DNA of 64,000 nucleotides, from assembly GCA_029204225.1 (NCBI GenBank), contig MU831572.1, positions 1 through 64,000 of the forward strand, in the 5' to 3' direction. The notes beneath the pieces are model-generated. The model saw only the letters and a list, made by a program, of their open reading frames with translations. It ran no database searches and was not told the origin of the DNA. Position 1 is the stretch's first letter; each line of letters opens with the position of its first letter. The position numbers and the translations under genes are program-made. This stretch comes from Diphasiastrum complanatum. Its lineage: Eukaryota; Streptophyta; Lycopodiopsida; Lycopodiales; Lycopodiaceae. Below, piece after piece: positions 1 to 64,000 of the stretch.

Positions 1-196
1 ATTCAAAATCATCAAGTGCTAGATCCAAACTCTAGAGAGGCAATACATATACTAAACTAGAGCCTTGAAGGGAGTAAATTTTTTTTTACAAAGGACTCAC
101 AATCGATTCAATTGAACTTTGCTACAATTTTAGTGTTGAATAAAGTTTGATCTTTTGTTTTTCATGATGTTAATAAGAATGAGATGCAAAATGTAC

Positions 197-342
197 CTGA
201 TCTCGAAGCACTCCAAGGAAGACTGAACCATATCCACCTTGTCCAAGGAGTCTTTCCTCTTTGAAGTTGTCAGTTGCTTCATAAACCTCTTCATAAGTAA
301 AAACCACAGGCTTTTCCACATCGAAAACATTGTTCATCAAAT
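197..342 (-). CDS. LysM receptor-like kinase, exon 4 (start of kinase domain, P-loop)
   Basis: A 146-nt exon encoding the start of a Ser/Thr kinase domain. It has the lead-in VVFTYEEVYEATDNF, typical of plant receptor kinases, and an intact glycine-rich ATP-binding loop GQGGYGSVFLG, then VLRDQ. The acceptor TTGACAG is at 343 and the donor CAG/GTACAT at 196. The exon ends on a codon boundary just before the segment that would hold the VAIK lysine. No further kinase exon is recognisable in positions 1-190, so the catalytic loop and activation segment lie beyond the left edge. The wording of the P-loop region resembles the LYK3-type LysM kinases, which is an inference from memory of the family. 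Confidence 0.85.
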
Positions 343-976
343 CTGTCAATAAACAAGTAGTATATCATTTGAATAATATTATAGTTTTGACACAACAAAT
401 GATCAAAGCACCATAATTATTGTTATTTATTCGTGCCTATCTACTATGAATCTAAGGGGCACTATAGTCCTTTTTGATTGACCACAATCATGAGAAAATC
501 GGGAGGTAACTAGATTACATTTTTTAGCTTGGCCTAGTTATGTTTGTCAACTACATTTCAAAAGATAAACTCTATCAAAACACATAGGATGTAGAATGGA
601 AAAGCTAGAGCCCAGTTGTAATGCAATGTATGACAAACAATAATTTTGTGTGATATGGAAAGTTAGGCTCATCTAATCTACCAACCCCTTTAAAAGTACA
701 TCTTTAAGCCCTACACTTAACTTCTCATGCTTCCCTTATAGTCCATCATGAAAGTAGCTAAATTAGAAAAATATAAGTAGTAATTGATTCAAAGCCAACA
801 TACAGACAACAAGATAATCAAGATTGTTGAATCTTTAAAAGAGGCAAACTACTCTAGCTCAGCCTTGTTACAAAATATGTATTAGATTTTTGATGTAAAA
901 GCTTATGAATATGAGCATTTCATGTTCAATGATCAACACGAATATATCATCCTAGAGTCGCACTTGTAAGTTTTAC

Positions 977-1264
977 CTTTTCGCAAGCTGCTGGGGCGAA
1001 TCAAAATGTCCATGCTAGTTCTTTCATGATTTGACTTGTCTCCTATACAGGATGAAAAACTTCCAAAATGAAAGTTCGTATAATTATTTTGAACCCTTTG
1101 ACAATGACTTCTTATCACTAGACTGCCCTTTCTGTTGATTTGCCAAACTTTGGATCTAACATAAACTACAACTAGCACAACCATAATTAGTAGTGCTCCA
1201 ACAACGCTGCCCACAATTATTTTCATCGGCACTTCCACCACTGGGGTCCTTGAAAGGAAGTAAC
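977..1264 (-). CDS. LysM receptor-like kinase, exon 3 (transmembrane segment and juxtamembrane region)
   Basis: This 288-nt exon carries one membrane-spanning helix (MKIIVGSVVGALLIMVVLVV) followed by basic cytoplasmic residues (YVRSKVWQINRKG), then a Ser-rich juxtamembrane stretch ending SSLRK. The acceptor ATATTAG/GT is at 1265 (TTTCAAG at 1249 is an alternative), and the donor AAAAG/GTAAAA is at 976. The single base left at the donor joins the two leading bases of exon 4 to make Asp. A single-pass helix between LysM modules and the kinase is the standard topology for the family. An isolated hydrophobic ORF could arise by chance, but the phase match on both sides makes this unlikely. Confidence 0.75.
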
Positions 1265-1387
1265 CTAATATCCACAATTCAAATCGATACAATAAAATTA
1301 GATTATTCTCAATTGTAGGATAAATTTGCCTTCATAATATAATCATGCATTTATCTGCAACATACAGTTTAGGTACAATTTTACTAC

Positions 1388-1466
1388 CTTTTGATGGGGG
1401 TGTGTTGTTAGTTGATGGTCCTGATGGTCCTCCAACTTGTCCATCGACTGCATAAGACTCCACAAG
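1388..1466 (-). CDS. LysM receptor-like kinase, exon 2 (juxtamembrane linker)
   Basis: Short exon of 79 nt encoding a Gly/Pro/Ser/Thr-rich linker (LVESYAVDGQVGGPSGPSTN, then NTPPSK) between the LysM ectodomain and the membrane segment. The acceptor is CTTGCAG at 1470-1467 and the donor AAAAG/GTAGT at 1387. It ends with one spare base that combines with the first two bases of the next exon to give Gly, so phases agree on both sides. Similar linkers are usual in this receptor family. The call rests on splice signals and phase rather than on sequence conservation. Confidence 0.6.
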
Positions 1467-1529
1467 CTGCAAGTATCAGTAGGCACTAGGGTATATGAAC
1501 TATCCAATTCAAAATTTAATGTGTGTCAA

Positions 1530-1530
<1 letters not shown>

Positions 1531-1582
<52 letters not shown>
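1531..1582. repeat. (CT)n microsatellite
   Basis: Uninterrupted CT dinucleotide run of about 26 units beside exon 2 of the LysM receptor kinase. On the receptor's coding strand it is (GA)n. Confidence 0.98.
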
Positions 1583-1585
<3 letters not shown>

Positions 1586-1770
1586 TGGCTGCAATATTCA
1601 ATGAGTTCTCTTTTTTGGGAAGGATAATATACTATTGTCTAAAGTAAACCTTGACTAAGTATTAGATATTCATTTAATATTCATATGTGAATCTTGGTAT
1701 GAATGATTTATATTTTTTGGAATCGATGTAGATGTAGGTTCTTGATTGAAGATACCGGTGCAGGTTGTAG

Positions 1771-1873
<103 letters not shown>

Positions 1874-3978
1874 TTTCAAGATGGTTGTTTTTTTTTTTTT
1901 TCACATTAGCATGTTGTAGGCCAAATTTTTCAGCTTTATAACAATATTCAATTCTCTGTTCAAGATTTTTATAAGGATAGGTAGGGAAATTTTGTAGTAG
2001 TAGTTAGCTTTGCTAGCAAGTATACATCCGTGGGTCATATACAAACCAATAGTTACCATATGTTCCAAAATACGTCTATTGATCATTCTCGTGATGATAT
2101 GTGGAAACATGATACATTTATCCATGCACAACCATTTGAATATATGATTGCTAAAAGGTAAAAGGACATTTAGGGGAGCAAGATTTTCCCCCTATTGGCA
2201 ACTAGGACATACAACAACAAGGAGAGTGCATTAGAGGCATCCCCCAATTAAAACTAGCTCTATTTGGGCAACATGCAACCCCCATTCAGGTACTAATACC
2301 TAGCGTTGGTTACTTATAACTTACCATGGTCTTGGTTCATAAGGATGGGGACACATTTATACCCATAGAGCCACTTGAGTGGATCTATCTTTGTACAAGC
2401 ATTTATGCAAGTAGGGACGAGAATATAACTACTATGATATTGGGTCCATAAAATGGTCCTTGATGAGTCAGTTTTGCTTATGAATCTCGACAAGCTAAAT
2501 AAGGCAAATTGGCGTCCAGGCTGAATAGAATCAAGTTCTTTGTTAGGAGCCGGGTGAATATGGTCTATAAGCAATCCTAAGCTATGGGAGGCCTACTATA
2601 GGTGTATTCATAAAAGATGCTCCCAAATACCTAACATAATTGACAAAGAGTGTAGTGACACAATCATCTATGTAACTAAAGCTCTTGCTACAAGCACCTC
2701 AAGTTTCAACAAATGATTGTGCCACGATTAGCAACAACTCTGCAATATTTGCATATTATAGGCAGACTAGCACTCCTTCCACAACTAAGTATCGATTTCA
2801 TTTTGCTCCAAGTAGTGCATACAGATTGGAAAGACCATTAGGAAAAACCCCTAAGATGAGAGATAGAAAACACAACCTGAGACATGTAGGAGCAAACCTC
2901 CAACTAAACCTAGATCAATCCTGGATCTAGCCCCGAGCTATGCCATGTGAAAGCTGGAGGAGAAGAGCTCAACTGGTAACCTGAACGAAGTTGTCGATGG
3001 TAGAAATCACCACACCAATATACAGAGAGTAGATTCCTGTGCATGAGCCATGCAGTGTCAACTATAATAGGTCACAGCTCTTCATGCCGTCTCACATGTA
3101 CACATCCGTATGTCTCATTTAGAGTGTTTGGGTCCTCTCAAGGTCATTAGTCACAAACAAGCCTTGAGACATGGAATTAAATCTCGGCTGTGACCAATAA
3201 TCTCGAACACCGGAGGGCCGGTCTACATATTAGGACTATTCCATGTCCTTAACTAAATATGACCGTAACAATAATCATCATCTTGGTGATGATGACATGT
3301 TTGAAGTCATCAAGGCATGTCTAGGAATTTGAGTTGACAATTTCGCACGCGTGTACATTGGACAACAATTAGGCATGTGGGGCCATTTAGGCTAATAATC
3401 TACCTCATTTACACTAAATGTATCTTGAAAGTATGGGATAATGGATTCCCCACTACCTTTCCATTGGGTATATCTTGCCATAAAGATGCAACGTTGCAAG
3501 GCCGAGAGGCCGAGCTACTTTTATGGTAGGATGACCAATGGAAAGGTCATCCGGAAAATCTCATTTTCTTATGTAAAGAACCATTCTCTTATAAGGTTTT
3601 ATCTAAGCCAAAGCACCTTTAAATCTTGATGGAAATATTTATGGCATGGAGTAGCTCTTTTTGTGAACTCAATGGTTTTTAGAATTGAAGCCTCTTCACA
3701 AATACACCATATTAACAATCCTTTTCATGAACGATCAAAAAGCAATTTTCGTGACAAGCAAATCACTTAGACACACAACACAGTGCACGCGGTGATCCAT
3801 AACCTTCTTACATTAGAGATATCATGTCATGTGCCTGCTGTCTGCAATTTACATGGAATAAAAGAAGATGAATGAGCTAAGATCGATCTTCTTGACATGC
3901 CAATTTCCAGCACACACACTTTGCAGATAATCCATACCCTTCTTATATTACAGATATCATATCATATCATGAGTTTAC

Positions 3979-4678
3979 AAAAGCGGGAACAAGTTCAGAG
4001 ATGGCAGATGAAGTTTTACCAGAGTTTATAGGAATGAAGTACACAACTCCAGTGTAGATGAGATCATTCTTCACATTGTTCACAGCCTGGATCGAAGCCA
4101 CATCTGAATTGAACCTCTGAGCCAGCAGAAGCAGTGTATCATCTTGAGTCACAACGTGGCTCAGCAGATAGTTCCAATCCACGTTCGAACATCCACATAA
4201 GATAGACAGGGGGACTGGTGTATTTTGCGGAAACGTTTGTGTCGCGTTATAATGATCTGACCAGGCAAATCCCTCGTAGGCATTGTTGACGATGGAATCG
4301 AATGTAGTGCCATTTGCTGTGGTATCATAGGAGGTGTAAGCGAAGTACTTCTTCTCGGGGGAACAGGAACACTGCACCTTTACGATCAAGGATTGCTTAT
4401 AAGGAGCCTTCGCTGTGTAAGCTGATGATGATTCAGCCGTTATGGCATCTGGCTTTACATTGAAAAGGTTTTGCACATCCTCGACGGAGCTACTAGACGG
4501 AAGCATGTACTGAATGTAAGCAGTGGCAAATGCGCCCCAGATCCGAGCAAGGTAGAGGGTTGCTTTGCTGAGCCCATACCCAAGGCGAGGATAATAATAG
4601 TAGCACAAAGAAGAAAGGTTGCTGAATGCTCAGCGTTGTCCATCTTGGCTGGACACAGTAGGAGAAACTGTACTTCAT
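3979..4678 (-). pseudogene. LysM receptor-like kinase, exon 1 (signal peptide and LysM ectodomain), apparent frameshift
   Basis: Encodes the extracellular part of a plant LysM receptor-like kinase, a plasma-membrane receptor class for chitin-type or lipochitooligosaccharide ligands. The reading starts at the ATG at 4678 with a hydrophobic signal (FFFVLLLLSSPWVWAQQ) and the Cys-containing PCSDLGRIC. Near 4530-4540 the homologous reading moves to another frame, continuing AFATAYIQYMLPSSSSVEDV. After that come the two paired-cysteine motifs CSC (VKVQCSC) and CGC (LSILCGC) that separate LysM modules, and a good third LysM (YLLSHVVTQDDTLLLLAQRF ... GVVYFIP). A donor after codon TTT at 3979 (TTTT/GTAAAC) is in phase with the next exon, but a donor ~45 bp earlier cannot be excluded. 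The frameshift means a pseudogene, an assembly error or a strain-specific lesion. An alternative ATG at 4643 in a third frame also gives a hydrophobic start but does not lead into the cysteine motif. Confidence 0.75.
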
Positions 4679-5460
4679 CCTTGTCTTGACTTTATATTGA
4701 AATCAATACTTGATAGAGGTCAATGGCTGAGATATCTGGATTATTATGCTTCTTCTCAGCAAGCTCTGCTTAAACCATGTCTCTGCTCTTCGGTCAGTTA
4801 CGATTGCTAATGAGACGAGGAAATTATATCGTCTCAAAGCCGCTATGCTACATAATGAAAAGACAGTTATATTCTTGTGTGGCATGTTCCAGAAAGTTCG
4901 GTTATCTTCTACAAAGTCCACAATCTTATTTTCATAACGATATATGGTAAGACATCACTTTTTTGACTCGGGGGGTAAGACACTGCTGATTGTTCTGCAA
5001 TAGTTTGCAATGGTCTAATAACAATCTAAAGCCTTTAATTGCCCTTGAGCGCGAATTGAACCTTGAAATAAGCCTCTGGAGTTCGTGACGAGAGGATGCA
5101 GACGCACTAACGAGCATACAAACTTTATTTTGTAAGATAAAATCCACACTTTACTCTGGCGAAAAATTACTTCGGCTTACTAGTGTAGATCAGAAATAGC
5201 TCAAAACTTTATTAAAAGAAATGCGGCAGATAGCGATTGGTCTACAAGAAGGCTTTCCTTGTTTGAATTCCTGATATCTGTATTCCTGTCAAAGGACTTG
5301 CTGCATTCCTAATGCAGATCCCAGCAGAATGGCGAGATAATGCAAGCCAAACCAAACACTGAAGGGAAAAGAAGGCTTCCTGCGGAGATATTACAGCAAG
5401 CAACGCAAACTCCAGTATAATGGCGCGACACTGCTTCAAGCCAAACAAACAGCTAAGGAA
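4679..5460. other. Upstream region of the LysM receptor gene, no other gene seen
   Basis: This stretch would hold the receptor's promoter. A TATAAAG on the minus strand lies only about 15 bases upstream of the ATG at 4678, too close for a normal TATA-to-start distance, so no promoter element can be assigned. No coding or transposon signal was recognised. Confidence 0.4.
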
Positions 5461-5461
5461 A

Positions 5462-5960
5462 AAGAAGGCCTCCCGTCATGGAGTTGGATGAGCATGTGCA
5501 TGTAGCAGCGTCCCAATTTCCCAATCAACCGCAACCATAGTAAGCGCAATGCAGTATTAGCGTGTGTGCATGATAGAGCAGCAAGCAATTCGCAAGATGC
5601 TTTCTGACAAGAAGACATGGAGGGCAGGGGAATGTTGGCGGAGCATCGCATCTGGGAGTGGTTGGCCCAAGGTTTTTTGGACTTTTCCATGTGCATATCT
5701 TCACAGTCTCGTCCATGTACATGGTGGCGATGGGCGGTTTAGGTAGGATGATAGCCTTAAGGTAGTGAAGCAAGTAAGGCTCGAGCAGCGAGGTAGATGG
5801 AGAAGATGGAAACAGGATCGCGCACGAGGCCGGAGAAACGGCCGAGAGCCTTCAGCACTTGTGTTTTCACACACACATACGACGACTCGAGCCTCGATCG
5901 AGAGAGAGATCCAAAGAGAAGTAGTACATGTACATCGAATAATCCGCATGCAAAAGGGAT
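5462..5960 (-). repeat. Left arm of a diverged inverted repeat
   Basis: The reverse complement of this stretch aligns with plus-strand sequence at about 7490-7850. Shared landmarks include GTGTGTGAAAACACAA, ATCCTGTTTCCAT/ATCTTGTTTCCAT, TATCCTACCTAAAC, and peptide-level matches such as EKSKKPWANH versus EKSKKAWANH and PSMSSCQKAS in both. The arms are clearly related but diverged by substitutions and indels. No frame stays open and homologous along the whole arm, so I call it a repeat rather than a gene. Confidence 0.7.
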
Positions 5961-6307
5961 ATGAATCACTTTTGGACGCGCGCACGTCACTTCGTCATTT
6001 CCTTTGGATTTCCATTGCACGGACTGTCCAGGCGTCACGGTCACCAGTTTGAAGCTCGAAGTTGACGGCTGCTGAAATCGGAAGCTGGATTTTAAATCGA
6101 TTGCAACTCAAACTTCACACTTTGAAGCTCTAAGCATGTACTTCACGGTGAAGGCTGCCTATGCCTAGTCCTAACAACCTAACGATTTGTTCTTACTTGA
6201 GTTTTTTCAATGTATTTTTGCGAATGGAAACACCCCACCCCCAACTTCCTCTATGGTCCCCTGGCTCTCGATTGCCCTAGCCACTGGCTCCTGGCTCCCA
6301 AAGTGCC

Positions 6308-6455
6308 CCATGACAGGCTTAACCAACAGCCCATAATCAATCTGGAAAGTTCTTCACATGGCAGGCTTAACCAACATCCCATAATCAATTTGGGGAGTTC
6401 TCCACATGGCAGGCTTAACCAATAGCCCATAATCAATTTTGGGAGTTCTCCAGTA
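6308..6455. repeat. Minisatellite, ~54-bp unit, 2.7 copies
   Basis: Three successive units begin GGCTTAACCAACAGCCCATA, with ACATCCC or ATAGCCC variants, and continue ATAATCAAT...GTTCTCCACATGG. The last unit is incomplete. It lies between the arms of the inverted repeat. Confidence 0.9.
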
Positions 6456-7851
<1,396 letters not shown>

Positions 7852-7860
<9 letters not shown>

Positions 7861-8060
7861 TAGGAGGTACTTCTATGCCTTTTTTATTGTATATGATAAG
7901 ATCTGCATCTTGAGCAACCTGAAAGGCTGTTAAGGCAGGAGCAACATTCTTTTCCGTGCCCTCAAACTCTGGAACAAAACTTACACCATTCAATACAAAA
8001 TCTTTGATCAACTCTTGCCGCAATCTGTACACTTCATTGAGATTGTACGAGTCAAGAGTG
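7852..8060 (-). other. Exon-like open frame of unknown identity
   Basis: The minus strand has a frame of balanced composition reading ELIKDFVLNGVSFVPEF and ALTAFQVAQDADLIIY, which looks more like real protein than neighbouring shadows. A possible splice acceptor (TTGTTTGTAG) lies near 8065 just upstream of it. The frame runs into the end of the right inverted-repeat arm and stops. I do not recognise the family and see no adjoining exon, so it may be an orphan exon of a decayed gene or chance. Confidence 0.3.
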
Positions 8061-8065
8061 AACTA

Positions 8066-9130
8066 TCCTACAAACAAGGTTATTTGAACAAATTACTAAC
8101 AATGTGTATTTTCAATTGAGTTTATTTTTACACATAGAAAATTTGATACTCCCTCATTTATTTTCACAGAAAGAATATTCAACTCCAATGCCGACTGCAA
8201 CAATCAAAATGAAATTAGAATCAATTTTGACAGGATTATAATCATCAAAATAAAAGACATCAACCTTATTTTCATATGGAATTTAATAGAATTTGGCCAC
8301 TGGACTACAGTCGATGAAATATACAGCCCTTTCAAAAGTGGCCTCTTTTGCCTTCACTGCCGATATGAAAAAAGTGGAATAACAACAAAAACATCTCCTA
8401 TGGAATCGAGACTGATATTGTGCTACAAAATTTTTGGCCGGCTTATACAATTGTATCTGTAATCTCTAAAGTTTTATCTTTAAGCTCTATACAAAATTTG
8501 AGACCTGATCGAAAGCTTCTATTTGAATCTTGAAGAAAAAAAGTCAAAATAGTTGCTGAGCATATCAATTTTTGTTCACAGATTCTATCACTGAGGATCT
8601 GTGAAACATGGTTTTGGGTTTCTTTACTCTACTTACAGGTTGTTTCTGCCCGTTACTAGACGGTTAGGCATTCTTGATGTTATCTTATAATACATTGCCC
8701 AGATTAGGCAAAAAGATTCGATTCGTAATATAGTATATATTTAAATCCAGCCTGTCAACGGATTCTCAAGTCACGTCACGCCAGAAGCACTCACAAAATC
8801 AAGAAATATGCAAGCCAAGAACATCCATCTAAAGATAAGCATGCAATTCAGATGAACTCCATATAGTTCTAGCTTCTATCTACTGTAAAACGTTTGAGAA
8901 ACCAATCAAGATTCTCAGATTAATTTAATGTATCAACAGAAATGAAACAACAAGAAACAAGAAATTCCCAAGCTTTGTCGGCCACCTGCAACATCTCCCT
9001 GAGTTTAGGTCCATTTTGTACTTGTTGGATCGTGAGATCTGTCATGAGGTTTCCTAGCAAGATGGACGGTTGCTTGTTCTTGATGCACTCATGGAGGCAA
9101 TTCGAAGCAAACTGGGACCAATCATAAAGT
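8066..9130. other. No gene recognised
   Basis: AT-rich sequence with only short frames on both strands. No repeat boundary or transposon signature was found. Confidence 0.4.
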
Positions 9131-9199
9131 TTCTAGTCATGCAGTCGTGAATCTACCAACATGTGGAACATGGACATTGGAATCCTCATGATCTTCGAC

Positions 9200-9670
9200 T
9201 TATACCGTTGTGTGACTTGGTCAAGTAAGCACAAGCAGCAGTCAGAGCTGGATCATTGATGGCATCGAAACGATACCCATCTTTCATCTTTCACTTTTCA
9301 GCAGAGGGATCGATGAACTTGAAATAAGCTGTTTTTTCGATCTTTTGTAATGTTCTGGTGACTGCATTTGGTCCCCAAGGGAAGCCAAGTTATGAAGTTC
9401 TGCTAAAAAAAGAAAGACGTTGTATACATCATTGGAGGGATGATGAAATTGCATGACCTTGCGGTGGCGTTGTAAGAGGCATAGTTCATGTGCAACATAT
9501 ATGGACTTTGGTACCCAAATAGAAGAGGTATCTGGAAGTCAATCTGAGTCAGGAACGTGCTTGCTTGCTGGTACCAAATTGTCATTTCTGCCATGTTCAG
9601 CTTACCCATCTGGATATTGATTTTATTTGCATCTGGATCATCTGAACTTGAGGACTGGTGGGAAGACATG
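9200..9670 (-). pseudogene. Unknown coiled-coil family, copy 1 (N-domain remnant)
   Basis: The minus strand contains a partial N-terminal domain related to that of copy 2 (11.6-14.2 kb) and copy 3 (18.6-21.6 kb). The clearest match is KDGYRFDAINDPALTAACAY near 9240-9290, aligning with TNDGYLLDAITEPAIHVVAR of copy 2. Upstream, YQQASTFLTQIDFQIPLLFG occupies the place of the segment before it. The reading is broken into at least two frames. No linker, coiled coil or C-domain was found for this copy. Function is unknown; see copy 2. Confidence 0.55.
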
Positions 9671-10373
9671 CTTGAAACTGGAAAAAAAATATTCTGGAAA
9701 AATGGACTCGGTTGCGATTTGAGATAGAGGTGATTGTGATGAGAAGACTCGGTCGAGGTGGTGAAGGACGGACGCAGTTGAGATGATGACAGATAGACGT
9801 GGTCGAGAGGGTGATGAGATGATGTGGTTGAGATGATGATGGATAGACGCGGTCGAGAGGGTGATGAGATGACATGGTTGAGAGAGTGAACCGATGACGT
9901 GGTTGAGAGTGTGAAGCGATGACGCGGTTGAGGAGGATGAAGTGATGATGTGGTTGAGAGTATGATGAGATGACATGGTTGATGAGGATGAGTAACTTGG
10001 TCGAAATAGAACTAAGAATGTGTGGAAAGTGGAGGTGTATGAAAAATGTTGTGTGGGTAAGAATAGAAATCGATGGAGTGAGGTTGGATTTAGAGAGGGG
10101 ATAATGTGAAGTAGAATGGCTAAAAAATACAAGGATGTATAGATGCCAGTGGAGTATGGAAAGGTTGAAAGGATGGAAATGATGGATGACTGTGGAAACA
10201 GAATGTGTAGGTGGTGAAGGAAGGTTTGTAGAGACAGAATGGATGAGCTGTGGTGAGAGGATGGTGGTGGAGACGAGAATGAAGTTATAAGACAAGGAGT
10301 ATGGAATGGTAGAAGTATTGAAAAGATGTTTCACAATAGTGAAACTAGAGCGTGATTTGTGCCCTAGCTGCAC
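9671..10373 (-). repeat. Low-complexity and minisatellite region upstream of copy 1
   Basis: From about 9720 to 10000 the plus strand repeats short phrases such as GATGACATGGTTGAGAG and GATGACGTGGTTGAGAG at roughly 30-36 bp spacing, giving long His/Ser/Leu-rich open frames on the minus strand. To 10373 the sequence stays purine-rich. The frames are open because of composition, not because a gene is visible. Confidence 0.6.
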
Positions 10374-10699
10374 TACCCCTTAGAGCTTCGATGTGAAAGA
10401 GTTGGCGATGAAATTTTTTTACCTTCTGACGATATTAGGTTTTTGATCTCCGTGGTGATGGCACTTATACTCATGGTTGGATGGTATCGCGTGATAGTCA
10501 AGGAACAGGATGTCTGAAGTATGAGTGATCGATGGAGTGGATGAGCGCCAAGAATGTGGATGTGTGCAAGAAAATCGCCAGAAAATTGTCATAGGAAAGC
10601 TCCAAAGTTTGCACGTCACTGAGGTAAGAATGTGTTCGTTCTTGACGTATTTATAGTCACTCGTTGAATCTCCTCAATCGAGATTTTTTAAAGTGCCCG

Positions 10700-11453
10700 A
10701 CCCGGTCGTGTAGTGGGTTTCTTTCCTTGCCTAACCTCAATCCAAGATCTAATCAATCTAGCATCAAAGAGACGAAGTTAGTTGTCACGCGTAGATTTGT
10801 TCCCATGAGAGCAATAGTATAGTTCAGAATTCAGCATGAATGGAAGATCCAAATCTAACTCTGACATCCATTAACCCTAAGCATTAACACTACATCCACT
10901 AACACTAGATCCAAAACAAAGATAGCTTACTCTTTCTCTCTCTCCCTTTCTCACTCATAAAAAGTATAATAACATGCAATCCCAATAACAATCAGATCCA
11001 ACAATTAGCAAAATCCAAATAAACATGAGAGATGGAGGAAAAGTAATAGAGAGCAAGGACATTCATCAATTCATTTCACAAGAGAACCAATCTGCTTTAT
11101 TGAAATGAGAAAATGAACATCTGTAGGAACTCGAGTTGGTCCCTTTTTATAGTAGAGAGGAGGACCCTGGCCTCTGAATCCTATTGGTCCATTTCTGCCT
11201 CCCTAATTACTCAAATTTAAAAAAGAGTAGGAACTATCCAAATTGGAGGGAAACCCAACTTTATTCACTAATTTGACATTTAGGCCCTGCAACATTAAAA
11301 GTCTCGCAAAAAGGCCTAAAGTCCTTTTATTGACTTTCTAATTACTCAAATAACTATGTGATCATTGGGTTGGACTTACACACGCAGGGTGCCAAATCCC
11401 TCTCACTTATTAATAGGGTTAGGGTTGCCTTGGGATCCGCAAACCCTCCAACA
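10700..11453 (-). mobile_element. Probable 3' LTR of the element carrying copy 2 (left boundary uncertain)
   Basis: On the minus strand this begins TGTTGGAGGG at 11453, directly after a purine-rich tract. It contains a TATA box (CTATAAAAAGGGACC near 11143-11157) and an AATAAA signal near 11095, in the order expected for U3-R. The left end could not be fixed because no matching second LTR or target duplication was found; 10700 is approximate. It lies immediately downstream of the copy 2 coding remnant. Confidence 0.55.
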
Positions 11454-11471
11454 ATATCCCCCACCAAAACT
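11454..11471 (-). other. Polypurine tract of the copy-2 element
   Basis: The minus strand reads TTTTGGTGGGGGATAT and abuts the LTR start TGTTGG. This is the usual position and composition of a plus-strand primer for LTR retrotransposons. Confidence 0.6.
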
Positions 11472-11589
11472 AGTGGCGGTCCCACGACACCTACAAGATG
11501 CAGTTATTGAGACTTTCATTGGCTTCACGACGAATTTTTATTAAATGATACTGCACCTTCTCCATAAAATTGAGTCGGACAGTATTAAA

Positions 11590-14235
11590 ATCCAAATTAT
11601 GTGGCAAAAAATAATGATGGGCTCCTGCAATCCACTTTGAGGTCGTCCATGATGTGAAGCGAGATTTCCAGGAGCCTCCCATCATTGCTGCACGAAAATA
11701 TAATCGAGCAAGGGCAACTGATCCTTGATACTCTCTCTGAGGCCATTGGCTTATTTGGATCGAATGCCAGAGGAGGAAGACAATCAACCCATCTAGTTGT
11801 CACTGATGCCAACAAAGTTAAATCTTTTGCAAACATCGCCAATTGTCGCACTATCGGATCGGGAGAGTGGATATACTCCCGCTGGTACGCTTGTAAGGCC
11901 CGGTGAAAATCCACTGATATCGTCCAACTGAATGGCTGATGGATGATTGGCCAATTGGGCATATGGATTGTAATTTTGTCCATAGCCAAATCCCAAATCC
12001 TTCCATTTATTTTGTCGCGCTCATGAGGATGTTGCAATAAGAAACTTTGGATCTGGTCCTTGATGTTGATGAGCCTTCTGAATAATGGTGTGGTCCTTGA
12101 TGAGGATGGACCCGGTTGCACTGCCCGTGGAATTGGGTGTTGTTCTTCCATGTCTGGAGCTCTTCCCTGGTCGATATTCGAATCCAGCCCTGTATCCATT
12201 GGTGCATCCTCTTGGCGCGTATGGGAGAATTGCGACATGACCGGTATTGAGATTTGAGGTCCAGCTTCCAACACCTAAGCGACTGCTTTTTCATAGGCAC
12301 TAATAGTTTTTTTAGCCTTTGCCAACTCAGTTGAAGCTGCTTCTTTGAACATGTCAAAGCGGTCTTGGAATCCCTGAAGGGCCACTTTGTAAGTTTCCAT
12401 CCGTCGGAGTTACTAGATGATCTGGTATTTGCGTCTGAAGATACGCATCACGCTCAAGGGTGGTCTCATCCAATTCACCTTGGAGACGTGTGCGTTCCTG
12501 CTCTGCCATTTGCAGTTGACCTTGTAGTAGCTGCACTTGTTGCTTTGCATCCTGCACAACCTTGTCCAGATGATCTTGTGCGGTTGTCAGGGATAATGCA
12601 GGGAGCTGACGTATCCTTCGAGGTGATCAGCCTGTTGCTATGTCGTCTTTTTCTCAGCTTTGGATTTTTCTTTGTGTTGTTTGGCGATCTTCAATTCTCT
12701 GTTCAACTGAATAATCTTCTGGCTGATAAGAGTGTATTCTGATCTCATATCCGAGATTCTCTGCTCCGTTTCTTTTTTCTTCTCCAACATAGACTGGATC
12801 ACTTGCTCAAGGCTTGAGACCAAACCGAGAGCATCACCAGAACCTACTATCGTGGAGGTGGTACCAACAGAAGGACCTGATGATACTGTGCTTGGTTGAC
12901 GTGAAACAGGTGCCGGTAATTCTTCTTCTTTAAAAAGATCTTCCTCTTCAAAGCCCTCAAGCATTGTGGCGTCGAACTGCTTCGATGATTTCACAACTTG
13001 GACGACTTGAAGTGTGGCTGGTGTGGCTTCATCTTGAGGTTGCTGGCATGAATCTTCAACATCAACAGTAGTATCATGGAATTGTTCGAATCCTCTTCTA
13101 GTGGATTGGAGTTCAAAGGGTGCATGGCTTTGGGGCATTTCAAAAACTTCGGAGGCCCCAAGGGGGCCGGAATCATCAAACATATCCATAAAGTATTGTG
13201 TGTTTGGTGAAACATCTTCGGTGTGCAGGGGTGAGGCGGCCTAGGCAGCTGTGATGGGAATGGTAGCCCCAATAGTCACAGACTGTCCTTGAGTGGAAGC
13301 AAAGGCAAGGGAAGCATCAGAGACGGGAGGAATAGGAAGTTCAGTGCGAGTAGCAGCAGGGGGTTGAAGCGCAGCTGACGATGTATGCCTAGTACGACGT
13401 CGTGATGCGGAAGGCGAGTCAGGAATGGCGATCTCGCTGCGTGGACAACGTCGGCTATGTGAACTAGAGGCCTGGTGGGATGACTCGGCCGGTGCTTCTT
13501 CATAAACCGAAAGTATAGAATCCAGGTGAAAGCCATAGATTTTGTTTTCAAGGTGGGAGGCCACTAGAAGAGATAACAAGGGGCCAGTAGCGAACTGCTG
13601 CTTGGTATCGCTCTTAATGGCTCGTTTGAGCTCAACAGAAACAGTCTTGAACCAGTTAAATGGTTTAAGAGGGACTTTGGCTATCTTGGCATAGGACTCG
13701 ACTATCCTATCTAGGATCCAAAAAGTGATGCAGTCTTTCTTGAGGTTGCCAACCATCAGAAAGTTATTTAGAAGACGGGCAACAACATGTATGGCAGGCT
13801 CAGTGATGGCATCGAGGAGATAACCATCGTTGGTCCAATGCAAATTGTTTGTTAGGTTGATGTAAGGCTTAATAGCCTGTTTGGCCTGCTTATGGTTGGG
13901 TGAGGCTTGGTTACCAGACGCTATGCCTATGGCAGCAAGGGCGGCCTCAGTCATGCGCACCTTGTGTGTGGCTCCCTGGAAGGTGATGTAAAACTTGGAT
14001 TTCTCTTACTTCCACGTATTGAAGGCAAGACTGATGAGATCCATGTTGATTTTCCCCGAAAGGCTCTCTCATGAATACCCATTGCAATAAGCAGAGGCTC
14101 CGCAAGGGTCATCCACTGAGTGACCATGCTTGTGCTAGGAAGTATCATGATATTTGTCGCAGATGGGACACCACGATAGATAGTATAACAAGGAGACTGG
14201 GATGTATCTGTAGAAGACATGATGACCAGAAACAA
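11590..14235 (-). pseudogene. Unknown coiled-coil family, copy 2 (gag-like or extra retroelement ORF)
   Basis: The longest copy of an unrecognised protein family, about 870 codons in broken frames. In order: a globular N-domain (14220-13550) with PLLIAMGI, FYITFQGATHKVRM, DGYLLDAITEPAIHVVARLL and LLNNFLMVGNLKKDCITFWI; a Ser/Pro/Arg-rich linker (13550-13190); an acidic stretch; a coiled coil (12850-12340, for example EKKKETEQRISDMRSEYTLI and QLQMAEQERTRLQGELDETT); and a C-domain (12270-11600) with DKITIHMPNWPIIHQPF and SPDPIVRQLAMFAKDLTLL. The same order recurs in copy 3. The following polypurine tract and LTR imply that it belongs to an LTR element, perhaps as gag or the extra ORF known upstream of gag in Ogre-type elements. 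No zinc knuckle, protease or RT was seen with it. Confidence 0.6.
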
Positions 14236-14709
14236 AAAGTAAGACGCGCGAATGTATATCAGAAATCAGTTTAGAAAGTTTGGAAGGCTTTGGTCGTGAA
14301 AAAAATTCGCAAGAGTTTCGCTAGCACAAGTGAGGAATGAATTGAATTCAGCCAACTTATAGATGAATTTGGAGGGTCCATTACATTGAATACTAGTTTG
14401 GCTGATCAATTCTGAACAAAAATTTGCAGGCATGTACAATACTGTGAAAATAGGCTATAAAAATCTCGGCGAAGGTTTCTGAGGGTCTGAACCTATCTAG
14501 CGAACGTTTTCCAGGGTTGGCGTAGGATGAACCTTCGCGCAAGAGGGTCCTTCGCCCAAGTACTGTCATAAATGCATTTTTTCAAGATCTGAGGTCATAA
14601 CCAACTCAATTTTAACATTTTACGACCATCTAGCATGTCAGCGAAGGTTCCTAATGAGGGTAAGGTGCTCGACAAAGGTCCCTAAAATGGCATATTGATG
14701 ATCATTCGC

Positions 14710-15090
14710 CTGACTCAAAAAATGAATTTTTTTTGGACAAGAACCTCATTATAAATCTTAAAATAACCAAGATAGATTTTTGACAATTTTTTACATTCAT
14801 GTGAACTCTCATCTTCCCTTGGCCTAGGTTCGCTTGGCTTTGACCTTGCTTCCTCTTGAAGCACTCAAAGGCATAATGTCCCATCTTGCTACAATAGTAG
14901 TATTTACAACAGCTAGTGAATGGATCCAGGTTAGCAGAGAGATAGGGATGGAGATGATAGAAATCCAACACCTTAAGCCTAGTTTATTTTGCTTACAAAG
15001 AGCTTTTCTCTTAAAAAACTCAAATTTATCAATACTTAACGCATTAGCAAGTATGTCTGCTATGTGATACCTCAATAAGGTCATTTAAGA
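14710..15090 (-). pseudogene. Copia gag zinc-knuckle fragment
   Basis: The minus strand encodes YYCSKMGHYAFECFKRKQ, a CCHC zinc knuckle (first Cys near-intact) from Copia gag, followed by GQSQANLGQGK. It closely resembles the zinc knuckle of Copia G at 44.7 kb (YYCSKMGHYVSECFKRKQ), so the two derive from related elements. Flanking frames break quickly. The piece lies beside the 5' leader of copy 2. Confidence 0.75.
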
Positions 15091-15449
15091 TGAACAACGA
15101 AATATATTTGACTTTACTTAATCGAATTCAAATACATAAGAAGACTAAGGAATCAGTATATGGAGAAATAAATGTTGAAGGCCTTACATCAAAAACCCTA
15201 TGAAGAAATACACTTTAATGGAAGAACATAGAAAGTGATAATGTCCTAATAAATGGATAAGACTGAATATCGAATATTCTATAATCCAGTCGGAGCATTC
15301 ACGACTCTTTCTTTAGTTCTGACTTTACACGTGTAATCATGAAATTAGTTTAGAATGACATGGCAGAGTACTAACTCATCAATTTATACACATGTCAATA
15401 TTTCATTAGTTCAGATTGGATAAGATTTTATAATATAGAACGATTGTGT

Positions 15450-16740
15450 CTTCTCGATTCTTCCTTTTAGCTACACCATTGGGGATTGAGGTGAGTAGCT
15501 GGTTGTGTAATGCTGATGTATTCCATTTGTCTTGCAGAAGTCCTTGAATTCGGTGGAGATGAATTCTCCCCTTCCATCAGTACGTAGAGCCTTGATCTTT
15601 CTTTGAGTCTAATTTTTAGCAGACGCCTTGAACTATTTGAAGGACTTGAAAGCTTCAGATTTGTTCTTCAAGAAATAAGTGACAATTCATCGAGAGAAAT
15701 CATCAATGAAATTTAGAAAATAAAAGGCTCCCCTTGTCAAAGTAGTCTGCATTGGGCCACAGATGTCGCTATGTACAAGATCAAGCAAACCTTTAGAAGT
15801 ATGAACTGAATCAGAAATGAAAGGACTTCTTGCATGCTTGTTGATAATAACAACTTTCGCAAGGAGAAGTCGGTTTGCTAACAAAAGGAAGATCTTGCAC
15901 TAAATTTTGAATCGACATTTGCTTGATACTATTGAAGTTTAGATGGCCTAATCTAAAATGCCAAAGCATATCAGTCGATTCAGAAGTCGATGTATGAAGA
16001 GCTTGGCTATTTGTCGAATAGCAGTGACTAAGCTTGTAGAGGTAGCCACATCGTCTACCGAAGGCTAAAATCTTCCTAGACTTGTCGAGTATGGTGCAAC
16101 CCTCTGTATCGAATTTGACCCTTTGACCAGAATTAGTGATTCTACTTATCAAAAGTAAATGTAAGGTTAGGAACATGAAGCACATTTGACAACAACTTTA
16201 GATCACCTTTTTTGAATTCAACTTTGACTGTTCCTTCACCTTTGATAGTATGAGATGAATTGTCTCCAAACTGCACAACTCTTGAGTGAGTGAATGCTTT
16301 GTAACCTGGAATCAGTCTCAATGGTGAGTCATGTATTGAGTTGCTCTGGAGTCCAGATACTAGGAGTCGATATCTTGTTGCTCTCCAACCTTGGTCATGA
16401 AGGCTGCTTTATCTTCCTCTTGTTCCTGGATCAAGTGACTGGTCATAGCAGCATTGGCTTGCTGTTGGAATTTGCTTCTTTTACTTATTGTTGTACTTCA
16501 AAGTTTGACAATCCTTTATGAGATGACCAGTCCTCTTACAATATTTGCATAATAGCATCTACATTGGCTGGAATGATGAAGATCCTGATGTTGTTTGTGT
16601 GTTTGATACAGACTACTGCATGTTGCTCCTCTTGTCAGTGTAATCTGACTTTGTAGATCTCTTGGAGCTAAACTTCTAATTTTTCTTTGTGTATAGAGCT
16701 TGTGGATCCGATCCAAAGCCGGAGGAGGAAGCATTCCTTC
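15450..16740 (-). pseudogene. Copia gag-integrase fragment (element P)
   Basis: The minus strand preserves, in order, a Copia gag zinc knuckle (CKYCKRTGHLIKDC, near 16555-16515), degraded protease sequence, the pre-integrase HHCC-type region (LWHFRLGHLNFNSIKQMSIQ and CESCYYQQACKKSFHF, near 16000-15850), and the start of the integrase catalytic core (DLVHSDICGPM and FLNFIDDFSR, 15790-15690). The integrase continues in broken frames to about 15450. Several frameshifts and stops are present. No RT or RNase H follows before the gag fragment at 14.7-15.1 kb, so this is a 5'-half remnant. Confidence 0.85.
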
Positions 16741-16832
16741 TGATCTCCTCTTGTAGTAGTATCAAGTGATATAGTGAGATGCTGCTGGGTTGAAATAGCT
16801 CCATAAGGACGTTGGGAGTATTCCCAACATAT

Positions 16833-17630
16833 TGTAAATAGATAATATCGGCTAATAAAATATGTTGCAAGGGCATGGCATCCTGCGCATATAAGCTCAT
16901 GGCCCAATGAGCACGCAAGTTGAGTTGTAAATAGAATAATAAATTTGGGCCCTTTTGTAATTAAAATAAAATTGAGGCCCAAAGTCAAGTTAGAAACTTA
17001 GTGATAACTCTTTTATGTTGGGTCCAAATGGAGACTCACATGAATCATGTGAAATCCAATGTACTTTTTAAGAGCTTTGGATCAAGTTGGGTCCAAGATG
17101 AATGGATAGGATTAGTGTACATATTAGCCGATAGTATTCTGGGGCAAGGGCCTTTCCCATTTATAAAAAGGCACCTCTTGTACTCTATTTTCATGCTTAA
17201 TGAGAAGGAGGAAACTCTACCAAATTTTGGAGAGAAGCATCCTCACTTGCTATTCACTACTTGCTAATGTGCTTGATTGTGTTTTCTTTTTGCTCTCAAG
17301 TTGCAAGTTTTTGGTTTCCATAGTTAAAGTTTTTGCATTAGCAAGCACAAGGAGCATTTGAGCTAACCTCCACCCTCACACTCTCTCTCCACCTTCTCTC
17401 TATTACTCTCTTCCTCTCTTCTATTCTATTCTTCTCCTTCACAAAATCATGATGAATGTTAGTTTAGTGGAGTAGAGTTAGGAGTGTGCAGTGTTAGTGG
17501 TGATAGAGTTAAAGAAAAAGTAGAGAACTATCTAAAAATAGCATCTATTCATAGTTAGGCACCTATCCAGTGTTCTAACCCTTGTTGAAAGGCAGGAGGG
17601 CTACTACAACGCGAGATCTTTGACCCTACA
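16833..17630 (+). mobile_element. Probable 5' LTR of a gypsy-type element (start uncertain)
   Basis: The sequence ends CCTACA at 17630, one base before a TGGCGCC primer site. It contains a TATA box (TTTATAAAAAGGCACC near 17158) followed by a pyrimidine-rich leader. A TGTAAATAG start at 16833 coincides with the end of the Copia P remnant. A 19-bp phrase near this start (TAAATAGATAATATCGGCT) recurs with one change at 21572-21590, possibly a trace of the 3' LTR. The start remains an inference. Confidence 0.5.
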
Positions 17631-17631
17631 G

Positions 17632-17649
17632 TGGCGCCATTGTCGTGGA
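17632..17649 (+). promoter_or_regulatory. Primer-binding site, TGGCGCC type
   Basis: TGGCGCCATTGTCGTGGA lies one base after the LTR end. It resembles the TGGCGCCGTTGCCGGGGA-type priming sites of plant Ty3/gypsy elements and is about 1 kb upstream of the copy 3 coding remnant, linking the protein family to a gypsy-type element. Confidence 0.6.
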
Positions 17650-18630
17650 TAGGTTTCCACTAACTAGTATAGCTGCATTTTAGCTATTTCTTGCTTTTTG
17701 GAGTAGTTTTAGGTAGATTTTTGGGTGTTTAGAGTTAGTTTTCTGTACTTTTCTGCATTTGGACTGTTCACGGATAGCGGAGGAGGTGTGAGAGGGCAGA
17801 GGAGGCCCTGAACAGTCTCTAAGGGCTTAAAATTCAAACCAACCAGTAAAAAAACCAAAAAAACACACCAATCTTTATTTTGGAGGGAAAAAGAGCCAAA
17901 TTTCCCATCAGATTTTGTTTTCTCCAAAACTAGTGAGGCACTTTTTTCATGATTTTTGGAGATCCTCTGGGAAATAGCTATTGAAACTTGGACAGTCACT
18001 AGATTTGACCCAGATGCATCTATGGAAATCTCTTCGAGAGTTACTGATGGAAAAAAACATCATTTTTTAATGTATGCAAGGGTTCCAAGAAGCAGAATAT
18101 TCAGAACCTTCGCAAAGCATCAAGATCATCAAACCGACCTTTGAAAGGGGCAAAAATGGAATTAAAGCAGTGAAATTAACCTGCCTACATGGTCTGATCT
18201 TGAAAATCCTACCACGGGAGCAAGTTGTGCAAGCATTCACTTCATGCAAGGATTGAACCCTCACAAACTGTCTGAACCCTCGCAGAACCTTCGCAGGGTA
18301 GCCAAATTACCTTCTAAACTCTCACAGACTTCTCTAAGATATTAGAATTTTGTAAAGAAGGTATATGCCAAAATTTGGGTGGAATTGAGCAAGGGAAAGT
18401 GGATTTCACCTAATACGCACTCTAAGTTCCGCTATATGAGGGCTGAATTCGAGTCATTTGTCACCTTTCCTAGCGAAGCTTTGTTCAAATTTTGACCAAA
18501 TTTTCCAAGTTCTATCTGCGCTCTGAACTGTTGTTACTACCATCCAACTCTTGTTATCCACTGTTTCCATCACTTTTTATCTTTTCCACCACTTTTTCTA
18601 CTTTTTCACACTTTAACTATCACTGCTAAC

Positions 18631-21550
18631 ATGGCCTCCTCACTTTCTGACGACTCTGGCACCAAGCAGATGATCCAGCGCGAGATACCCTCAGCCACCC
18701 AAATTTGGCCCTTGCCTTATGAAGCCATGATTAAACCATGGCTCTAGATTGCTGGCGCACTTCTTGAAGCAATGGGTTTTTACCCAGTGCTTTTCAGTCT
18801 GACATTAATATGGGCCTCGTCCTTCATGCTTACGCCACCTGGGACACGCCAAAGTTGCGTTTTCACTTTCTGTGTCAAGGTACCACATACAAGGTACGGA
18901 TTAACGCATACTCGATGGTCACTATTGGCATTATGTTCGGTGACCGCCAGCCCATCTCTCATCGTCAGGCAAGAGCCCTGATAAAACCTTTTGTCACCCA
19001 AACTGCACCAGAATGGGTACCGGATAGAGGCTATTAAGGAACAGTGATTCAGGTGGCTACGCATCTGTTGAACAACTTTTTGGTTGTTTCAACATTTCTC
19101 AAGGACAGAATCCAGTCCATGCTACTGAGTCAGATTGTGGAGTCTTTTCTAGGACTCCCTGGTCCCATGGTGGTGCCATATGACTGGCATACCTTCCTCA
19201 TCCGCGAATTAACAAAATCCATCAAACCAAACAATCAAAGATCTCATTATTAGGTGCAATCTCTAGGAACAAGTATGATTCCCAGTAACAATTTAGCGGG
19301 TCCCCTGTTGTGTAACTTCACCTAGGCACTTCTCGAGGTAAAAGTGCACGGGTTCCACTGTTCCAACAGCTTATCATCCACTATGCCACACACTAACCTT
19401 TATCCTCCATCAACCGCATCCATGTTTGCCCAACCTGCAGTCATTGACACGACAACCAACAAAAGAATGCTTGGCACTGTCCCTCTTCCTAATCCCCACC
19501 TGCTACCAGACGCTACACCACCACCACCACACCAGTAACAACTTTGGCTTCTACCATCGGCACTTCCTCTCATGTACAGTCCCCTACCATTGTTTCTGTT
19601 GCCGCTCCTCTTTCTTCTATTCCACCCACAACTGCTGCTTCTGTTTCCATTCTCATCTCCTCTGTTGATACTACTTCTATCTCTATTCCATTTTCTACCA
19701 CCTCTTCCATTACTATCGCATCCTCCATTACTCCTGTTCCCACCACTATCCCTCTCCAGTTCAATCCTGTCGATTCCCAATTCTCTCCGGACAATCTGGT
19801 GTGGATGTAGGTCATCAACTTTTCACCACCATGCCAGACCACTTCCGCCCCATCTTTTCTTTCCGTCCTCAGCACCACCCTACAGTTCCCCTTTGTTCCA
19901 TCCATTCTCTCATTTGAACAAACTGTTCTCATCCCTGTTTCCACTTCCGTTCCTCCCACACCACCCATTTCTCCATCAAAGGATACTAAGGGCGACCAAC
20001 CATTGCCTGATGATGCATTTGTACAGACAATTTTTATTCCACCAGATCGGACAGATCCCACCACCCCAGATGACAAAAGGTCACCGAAGAAACTCATTGA
20101 AGACAATGACGATGGCATTGTACATGTCGTCAAGTCCACTACCACACGATTTCCTGCAAGCACCAATGTACCGGCTACTCCAATGGACTTGACAATAGCC
20201 TACCAAGCCTTGGGAACATTCATATAGGACGCGGTAGCAACCAGGACATCATTGGACAGCCGGGTTCTCCATTTGGCAACCAACAACACCCATCTGTGAG
20301 CAGAAATCACGAAGCTGCAGCAAGAGCTCATGATTGCTCAACAACACGAACAAGACGGGCACCGGGAGATCACAAAGCTGCAACAGAAGGAAGATGGCCT
20401 CAACCAATATATCTAGATCCTCTCCAAAGCGCTGACAGATGCCTCCACCAAGGTGCGGGAGCTTCAGTCTGAAACATCCCAACGGCTTGCCCCACTCCAG
20501 GCGCAACTCCAGATATATGAAATAGAAAATATGCGCCTGGGAGCGAAGGTGCAAGCCCTGCAAAGCGAAAAACTTGCCTAGTTAGCTCAACCCGCACCTG
20601 ACTCAAGGCCACTGTCTCAAGACGAGATGAATCTTTTCAGGCATCAGGTGCAGGTCTATAGTCAAACTTTGAACATCTACCAGGCAAAATTCGACAAATA
20701 TCAAGCCAGTGCAACTCAGGAGCTCACCCAGGCCAAACAAGCCCTCAAGGCTTGTCAACAATTCATGGAGAAGAAGACTTAACTAACCTCAGTGGTGATT
20801 CCAACGTCATCTCTTTTTAATGCTACACAAGCAAGTACAAGCCAGGACCAAGGCCAGCAGGCAGCAGGGGCAATAAGTCAAGATCAGGGGTCATGCGGGC
20901 AAGGACCTCCTGATACTGGGGCTGAGACACAGGACCAAGGACAAGACACAGGTCCCAGCCATAGCCATGAGGAGGGACAAGCCTCCTCATAAAGAGGCTC
21001 GTGAACTATATCTGCCAACCGGGCTTTCCGATGTCCCAAGTCTGTGGAGGAGAAAATCAACGAATTTCTAACCAAATATATCTCCACGAGTCCTCAAGAG
21101 ACACTGGCAGATATCATTTTCGGCACAAACCATAAAAGGCAACGAGCTGCAAGCACTACCCGCCCTCCAACCATAACCTGAGTGGCGCCAGCAGCTATTT
21201 GAATGGGACCCTATGGCCATCATGGCCTATGTGACCAGTCCACAACAACTAAGGGTGAACACGCATTTCCTACCATGCACACGACGATCCAAAGGGGTGG
21301 AATGTAGCACTCCTCCGGACAAGATCACCATCCAGAACTGTAATTGGCCGAAAATCCCTTCAGAGCACGGTTGGGATATGGATGTAGACACCCGAAGGGC
21401 TCTCACCCAGTTCTCTAATAAGTATTTCAACTGCCCTGACCCAACAGTCCACGCGGTAGCCACTTACGCTCAGGACTTAGAGTATCTAATGGGAATCGAA
21501 ACGAGTGGGATAATTTTCTCCCACCAATATTCTTTGATCCAAAAAAGGTG
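18631..21550 (+). pseudogene. Unknown coiled-coil family, copy 3
   Basis: Plus-strand copy with the same architecture as copy 2. The N-domain (18631-19250) includes GALLEAMGFYP, NMGLVLHAYATWDTPKLRFH, FLCQGTTYKVRI and VATHLLNNFLVVSTFLKDRI. A very Pro/Thr/Ser-rich linker spans 19330-20190, a Gln/Glu-rich coiled coil 20240-20780 (for example KLQQELMIAQQHEQDGHREI and RLAPLQAQLQIYEIENMRLG), a DQGQ-type repeat region 20830-20990, and the C-domain 21030-21550 (DKITIQNCNWPKIPSEHG, NCPDPTVHAVATYAQDLEYL). Five TAG stops (18745, 19251, 19323, 20414, 20579) fall where Gln is plausible; other stops and frameshifts also occur. It sits 1 kb after an LTR-primer site pair. Unknown function; most likely a retroelement structural protein. 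Confidence 0.6.
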
Positions 21551-21559
21551 TTAGCCTCA

Positions 21560-22330
21560 AAGAAAGTGGAAGATCAGCTAAATAAATAATATCGGCTGGT
21601 AGGCTGCTGTTGGAAACTCTGTTTGCTACTATTTTTGGCTGCCATCAGTACCTTTTATTAGTTTCTTTTGTCTCTTGAATGCTTTGTCAAGTTCATGTGT
21701 ATCAAAGGTAGCATTAGGATGCTTTTCCATTTCTAGCTTTTGTAGCTTGTTGTGCAAAGATCTAAGGCCAAGTATTTTGATAGTTGGGATCCATTCCAGA
21801 TCCACTTTTTTCACACGTTATCAGAGCTAGTTGGCTATTATTTTTAGTAAGGCTTTCATTTATGGTGATATTTGGATGTTTGATCAAGTTCTAGCATGAT
21901 TATGCATTGCATTGTTGATCAAATCTTACTGACCTTTGTTTTGTGAGCTGAACTTGTGGATCAAAAGCATATTTTAGGTCTATTGCAGATCAAAGGCTAA
22001 GAAGAAGCTATTTTGGATCAAATCATCACATCTATCATTTTTTGATTGTGAGGCTTGTGCATATTCAATACTAACAATGATCTTTTCATTCTATTGTTGA
22101 CAATCTCCATTTTTTGGATGAACACTCTCCTACCCTGGAAGACAAGTTAAAGGTGGCCACGTAATCAGCACCTTCCGTCCATGCAAAACACAACCAGTTT
22201 CCGGACATCAGTTCGATGGATCTGATGGAGGAGATGGGACAAGATTCCAACAGCCTACATCAATAAATCAAGGATCGACATTCCAAGGACTGTGACAAGT
22301 ATCGGTAGCTCATCCACCAACTAAATCACA
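21560..22330. other. Unassigned, with a degenerate Copia-like primer site
   Basis: TTATCAGAGCTAG at 21819-21831 resembles the tRNA-Met primer site TGGTATCAGAGC and follows TTTTTTCACA, an LTR-like end. No matching LTR start or second copy was identified. A minus-strand frame at 21629-21814 (KLQKLEMEKHPNATFDTHEL) looks protein-like but is unrecognised. Confidence 0.3.
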
Positions 22331-22338
22331 AGACACTG

Positions 22339-23312
22339 GTGGTGCTTCCTCCCAACACCATCTCTTCCATTCTTTCGCTTCTATTCCCATCGACACAACT
22401 AACTTTCCCTTCATTCAACACCAATTCTCTCCAAAATCTCAACGCATTGCTGAATCTAACCCCTCACCACCTCTCTCCCCTCAACCTGATCCACAAGAAG
22501 AACATGCCTTGGAAGTTGAAGCACCCACAACAAGGCAGAAGATCACGCCCAATGTGCCTAGCAAGGATTTGCTTACATCTCAAGAGTTTGCAAAGAAGTA
22601 TCAAACTGCCAAGGAGCAAGATGGCTACATCCTTCCAAATCTTGATCATTGCAAAACTCATAAGGAAGTGGTTAAACTCCTAGATCCACAACCAGCCTGG
22701 TGCCATCAGCTATTTTTACAGAGCAAAACCTCCATGGCATGTATCTTGATGCACTCGCCTATATGTGCACCAATGCATATTATTATCTGGTAGCACGACA
22801 AGAATCATTTCCTACCACCAAGGGAAAGAACAAGATTTTTTGGCCCACGCTCACAGGTGTGGATACCGGCAACCCAACTGATGACATGGTCACAAATTGT
22901 TGTATATTTTACCAAAAGCACCATGGAAACCTTGATCACGATGTGCATTATTTTGCAGATAATTGTGACTAGGTAGCATTTTTGACAGAACTAAAAGGTT
23001 ATTGGGATCGAGGGCTACCACCAATTGCCATCAACGTGAATAAGTGTTTGAAGACTCAAGATGACCACATCAACATAGCATGGCTTTAGAATCGAATAGT
23101 CCTTACTTCTGCGTTTGTTGATATGGTGGAGGTGTGGAACTCAAGAATTTTTTCAGGGTATGCTCCACTATTACAAAACAATGTCATTCCTTAATAAATT
23201 GCGCTGGCAAATGATGGAGGGCATTAGCAACAAGATTTACCAATCTCGCCTCCAGAAAGCTCAAAAGATTTAGGATGAAAAAGCTTTAATATGTGTGGGA
23301 CCACCAATCCAA
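22339..23312 (+). pseudogene. Decayed coding region upstream of a polypurine tract
   Basis: Overlapping plus-strand frames look coding in sections: SKDLLTSQEFAKKYQTAKEQ at 22560-22620 and NLHGMYLDALAYMCTNAYYY with CCIFYQKHHGNLDHDVHYFA at 22725-22960. The last has a CX2-type cysteine-histidine spacing loosely like a zinc knuckle but is not a clean CCHC. The reading ends at the polypurine tract, so this is probably the 3' end of the internal region of an LTR element, possibly the same one as copy 3. No family was recognised. Confidence 0.4.
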
Positions 23313-23327
23313 CAAGGAGGGGGATAA
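23313..23327 (+). other. Polypurine tract preceding an LTR start
   Basis: AAGGAGGGGGATAA immediately precedes TGTTAACAACACAG at 23328, the classic junction of internal region and 3' LTR. The LTR that follows could not be bounded; it seems to run into the oppositely oriented LTR of Copia H. Confidence 0.55.
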
Positions 23328-23629
23328 TGTTAACAACACAGTGAAAAAGACAAAAAGAAATAAAACTCCGTGGCATGTGTATTGTAAGTCCACATAGAAG
23401 TAAATGTTAATAAACTTCTACCATGGCATGTGTTTTGTAAGTCAATGGGTAGAACCTTAAATGAATTAAATAGCTTAAACTTAGGCTTAAGAAAACTTAA
23501 GCTTAGAAAGATTCTAAGTTATCTTAAGCTATTTTAAGTCTAGAGTTAGAGATTCTAAAGTCCTAAGCTCTAGGTTAGAAGTTGGAAAGCCTAAGAATGG
23601 CTAGTTTAGATACTAATCTCATAAGCTAG

Positions 23630-24503
23630 TGGATGCTTATGGAAGGCCCTTCTTGCTGTCGCGGAAGCAGAAAACACTGTTCGGTTTTGCAAAGGCAAAA
23701 CAGTTTCTTTTTCATTTTTGTTTTCGTATTCGTGAACGATTTCATGTCTTTGAATTTTCTTTTGTGCGGAAGCTTTTACAGAAACCTAAACACTCGGCTG
23801 CACATCACAGAACACATTTTATTCTAGCAATCAAGACAGACGAAACAAGACAAGGAGAAGCACGAAAATAGAGTGACTATATTATCAGTTTAATTTTAGA
23901 GCGAGATTGTCAATGTCTCGCTCGTTGGCAAAATGACACTTTGCTCTTTCACTGTGTTTAGATCGTTGGCAGACTTTCATGCACAGCTCTAGTATTTTTT
24001 TTTTACTCTACTCGCTACCTCTCTCTCTCTATCTCTTACATATATTCTATCTATTCAAATCCCTTCACATATCATTTATGATCCAATGAGTATAGTTTAT
24101 ACCTCCATAGTGTGGAGTTTACAAGATGGCTAAACGCAGAAATCACAAGACTAGTTAATGCTAATCAACTAATCAGTTAGACCCCGTCGTTGCCACTCGT
24201 TTCGCCTGGGCGTGAAGTCGACGACTCCAAGCCCGTTGAGCTGCCAGCTGGCAATGCAAAAGAGTCCTCTTCGTTTGTTTCGTAATCTCCCATTTGCTTT
24301 ATTTCTTTTCGTTTCTTTCGTAGTCTTTCGTTTTGCGTCCCTTTGCGGCTTGCGGTCCTGGAGGTGTGTTTACGATTCACGAATGATTCGTGAATCGTTT
24401 GTCCTTTGAGTCAAGGCACGTTGACTGTTGCGAATTGTTCTCGTTCGACCTTCGATTCATGTTCGTGCTATGGCAAAGTTGCAGGAGTTCACCATTTCTG
24501 ACA
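23630..24503 (-). mobile_element. 3' LTR of Copia remnant H (left end uncertain)
   Basis: On the minus strand this begins TGTCAGAAATGG at 24503, directly after the purine tract AAGAGGGAG. A TATA-like ATATATGTAAG lies near 24040. The left boundary is approximate because no second LTR copy is visible. Confidence 0.5.
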
Positions 24504-25130
24504 CTCCCTCTTGAACCTTGCAGCTTTGTACGTTTAATCCATTTGTCTTTCTTTGTTTGGCGAAGAGTGGCTTGTCGAGTGGTTTCATGAGCAGATCTGC
24601 AATCATGTCTTCTGACTTTATGTACTGGACCTAGAGCTCTCCTTTCGAGATTAAATCTCGAATGTGATGGTACTTCAGAGGTATGTGCTTTGTCTTTGAA
24701 TGGAAGACAGGATCCTGGGACAGATAGATGGCACTCAGAGAGTCCATCATCATCATGTTTAGCCCTTCTTGTGGTATCCCGATTGCCTCCAACATCATCT
24801 GCAACCACACTTCCTCATTCGACACCTTTGAAGCTGTGACATATTCAGCTTCGCAAGAGGATTGAGCCACCAAGGTTTGCTTTTTGCATATCCAGCTGAT
24901 TACAGCTCCGCATGCTATTGCACATCCTCAAATGATGGACTTGCTGTCATCTTTGGAGCTTGCCCAGCTTGCATAACTGTAGTGGTGCAGCTCGAATCTT
25001 TTTTTTTCATTTTTAGCTCTGTAGGATAATCCCATATTTTGGGTACCCTTAAGATATTGTAGGATTCGTTTTGCCATTTGCCAATGTGCCTATCTCTGTA
25101 CTAATCTAGATCCATTCACTAGTTGTTGTA
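24504..25130 (-). pseudogene. Copia RT/RNase H C-terminal fragment (element H)
   Basis: The minus strand reads from HWQMAKRILQYLKGTQNMGL (25090-25030) through a diverged RNase H start to LVAQSSCEAEYVTASK (24870-24820), DSLSAIYLSQDPVFHSKTKH and KYHHIRDLISKGEL, then, after a frameshift, DMIADLLMKPLDKPLFAKQR (24610-24550). These are the standard closing motifs of Copia reverse transcriptase-RNase H. The order of RNase H end, purine tract and LTR is complete. Everything 5' of the late RT is missing. Confidence 0.85.
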
Positions 25131-25872
25131 AATACTTGTACAGTCACATACTCTGCAAAAAAACACTTGTTTTCTGACAGTCTACAGAAATACAAAAGAA
25201 TCAATGACAATGTTTTCCCGATTGTTTGAACACCTTCGACTATTCGGTCATCTTCGATTGTTCGGTCATCCTCAATAGTGCATTTATCTCGGACCGTCTG
25301 ACCAGATTCGCTTATTTGGCCATACTCAAACAATCGGTCGTAATCCGACTATCTGCGGATCGACAAGTACATTGAATCATGACCGGACAAAATCTCCAAT
25401 AGAATCAGATATTGTTCGAGGGCGACTGCCAATAGCATGTAGTGTCTTACTTCTAATTGTAAAGTACGGATAAGCATTCTTTTAATTAGTTAGCCATGTG
25501 TATATATATCCAGCAACTTATCAATTGCTTGGTTAGACAAGACTAGAGAAGAAGAGATCATTTAGCTCAATAATATGTCTATTCAATCAATCGAACATCT
25601 AGAGCGCAATTATTTTGTTCATTCTCTTTGTTATTACAGAGTATTGTTTCAGGAAGAATGTGACTCTGACTGCATTAAGACTGTATTTATTTGCAATTGA
25701 ATAATCAATGTTCTAGTAATCCAGGTTGTGTATATTGTGATTGAATGCTCAATTTATTCATGTTTAGAATCCTTCTTGCTTGCAGATAAACTTATTCATA
25801 TATTAGACTATCTTGTATGACTAATAGTCTAAGTCGATTGCTCTAATCTCCGCACCTAATACACTTTTACAA
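25131..25872 (+). mobile_element. Possible solo LTR
   Basis: Between Copia H and the LTR of Copia J lies about 740 bp with an LTR-like plan on the plus strand: a TGTTGTAAATAC start, a U3-like part with repeated TTCGGTCATC phrases (25230-25275), a TATA box (TATATATATCC near 25500) and a pyrimidine/AT-rich remainder ending CTTTTACA. No primer site, purine tract or target duplication was found, so identity and bounds are inference. Confidence 0.3.
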
Positions 25873-26749
25873 TGTCAAATCTAAAACCAATCTAATTCAT
25901 ACATGGCTATGGAATCGATTGTATCGATTCAGTGACTTCAAAACTGTGATCTATCTTCAAAGCAGTGGAAATATGATAGCAGATGAATGGTGGATTGGTA
26001 GTGCAGCAGTTGACAACAAAAATAGTCAAGATGAAAATTGAGTAGCAATGCAAAAGAACGAAGCAATAGTGAGACCAAAACTTTCACTCTCATTGTAAGA
26101 AAAAAATAAGTACAGGAACGTGGAGTAGCACAAGACAGTAGGCGCATAAAATTCTCCAGCTGATCTGATTGATTATGATCTAACTACAAAATAATTCTTT
26201 AACTAGAATACATTCTCACCAGTCTGCTGGCAAGAGTGCTGATGTTATTCAATGATGATTGGATGTCAGTGCTCAGTGCATTGGGAGCATAAAGTCTTAA
26301 CTTGTAGCCGTTATGCATTAGATGGTCATCTTTTCTATTTGTAAATGTATGTACAAATTAGGTGACTGTCAGAGATGTACTTGAAGTCGTCTGACAATTC
26401 ATGGATTGACCTTTTCTTGACGACAAATTCGGTTAAGTCGATGAAGTCGGACATGTCGATCGATTCAATTGATGGAGATGAATTCGGTTGATGGGTATAT
26501 ACATGACAAGTTGAAGTCGATGTAGTCAATAATTTTGATGTTGGGTAAGTAGATGTTGTATATATCAGATGAGTATACACTTGGACACTTCGGACATTAA
26601 CATTCAACTATATACATGGAGAAGTCAAACCTGATGAAGTCAAACTTTGAACACTTCGATGACTTCGAATTCAATGGAGTCGACTTCGGTTGAGTCTTTC
26701 AGGGTGTTCATTACTCAATGGATTTGGTCCTGAGCATTGAAATCCAACA
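25873..26749 (-). mobile_element. 3' LTR of Copia J
   Basis: On the minus strand the LTR begins TGTTGGATTTCAATG at 26749, immediately after the purine tract AAAAGGGGGAG (26750-26760). A plausible end, AGATTTGACA, lies at 25873, giving TG...CA termini. The right end is well supported, the left end is inferred. Confidence 0.55.
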
Positions 26750-26760
26750 CTCCCCCTTTT

Positions 26761-28660
26761 AAATGTGGATCCTGAAAAACTTGGACCTTCATATTTAACA
26801 TGTCATTAAATCTGAGATGGTGCTCCTTTGATAGAGCTTTTGTGAGGTAATCTGCTGCCATTTAACTATGTCCTGAAGTAAAACAATGGCACTTCCTTGC
26901 TTTGCACTTTTTCTTTAAGGCAGTGATACCTGATTTCAATGTGTTTACTCTGAGAGTAAAATCCTGGTTGTTGAACAACAAAGTATCATCCACGTAGAGT
27001 GTGATGATGACAAAGACTTGATTGATAGCTTTTAAATATACATTATAGCCTACAGAGCTTGGTTCGAATCCATGATCTATTTGGTGGAACCATACTCTGA
27101 ATGATTGTTTCAGATCGTACAAAGCTCTATGGAGTTTGCATACCTGATTTTCTTGACCATTGAGGATATAGCCTTCTAGCTGGATCATGTATATGTCCTC
27201 CTTGATAACTCCATTTAGGAAATATTGTACCTCAAAATTTGCTGCATCAGCATATGACAGTAGCAATCGAATGAGAGTATGCTTGACAACTGGGCTACAA
27301 GTCTCAAAATAGTTGGTATTGGGACTTTGTGAAAATCCCCTTACCTTTCTGTCTGCTGGCAGCTTGGTGACAGTCCATGTGTTGTTCTTGTTGGAGTTAA
27401 TCTTCACTCCTACTCACATATATCCATTTCCTAACTCCAACTATATTATGTAAATATTCTCTTTACAAAAGCATGCAGTCTTACTCACATAAGTCGAACA
27501 ATCTCTATAATACGCAGCAGGAGCAGGATTGACTTCATCGACATCAACTTCACAGACACAACTTAAGTCCATGGACATCCCTACTTTGACACCATCGAGA
27601 ACTTCTCAAGGGAAAACAACTCGATTCGACTCATTCGACACATTTGATGATTGTCAACTATCACTAGTCAAAATGGAGCTCGTCGTCTACCTTGTACACT
27701 ACAGACTACATCACCGTTCACTGTGCAGTAACTATATTTCTTCACAACTGTTAACCTGCACATTAGAGAAAAAGACTCAACAATCAATGGTAGCGTGAAT
27801 CAAAGCTCCTCTATGAACTCCCTTGTATTAGACTATCTGATTCCATAGGATTAGAGATTTTACAGAGAGTGAAGGTAATTCAAGAAATAGAGATAGTATT
27901 CAATTAGTAACTAGCATAGTAATATCACAGCACATAGTGCACTACTACTGTGAGCCATTCTCGGACACAAGATCGTGATCTGATAGTTGTATTCACAACA
28001 TCTTAATACAGATTTTCTATTTTCTTATGTGTGTTCCATTGTCGATTGCCTTCTGATAATTTCTCTCTCGTGTATTGATACTCGTTCCATGACTCATTTA
28101 AAATATCTCACTCGAAGGAAGCATGGTTGTCTTAGACACCTAATTGCTTTATTAATTTCATGATTGTCTTCGACACCTACAAGGATATTCCTTTGGTCGA
28201 TCTAAGTAATAGTCCGAATCAACAGATTGGTAAAGATATTGTCAAAATTCAATGTTGAGTTTTCTCCTTGACTGAATATCACATTTAGAGAGGGTGGCAT
28301 CAAAGTTGATAAACATTATATTCGAATACAATCATTCTGTTTCATATAAATCGTTTCTCAGCAGTGAGTTGTACACTCTATGTCCATAGCTTTTTTTTAG
28401 AGATCTGAATCGGCCTGTGGCATAGCTTCCTCAAGTGTGGTTGGCTCCTAAAAAGAGTAGTGAGTGAACTCATCAGTGTATTGGACAGGCTGAGTTTGAG
28501 TCCTCTCATGGTTGAAGTTTATGGCTGCAAAATTCAACTTTGTATCAGCTGTGTTTGTTGCTCCTGAGTTGCAACTTCTTCATCTTCTTCTAGGTCTGAC
28601 TGTACAAAGTGACTGCTGGAAGAAATCGAAATAGGCTTTCGATATGTATTAGTTTCTAGG
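26761..28660 (-). pseudogene. Copia J reverse transcriptase region with RNase H end
   Basis: The minus strand carries the RNase H closing motif (MAADYLTKALSKEHHLRF, 26860-26800) and RT blocks NNTWTVTKLPADRKVRGFSQ, SYADAANFEVQYFLNGVIKE, VCKLHRALYDLKQSFRVWFH and the catalytic YVDD (TLYVDDTLLF). The stretch between the WTV block and GFSQ, which normally holds the KWVFK...RYKARLVAKG segment, is deleted, and most of RNase H is missing. A further RT-start remnant (MDIE followed in another frame by YNSLLRND) lies near 28370-28330. About 900 bp between it and 27430 has no recognisable content, so two related elements may be merged here. Confidence 0.75.
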
Positions 28661-29036
28661 GCATAAATCAATAAATTGATCTTCAATGAAAGTCACATCC
28701 ATGTTAGTGAAAACTTTATAGGTGTCTAGATTGTAGTGTCTATACATTCCATCAAAAGTATAATAGCCAACAAAAATGGTTTGGAATGAATGCTCATCTG
28801 ATTTCTTTCTGTTGTCCTTTGGGACATGAGCATAGGCAGTACATCCGAATACTCTCAAATGTTTCAATGAAGGATTGGATCCTATCCAGACTTCATGAGA
28901 GGTTTTGATGTCAAGAAGGCCTTTAGTTATACATCAGTTCTGCATGTAAGCCGTGGTTGAAACAACATGTTGCCAGAACGATTTGGGCAATGAAGCATGA
29001 GTTATAATGCATTTGGCTGACTTAACTAAGGTCCTG
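28661..29036 (-). pseudogene. Copia J integrase, C-terminal part
   Basis: The minus strand encodes TLVKSAKCIITHASLPKSFW (29030-28975) and HLRVFGCTAYAHVPKDNRKK with ESHFQ-type continuation to FIEDQFIDL. These are the late integrase and post-integrase motifs of plant Copia. A TGA interrupts the reading near 28935. The integrase is severed at 29036 by the insertion of element K and resumes at 30626. Confidence 0.8.
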
Positions 29037-30625
29037 TGTAGAAGAACTGATCAGACAGATCTTGACTCTAATAACAAAGCGCATAGTTTACTTGACAAAG
29101 GATGAGAAAGAAACGGACGCAAACTCGAAACATTTCTATTCATGACCAACTCAAAAGATTTGTGAAATTTGTCTTACAATCAGCTTGAAAGATTCGTGAA
29201 ACAGTTTCTTGTAGAAGCTCGTGGCTTTCTTGTTGAAGCTCCAAAGATTCACAAGCAGAATCTTGTCGCGAAATATTTTGTTTTTTGTTCAAACCTCAAA
29301 TGTCGCGAAATTGTCGCGAACAACTCGCAAAATCTTCTGGACTCTTCTTCAAACTCACCTGTCGCAAAACTGTTTGCGAAATATTCTAGATTTCTTCTTC
29401 AAGCTCAAGAATTGTCATATGTCACGAACAATTCGCAAAAGATGAAAATGTCGCAAAGGGACAAGTGTGGCAAACAATTCGCAAACACGAAGCTGAGACA
29501 AAGAGATGGACTGTTGTGAATAATTCGTGAACAGAATTTATTTGACCTTGGAAACAAAACATGTATTTGAATATCAACCGTCGTAAATGGTTAGATATAT
29601 ATTATTACAGCATTAAAAGGCCAAAAGACCTGTAAATAAAAGGCCAAAAGACCTGTCCTGTAGCAATATAAATACATGTGCACTACTCATTGTAACTAAC
29701 TAAATCAGAGACACAACAACGAGATAAGACAACAAGAGATGTATATTGATGATTCAATTTCAGAGTTATAAAAACTCATTTTTGATCAATAGTTTCTTAT
29801 TGTCTAAAATCTTAAGTTGTCTCTTACTTCCGCATATAATTTTTGCACGCATATTCAATCAGAGCTAATACTGTTCTATTAGTAAATAGATCAGATACAG
29901 ACCTGATTGAAGACACTGATATTAGTTGAATTTACTCAAACTCTCATCGTGTTCTCTGTGGAAGAATAATTACTATTTTTCCTATAGTGGTATTAGAGCA
30001 TCTGGAATTAAATCTGATACATTGGTATCAGAGCATACAGAAGTAAAGTTGATACGGTGGTATCCTTGTACCCCTCTCAGCATTCTTTATACATCCATCA
30101 GCAAGCCGATATATGAAGGTTATTCAGATATAGAAGATGCCGTCAATCATCAATATTCAGACAAAGATCACTACGATCTTGGAACCAGAAGGTAGTTCTT
30201 CAAGCTCACCTGTCACAAAACTGTTCGCAAAATATTTAAGATTTTTTCTTCAAGCTCAAGAATTGTCATCTGTCGTGAATAAAAGGCCAAAAGACCTATT
30301 CTGTAGCAATATAAATACATGTGCACTACTTGTTGTAACTAACTCAATCAGAGACACAACAGCGAGATAAGACAACAAGAGATATATATTGATGATTCAG
30401 ATTCAGAGTTATAAAAATTTGTTTTTGATCAATAGTTTCTTATTTTCTAAAATTGTGGTCTCTTATATTCGCATATAATTTTCACACGCATATTCAATCA
30501 GAGCTAATATTGTTCTATTAGTAAATAGATCAGATACAGATCCGATTGAAGACACTGATATTATTCTGATTTCTTCACACTCTCATCGTGTTCTCTGTGG
30601 AAGAATAATTACTATCTTTCCTACA
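29037..30625 (+). mobile_element. Small LTR element K, nested in Copia J
   Basis: An insertion with two LTR copies and a short remaining interior. LTR1 spans 29037-29986 (TGTAGAAGAAC...CCTATA); the 3' LTR copy covers about 30192-30625, ends CCTACA, and lacks its first half. The shared ~350-bp block starts AAAAGGCCAAAAGACC and ends TTTTTCC/TCTTTCC TA. A primer site variant TGGTATTAGAGCA follows LTR1 at 29988, and a second near-match TGGTATCAGAGCA at 30022. The interior is only about 200 bp with no gene. Flanking 5-mers are TCCTG (29032-29036) and TCTTG (30626-30630), a target duplication with one mismatch. Removing the insert keeps Copia J's integrase in frame. Confidence 0.85.
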
Positions 30626-30960
30626 TCTTGTTCTTCCAGCTTTCTGCTAGTCCATTTGATTGTGGAGAGTAGGAAGCAGCAAACTGCTACTCGATGCCAT
30701 TGGCTGTGCAGTAATCCTTGAATTCATTTGAGATGTATTCAATGCCATTGTCGCTCCTAAGAGCTTTGATTTTCTTGCATGTCTGCAACTCTGCATTTTC
30801 TTTGTATTTCTTGAAGAACTAGAAAGCTTCAGAGTTGTGCTTCAGAAAATATACAACATTTCTTTTAGAATAGGAGACTTTCTAGCGGAGAAGCTGAAGA
30901 ATCGCCGGCCCAGTTTTCTTTAGTGCAGTAGAGATTTCTTCAAAACTTTTTGATGATTTT
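30626..30960 (-). pseudogene. Copia J integrase, catalytic-core part
   Basis: The minus strand reads CKKIKALRSDNGIEYISNEF (30790-30730), a TAG stop, then QFAASYSPQSNGLAES. This contains the second catalytic Asp region (LRSDNG) and the YSPQSNG motif before the last catalytic Glu (here AES instead of AER). Another TAG lies upstream in the EAF-FFKKY block near 30822. The reading fades beyond 30960. Confidence 0.85.
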
Positions 30961-31191
30961 TTTAGCTCTACACTCATTCAAGATGAACATATTTTCTAAG
31001 TGCACTGTAGTGAGATGGGTCTTTATCTAAACGTGATGCTATCAGTGGCGTCCATTGCACTAGCATCTGCCTGGGGAGCTAAGGTAAAAAACTCTTCGCT
31101 AGATCCATTACTTGCAACTTATCCATCTCGACCAAAAGAAGAGGGCAGGTACTATTGCATGGCGTGGAAAAAATAGGTGTATGCCAAGTAT

Positions 31192-32403
31192 TGTAGCGCA
31201 GGCATCCTAAAGGGAGCCGGGAACCACGACTTAGTGAAGCGCAGGCATCCCAAAGGGAGCCGGGAACCACGACTTAGCTTCCCAGCCTTCAACTCTTGCC
31301 ATCCAAACCCACTGGACATACAAGCAGCCAACTCGCCAACAACGATCAGACTTAACCCACTTGAAGCTCCGAAAACCAACATTGAGATCCAATCTGGCGC
31401 CATGCCAGATCGGGGGTCCCGATGTGGGTGACTTCCCTCCAAGCAAGCCGCCCGACATACATCAAACTTAACCAAATTGAAGCTTCGTTACAAACGAGTA
31501 ACATCCATTGCAAGCAAGCAGTCTAACTTACATCAGACTTAACCAATTGAAAGCTTCGTCACGAGCGCTGGAAGCCAACCTGGCGCCACGCCAGACTGGA
31601 CAGCCATAAACAGGTAACTTCCACCCAAGCAAGCCATCCAACTCAGCCGACAGGTTAGAGCCCGTTCCCCAAGAGCTTAACCCATTCACGTTCATGCAAG
31701 GAACACTCAGAAGCACAAGCCGCTACAGATATGGAGACAACCAATTCCTGGACCAAATGGTCCCGACAGCATACTACTGGCGTCCTGGGATACGACCCTC
31801 CGCTATGTGCCAAGTTAAAAATTTTGAAAGCGGCCTTACAACTGGCGCTTTTACCGAACACTAAAATCCAGAAGGTAATCAGAGTCAGTTACATTTCAAG
31901 TGTGTGACCGACCCTAGTCTCCGGGGCGCTAGCATGCCAAGGCGAGAGCCATGACAACATTCCAGCAAGGGAGGCTGAGACTTGGTTGGAGCTCGCCCTG
32001 AGTCGCAACCCGCACTCCCATATAGTATTGGTGTGATTCGGCACCCCCCCTCATACCAAGCACTCTACTCAAGCTGGTAAAGCACGTTTTTCTCTCTCTA
32101 GGATTTTCTCTTTCTAGAAAGTCATTTTCTCTCTCTAGATTTTATTGATCCCCAGGCTTCCTTTAATCATGCCTAGATCGTGTGAGGTGATTGCACATCG
32201 ATCTGAGCTCTCTGGACTCCACTAGAACCGATCAAATATTTTCAGCCATAGGAACTTGGTGCCGGCTGGATTCTGGTCACAGTGGCGTCGGGAGCGGCGC
32301 GGGCGCCGTTGGCGCCTGGAGCAGCAGGGGCGCTGCTGGCGCCGGGGACATAGCTGGCGCCGATGGCGCCAGAAGTAAAGCTTGTAAAGGTAGCTTTACA
32401 ACA
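31192..32403 (-). mobile_element. LARD-type LTR copy A
   Basis: One of four related LTRs. On the minus strand it starts TGTTGTAAAGCTACC at 32403 after the purine tract GGTGGGTGGA, and ends GCGCTACA at 31192. The U3 end is GC-rich with many GGCGCC palindromes. A 47-bp piece (GCGCAGGCATCC...CGACTTAG) is duplicated in tandem at 31195-31285. No coding sequence is evident. Confidence 0.85.
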
Positions 32404-33972
32404 TCCACCCACCGTTATAAAATCTGATGTCGTCATCAAATGTCAGATTAAAGTAAAGGTGTCTCCCAATTAAAATAACTATACATTTAAGCTACTTGGC
32501 ACAGTACTCAATTTACTTGCCACTTTTTATTAACATTGAAGCTAGCACACCATAAGTCGGAGGCTCAGCTCTTTGTACTGAAAAATTACATAACTTGAAA
32601 ATTTCTCTTTGTTTGGGAAAAGCGTAGATTTTATATCGCTTACGTAAAACCCAAGAACCTTATTAGTTGGTGACAGAGGCCTTTCTGTGAAATGTTCGTT
32701 CCTGTCGCTTCTGACTTTTTGACTTTGGAACTCTTTTGAGCTCCTGATTTGTCCTTGATGCACTTTGTGTTGAGCTCCCTGAGATCCAGATTTGATCAAT
32801 TCCGCACAGGTATCAAGGCTCCCTGAGCTAAAGGATTTATCGTTTGATTGCCCACTTTATGGTCCACTCTGTGCCTTGTTGCTTTCGCGTCTGGATTTTT
32901 CTCCTTGGCCCAGCCTGATCTTAATACTTTTCCTTCTTGGCTCTTTAAGGTAGGCAAAGATTGAGTACTCCGCAATGCACCTCTCACTTAGCTTGAAGTA
33001 GCTCTTTGAATCAGCCCAAATGTAACCATTAACCTCGTGGAGAGCCAAAGGGTCGCACTAGTTTGATTCGCATACGAACTATCTCTTCGCGTTTGTTTGA
33101 AGTACCAAGTCTCTCATGCAAGACTCAACCTTCACAGTTCCTTCATTTATCAGCTGCCTTACACGTAACACAAGCGATCGTACTCATATGTTTCCTCATC
33201 ATTGTTGGTCCAGAGAAAGCCTATAACAAACTTTCCATTCCGCAACAAAAACTTGTCAACCTATTAGGTCCAAAGTTCGCCAGTCTCCTCGTGTGACTTT
33301 GGCTAGGTCACCTTGAATTTGCCCCTGTTTTAATCATTTTTCATTCAAAATTTGCCCCAAGAGAGAGGTGTGTGTGATAGTTTCCCTCTTGTTTATAATA
33401 TCAGCTGACCGAACTTAGAGTAGAGTTCTTCAAACAAAAAGCCTTTCCAACACTTTGCTTCCCATCTGCTAGGATTATGGCTTGATCCAACTTGTTGCCA
33501 ATCTCTGAAGAGGATCCTAGTCTTTTCCCCTTTGAGGAAAAACCCAACTGATAACTGGATATCAACCATGCTCAGTGACTTTCAGTTCCGAAGGTGGCCA
33601 TCTAAAATGAAGATCGACTGCCCATACAGATCGATCACAGAATCAGCCCACAAAGAACACCCCTCCAACTATCCGTGCTTTCACCATTAAGCAGCACATT
33701 GCCTCAGTCACGCCCCACCACTTTTTGGTCGATATCCCTTATAGCTAAACGATCGACAGCTATCCCGCACCGGCAGCTAACCACCCATGCTTTACACCCG
33801 AATTCGAGCAGCATCTCTGTATCAATGGTTAACCCGTACAGTTCGAATATGTCGCTCCGCAACCCACAAGGTACAGACCGTGCTTACACCAACCTAATGG
33901 CAGCACACTGCGTGATCTGTCCTACGTGCACACAACGCTAGGCCCGAACTGCGAGAACTGACCGTGCTTACA
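32404..33972 (-). mobile_element. Internal segment between LTRs A and B (1.57 kb, no primer site)
   Basis: Homologous to the longer internal segment at 35216-37795 but shortened. About 640 bp is missing near 33612, where the reading jumps from the equivalent of 36600 to that of 37268, and the segment joins LTR B at ...GTGCTTACA/TGTAGC without the tRNA primer site. The polypurine tract at the LTR A side is present. Open frames do not agree between copies, so I regard it as non-coding. Confidence 0.8.
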
Positions 33973-35215
33973 TGTAGCGCAGGCATCCCAAAGGGAGCCG
34001 GGAACCACGACTTAGCTTCTCAGCCTTCAACTCTTGCCATCCAAACCCACTTGACATACAAGCAGCCAACTCGCCAATAACGATCAGACTCAACCGACTT
34101 GAAGTTCCTGAAAACCAACATTGAGATCCAACCTGGCGCCATGCCAGATCGGGGGTCCCGATGTGGGTGACTTCCCTCCAAGCAAGTCGCCCGACATACA
34201 TCAAACTTAACCAACTCGAAGCTTCGTTACAAACGAGTAACATCCAATCCAAGCAAGCGGTCTGACTTACATCAGAATTAACCAACTGAAAGCTTCGTCA
34301 CGAGCGCTGGAAGCTAGCCTGGTGCCACGCCAAACTGGACAGCCATAAACAGGTAACTTCCACTCAAGCAAGCCATCCAACTCAGCTGACAGGTTAGAGC
34401 CCGTTCCCCAAGAGCTTAATCCATTCAAGTTCATGCAAGGAACAGTCAGCACCACAAGCCGCGACAGATATGGAGACAACCAGTTCCTGGACCAAATGGT
34501 CCCGACAGCAGACCGCTGGCGTCACGGACCGAATGGTCCCGACGGCATACCGCTGGTGTCCCGGGATATGACCCTCAGCTATGTGCCAGCTTAAAAATTT
34601 GGAAGCGGCCTTACAACTGGCGCTTTTACCGAACATTGAAACCCAAAAGGTAATCAGAGTCAGTTTGAGAAAAATCCCACTTTATTGATAAATCTGAGAA
34701 GGTTACATTTCAAGTGTGTGACCGACCCTAGTCTCCGGGGCGCTAGCATGCCAAGGCGAGAGCCATGACAACATTCTAGCAAGGGAGGCTGAGACTTGGT
34801 TGGAGCTCGCCCTGAGTCGCAACCCGCACTCCCCTATAGTATTGGTGTGATTCGGCCCCCCCCTCATACCAAGCACTCTATCCAAGCTGGTAAAGCACGT
34901 TTTTCTCTCTCTAGCATTTTCTCTTTGTAGAAAGTCATTTTCTCTCTCTAGATTTTATTGATCCCCAGGCTTCTTTTAATCATGCCTAGATCGTGTGAGG
35001 TGATTGCACATCGATCTGAGCTCTCTGGACTCCGCTAGAACCGATCAAAGATTTTCAGCCATAGGAACTTGACGCCGGCTGGATTCTGGTGGCAGTGGCT
35101 CCGGGATGGCTCCGGCGCCGTTGGCGCCGGGAGCAGCAAGGGCATTCCTGGCGTCGAGGACATAGCTGGCGCCGATGGCGCCGAAAGTAAAGCTTGTAAA
35201 GGTAGCTTTACAACA
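33973..35215 (-). mobile_element. LARD-type LTR copy B
   Basis: About 1.24 kb. On the minus strand it starts TGTTGTAAAGC at 35215, directly after the purine tract AAAGGTGGGGTGGA (35216-35229), and ends GCGCTACA at 33973. It includes a shared block (GAGAAAAATCCCACTTTATTGA near 34660) that copy A lacks. Confidence 0.85.
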
Positions 35216-36544
35216 TCCACCCCACCTTTATGGAATCTGATGTCTCATCAGATGTCAGATTAAAGTAAAGGTGTCTCCCAATTAAAATAATTATACATTT
35301 AAGCTACTTGGCACAGTACTCAGTTTACTGGCCACTTTTTATTAACATTGAATCTGGCACACCACAAGTCGGAGGCTCAACTCTTTGTACTGAAAGATTA
35401 CATAACTTGAAAATATATCTTTGTCTGGGAAAAGCGTAGATTTGATATCGCTTTCGTAAAAACCCGAGAACCTTATTAACTGGTGACAGAGGCCTTTCTT
35501 TGAAATGTTCGCCCCTTCGCTTTTGACTTTCGACTTTGGAACTCCTTTGAGCTCCTGATTTGTCCTTGATGCACTTTGTGTTGAGCTCCCTGAGCACCAG
35601 ATTTGTTCAGTTCCGCACAAGTATCAAGGCTCCCTAAGCCGAAGGATTTATCGTTTGATTGCCCACTTTATGGTCCACTCCGTGCCTTGTTGCTTCTGCA
35701 CCTTGATTTCTCTCCTTGTCCCAGCCTGATCTTGATAATTTTCGGCTCTTTAAGGTAGGCAAAGATTGAGTACTCCGCAATGCACCTTGCACTTAGGTTG
35801 AAGTAGGTCTTTGAATCAACCCAAATGTAACCATTGACCTCGTGGAAAGCCAAAGGGTCGCACCAGTTTGATCCGCATCCGAACTATCTCTTCGCGTTTG
35901 TTTGAAGCACCATGTCCGTCCCGCAAAACTTGACTTTCAAAATTCCATCATTGGTCAGTTGCCTCATAGTCAAAACAAGAAGTGTACATCGAGCTTGGCT
36001 TCAAGTAGCTCTCTTTGAATCAGACACATGCACCCAGAGTTTGCACTAGTCCGATCTCAACGCGAACTGTCCCTTAGCGTCCGTTCGAAATACCAAGTCT
36101 CTCATGCAAGACTCAACTTTTACAGTTCCTTCATTGATCAGCTGCCTTACACGTAACACAAGCCAGCGTACTCATATGTTTCCTCATCATTGCTGGTCCA
36201 GAGAAAGCCTATAACAAACTTTTCTTTCCACAACAAAAACTTGTCAACTTATTAGGTCCAAAGTTCGCCAGTCTCCTCGTGTGAGTATGGCTAGGTCACC
36301 TTGAATTTGCCCACATTTTGATCAACTTTCATTCAAAATTTGCCCCAAGAGAGAGGTGTGTGTGACAGTTCCCCTCCACTTATAAAATCAATTGATCGAA
36401 GTTAGAGTAGACTTCTTCGGACAAAAAGCCTTTCCAACACTTTGCTTCCCATCTGCTAGGATTATGGCTCGATCCAACTTGTTGCCAATCTCTGAAGAGG
36501 ATCCTAGTCTTTCCCCTTTGAGGAAAAACCCAATTGATACTAGA

Positions 36545-37045
36545 TATCACCCATGCTCAGTGAGTTTCAGTTCTGAAGGTGGCCGTCCCAAAATGAAGAC
36601 CAACTGCTCCATAGAAGATCTCCCCTGAAATTGCCCTTTCCAACTTTTGATTTCTTGCTTGCGTTTGGTGGGCATTGTCGCAAATGAAACTAACCCAAGA
36701 AACAGGCTAGCCATCCATCCTTTGCAAACATTGAGTCGTTTCGTTGCCGTTCACGTGCGAGTACTTGAACTGCAAATCCGCCCCACAGATTCTGGATATC
36801 ACCCATGCTCAGTGAGTTTCAGATCCGAAGGTGGCCGTCCCAAAATGAAGACCAACTGCTCCACAGAAGATCTCCCCTGAAATTGCCCTTTCCAACTTTT
36901 GACTTCCTGCTTGCGTCTGGTGGGCGTTGTCGCAAATGAAACTAACCCAAGAAACAGGCTAGTCACCCATCCTTTGCAAACATTGAGTCATTTCGTTGTC
37001 GTTTACGTGTGAGTACTTGAACTGCAAATCCGCCCCACAGATTAT
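36545..37045. repeat. ~250-bp tandem duplication inside the LARD interior
   Basis: ATCACCCATGCTCAGTGAGT begins both units (36545 and 36797) and both run to CAAATCCGCCCCACAGATT. The units are nearly identical. The 1.57-kb internal segment between LTRs A and B has at most one partial copy. Confidence 0.9.
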
Positions 37046-37779
37046 GTAGTCCTCTTTGTTTGATGGTATCAGCCTTCAAAAGAAAAGGTTCCTTCTCGAG
37101 CCATCAGCTCCTTGTATCATAAGCAATCATGCAAACCAGACAAAGCACGAGTACTAAGACTCACCACGAATACATACAAGTAAGACACTCAGACAGGTTT
37201 ACTAACAAGTAACAAAGACAAGGTCCCTCTTTGAGATGGTCCTGCCAACGGATCTTTGCCTGGCCGCGCCCATACAAATCGATCACGGAATCAGCCCACA
37301 TAGGACACCCTTCCAACTATCCGTGCTTTCACCATTAAGCAGCACATTGCCTCAATCACGCCCCACCACTTTTTGGTCGATAGCCCTTATAGCTAAACGA
37401 TCGGCATCTATCCCGCACCGGCAGCTAACCACCCGTGCTTTACACCCGAATTCGAGCAACATCTTTGTATCAATGGTTAACCCGTACAGTTCGAATATGT
37501 CGCCCCGCACCCCACAAGGTACAGATCGTGCTTTCACCTCCCTAGGCAGCACTTTGGCTCATCCGTCCTACGTGCAGACAACGCCAGGCCCAAACCGCGA
37601 GAACTGATCGTGCTTACACCTCAAGGGCAGCACCTTGACTCATCAAGTCCCCCGTTCTGCCGACCACCCCGACCGTGGACGCACCCGTGCTTACACTATG
37701 GGTAGCACCTTGCACAACAGTTGTCTTGATGAACCAACCATGGCCATTTTCGTGAGATCCGCATAGATGACCGGCTAGT

Positions 37780-37792
37780 CGGCTCTGATACC
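37780..37792 (-). promoter_or_regulatory. tRNA-Met primer-binding site of the LARD element
   Basis: Minus strand TGGTATCAGAGCC, complementary to the 3' end of plant initiator tRNA-Met as in most plant Copia elements. The same site recurs next to LTR D at 39181-39193. Confidence 0.85.
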
Positions 37793-37795
37793 ACA

Positions 37796-39011
37796 TGTAG
37801 CGCAAGCATCCCAAAGGGAGCTGGGAACCACGACTTAGCTTCCCAGCCTTCAACTCTTGCCATCCAAACCCACTTGACATACAAGGAGCCAACTCGCCAA
37901 CAACGATCAGACTTAACCAGCTTGAAGTTCCTGAAAACCAACATTGAGATCCAACCTTACGCCATGCCAGATCCGGGGTCCCGATGTGGGTGACTTCCCT
38001 CCAAGCAAGTCGCCCGACATACATCAAATTTAATCAACTCGAAGCTTCGTTACAAACGAGTAACATCCATTCCAAGCAAGTGGTCTGACTTACATCAGAC
38101 TTAACCAACTAAAAGCTTCGTCACGAGTGCTGGAAGCCAACCTGACGCCACGCCAGACTGGACAGCCATAAACAGGTAACTTCCACCCAAGCAAGCCATC
38201 CAACTCAGCCGACAGATTAGAGTCCGTTCCCCAAGAGCTTAACCCATTCACGTTCATGCAAGGAACACTCAGAACCACAAGCCATGACAAGTATGGAAAC
38301 GACCAGTTCCTAGACCAAATGGTCTCGACAGCATAGCGCTGGCGCCACAGACCGAATGGTCCCGACAGCATACCGCTGGCGTCCCGGGATACGACCCTCA
38401 GCTATGTGCCAACTTAAAAATTTGGAAGTGGCTTAGAACTGGCGCTTTTACCGAACACTGAAACCCAGAAGGTAATCAGAGTCAGTTTGAGAAAAATCCC
38501 ACTTTATTGATAAATCTGAGAAGGTTACATTTCAAGTGTGTGACCGACCCTAGTCTCCGGGACGCTAGCATGCCAAGGCGAGAGCCATGACAACATTCCA
38601 GCAAGGGAGGCTGAGACTTGGTTGGAGCTCGCCCTGAGTCGCAACCCGCACTCCCCTATAGTATTGGTGTGATTCGGCACCCTCCTCATACCAAGCACTT
38701 TACCCAAGCTGGTAAAGCACGTTTTTCTCTCTCTAGGATTTTCTCTTTCTAGAAAGTCATTTTCTCTCTCTAGATTTTATTGATGCCCAGGCTTTCTTTA
38801 ATCATGCCTAGATCGTGTGAGGTGATTGCACATCGATCTGAGCTCTCTGGACTCCGCTAGAACCGATCAAAGATTTTCAGCCATAGGAACTTGGCGCAGG
38901 CTGGATTCTGGTCACAGTGGCGCCGGGAGCAACAGGGGCATTGCTGGCGCCGGGGACATAGCTGACACCGATGGCGCTGGAAGTAAAGCTTGTAAAGGTA
39001 GCTTTACAACA
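37796..39011 (-). mobile_element. LARD-type LTR copy C
   Basis: About 1.22 kb with the same termini as the other copies (TGTTGTAAAGC at 39011, CTTGCGCTACA at 37796). Its upstream neighbour on the minus strand is not a polypurine tract but a leader fragment (39012-39196), showing that the element between C and D has lost nearly all its interior. Confidence 0.85.
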
Positions 39012-39196
39012 TTACACCTCAAGGGCAGCACCTTGACTCATCAAGTCCCCCGTTCTGCCGACCACCCTGACCGTGGACCCACCTGTGCTTACACTGTGGC
39101 CAGCACCTTGCACAACAGTTGTCCTGATGAACCCCAAATCATGGCCATTTCTATGAGATCCGCATAGCTGACCGGCCAGTCGGCTCTGATACCACA
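39012..39196 (-). mobile_element. 185-bp interior remnant between LTRs C and D
   Basis: Matches the primer-site end of the long interior (37613-37795), including TGGTATCAGAGCC and the CAGCACCTTG repeats. It joins LTR C directly at ACAACA/TTACACC. The rest of the interior and the polypurine tract are gone. Confidence 0.85.
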
Positions 39197-40312
39197 TGTA
39201 GCGCAGGCATCCCAAAGGGAGCCGGGAACCACGACTTAGCTTCCCAGCCTTCAACTCTTGCCATCCAAACCCACTTGACATACAAGCAGCCAACTCGCCA
39301 ACAAAGATCAGACTTAACCAACTTGAAGTTCCGAAACCAACATTGAGATCCAACCTGGCGCCATGCCAGATCGGGGGTCCCGATGTGGGTGACTTCCCTC
39401 CGCGCCAGCCGCCCGACATACACCAAACTGAACCAACTCGAAGCTTCGTTACAAACGAGTAACATCCATTCCAAGCAAGCGGTCTGACTTACATCAGACT
39501 TAACCAGCTGAAAGCTTTGTCACGAGCGCTGGAAGCCAAGCTAGCGCCACGCCAGACTGGACAGCCATAAACAGGTAATTTTCACCCAAGCAAGCCATCC
39601 AACTCAGTTGACAAGTTAGAGCCCGTTGCCCAAAAGCTTAACCCATTCACGTTCATGCAAGGAACACTCAAAACCACAAGCCGCGACAGATATGGAGACA
39701 ACCAATTCCTGGACCAAATAGTCCCGACAGCATACCGCTGGCGCCACGGACCGAATGGTCCCGACGGCATACCGTTGGCGTCGCGGGATATGACCCTCAG
39801 CTATGTGCCAAATTAAAAAGTTTGAAGCGGCCTTCCAACTGGCGCTTTTACTGAACACTGAAACCCAAAAGGCAATCAAAGTTAGTTTGAGAAAAATCCC
39901 ACTTTATTGATAAATCTGAGAAGGTTACATTTTAAGTGTGTGACCGACCCTAGTCTCCGGCGCGTTAGCATGCCAAGGCGAGTGCCAAGACAACATTCCA
40001 GCAAGGGAGGCTGAGACTTGGTTGGAGCTCACCCTGAGTCACAACCCACACTCCCCTATAGTATTGGTGTGATTCGCCACCTCCCCTCATACCAAGTACT
40101 CTACCCAGGCTGGTAAAGCACATTTTCTCTCTCTAGAAAGTCATTTTCTCTCTCTATAATTTATTGATCCCCAGGTTTCTTTTAATCATGCCTAGATCGT
40201 GTGAGGTGATTGCACATCGATCTGGGCTCTCTGGACTTCGCTAGAACCGATCAAAGATTTTCAGCCATAGGAACTTGGCGCCGGCTGGATTCTGGTCATA
40301 GTGGCACCGGGA
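39197..40312 (-). mobile_element. LARD-type LTR copy D, truncated
   Basis: The right-most and, on the minus strand, first LTR. It ends GCGCTACA at 39197 and is cut at about 40312, within the GGCGCC-rich U3, losing the last ~100 bp present in A-C. Unrelated AT-rich sequence follows. Confidence 0.8.
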
Positions 40313-40404
40313 AGTTCGGGTATTATAATTATCACATTCAACTCTATCTATAAAAGTATACATAAAAAGTATTGCGATAAATATAAAAAAAAAATGATAG
40401 ATAA

Positions 40405-41186
40405 TCATAGATCATTCTTATCATTTACATCATTTTCGTCATCACACAAGTCTTGACACTCATCTAAATCTAGGTCTAGGTATAATCGTAAATTTCCAAT
40501 CGTGTCTCTTTGATGATGTGAGCTACCCTCATATTCAATCTCCTCTTCTTCTAATTCATCCAAACGTGGGGGCCTCAAATTACCCCCAATTTGGTCTTGT
40601 GCGATCGTATGAATCTCATCATTTCCATTTGTACCTTCTTCTCCCATCATTTTGACATCATTTGGAGTCTGGATGAGTGGTTCAGGTTCTTCCAAAACGT
40701 CGCCAAAATTGGGTGGTGGTTCGTCGTGTGTATCCAATTCAACAATATCTTTTCCTTCAAACACACGTCATTTTTTTGCATTAAGTTGGATCACATACCA
40801 CCATATTGGGTCTATTCAATCAGATGGAATATAATCTGCCAGAAAATTAAAAAAAATTAAGTTAGTCTTATAAGATTGATACATAAATAATTGGATTGCG
40901 AATATTAATGACATTGAAATTTTAGAGTGTCACTTGTTCGCAATGTCGTGGCAATACTAAAGTGTCATGAGAGTCCATCGATATACATTTTGTTGAGTCG
41001 ATTTGAAAAAACTTTTTATCATTTCTAACCATGGCGTTGCTTTCACGATAGATGACCTTAAACCATTTTACGTCAAAAATAAAGTATTTGCCGTTAGTCT
41101 CGTAATTGACTTCATAAATATGTTGCAATGTGTTGACATGGTCTAGGTCGCCTGAAAGATCCTTTGCACTAGAACGACACTCTTGT
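40405..41186 (-). pseudogene. CACTA transposon-associated DUF4216-like fragment
   Basis: The minus strand reads SSAKDLSGDLDHVNTLQHIY, EVNYETNGKYFIFDVKWFKV, NDKKFFQIDSTKCISM and SHDTLVLPRHCEQV (41185-40925), then after a break RVFEGKDIVELDTHDEPPPN and an acidic tail to 40405. This order of motifs matches the DUF4216-type C-terminal part of proteins encoded with En/Spm (CACTA) TNP2 transposases. The transposase core, DUF4218 and the terminal inverted repeats are absent. The 5' side is cut at about 41186 by an LTR. Confidence 0.75.
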
Positions 41187-41187
41187 T

Positions 41188-41694
41188 GAAAGTTGGCCCT
41201 GCTTACAAGATAACACACAATGGAAAACACACTATGGAGTAACCACCCAACCAAGTAAAAGCAACCAATCAACTCTAGAAGCTTCACCCCAAGCCAAGGA
41301 ACAAGAGGCATGAATGTAGAGTGAAACCCTGGCAATGAATCCATGATCACAATGAGGAGTAGGGCAAGTTTGGACCCAATATATAGAGCCAAAAGCAACC
41401 TGGGCACATAGCCATGCATAGCCCTAAGTTCCCTATACATAGATTCACCTAGAATAGAGTCCTAAGCATGGACCACCTATTCATAAAATTGTTATTGATA
41501 ACTCTATACATGCATACACTATCTCATACCTTGTCTAAACTCCATTTAGTGTGTTCTGGGCCTCACAAGGATATTAGTTACTTTCAGGTCACATCAAGTA
41601 TGATGTGGCATCACTAACAACTTGATTTACTGGAGTACCGTGTATCCAAGACTAGGAGTATACTGAATCCTACTTACTAGCCATGGACATAACA
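41188..41694 (-). mobile_element. Gypsy-type LTR
   Basis: On the minus strand it begins TGTTATGTCCATGGC at 41694, right after the purine tract AAGGAGGGAAGAA (41695-41707), and a TG...CA end fits at 41188 where the DUF4216 fragment stops. A TATA box (CTATATATTGG) is near 41380. Flanking 5-mers do not match, so this is the 3' LTR of an element whose interior lay to the right, not a clean solo LTR. AAGGAGGGAAGAATGTTATG resembles known plant gypsy 3' junctions. Confidence 0.6.
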
Positions 41695-41707
41695 TTCTTC
41701 CCTCCTT

Positions 41708-42940
41708 AAACTGCTTCTATCCTTAGAAGCTCTCTAAACATGAAAGAATTATAGTTCCTTTAACTTTCAATATTAACCGAGAAAATCAATATCCTTAGTC
41801 TAACTTTCAAATCAAACAAGTACTCAAAGATAAATCTATTTCAAATCGTTAATCTCTGCTCTGGAGTACAACTCAGGATTGAAAATACACTAAGCGATAA
41901 ATTTTTCATCTGGGTTACATTTACCACAAGTTAGTAACATCACCTCATATAAAGCACTTACATGAAACACTGGGTGAAACAACCTAACTTAAGATATCAA
42001 AGTTAAAGAAATAATATAATAATTATAATTACAGTCTGAAATTATCCACAACTTTGAAAGATAATTCATAAGCTTTCAAGTACAAATATCCTTACAATCT
42101 AAATTCTAAGATATGATAATTCATTCAATTAGAATCTCTAGCAGAATCATTAAAATATAGAATGATTAAAACTCAACTCCGAGTATCCCAGATACTCTTT
42201 TTGAGTTAAATGCTCTTATTTCTAACACCAAATGCTAGAAAACAACATTCATTCATCTTAGTAGACTTGTCTGCCTCCTACGATAACTGGAGATCCAATT
42301 AGACGAATAATTGTACTCAAGCATCTGCAGACCATGAATTGTAGTAGAATAACATCCACTAGATAATTAAATTTTCCACAAATACTTATCTTGTGAGAAT
42401 ATCTGTGAGATCCTTAGGTTCTCAAATAAAATACTAGAGTCGAGAGATTCAAAATACTGATCTGAATTCTTACTCAAATAATAGATCAAGAATTAATCAT
42501 CACACTTAAGAATCATCACCATTCCTTATAATCCTCTGACAATAATTAAGTATCTATTTATGATCCGTCAATCATAAATATTCATATTTCAATCATAACT
42601 TTCTGGAATCCAAAACCATGCTTAACCATTTATAAGATATTGGAGTATATGTTCCACATAACTCAGGAAAAGAAAGAATCATTCCAAAATCTTTCCCAAT
42701 AGGAAAAGACTGGATTTAGCAATACTTTCAAAACATGATTCTTTAACTGAAGTGCAAGATTCAAGTTCTATAAACAACTGGTAATTAAAGACTGAACGCA
42801 TACCAAAAATGACAATCATCTTCAACTACAAAAACTTTAGATTACAATCCAGAATCACATCTAGATACCCAAAGTCCTCCAAACACGTTGAAATCTGACA
42901 TTTGTGCTCACTCAGGCCCGGACAACAGGTGCCAGATGTC
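41708..42940. other. AT-rich region, no gene recognised
   Basis: Likely the non-coding 3' interior of the gypsy-type element whose LTR is at 41.2-41.7 kb, given the purine tract junction. No frame longer than about 60 codons and no retroelement motif was found. Confidence 0.4.
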
Positions 42941-42961
42941 GTGGACAGGCTTTATGGAGTG

Positions 42962-42996
42962 CCGACGTGGACGGCGGATTTCGACTTCCACGTCGG
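42962..42996. other. Perfect 10-bp inverted repeat (hairpin)
   Basis: CCGACGTGGA and TCCACGTCGG flank a 15-base spacer, just left of the break in Copia G. Either a transposon terminal repeat relic or a hairpin. Confidence 0.6.
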
Positions 42997-43009
42997 ATTA
43001 CACGTATTT

Positions 43010-43435
43010 TTAAAAAAAAAAACTCATCCAACATAGCTTTATACCATCCAACATAGCTTTATACCATTCTTTGGAGTTCAATGCATCTTCAACATTAGAC
43101 GGTTCTTCAAAACTAGATAAAGCATAAGAAGTGGATGAGATACCCTCAACTTGCTGTCCTTTGACTTGATATGTGAGCCTTGATGGCTCCACTTTTGCCC
43201 TTGAAGATCTCCTTGGTGTGATAGGTGGGTTTGGTGCTTGCTCCTCCATGAGCTCCTCCTCAAAACCAAGATCTTGCTCCTCGGCCATCTTCTTCTTGAT
43301 TGTTGAAGCACTTGAGCCTTCTTCAAGCATATGCATATGATGTTCATCAAAGATGACATCCCTTGAAACAACAAATTTGTTCAAGGATCCTCCTTGGTTC
43401 TTGTTTCCAATGGCACATGCACATAACATATACAC
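43010..43435 (-). pseudogene. Copia G, integrase-RT linker and start of RT
   Basis: Continues Copia G in a second frame: NKFVVSRDVIFDEHHMH (43385-43335), an acidic linker with PPITPRRSSRAKVEPSRLTY, and the first RT block EPSNVEDALNSKEWYKAM (43090-43040). RT ends there in a 20-bp tandem duplication (43025-43065) and a poly-A/T tract, and no YVDD or RNase H follows. The segment that normally lies between the VFGC motif and RDVIF is also deleted. Confidence 0.85.
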
Positions 43436-45456
43436 CCAAAAACTTTCAAGTGATTAAGATTGGTTTTTTTTCCATACAACATCTCATAAGGAGTTTTGCC
43501 TTCAATTGCCATGCAAGACACCCTATTCATCAAGTAGTTTGCACATACAAGAGACTCACCCCAAAAGGATTTGGGCAAACAAGCATCTAATCTTAAAGCC
43601 TTAGAACATTCACATAATGTTCTATTCCTTCTTTCAGCAACTCCATTTTGTTGAGGAGTGTAAGGACAAGAAGTCTCTTTCTTGATCCCTTCCTCCTCAC
43701 AAAAGGCCTTGAACTCATTGGAGATGAATTCTCCACCATTGTCACTTCTAAGAATCTTGATGCTATGATTATGATGCTTTTCCACAAACAACTTGAACTT
43801 TACAAAAGTATCAAATACTTGAGACTTGAAGGAAAGTAAGAACACCCAACAATATCTTGAGTAGTCATCAATGAAGGTTAAAAACATGGATGAACCTCCA
43901 TTAGATTTGGTGCTAGCAATGTGCACATCCGAGTGTATGAGTTCAAGAGGATGAGATGACTTTGTGATGGAGTTAGGAAACACCTTCTTATGTGCCTTGG
44001 ATAAGGCACAAGCTTCACAAACCTTGTCTTCCTTCCCAATAGACCTTGGTAGGCCTAAAGCATACTCCTCCTTGATCATAGCCTCCATGGAACCCGAGTT
44101 GACATGTCCAAGTCTTTTGTGCCATAAAGTAAAGGTAGATATCTTGCTCTTCTCGGCCAACATGACAACATTAGTATCCATAAATGCATCCAGCTTATAA
44201 AGTTTGCCAAGTCTAGTGCCCTTAGCCACTATCTTACCCTTCTTGATGAAACATTCATTTGAAGCAAAGTCAACATTGAAACCATTGTCTACCATTTGGC
44301 CAACACTTAGTAGATTCTTTGTTATTGTAGGAATGTACAAAACACCTTCTATGTTGATCTTTTTGGAAGATCCTAAGCAAAGGGGAATGCTACCAACTCC
44401 TTCAATCTTACAAGCTTCATCATTTGCTGTATAGATAGACTTTATAGGTCCATCATAAGATAAGAGAGAAGAGAAAAACTCCCTTTTACTAGTCATGTGT
44501 GAACTAGCACCCGAGTCAATCCACCAAGGATCTTCTCCTTTGAAGCTTGTTGAAGAAAATATGGACATCATGAGAGAGTCCTCATGTGAACTCTCCTCCT
44601 CCTCCTCTTTGCTCATGTTGGCTTGGCTTTGATCTTGCTTCCTCTTGAAGCATTCCGAGACATAATGCCCCATCTTGCTACAATAGTAGCACTTCACCTT
44701 TGATTTGTCCTTCTTGACTTTGGTGGTTGATGGAGATGCCTTTGAGGGTCCTTCTTGATCCTCAAGCTTTGTAGACTCCTTGAATGTTGATCCTTTGCCT
44801 TTGTACTTGCCTTTGCCTTTGGTTAAGAGAGCTTGGTCATCTCCACCTTGGATGGAAAGCCTATCCATCCTCTCTTGCATTTGGCTCCTTCTTGATTCCT
44901 CGGCCATGAGTGTGCCTTGGAGTTCTTCAAGTATGGGTAGCTTACCCATAATTGCATATCCCTGAACCAAATTGTCAAATTCAAAGCTTAGTCCATTCAA
45001 TATGAGTTGAACAAGCTCTTCATCCTTGATAGGGTCACCTATAAAGGCTAGCTCTTTGTTCAATTCCTTTACTCTTAGGACAAAAGTATGTGCACTCTCT
45101 CCTTTCTTTTGATAGCTTCTATAGATTTGATTCTTCAAAGCTAACATTCTAGTTTGGTTCTTGGATTCATAGACCTTTTGCAAAGTCTCCCAAGCATCTT
45201 GAGCTGAAGTGCAATCTCCTACCTCTCTTAAGAGTTCATTTGCAACATTCATTTTTATGCAATGTAGTGCAACATTGCACCTCTTGATGTATTTGGCTTT
45301 TTCTTGAGGATGAATAGGTTCACCCTCCTTACCATGTACAATTTCCATCAGATCTTGCATGATCATGATAGATTCCATTCTAACTTTCCACATGGAATAG
45401 TTAGTTTTGTTGAGCCTTTCATTAGTATCCAAAAGATATGCATTTATAGATGCCAT
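43381..45456 (-). CDS. Copia G gag-protease-integrase polyprotein (691 codons, C-terminally truncated)
   Basis: The best-preserved retrotransposon ORF in the window, starting at the ATG at 45456. In order: UBN2/gag-type capsid region (residues ~1-210, with NYSMWKVRMESIM and LILNGLSFEFDNLV), zinc knuckle YYCSKMGHYVSECFKRKQ (~residue 258), aspartic protease motif WWIDSGASSHM (~320), pre-integrase HHCC region (LWHKRLGHVNSGSM ... CEACALSKAHKKVF, ~455-510), and the integrase core with LIHSDVH, FIDDYSRYCWVFLL, LRSDNGGEFIS and YTPQQNGVAERRNRT, ending with FGCICYVHV (~680). The catalytic Asp, Asp and Glu are all present. It stops in TKEDP, overlapping the next frame, and lacks RT and RNase H. It would not be autonomous. 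Confidence 0.95.
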   Translation of the reverse strand: MASINAYLLDTNERLNKTNYSMWKVRMESIMIMQDLMEIVHGKEGEPIHPQEKAKYIKRCNVALHCIKMNVANELLREVGDCTSAQDAWETLQKVYESKNQTRMLALKNQIYRSYQKKGESAHTFVLRVKELNKELAFIGDPIKDEELVQLILNGLSFEFDNLVQGYAIMGKLPILEELQGTLMAEESRRSQMQERMDRLSIQGGDDQALLTKGKGKYKGKGSTFKESTKLEDQEGPSKASPSTTKVKKDKSKVKCYYCSKMGHYVSECFKRKQDQSQANMSKEEEEESSHEDSLMMSIFSSTSFKGEDPWWIDSGASSHMTSKREFFSSLLSYDGPIKSIYTANDEACKIEGVGSIPLCLGSSKKINIEGVLYIPTITKNLLSVGQMVDNGFNVDFASNECFIKKGKIVAKGTRLGKLYKLDAFMDTNVVMLAEKSKISTFTLWHKRLGHVNSGSMEAMIKEEYALGLPRSIGKEDKVCEACALSKAHKKVFPNSITKSSHPLELIHSDVHIASTKSNGGSSMFLTFIDDYSRYCWVFLLSFKSQVFDTFVKFKLFVEKHHNHSIKILRSDNGGEFISNEFKAFCEEEGIKKETSCPYTPQQNGVAERRNRTLCECSKALRLDACLPKSFWGESLVCANYLMNRVSCMAIEGKTPYEMLYGKKTNLNHLKVFGCICYVHVPLETRTKEDP

Positions 45457-46254
45457 CTAGTCTCCTAATCAAGGACTTGACACAAATGAAGGTTACTTCT
45501 ATTGATTTGATTGAAGGTCTACCTTATCCCACTTCTTAGGGACCTGAAAAGATCAGTAATAGACTTCCTATAAAGATCTAAGAATGATCTCTAACAAAAT
45601 CAAATCATAGAATACTAGAAACAATGCACTTGCTTGATTGAAGTAGACAATACTAGTAGAATTGCCCCTCTTTCTATAAAGAACATTAAAGCTTCCAAAT
45701 GATCTGATCAAGAGTGAATTTCAGCAACCTAATATACTTCCAAAATCACTTGTAACAGATCTAGATGGAACTTAATGAGGATGCAACACAATCTACTATC
45801 CAATCACAAGCAAAAAATGATCAAAATTGATGAAAAATTGATCTAATTTGGTGCATAAGTCAAGCAATGGTTGGACTGAACCTAAATCACTTTAGGAGGT
45901 GTCTACTACACCTTAGAACAGCCTTGAAGAGTCCCCAAAACTCTGATCTTCCCTCTCCTTGAATGCTAGAAAGCCTCCTCTATGAAATCACCTTCAAAAC
46001 TTGCTTAGAAATCAATGCTTGGAGCAAGCAAAACTTGCTATCTTGGTAATGTGAATTGAATTCAACTTTGCCTCTGATTTTAGACACCTAAACACCTGCA
46101 AATGAAGTCACACAACACCAATCTCCAATGTATTTGACTCACTTTGAGTTCTAGAATCAATACTAGATGCTAAGATCCAATCTACACAAGATTTAGATCA
46201 AAAATTGTGATCAAATTGAATGAAAACCAAGGATTTAGCTCATTTCAGCCTTTA
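45457..46254 (-). other. Untranslated leader of Copia G
   Basis: About 800 bp between the primer site and the gag ATG, AT-rich, no open frame of note. Confidence 0.6.
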
Positions 46255-46267
46255 GGCTCTGATACCA
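46255..46267 (-). promoter_or_regulatory. tRNA-Met primer-binding site of Copia G
   Basis: Minus strand TGGTATCAGAGCC directly adjoining the LTR end at 46268. Confidence 0.9.
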
Positions 46268-46949
46268 TGTAAAAATTACAGCAAATAAGGATCCTAAAAC
46301 ACTTGAAATGATGAGGAAAACAATAGATTATGATTTCATAAGATTAGCACAAGTTGAACCATCAAAATCCATCAAAAATCTATGCTTGAACCTCACTAAA
46401 TGGCCCAAATCCTTGAAGAAGGCTTCACACGTGTGAAAGTACGGCCTCCCACAGTCTGAGTACTGTACACCAGACCTACATTCAATCCTATAATCATTAG
46501 TAATCACAAGTACTCAAAGAATTATGAACATAGAGAGCAATTGCACCATTATGAGAGAAAAAACATGAAATTGCTTGATTGATTTTGGTGAGATATCATT
46601 ACCTATATATAGATGATCCATCACGGTTTTGGGCAGGTATGAGTAGCCCTAAACCTATCCCTAATGCTAATTTTTGTGGATCTTTCATCCCTACCAAGTT
46701 AGGGTTGGAATCTTGGAGATCCCTCAACAATGCAAAAATTACCAAAAATAGCTCCTATTTTTTCTCCCTTGTATCTAAGCATAATTTGGACTCATTCCAA
46801 AGGTTCTAACACTTAGGTCTACTTGAGAACATCCTTATGAATGGAATCCTATGCTATTTGGCACGTGTGACAAGCCACATCATGACCATCTAACTATTTA
46901 CAAGTCATATGACCAAAACTAGTCAAGCTAGAATTGTGAATTTTTAACA
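46268..46949 (-). mobile_element. 5' LTR of Copia G
   Basis: 682 bp, with TGTTAAAAATT at its minus-strand start (46949) and AATTTTTACA at its end (46268), an imperfect inverted terminal repeat. A TATA-type ATATATAGG lies near 46600. The 3' LTR is not in the window, since the element is cut at about 43010. Confidence 0.85.
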
Positions 46950-46979
46950 CCTACACAACCGAGCTCCCAGTGAGAAGCT
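46950..46979 (+). pseudogene. Copia F integrase fragment, left of element E
   Basis: Thirty bases that read HNRAPSEK on the plus strand, a late-integrase motif, continuing in frame after 51344 once element E is removed. They are bounded on the left by the LTR of Copia G. Upstream parts of F are not seen left of G. Confidence 0.65.
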
Positions 46980-47806
46980 TGTGAAAAATGCAAAAAAAAG
47001 CTTGGTAGAGGCCAAAAATCTTGTATATAGATAAACACACATGTGTGGAGCCTGTTCCCACATGTGAAATTAGTATACTTGTCATGTACCATAATCATGT
47101 AGGTTGTACATATGATTTAATTCAAGTTCTAGTGGTTAAAAAGGCCAAAAACTAGTTTTCTAGACATATGACACATGACATCAATCTATTGATTGCATGA
47201 GCCACATCCTTTGGTTAGGTGTCATATCACATATGTAGAGGACAGCTCACATGTGTGGAATAAGCTGAAGTAGGCAAATTTTGACTTCTAGAAGATTTCC
47301 AAGTAGATCTCCATATAGAAGAAAAATGGACCAAAAATGCTCAAAATAGAAGGTTTTGTCCAAGTGTCAGTTTTGCATGATGAATCATCATATGACAAAG
47401 CACCTTCACACATGTGGGATCAGATGGATGATCAGTACCACGAGCTCCCACTTATTGTATATATAGAGCCACATTTGGCCATAATCATTGTGAGACCAAT
47501 CTTGGTTTTGGAAGCAATTTTGAGTGCTTCTTTCCATTTGTCACATGTTTTGATTGTTTTGAGGTTCTATCAATGTGTACTTGATTTTCAGGTTGGAGTC
47601 CGTACTCAGACAGTGTTTCACACGTGTGAAACCATAAAGTACATTTACCTTCGATTAATGATTGTTCTTGTTAGGATTTTGTGTCTAGAATTGATCTAGA
47701 TTGATCTTAATCTGAAGTAGATTGATAGATCAAGTAATCTGACAACCAATCCCTCTTGAGGATCAAATTAGGATCCACTCTTGGTCCTTTTTGTACTTTT
47801 TTCACA
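46980..47806 (+). repeat. 5' LTR of element E
   Basis: 827 bp. It carries several CACATGTG/CACGTGTG palindromes (near 47037, 47069, 47248, 47405 and 47616) and a TATATATAG box near 47459. LTR2 is very similar, with scattered substitutions and a few small indels. Confidence 0.92.
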
Positions 47807-47819
47807 TGGTATCAGAGCC
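47807..47819 (+). promoter_or_regulatory. tRNA-Met primer-binding site of element E
   Basis: TGGTATCAGAGCC immediately after the LTR1 end TTCACA. Confidence 0.92.
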
Positions 47820-49368
47820 TAGTGCAAGAGGTTTTGCTGAAATTGATAGGGTTAATCCAAATCAAAGCCAAAATTCGCAGTTTTGTGGAAACTAGTCAAA
47901 TTTTGTGTAGCGAGTTGGATTTGATAGCTATCCTCAAAATTTTTGGTCCAGATTTTGTTGTGGGCTGTAGGAACCCTTTTCACACGTGTGAGTCCATACG
48001 GCTCCGATTTTGTCTGATAAATTTCAAAAATTTGTACAATTTGACTCACACACCCAATTTGAGTGATTTTTAGTGCAAAATCAAGCATTTTCTATAGAAA
48101 ATCTAATCCCTTGATTAGTTCTTGGATTAGATCAACCAAAAAATTAAATTAGAAGTTTGAATTAGGTGCATTAGTTGATTATCTCTGATTTTTTGAGTGC
48201 ATGTTGAAGTTGAGAGTGAGTTTGCCAAAAATCATAGATTAAGGAGTGATAAGCAAGGTGAGAGGATGAAATCCATTGTACCATCACTCTAGATTTGTTC
48301 AAGAGTGATAGGGTCAAGTTTAGAAGCATCAATTTGCTAGAAAACATCCTTGGATCTGTCCTCCAAGTGAAACCTTTGAGAGTTTCTATTGCATATAGAG
48401 CATCTATGCAAATTTTTTGTAGAATTTGACATAGATTGGCTTAAATTGAGAGTTCTAGAAAAGAGATTGAGATCCAAGTCACATTGTTCAACCCTACTCA
48501 ATTGTTTGAGTGATTGTAAGATTTGAAAAGAGTCATTAAGGTGTCTATGGCAAATGTGTAGAGAGAGATCCAATTTTCTAAGAGTTCCTTCCTTTGTAGA
48601 GGGCAAGATCTAGAAGCTCATTATGTGTTGTTATAGGTGAAGAATTTGTCTTCTCCTAGGTGATCAAATCTTTCTAAGTGGTATTAGCTCTTTGAAGCAC
48701 AATATCTTAGTGAGAAAAATCACAACTTTTGATTTTGAATTTCATTCCAAGTCTTAAAAAGTAGAGTAATTGGTGGAATCCAATAGGAGTGATTGAATTC
48801 AATTTGTTGAGCAAAAATTGACATAGAATGCATGAAACTCAAATTAGTTCTATTCAACTTTCTTTGTGAGAGTGTGAGGGTCAATTTGTGATCCCATTGG
48901 ATGTCTAGAATGAGGAGGAGTCCATATTTGAGTATTCATGCATGGTTGAGATCTTTGTGAATCTCTAGTTGTCTAGTTTTTAAGCTTTGTGAAAAATTGA
49001 TGGTATAGTTTGTTTTCAAATCAAATAAAATTCATTCTAAATCTCAAGAGTGAGATTATTTGGGTCAAGAGTGAGTCCAATAGAAGTGATTAAGTTTGAT
49101 TTTCATGTTTTGAAACAAAACCCATCTTTTGTTCAAGAATCTCAAGTGTTGAGAGAACTAGTCAAGTGAAAAGGAAAATCTAGGTGTCAAATCTTTTCAT
49201 ATCCATTTCAACTTTCAAAAGAAAGAGTCATTGGTATTCGATGAGTCCAATAAGAGATTGGATCTGATTTCTTTTGTGATTTGATTCAAGGGTTGTGTGC
49301 TTTTGTCTTAGTGATCAAAGCAAAGTTTCCAAGTGACTAGTCATTAGTGTGAAGATTGATTCTTAGGT

Positions 49369-50390
49369 TTGTGCGCTAGATCTTTTGTAGATCATTCTAG
49401 ATTATTGAAGATGTTCAAATCTAGTCTCTTGAAAGTCACAAATTACATTTGTAGATTCATGTCACAGGTTTTTATTCACATGGCATCAATAGGTGGCATC
49501 CTATTGAAGGAAAGCAAGGATCCTAAGTGCAACCTTTGTGGCAAGGGAGGATATATTTTCTCAAGATGCTACAAAAAGAAGACCAATCCATCCAAGGAGA
49601 ACCAAGGCAAGGGGAAAGAGGTGAAGGATGGAGCTTCAAGTTCGAAATGCAAATACAAGAAGGACAAGTCCAAGGAAAGGTGTTTCCTTTGTGGAAAGGT
49701 GAATGAGGCTTGGAGTCTCATAAGGACTTGCAAGATTTGTCTTCAAGAGTCCATCACAACACATGTCAAATCTTTTGAAATTTTTCATTTGGAAGTGCAT
49801 TGTTTGGTTCAAGATGCAAAGATAGATGTCACTTTCATGAAAGTAACTTGGATAATGTTCTTAAAAGATTGAAATTGATTTTTAATCAATTGGAAAGCCA
49901 ATGGTTATTTCATCAAATGTATGCTCTTGAGTAATGCAAGAGCAAAAGTGATTTGTTCACTCATAGTTTGAAAATTTGTATTGAGGCAAATTGTAAACTC
50001 TTTATGAGAGTAAGTGAATCATCTTCTAAAGACACTTATCTCCATAATGAAGTATTTAGCCTCATTAGATCTGAGATTAGCATGGTAAACAAGCATGAAG
50101 ATATATTGCAAACACTTTCTTATTATAGCATGCATAGTCTTGCCAATTTGGATGAGACTAATTCTCTAGATCGTGGTAACATGATGTTAGATCTTTGTGA
50201 TCCTAATAAATCAAAAAGAATTCTTTATGTTCTCATGGAGGAGCATGCACACGAAGAAGGAGCAAGCCTCAAAGTCAAGCATCTACATGAAATTTGGAAG
50301 GAATCAATTTTGGAGGCGCTAGGATGGTGCAAAGCTCTCAAGTTCATCAAAGATGTCAACATCAAAGAAGCACTATCATGGATATGGTGA
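49369..50390 (+). pseudogene. Element E gag remnant with zinc knuckles
   Basis: The plus strand reads CNLCGKGGYIFSRC at 49528-49569, a CCHC knuckle with Tyr in place of His, and after a Lys-rich stretch CFLCGKVNEAW...C (49682-49735), a second, more decayed one. Two further frames (49953-50390, with HEIWKESILEALGWCKAL) look coding but show no enzyme motif. An element with only gag would need enzymes in trans. The rest of the interior, 47820-49360, is non-coding. Confidence 0.6.
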
Positions 50391-50527
50391 TTTCAGATCA
50401 ACATCAAGCTCATTGGCTGATCTTCACACCTTTTGAACCAGCAAAGACCAATTCAGCCCATGGAGTCAAGTTCAAGATCATCATGTTTTCCATCAAGCTA
50501 GATTTACCAAGCTGGATTTTTGAGGAG

Positions 50528-51343
50528 TGTGAAAAATGCAAAAATAAGTTTGAGGCCAAAAATCTTGTATATAGATAAACACACATGTGTGGAGCCTGTT
50601 CCCACGTGTGAAAATAGTAGACTTGTCATGTACCATAATCATATAGGCTGTACATATGATTTAATTCAAGTTCTAGTGGCTAAAAAGGCCAAAAACAAGT
50701 TTTCTAGACATATGACACATGGCATCAATCTATTGATTGCATGAGCCACATCCTTTGGCTAGGTGTCATATCACATGTGTAGAGGACAACTCACATGTGT
50801 GGAATAAGCTGAAGTAGGCAAATTTTGACTTCTAGAAGATTTCCAAGTAGATCTCCATATAGAAGGAAAATGGACCAAAAATGCTCAAAATAAAAGGTTT
50901 TGTCCAAGTGTCAGTTTTGCATGATGAATCATCATATGACAAAGCACCTTCACACATGTGGGATCAGTACCACGAGCTCCCACTTATTGTATATATAGAG
51001 CCACATTTGGCCATAATCATTGTGAGACACCAATCTTGGTTTTGGAAGCAATTTTGAGTGATTCTCTCCATTTGTCTACATTTGGTTTGATTGTTTTGAG
51101 GTTCTATCAATGTGTACTTGATTTTCAAGTTGGAGTCCATACTCAGATAGTGTTTCACATGTGTGAAACCATAAAGTACACTTACCTTCAATTAATGATT
51201 GTTCTTGTTAGAATTTTGTGTCTAGAATTCATCTAGATTGATCTTAATCTGAAGTAGATTCATAGATCAAGTAATCTGACAACCAATCCCTCTTGAGGAT
51301 CAGATTAGGATCCACTCTTGGACCTTTTTGTACTTTTTCCACT
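50528..51343 (+). repeat. 3' LTR of element E
   Basis: 816 bp and nearly the same as LTR1, lacking about 12 bp near 50965 (GATGGATGATCA in LTR1). Its last bases are CCACT where LTR1 has TTCACA. AAGCT follows. Confidence 0.92.
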
Positions 51344-53390
51344 AAGCTGAAATGGAAGATCCCAAGAGAAATGTGGACTGGATCAGAGCCTCTGGCCTGA
51401 GCCATCTACGAACGTTTGGGTGCCTATGTTTTGTTCTTGACAATACGCCTGGAAGGAAGAAACTAGTCCCAAGAGCCAAAAAGGAGATCTTTGTTGGGTA
51501 TCCCTACAACCAGAAAGGATTTGTGTGTACATCCTTGACAACAAGAAAGTGCTAGTTTTACAAGATGTGGAATTCAGAGAATCGGACAACTACTACAAGG
51601 ATAACCCCAGCAAAGTTGAAGATCCATCTCCAGACCTTGTGTCCCTCGAAATCAGGGAGAGAGATGAGCAAGATGAGGAACCTATCTTCAAAGAAGAGCA
51701 GCAGATGAATAACGAGCCCCAACCAATTCATACACGTGAGCATCAGCAGATCCGAAGATCTAGCAGAGACAAGAAAGGCCCTCAAAGGTTCAATGACATG
51801 ACGCTCATCTGTGTAGAGAAGGACCACATAATTCTAGAGCTTGCAGTAGACAAAGGAGTCGATACATTGGCCCAACTGGAAGAAGGCGATGGAGAAGGAG
51901 ATTTAAGCAATGAAATAAAATGATGTTTGGGAGCTGACCCCCTTACCGAAGGGGAGGAAGATCATCGGCTGCAAATGGGTCTTCAAGTTGAAGGTCAGAC
52001 CAGATGGAAGCATTGATCGGTTCAAAGTAAGGCTGGTGGCGAAAGGGTAGATTCAAGTGGAAGGGATCGACTTCAATGAGACTTATGCACGTGTTGTTCG
52101 CATCGAAAGCATGAAAGTATTGCTGGCAGTAGCCACTCAGTTCAACTGGAAGGTATGGCAATCAGATGTTCAAACTGCATTTCTATAGGACATACTCAAG
52201 GAGACCATCTATATGGCACAACCACCAGAATTTGAAGACGGAAGTGACCTGGTGTGTTTGCTGTCCAAGGCCATATATGGTCTCAGACAGGGATGTAGGG
52301 AATGGAATGAGAAATTTAATTCCATAGCAGAACGACTCAAGCTTATCAAATGTTATGTTGACAGCAGTACTTATGTGTACAACAACGATGGAGTCATTGT
52401 TATTCTTGCAATTTATGTTGATGACATACTAATTACAGGAAATAGTGATGAAAAGACAGGTGAAATTAAGTCAGCACTAGTTGTAGATCTCAAGATTACA
52501 TATCTTGGAACAGTGTATCACTGTCTGAAAATGGAGATTGAGAGAAACCTTGATCTTGGCATCACTAGAATGATCCAGAGAAGATATGTTAGAGAATTAA
52601 TTGCTAGGTTCGGGATGGAGGATGCAAACCCAGTTGCCACCCCCGTGAGAAGGGGATTAGTTCTGACAAAGGAGATGTGTCTGGTAGCCGAAGATGATAA
52701 GAACAAGATGATTGACGTGCCTTTTATAAGCCTGGTCGGGTCCCTCATGTACGCTGCTATATGTACTCATCCAGACATACCATTTAGCATAAATCGAGTC
52801 AGTCAATTCAGCAGCAACCCTGGGTGGCAGCACTGGCTTGCAGCAAAGCGAATTCTCTGTTACTTAAAGAAAACCATTGATTTGGAACTAGCCTATTTTA
52901 AAGATGCAGGTTCATTGCAGGGCTTCGCTGATGCAGATTGGGGAGGAAATCTAGACACTACGCGATCTACATCAGGGTTCGTTTTCCTTATGGCTGGGGG
53001 CGTGATCACCTGCGGAATCCTGAAGTAGAAGAGCGTGGCACTTTCAACAAGTGAAGAAAAATATATGAGCTTCTGTCAAGCTAAAAAAGAAACAATGTGG
53101 ATTCAGAATCTCATGAATGAATGGAGCTTTCAGCTCCCAGCTGTGGAAATTCTGAGTGACAACCAGGGTTGTATCTATATTAGCAAGAACGGAGGTTCAC
53201 ATCATCGAGCTAAGCACATTGACCTACAGTACCACTTCATCAAGGAAGCAATAGATGATGAGAAAGTGAGCATTCGATACTATCAAACAAAGAGGATGAC
53301 AGCCGATGTACTGACAAAACCTTTGACAAGGGAGTTACACGTAATACACACAGAGTCCATGGGCATAAGGAGCTTCAACGAGGGAGAGTT
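51344..53390 (+). pseudogene. Copia F integrase end, RT and RNase H
   Basis: Pol of a plus-strand Copia element. It resumes the integrase end after E (LSHLRTFGCLCFVLDN, 51395-51440), then the linker KEIFVGYPYNQKGF, ILDNKKVLVLQDVEFRESDN and RRSSRDKKGPQRF. RT follows from about 51930 with IIGCKWVFKLKVRPDGSIDR, the finger and palm blocks, LSKAIYGLRQGCREWNEKFN and the catalytic YVDD (52414). RNase H has FADADWGGNLDTTRSTSGFV, DNQGCIYISKNGGSHHRAKH and MTADVLTKPLTRELHV (to 53340). Three TAG stops (52048, 52186, 53026) and a frameshift near 51395 inactivate it. The purine tract ACGAGGGAGAGTT precedes the LTR at 53391. Confidence 0.93.
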
Positions 53391-53905
53391 TGTTAAGGTG
53401 AATTCAGAATCGCCGAAGCCTCGCGTGAAAAGAGACACCAATGGCCCAACTTCCTAGGAGCCCAACGGCCAGTTCCGATCGGCTGAAAGGGCTGCTGACG
53501 TAGATCCAGAGAAGAATTATCTTGCTTTCACACGTGTGTCCAAGGATGATTGTACCAAGAAGTCATGTGAATCAAAGAAAGACTCAGTGGCACAAAAATG
53601 AGAGCTCAGATATATAAGCTATATAAAAGTACATGTTAGATAGTAGAGATCACAACAAGTAGCTTCTTGGCCTAAAATCAATCAACTTATTCCTTTTGTT
53701 ATCAAATAGTCCTTTTGTTTCAGACCCCTTCAGTTATGAATGTCTGTTCCATCATCGCTTATGTAGTCGATCTGACACTTCCATTGAATTGATATATAGA
53801 CTATGCAACAGAAAATCTCTGAATGTGATTATGAGTTATCCCTTTGATTCTGTTAAGTAATTGCAAGTCTTCACAAAGTAGGGAAAAAATAAGTTTTCTC
53901 ACCAC
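53391..53905 (+). mobile_element. 3' LTR of Copia F (right end uncertain)
   Basis: Begins TGTTAAGGTGAATTC after the purine tract. It has a doubled TATA motif (TATATAAGCTATATAAAAG at 53611-53629) and a CACACGTGTG palindrome near 53530. The pol frame runs about 65 bases into it before a stop. The end is set at TTTTCTCACCA and is only approximate. Confidence 0.55.
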
Positions 53906-55084
53906 AGACTGAATCTACAAGAAACTTAGTATTTTCCATATCAACATTCATTTGAAGCTAATTGGACACCCTTCATAACTATCCCATAAGCAATGATTCA
54001 TTTTACTCAACACTCGCTTGTTTGTTGATGTTTCTGAGCTGTAGGCTGCATTTAAGAACAAGGATTGTTGATGGGTGCGAAGTACTGGTATAATTTTACG
54101 TTTAACCTCAAATTTCTCTTGGTTTTCTTTTCTGATGCTTTTCAAAAAAGTCAGTGAAACTTCTGAGATGGGTTTAAGCAATCTTGACCTACAAGAAAAA
54201 GTCAAATTCTTTGAATCCAGTGTAGTGCAAACTTACTGCACTTCCAAATTTGAAGCTTTTCACGCATTCGTGAACTGCCTATTATTCAATGTGAGGTGTA
54301 TATTGTTGAAGGGAGAAGATAACAACACTTTTCAAAGTAGGATAATTAGGCAACTCTTTCTATTGCTTCCAGATATTGGCGATGACTAAGATGTGTTTCT
54401 ACAGTTAACTTATGGTCTTGATGTGCCAAAGAATGGCACTATCTACTAATTTACAGATGCAAGCCATAAGTTCGATCTCAATCTCTTTCCTTTGGACTTT
54501 CTTGAGTGTCATCCAAATGGACAACTGTTAAATTATGATCCTTCTAAAAGTTTGTTCTAGTGTTTTTTATGGTTTAATTTTTTGTGAGGAATATTCTTAT
54601 CATTTCAACTTACAACATTTTCAAAAGAAAAAGAATCCAAAGAACCAAGCATTACATATTTTTCTATCTAATGACCTAGAAATTGTAGGACTGCAGTTGC
54701 TTTACACCTAAAATTTAGTTAAAAGGCAAAACGATTGAATACCAGAAAGGCCAACTTTGGCATCTAAAGTTTACATTCAATAAGTTTGGGGAAGTTTAAC
54801 TTTTTCTTTAATCCATCTCCCAGCAACTTGTTTGTGTGATTAGCATATAGTATCAATATGTTTGAAGCTCATGCATTGTGTTTTGTTTTGTTTTCCTTGC
54901 GGCAGAGAACTATACTTATTACGCTTTTTGTGAAAGGTATAATGGATCAATAAGTTTTTTACGAATAATAGTTGATCTTTTGCAGGACATACAAAATGTC
55001 TTCCATATTGGATGAAATTTTTTTGCCTTTTCAGATATGCATCCTGAAGGCTACTTAATTGATGGTTTGTAAGATCTAAAATTG

Positions 55085-55270
55085 CGAGTACTGAGAAATG
55101 AATATTCTAAGATATTGATTGTGAATAGTGATTGTGAATATTGTGAATATTGATCGTGAATATTGATCTGAGATTGTGAATATTGAAAAATGAATATTCT
55201 GAGATATTGAACGTGAATATTGTGAATATTGATCTTGAATATCGTGAATACTGATTGTGAATACTCTTGA
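55085..55270. repeat. Short-unit AT-rich minisatellite
   Basis: Irregular repeats of TGAATATTGTGAATATTGAT with 9-18 bp spacing of GTGAATATTG phrases. Confidence 0.85.
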
Positions 55271-56618
55271 ATATTGAAATAATTTAGGAACTATTTGTGA
55301 TCATTGTGGACACTCTTAAATTCAGATTATGAATGCTAAAACGTAATTATTCAAAAATAAAGATTGCAATTGTTAATTTTGATTACTTGTGTTAAAATTG
55401 TTTTGTAGATTCAAGTGAACACAATGATATGACAATATGACATGGCAAGGCCTTTGTGGTACAATACCACATCGTTCTTGTTTTTTTTTTTCCAAAGTAT
55501 TTTAATCTTCATTTTGACAAAAGTTATTCCCATGTAGTTTTGGCCTCCCAAGTGGTTTTTGAACTTACTCGTTTCAGCATTCCCCATCATTTTGAATTCA
55601 ATAATTTAAAGAAACGTGATTCAACATGTAAGGATTTTCACTTGTAGTTTTAGATCCGTAATGCCACATTTGTATAATGTTGTCCCCTATTCACTTTGAC
55701 GGAACAATACACTAATTTGTGATTCCAACTTTAGTTCGAAAGAGCTCTTAAAAGGTGCATTTTCTTTTAGAAGAGAACACAAATTTAAATTTTGTGACAC
55801 ATTCATTCTCCCTAGCATTGACTCTATCAGTAGCTAATCGATCCGGATTCTGTATTTTTACGAGATATTGGTTATTCAAATATTGGACTCAGAATCAAAA
55901 TTTCTCTACTTTGGAGAGAATTTTATTTATTGTTCGAATGATTTTGAATTTGCCAACTGTATTATACTTTGTGGTATCCTTTTGGACCTTTAGAATAAGG
56001 TCATGGTTCCAATTCATTAAGGACATCCTTAATTTTCAAAAGGGTATTATCTTACACGGTCATTGATCCAACTGTCAAACTTTTGCTGTTTTGCTCTATT
56101 CGTCTTGAACCAAATCTTGGTCGTCTTTGTCTGTATGACCCTTAGCCTTTGGACATCTCTTTGAAACTTAAGGCAGAGCCCTAAAAGTACATGGGAATTT
56201 TTTTATTAACATGGTATTTCAAATACATTTATTAATTATAATATGGCAAACAATTGCCATTTTAATAAAACTAGTTAGCAAATACTGATATTATTGTCCA
56301 TCAAAGTCACTTATGAGTATCACTAAAAAGAACTCGTTGTTGTTTTTACAAATTTACTAAAAATAGTAAAGTATAAAAAAGGCTCTAAGTCTTTCGATAT
56401 AATAACTGTCATTTGAAGACCGATTGTGACATTTGAACTTGCCATAGAAACTTGTAGCTACGTTTTAACATAGCCACATTCGTATCTAAGCAAAAAGTGG
56501 CATAATAGTAGATTTTGTGAGTATGCGATACATGTAGCACATTTTCTTCTAGGAAATCAGCATGAATGATTAAATTCGCCAAAATTTAAAAATTTTGACC
56601 AGAAAATGGTACTACATT

Positions 56619-56634
56619 CCCCCCCCCCCCCCCC
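56619..56634. repeat. (C)16 homopolymer
   Basis: Sixteen consecutive C bases in an AT-rich setting. Confidence 0.95.
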
Positions 56635-58462
56635 TTTAGGGTATTTAGTCTTTGACATTTGATTGAGTATTATAAGGACATTGATTTAGCCTTACGATTC
56701 TTTAGTCTTTTCAACATCGAAAGGTTTCTTCATTTAATAATGGACTATTCAACACACAATAGAGTGTGATGCTTACCATTATTATTCAGCAACATGAATC
56801 CAAAGGTCATTGATCCAACCTTTAGATAATATTTCAGCAACATTGTCCTTGCCAATATGAAATCCTACATTTCATCCAGCCCGTGTCTAAAGAAAATATG
56901 CCCCACTCTCATCAAATCATTAATGCCCATCATTAGATCCATGCATTGTTGGAAAATGTTGATGCAATCTTCATTTTCGTAACAAGATATGAATGCAGTT
57001 TCTCAGCATTGTATCTAGGTCTTCATATAGAGTGATCATGTGTGCAAATGCAACCTATTCTAGGAGATTAATCTTCTTCATTCACCTTGTGATTATCTCT
57101 CATATTCAATGAATGGTCTATTCACTCCTATGAAAAACAGATATATACAAGATCCAATTATTTTTTTTTTTGCGAGATCTAATGAGCAATAAAATAGAAA
57201 ACGCTCATCACTTTATCTTCTTTCATTTTTTTTTTCTACTCATCACTCAAAAGAACTCACAAATACTGTATATAAAAGATCCGAGATGGTCTTTAGCAGC
57301 ATTTGATATCTTTGACGTAGATCAATGATCATCAATGTTTTATTTATTTTTAGCACACTCCCCTCCCCACTGGTAATGCTTTAATCCTTCCAAAACTTCA
57401 TTTTTCCTCTCAATAACACCCCCATAAACTATTCGAGAAAAATGTTCATCCAAGGTAGGGTAACATTGCATCCCATTTTCGAATAAATGCATGCTGCAAT
57501 TAAACATGAAATGCAATATATCATACTTTCCATCAAATGGATGCATACATCACTATGTCTAATTGATGCAAGTGTAAATTGTGTGTGCCATGCATTTAGT
57601 AATGATATAGATATGTATATTACTCCAAAGCTATTCTGCACTCATCTATTCGAGGTGTAAAACTTCCAAAAGGGCCATGGATTTGCCCATTCATCTTATT
57701 TAAACATTAAGGCAAGGCCCAATAGTTAAACCTTTACTGTGATTCCTAGAATTTCCAAAGCTTGCTTTCCATGAATACATTGTAAGAGAAACTAAGTAAA
57801 AGATGAATATGAGACACTAAATATGATTAGAATTATGTCCATAAATGTGATCATTGAGAAATGACAACTTTCAATGATTCTTATGAGCTATTGCATACTG
57901 CATTGGTATGGTCATATAGTTCATATTATTATGAATGGCATTATACATAATTAGATTCTTTGCATTTTTTACAAAACCTTTCATCAATACATCATCACAT
58001 ATTAGTACACCCGAAAAAAGCAATGATTGACAAAAGCCAAAGAATTGAAAAAACTCAATTGTTCTAGTTTTGAGCACATAATTAGTTTATTTCATACACA
58101 TAGGATGACAATCATAGATGAAGTAAACATGTGAAATTTGAATTTTCTTAGACTTGTTGACCACTGCTCTATATTTTGCTAAATAAGAAAAAGCCATTTG
58201 TCCATTATCGTGCATTAAGCTAAATAGCCATATTGTGGCTAAGATGTCAGTATCATATAGATATGTTTTGTACTTATTTGAACGACCAATGTTATGGCTA
58301 ACATGTTGCTAATATGTAGAAAGTTTTCATACAAGATGTCCCAAAGTCTATTCCCTAGGAAGGAATGGATTGAGTAACTTGTAGAAGAAGTCATCATGTC
58401 CAAAACCTAGTACATACCCCACATTATTGATATTGGACTTGTCATGTATGCATGGCCTATGT

Positions 58463-58577
58463 CATTCATGTCATTAACCCAACGGGGTTGGCTCAACTGG
58501 TTAGCTTGGCATCCAAAGTTTCTTTGGTCCCAGGTTCAAGCCTCCCCTTGGAAACCAAGAAGCATTCATGTCATTAA
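58463..58577 (+). mobile_element. tRNA-derived SINE-like insertion with 15-bp target duplications
   Basis: The 85-bp body (58478-58562) has an RNA polymerase III A box (TGGCTCAACTGGTTAG, 58489-58504) and B box (GGTTCAAGCC, near 58539-58548) at tRNA-like spacing, with GGGG near the start able to pair with CCCC after the B box. It is bracketed by perfect direct repeats CATTCATGTCATTAA at 58463-58477 and 58563-58577, as left by LINE-type retroposition. A hairpin CCAAAGTTTCTTTGG sits in the anticodon-arm position. No poly-A tail is present (it ends AAACCAAGAAG). Either a very short SINE head or a tRNA retropseudogene. Confidence 0.75.
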
Positions 58578-58707
58578 ATCACTTGCTTGAGTGGTTTTAA
58601 TGTTTAACATACTTAGATGATCAATTATCATATTTAAAAAGTGCAACTTGGATGGAAATTCAGCTCCCTCATTTCAACTAGCAATATTGCATGTGGGCAT
58701 TACAAAC

Positions 58708-58711
<4 letters not shown>

Positions 58712-58772
<61 letters not shown>
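58712..58772. repeat. (GA)n microsatellite
   Basis: About 30 uninterrupted GA units. Confidence 0.98.
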
Positions 58773-58774
<2 letters not shown>

Positions 58775-59100
58775 TTTTAGGCTGAATTTCACAATCTTCT
58801 CATTAAGATTCAATATACAAGTTGCATTGAAAGGTTCCCGGATCTTTTTTCATTATTTTAATATAATGTTCAAATACATCATTTTTAAATTGGAGAGTTT
58901 CAAAGGCTCTTATATTTTATGAGACATTATTTGTGCCATTGTATGTGTCATCCAAGAAGTGACATGTTGGTGAAAATCTTATTTCCTTTCCTCTTTTAAG
59001 GTATAAGAGTTCTACCCCACTCATTGAATAAGAGAGACAAACATAGAAAGAAAATTGGACACGTCTCATGAAAATGATCAAAGATCTACAGTTTGAAACA

Positions 59101-59349
59101 TAGTTTTAGTTTAAACCATTTTTGTTTTGAAAGAGAGTTTTGTGTTAGCTTTCTTTAAATTATGACATTGAAATTTGTCGAATCAAAGCTCTGATGTACA
59201 TATTACAGAACAATAGGGTGCTAAGGTAGTTTTAGTTTAAACCGTTTTATGTTTTGAAAGAGAGTTTTGTGTTAGCTTTAAATTATGACATTGAAATTTG
59301 TTGAATCAAAGCTCTGATGTACATATTACATAACAATAGGGTGCTAAGA
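59101..59349. repeat. ~124-bp tandem duplication
   Basis: TAGTTTTAGTTTAAACC starts both copies (59101 and 59228), and both end ACAATAGGGTGCTAAG. The copies differ by a few substitutions and a 4-base indel. Confidence 0.92.
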
Positions 59350-59552
59350 ATAAAGCTCTAAACAGCTTAATGCCTTGGCTATGCACAAATGTTTTGCTGC
59401 GGAGAGCCTTTGTTTTGTTCTCAAAGAATTGGGATCGAGTCACAACCGCCGGCCACCACCACCTTCGTTAATTTTGATCACCGCCACATTATCAGTCTCC
59501 TCCTCTCCCTGCTGCTGCTCCTCAACGACGTGCTCCACTGTCACGTCCACCT

Positions 59553-59735
59553 TTATCCACCTTTGCGGTAACCTTGAGCTGCGGCAGGCGGATCATCTCC
59601 ACCTTCACGTCCATCTCTACCTCCACCTCCATGACCACTGCCCAGTCTACCTCCAGCATGGCCACCGCGATGACCCCTACTTGGCAGTGATACAGCTCTA
59701 CCACCATCTACAGGCTGTGCAGTGCCACGAGCCCT
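59553..59735 (-). other. Gly/Arg-rich frame downstream of the unknown ORF
   Basis: A minus-strand frame reads RGHRGGHAGGRLGSGHGGGG, like an RGG-type nucleic-acid-binding tail. It is in a different frame from the 317-codon ORF upstream and is connected to it only across the minisatellite. It could be the original C-terminus after a frameshift, or chance in GC-rich DNA. Confidence 0.25.
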
Positions 59736-59960
59736 CGCCAAAATGTCGAGTCGTTGTGCTCGGGATGGATAGGTTGGCAACGAAGACGCCAAGGTGTCGA
59801 GTCGTTGTGCTCGGGATGGGTAGGTTGGCAACGAATTAGACGCTAAGATGTCGAATGCTTGTGCTCGGGACGGAGAGGTTGCTCGGGATGGACAGGTTGG
59901 CAACGAAGACGCAAAAATGTCAAGTCCTTGTGCTTGGGATGGATAGGTTGGCAACGAAGT
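59735..59960. repeat. ~57-bp minisatellite overlapping the ORF 3' end
   Basis: About four imperfect units built on GGATAGGTTGGCAACGAAGA and GTCGTTGTGCTCGG. One unit has extra bases (AACGAATTAGACGC in place of AACGAAGACGC) that introduce the TAA ending the minus-strand ORF at 59843. In that frame the units encode repeats of RCQPIHP. Confidence 0.9.
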
Positions 59961-60796
59961 CGACGCAGTGTTGCTGTCACCCTCTCGCCTGGAGGAAACG
60001 GCTGCGGCTTGGGAAGTTCTGATTGCTGCTTATAGTGGAAGACTAATTCCACTTCTAACACGAACAGTCTCACCTTGTGTGCTGGATTGAAGACGAAAGC
60101 GCTGCAGAGCCTTTCGTAAATATTCACCCGGGGACGCGTAAGCGGCCCGTTGATGTACCGCAGCCGATATTCGAGCCGCAGACTCCATCGCCTACTCCCA
60201 TCGGGCAACAATGTAGATGTGAGCGATTGCACAAGCGGGTGTTTGAATCTCACAATCAAAAGGCGCTCAGAAGGTACTCTGAATATGTAATCCACTATCG
60301 GCACATTCAAGATATTATCAGTAATGCCACAGATGTCTTCGTGGGGTAGCAGTTCAAATGTTCTTTGACGCAACTCGCCACGTCCAACTGGATCCACCGT
60401 GAAGATTCCTGTAGCGTACTCTCGCATCACCCTGGCATCTGCCTCGGAAACTCGAGTATGCTTATATGTTACGACATGACCAGTGATATGGACCTCTTCT
60501 TCCGCCGCTGGCAGCTCGTGAGCGGATGCAGGTTCTCTAACGCCTGATCTAGATCTTTCATCGTCATGGGCTTCATCCTGCCCCCGGTGTCGTGTATGTT
60601 CGTCGACCTCCGGATCCATAGGAGCCTTCCCGTTACAGCTATCACGAGTTCGAGGTACGTTAAGAGAGGAATCACCTGGATCGGGACCCACAGCTTCCTC
60701 GGGCATTGCTTTGAGGTCGATTGATGATGTAGATCTGATTCGTTTTCTGCTCGAACCGCCGTCGGGTTTATCTGGGGGGTTCATAGCTTTCATCAA
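59843..60796 (-). CDS. Unknown 317-residue protein
   Basis: An uninterrupted minus-strand ORF from ATG 60796 to TAA 59843, with balanced composition over its middle. Residues ~1-100 are polar with a possible nuclear-localisation patch (SSRKRIRS) and many acidic residues. Residues ~105-265 look folded (YATGIFTVDPVGRGELRQRT, ICGITDNILNVPIVDYIFRV, SLRLEYRLRYINGPLTRPRV, VRLFVLEVELVFHYK). Residues ~280-317 come from the minisatellite. A TATA box (ATATAAAT, 60878-60885) lies about 85 bases upstream of the ATG, a reasonable distance. GC content is higher than in the flanks. I do not recognise the family. It may be a small host gene or the ORF of an undescribed mobile element; no introns or element ends were seen. 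Confidence 0.5.
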   Translation of the reverse strand: MMKAMNPPDKPDGGSSRKRIRSTSSIDLKAMPEEAVGPDPGDSSLNVPRTRDSCNGKAPMDPEVDEHTRHRGQDEAHDDERSRSGVREPASAHELPAAEEEVHITGHVVTYKHTRVSEADARVMREYATGIFTVDPVGRGELRQRTFELLPHEDICGITDNILNVPIVDYIFRVPSERLLIVRFKHPLVQSLTSTLLPDGSRRWSLRLEYRLRYINGPLTRPRVNIYERLCSAFVFNPAHKVRLFVLEVELVFHYKQQSELPKPQPFPPGERVTATLRRLRCQPIHPKHKDLTFLRLRCQPVHPEQPLRPEHKHSTS

Positions 60797-60876
60797 AGAC
60801 TACTGATCAGTGATCACCGTGTAACAAAATAAAATGAGTGAGAAACTATTGGTTCTTGCGATGCTGTACCTTGCAG

Positions 60877-60885
60877 ATTTATATT
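60877..60885 (-). promoter_or_regulatory. TATA box for the unknown ORF
   Basis: Minus strand AATATAAAT, about 85 bases before the ATG at 60796. Predicted transcription start about 30 bases downstream of it. Confidence 0.4.
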
Positions 60886-60899
60886 GCCTAGTATACTGA

Positions 60900-61840
60900 C
60901 AATACAATGGAAGATAGGGATTCTCAGGATGCTGAGCCTTTTCGGTCAATTCGAATTGGTAGTTTGTTTGTGGCCTGAAGAGTGATCAGAGTGAGTATGT
61001 AATGTAATGTCACAGGACACAGTTCGAAAAAAATTCACCACTCTTAGGATCTGGCTTGCATATAGTTGAGATATAGCTATATGCTATATCGGAACACTAA
61101 CTGCATAAGTTATGGTCAGAAAAGATCTGTTTATGATTGAAAGGAAATAATTGCCTCGAGCACGGTGATGACCGAAGCTGGGGGGACTGGCTATGTCGAT
61201 TGCAAGGTACGAAATCAAGCATTCCTTTCCTAAGCACGTTTTGTCGTCAACTTTATGGAGCTTGATTTCGTACTCAATGCTTAGGAAAGTACAGCGTCGT
61301 AGCCCCTCGTTTGGGCGGGGCACGTACCTCGTTAGAAGGATGTGGTCCTTTCATTAGAGCATGCCACCCATTCTCCCAAATCTACTTTACTACACATGTC
61401 ATCACCCATTCTTCATGCATTTTACACATTTTTTAATTTTACTTGGTGAAGTATTAACTTACCAAAACAAGTCTAGTATTAACTTACCTATGCAAGTGCA
61501 ACATAATATAGTTTCAAACAAGCATTGTCGTGTGGCACATGGGAATTCAAGGGTTGCCAATATTGGAAACCCCTTTGCATCTACATATCATGGAACCTAC
61601 CAGTTTTGCTTGGAATCCGGAAATCGGCTGGGGCTAACCATTGACGGTTCCACAACGTAGCAACACTTTTCTTTATTTAACAAAAAAAATGTAGCGTAAC
61701 ATTTTTTTTATCTTAGGTGAAAACCCAAAGGCTCTTCCTGTAGCCTATAGTGGTATTGTTGCCATCCATGCTATTTAGAGAATTGGCTAAATTGACATTG
61801 TAAAAGTGCGCCTACTATGATTTTATGTTTGGTGGAGGGA
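60900..61840. other. No gene recognised
   Basis: AT-rich apart from a GC-richer stretch at 61140-61330. Short frames on both strands show no domain. Confidence 0.4.
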
Positions 61841-61845
61841 ATCTA

Positions 61846-62298
61846 TGTGTCCGACATGCAATTATTGGCAATTCGAGAATTAACATGATGCAAAAATGAG
61901 ACTAATAGAGTTTGCTTAAGGGGCATGTCCCTGTCCACACTCACACCTCACTCACTTATTGCATGCTTGCGTGAATCTTTTATGTTAAGAATATAAGTCT
62001 TGTTTATTTAGGCACTAGATATGTATTTTTATTTTAGCAGTTTTTTCCACTTTATATGTCCATGCAATGTGTATGAGTGCCAAGTTTAAGGCACGTATAG
62101 ATACCAAGTCAAGACACACATCCTGTACAAAATTCCCACAAAGGTGAATGTCTTTATATGTATTATTCTCTCTCTTTGAATATACAGCTCATCGTGGGTT
62201 GATTGGGTGGTGTGCAATTTCTTTCAGCTCTTGTGAATTTGATTGATGGATAGCTTGTTTTAGATTCCTAGCATAAAGTGCAAGATCGATCGATCACA
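61846..62298 (+). mobile_element. Probable Copia 5' LTR (start uncertain)
   Basis: Ends GATCACA at 62298 directly before a primer-like site. A TG start at 61846 (TGTGTCCGACATG) would give 453 bp and CACA/TGTG termini. GGTGGAGGGA just before this start resembles a polypurine tract, which would instead make it a 3' LTR, so it could lie between two interiors. No second copy is in the window. Confidence 0.45.
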
Positions 62299-62311
62299 TG
62301 GTATCAAAGTC
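62299..62311 (+). promoter_or_regulatory. Degenerate tRNA-Met primer-binding site
   Basis: TGGTATCAAAGTC differs from the usual TGGTATCAGAGCC at three positions. Confidence 0.5.
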
Positions 62312-64000
62312 TTGGTCAAGTGCAGCTCTACGACTATCAGGAACCGAATTCTAAGAAAATTCGAAAAATTGTCTATAATTTGGTGAACAAGTTGTCAATT
62401 CGGTGTTTTAAGAAATCATATTAAGCATCCAGCTTTTTTCAAGGCACTATCATTGAGCCATGGCAATTACAAGATGGAAATTGGTGAAATTTACAAATTT
62501 TTGAAATTTTCCAACTTTTTGAAGCGAGTGATTTTCAAGACGAAAGTTGTGAGCTATTTGTGGTTGTTATTGTACTAAATTGCATGCCACCAATTTCATT
62601 TAAAACCTTCTAATTGGATGACCTCAGGGGGGGTGAGAATCAACAAGAGGAATCATAGAGAAAGACTCATAAAAGCTCAAGAAAGTTGCATTTTTTGCAT
62701 TTCTTACTTTTGGGATTAGGGTTTACAAAAAAAATCCCGATATAAGATAAAGATTGGATCAATAAGGGCCGATGAATTGAAGGCTAGCCATTGGATGGTT
62801 TCCAGCCTGAAGGCCCATGAAAGGCAAAATACACTTCAACAAATTTAAGTTGAAAGGGACCTTGAAGTATAGATTCATTTGAAATGAGAAATTTCTTCAT
62901 TATGAAGAAACAGTTGAAAAACTCACAAAAAAACTCCTAATTTCATGTCCTTAAGTTGTTTTTGACCAAGCGAAGGGCTATGGACTTCAAACAAAGGGCA
63001 ACAGAACTGTACTTGTAAGTATGGTACCCAAAAACAAAGTGATTTCCATCATAGAAAGTGCTCAGTGGATGTCGAAAGTCATTTTCCCCTTCAAAGAGGC
63101 CGAAACTAGCATTATGTGGCGAAGGGCATTTCACATTTTGAAAATGTCTTGGCTATTGTTTTGAGAATGTTTGGACATTGTCATCATAATCATAAATGTG
63201 TTTTTTGCCAGTAGGAGCGAGTTTAGACAATTTTGAACAATTTGGAACAAAATGGCTATTGGGGGGATTCAAAAAACATTAAAAGATTTGATGAAGGATC
63301 GGATCGATGGGCTATGCAGAAATGAGCGTTTTTCCTCGGTGCATAAAGTAAGCTTATCAGATTCGAATTAGGATGCTGACTCAAATGACTTAGGTGGTTC
63401 TACAAGATTCTAACTTCGAAGTCGTTAATCGATAAGTTTGATTATGTAGTAAAACACAAAGTCATAAATATGATTGCGAAAGCATAAGATAGTTAGACAA
63501 AGTCTATACGAGAGTAAAGTGGCAGAAATGCACAGAGTAGTTAATTGGAGAAGCATACAGTCATATTGACATAATTTTGAATGCAATAAGACAACTGGAT
63601 TGAATTCAGAAACTAGCAAGTACAAAGTCAACTAACATGGCAAGCACAAAACAATTGTGGTGATAATCACTCTGCATTTGATCTCGAGCTCATGTCTTTT
63701 ACATACCTGCAAAAATTCAACACAAAGTATGTTAAATTCAGTATAAAGATTATATGAGCAATTTTTGAATGAAATATCCATAAAGAGTAAAGTGTTTATA
63801 CGAGTTTACCATTGGAAAATGAATATGAAGTCTGAAGGTATATCCTATTGTAGGAGCAACAGTTTTCGCCTGATGCACAATACACATAGGGGAGTTTTGC
63901 CACGCGAACTTGATATTTAACCAAATTTTGACATTTTTCTTTTGCATAACTCAGCCATGTGTGTGGCACATCCACACCAAAAATTTTCCGTGGACCCTGT
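62312..64000. other. AT-rich sequence downstream of the Copia LTR, no gene recognised
   Basis: Probably the leader and decayed interior of the element whose LTR ends at 62298. No gag or pol motif was found on either strand up to the window edge. Confidence 0.35.

Follow-up and report, generated by a model that had tools for sequence, protein, structure and literature searches.

A probably non-autonomous LTR retrotransposon family in Diphasiastrum complanatum with a single coiled-coil ORF not matched to a known protein family

Results

Anatomy of the copies

We analyzed 64,000 nt of the Diphasiastrum complanatum genome (GCA_029204225.1, contig MU831572.1, positions 1-64,000, forward strand; hereafter the window), in which an initial annotation had proposed three diverged copies of a coiled-coil protein family. 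Two substantial ORF copies, copy 2 (14220-11491, minus strand) and copy 3 (18631-21568, plus strand), and a weaker remnant 1 (9669 to ~9003, minus strand) lie in this region. The landmark motifs quoted in that annotation are present in the translations.

Copy 3, with all features on the plus strand, begins with a 5' LTR (16833-17630, ends approximate) that starts with TGTAAATAG and ends with CCCTACA. Directly behind the LTR, a primer-binding site (PBS) was read at 17632-17650 (TGGCGCCATTGTCGTGGAT, starting with TGGCGCC); TGGCGCCATTG of this site has a single occurrence in the window. The PBS is not of the tRNA-Met type. It presumably resembles, as an imperfect match with mismatches, a sequence complementary to the 3' terminus of plant tRNA-Asp, and such a PBS type would be consistent with Athila. 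A non-coding leader (18037-18526, core block 18441-18482) precedes the ORF, which consists of an ATG and N-terminal segment in frame A (18631-18780, in-frame stop at 18745), an N-domain in frame B (18771-19394, in-frame stops at 19035, 19251 and 19323), a Pro/Ser/Thr-rich linker assigned by position (19395-20206), a coiled-coil region (20207-20761) and a C-domain containing one frameshift (21318-21568). A 19-nt stub of the 3' LTR follows (21579-21597), identical to 16835-16853 at 18 of 19 positions. A reading of 21.6-21.8 kb as a copia LTR was not confirmed.

Copy 2, on the minus strand, retains the other end of the element. Its non-coding leader (14210-14752, core block 14312-14353) is followed by an ATG (14220) and N-terminal segment in frame A (14080-14220), an N-domain (13470-14083, stops at 14071 and 14008) and a Pro/Ser-rich, acidic linker (12815-13469, one stop at 13243), both in frame B, a coiled-coil region whose middle block is in another frame (12287-12814) and a C-domain (11729-11980). 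A further stretch in a shifted frame, ending with TAG (11491-11728) and missing from copy 3, is probably the C-terminal tail of the protein, to judge from the open frame at 11491-11799 and its position between the C-domain and the polypurine tract. The polypurine tract GGTGGGGGA (11457-11465) lies 25 nt past the stop codon and is followed by the 3' LTR (10698-11453, far end approximate) with a TATA box at 11151-11142. The 5' LTR and PBS of copy 2 were looked for beyond the leader and were not found.

The 3' LTR of copy 2 and the 5' LTR of copy 3 are homologous (local alignment, z 10), and each contains one of the two occurrences of TATAAAAAGG in the window. The LTR signals reported earlier beside both main copies are thus real, and with the PBS, leader and polypurine tract they place the ORF in the anatomy of a retroelement, as the initial annotation had suggested. 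Assembled from these two half-preserved copies (copy 3 supplying the 5' LTR and PBS, copy 2 the polypurine tract and 3' LTR), the full element is ~5.5 kb long and comprises an LTR of ~0.8 kb, PBS, leader of ~1 kb, ORF of ~900 codons, polypurine tract and second LTR. In a search for an LTR pair and target-site duplication, both LTRs were whole in neither copy, the second LTR of copy 3 being reduced to its 19 nt.

Homology and past selection of the ORF

Copies 2 and 3 are homologous across most of the ORF, far beyond the short motifs. The N-domains share 33% amino acid identity over 181 columns (E 6e-22), the C-domains 42% over 62 residues plus one further block (E 1e-13), and the N-terminal segments 38% over 74 residues. 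Three coil blocks are collinear, with 12, 0 and 0 of 1000 heptad-register-keeping shuffles matching the observed score. At the DNA level, six ORF pieces gave z values from 0.3 to 10. The reported common order of N-domain, linker, coil and C-domain is therefore borne out by alignment for all parts except the linker, which is placed by position only and whose tested piece fails to align (z 0.3). Both copies also change frame at a shared point, at about 14080 in copy 2 and 18775 in copy 3. A programmed -1 frameshift was considered here: GGGTTTT is found at this point in copy 3 and not in copy 2, and remnant 1 stays in one frame.

In eight aligned ORF blocks (402 codons), mismatches by codon position number 201/167/261 (Fisher p 3.8e-10). 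As read from the alignment, this codon-position bias shows that the ORF evolved as a protein before breaking; together with the homology of the ORF copies, it upholds the earlier view of a real protein family that was under selection in the past. The leader has 13/13/12 mismatches in 37 codons, that is, no codon bias.

Chance similarity between low-complexity coiled-coil sequences was weighed as an explanation. The linker and coil are biased in composition, and coil A is weak alone (12 of 1000 shuffles) and lacks the codon bias (36/21/32). Nevertheless, homology peaks outside the coil, in the non-coding leader and the two globular domains (N and C), and the domain, leader and LTR alignments refute this explanation for copies 2 and 3. 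Chance could still account for remnant 1; as a reading of the family, we consider it scarcely credible.

Remnant 1 (9003-9669, minus strand) holds an MSS start and remains of the N-domain in several frames, and reaches ~9.0 kb, past the 9.2 kb limit given previously. With a two-sequence profile, its best piece is the top non-member match in the window (E 0.12); a second piece (E 2), collinear and on the same strand, ranks below an unrelated sequence located at 40.6-41.8 kb (E 1.2). In a frameshift-tolerant scan of both strands, remnant 1 (9013-9364, score 41) is the only N-domain match of at least 36 besides copies 2 and 3; the C-domain profile gives chance matches up to 38.5 in such a scan, so that a score of 41 alone is not strong. 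Of the three copies proposed, two are thus firm and the third is a weaker copy of the N-domain.

Conserved non-coding leader

The leader is the best-conserved DNA between copies 2 and 3 (150 of 230 positions identical, z 22; z 23 in a separate alignment). The leader of remnant 1 does not match it. The two-sequence consensus RNA structure is weak (-7.9 kcal/mol), and no Rfam family was found in the window at gathering scores. Its conservation in two sequences suggests that the leader works in cis, most likely in RNA packaging or dimerisation.

The leader and LTRs also bear on the possibility that the copies are a decayed host coiled-coil gene family with LTRs adjacent by chance. Coiled-coil genes are numerous in plant genomes, and the window contains a fragment of a host LysM gene. 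Against this stand the homologous LTRs, one immediately followed by a PBS and the other immediately preceded by a polypurine tract, and a non-coding leader that is also common to both copies. On this evidence the host gene reading was rejected as very improbable.

Coding content of the element

No coding part was detected other than the ORF, which is flanked by the leader and the polypurine tract. Stop-tolerant Pfam scans in six frames (E ≤0.01) of 11.4-14.8 and 17.6-21.6 kb, covering the two incomplete copies, revealed no protease, RT, RNase H or integrase, and the motif [YF]xDD is absent from the three sense frames of all three ORF regions. The element therefore looks pol-less and non-autonomous, with the qualification that, since neither of the two copies has both LTRs whole, pol may have been lost earlier, before or after insertion.

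Fragments of copia zinc-knuckle, gag_pre-integrase and integrase lie outside the element at ~16.6-14.7 kb, upstream of copy 2 and on its strand. The ORF of copy 2 might accordingly be an env-like 3' ORF of an upstream SIRE-like copia element, and 3' ORFs are reported for most SIRE elements in the portion of PMC6317226 on this group. These copia pieces are disordered, however, with a gag knuckle after the RNase H-like end (by eye), and copy 3 carries leader and ORF behind its own LTR and non-tRNA-Met PBS without any copia domain. This refutes the env-like reading for copy 3, and we rejected it as highly unlikely overall.

Search for relatives of the protein

No gag or capsid model in Pfam matched the ORF, the zinc-knuckle and gag_pre-integrase hits being the copia fragments above, and the CCHC zinc knuckle CxxCxxxxHxxxxC is absent from the three sense frames of all three ORF regions. 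Only weak matches to unrelated families, below curated cut-offs, were obtained: Ecotin (0.008) and FAS_I_H (0.0052) for coil pieces, WIYLD and REC102 (0.015) for pieces of remnant 1, and CERK_C (0.13) for the N-domain. In IMG/VR, none of 54 pattern matches of the N-domain alignment and none of 89 of the C-domain alignment was confirmed. One coil fragment gave 44 pattern matches, of which seven were confirmed, with 42% identity over fragment residues 12-56; these loci match in the coil alone, which would fit chance similarity, and are taken for generic coiled coils. In prokaryotic genomes, 57 pattern matches of the N-domain alignment yielded no confirmed relative, and neither domain matched a PDB sequence at E up to 10.

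AlphaFold with two-sequence input produced a poor model of the N-domain (mean pLDDT 41.9), with one beta hairpin followed by helices. Its Foldseek search against the PDB (89 matches with E ≤10, of which none reached 0.001) is uninformative at such model quality. The C-domain model, likewise built from two sequences and poor (mean pLDDT 46.8), is all helical, with two helices at residues 121-163 as the best stretch. No description of this protein was found in the literature consulted, although the protein may already be published.

Discussion

The copies are likely to represent an old non-autonomous LTR retrotransposon family in the plant genome that has one ORF and is helped in trans. Although its match to tRNA-Asp includes mismatches, the PBS appears to be of a type resembling that of non-chromovirus Ty3/Gypsy elements, and the elements probably belong to Ty3/Gypsy, of the Ogre/Tat/Athila kind. 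According to PMC6317226, tRNA-Asp is one of the primers of non-chromoviruses, and the extra ORFs of these elements are divergent. Such an element type, pol-less and non-autonomous, is already known; the protein is not matched to a known family. We infer that it either plays the part of a gag or is one of the extra-ORF proteins.

The LTR TATA box would drive transcription of the element by RNA polymerase II, and the conserved leader would work in cis, most likely in RNA packaging or dimerisation. The ORF product may be a self-assembling structural protein, built of N-domain, long coiled coil and C-domain, that binds the RNA of its own element. Reverse transcription would be primed at the PBS by a tRNA (presumably tRNA-Asp), with reverse transcriptase and integrase supplied in trans by an autonomous Ogre/Tat/Athila-type element.

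The identity of the protein has a serious competing explanation, to which we give considerable weight, if somewhat less than half: the ORF may encode a very divergent extra-ORF protein (Athila ORF-1, Transposase_32 or plant mobile domain) left as the sole gene after the loss of gag-pol. This explanation is compatible with a non-autonomous element and differs in protein identity. The PBS type points to the same retroelement group. Short strands and helices may also follow one another in a comparable order in such proteins, and the weak model here has a beta hairpin followed by helices. On the other side, two three-stranded blocks are reported for a sunflower protein, whereas the low-confidence model here predicts one hairpin; moreover, PF03078, PF20167, PF10536 and PF04195 were all unmatched at E up to 10 by 10 sequences (HMMER filters on, dropping most weak matches). 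In favor of this explanation, an Athila 3' extra ORF bears Transposase_32 in the section of PMC11728184 on that element, and the ORF here also ends beside the polypurine tract. Extra-ORF proteins are described as highly divergent in the relevant text of PMC6317226, and failed profile searches thus do not decide membership. The earlier claim that the protein is not a standard gag agrees with the lack of Pfam matches to models of gag, of capsid or of the Ogre/Athila extra ORFs. No Pfam, PDB, viral or prokaryotic relative was found, nor did sequence or fold comparison link the ORF to a gag or Athila/Ogre/Retand protein. Its description as an undescribed component is not proven, given the divergence of extra-ORF proteins.

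A bolder reading, offered tentatively and in our judgment rather unlikely, is that of an unnamed retroelement protein class: a ~900-residue scaffold of N-domain, coiled coil and C-domain, unrelated to gag and known extra ORFs. A long-lived pol-less LTR family would carry it as its sole gene, together with a conserved leader that acts in cis and is recognised by foreign RT machinery. Why a protein gene is under selection in pol-less retrotransposons is still an open question in the field. A family with a leader better conserved than its sole gene, and with that gene not recognisable as gag, would allow cis-acting RNA signals to be told apart from the protein and helper dependence to be tested. 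Should the protein turn out to be a distant branch of the Athila/Ogre extra ORFs, it would show that such proteins persist without gag-pol.

Several known systems share features with this family. SIRE-type copia elements, in the portion of PMC6317226 describing them, resemble this family in carrying an unassigned ORF immediately ahead of the 3' LTR; they differ in having a tRNA-Met PBS and, upstream of the ORF, gag-pol, both of which are missing from copy 3. The Ogre/Retand/Athila extra-ORF proteins (plant mobile domain, Transposase_28, Athila ORF-1 and Transposase_32) come from the same retroelement group, have no known role and are highly divergent in what the sections on them in PMC6317226, PMC11963269 and PMC11728184 report; these extra ORFs are described there beside gag-pol, whereas the ORF here stands alone and has no profile match. 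TR-GAG elements likewise have two LTRs and a single ORF, and one of them, of copia type (ATCOPIA63), was seen moving despite having no pol; in the TR-GAG passages of PMC8704663, unlike here, the ORFs carry a recognisable GAG domain. Non-autonomous Athila elements, described in PMC2410132, are also alike in structure: in Arabidopsis, Athila families consist of LTRs and one ORF that is under purifying selection, and like the present family they are old and have one long ORF and no pol. According to that text, their single ORF is recognised as Athila gag, of ~1.9 kb in two table rows, whereas the ORF here, of ~900 codons and with a long coiled coil, has no match among gag and Athila models.

Two related copies of a coiled-coil protein ORF

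Both strands of the window were translated, and every open frame of at least 40 aa was compared with the window. The short motifs from which the initial annotation had proposed three diverged copies of a coiled-coil retroelement protein family were found in these translations, and the ORFs at 14220-11491 (-) (copy 2) and 18631-21568 (+) (copy 3) align well beyond them. In the open-frame comparison, the two N-domains match at 33% over 181 columns (E 6e-22). For the segments just after the ATG the match is 38% over 74 aa, with E 1e-10; for the C-domains it is 42% over 62 aa plus one other block, with E 1e-13. Three successive blocks of the coils (54, 58 and 39 columns) can be aligned, and their scores were reached by 12, 0 and 0 of 1000 heptad-preserving shuffles, respectively. 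The domain order claimed for both copies is upheld for N-domain, coil and C-domain, whereas the one piece of the intervening Pro/Ser linker that was tried gave no alignment.

Over 402 codons in eight ungapped blocks, copies 2 and 3 differ 201, 167 and 261 times at the first, second and third codon positions (Fisher p 3.8e-10). The p value is nominal because the blocks were picked by protein similarity, a few in-frame stops are included and the three positions of a codon depend partly on one another. The coil A block runs contrary to the trend (36/21/32), and part of the leader (the DNA before the ATG), taken as 37 codons for a control, gives 13/13/12. This codon bias supports the view that the protein was made and useful in the past. 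Both copies are dead now. The main frame of copy 2 (14083 to 11700) has eight stops, of which three fall where the sequence of the middle coil block continues in another frame; in copy 3, frame A is stopped once (18745), and the three further frames that carry the ORF contain three, seven and two stops. A -1 frame change is also found at a homologous place in copies 2 and 3 (14080 (-) and 18775 (+)), right after the common GCAATGGGT, where remnant 1, a weaker relative of the N-domain at 9669 to about 9003 (-), reads on in a single frame. The cause could be coincident decay in the two copies, an old indel common to them or slippage by -1.

LTRs and the conserved leader

The stretch 16833-17630 at copy 3 is homologous to 11453 to about 10698 behind copy 2 (local z 10; global score 258, where the highest of 40 shuffles gave 228), and each of the two stretches contains one of the window's two occurrences of TATAAAAAGG. 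The former terminates in CCCTACA and is followed one base later by TGGCGCCATTGTCGTGGAT, a primer-binding site (PBS) in form, which presumably fits tRNA-Asp. The latter is preceded by a polypurine tract, GGTGGGGGA, 25 nt beyond where the last open frame ends. Behind the C-domain of copy 3, 18 of the 19 bases at 21579-21597 agree with 16835-16853, and this is a stub of that copy's second LTR. Because of their homology, the adjoining PBS and polypurine tract, and this 3' stub, the two stretches are read as LTRs (5' in copy 3, 3' in copy 2), in agreement with the LTR signals previously suggested beside both copies. The 5' LTR of copy 2 was not found upstream (z 1.6 and 1.3); a copia gag scrap lies where it would be sought.

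Of all DNA in the element, the leader is conserved best, with 150 of 230 columns identical between copies 2 and 3 (z 22); six ORF pieces gave z 10.0, 5.5, 4.9, 2.8, 0.9 and, for a linker piece, 0.3. Since it has no codon bias, a cis-acting RNA role is its likeliest reading; folding based on the two sequences gave no clear structure. The pattern of a 42-nt leader block, which was written from both copies and matches both by construction, has no third site in the window at up to 3 mismatches, remnant 1 included.

Identity of the protein

Stop-tolerant scans of the internal regions of both copies, on both strands, revealed no Pfam domain at E 0.01, the copia domains on the copy 2 side lying upstream of copy 2 and outside the element. 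The sense frames of every copy, three each, contain neither a zinc knuckle nor [YF]xDD. Searches with the ORF protein yielded no Pfam match above a model's cut-off and no PDB match by sequence, and the fold predictions for the N- and C-domains were both too poor to use. The protein matches no gag model in Pfam, in line with the earlier proposal that it is not a standard gag. It is quite possible, if short of probable, that it represents a far branch of the Athila ORF-1/Transposase_32 group, which would be compatible with the element being a non-autonomous LTR retrotransposon. This alternative is serious because a passage of PMC6317226 describes the extra-ORF proteins of such elements as highly divergent; however, none of four extra-ORF domains of the Ogre/Tat/Athila-type group (PF03078, PF20167, PF10536 and PF04195) was matched in the Pfam scan at E up to 10. 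A sunflower Athila has a 3' extra ORF with Transposase_32, according to an extract of PMC11728184.

Remnant 1

With a two-sequence profile, the best piece of remnant 1 is the top non-member match in the window (E 0.12). The second piece (E 2), which lies in order with the first on the same strand, is outranked by an unrelated stretch at 40.6-41.8 kb (E 1.2). In a frameshift-tolerant scan, 9013-9364 scores 41 and is the sole other N-domain match of at least 36 on either strand; chance-level scores for the C-domain profile reach 38.5. The first frame has an MSS start as in copy 2, and a later segment resembles FNWF..ELKRAIK of copy 2. Its leader matches neither of the other leaders (z -0.5 and 1.8). 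We regard remnant 1 with moderate confidence as a third copy. The preceding region, 10400-9700 (-), is strongly pyrimidine-rich and contains irregular CTCAACCACGTCATC-type repeats.

Other features of the window

The window has the look of plant DNA and also contains a LysM receptor-type gene fragment and several copia elements. A probable LTR pair was detected at 47008-47805 and 50552-51342, in which two matched blocks share 96 and 95% of their sequence, with a TGGTATCAGAGC site following the first LTR at 47807. In the interior of about 2.75 kb, the three + frames gave no Pfam match at E 0.01, and an ORF (49360-49869) has CxxCGK-type cysteine motifs; as a whole, this resembles a young copia-type element without pol. 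A stop-free 691-aa copia frame at 43384-45456 (-) runs from gag through integrase to an SH3-like domain, unlike the decayed copia pieces neighbouring it. At 31175-40363, blocks of approximately 100-300 nt occur in two to four copies each, which are 64-95% identical; the spacings include ones of about 1.4, 2.8 and 3.8 kb, and one + frame scanned contained no Pfam domain. A 318-aa open frame at 59846-60799 (-) matches no Pfam family at E up to 0.1; the same holds for two overlapping open frames of 165 (Pro-rich) and 98 aa at 22296-22972 (+), behind copy 3, which are possibly another retroelement ORF.

Element class and comparison with known elements

The copies are best read as members of a family of single-gene, non-autonomous LTR retrotransposons. 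The form of the PBS points to Ty3/Gypsy non-chromoviruses, for which part of PMC6317226 gives tRNA-Asp and other non-Met tRNAs as primers. Transcription would start in the LTR, as suggested by a TATA box, and a tRNA would prime at the PBS. Judging from its coiled coil and position, the protein may be a self-assembling RNA-binding scaffold; reverse transcriptase and integrase, neither of which was found in the element, would be supplied by a helper, and the conservation of the leader is consistent with a packaging or dimerisation signal. This kind of element is already known, since movement has been seen for one TR-GAG element (in an extract of PMC8704663) and, as stated in a portion of PMC2410132, Athila families without pol, whose single ORF is under purifying selection, have been published.
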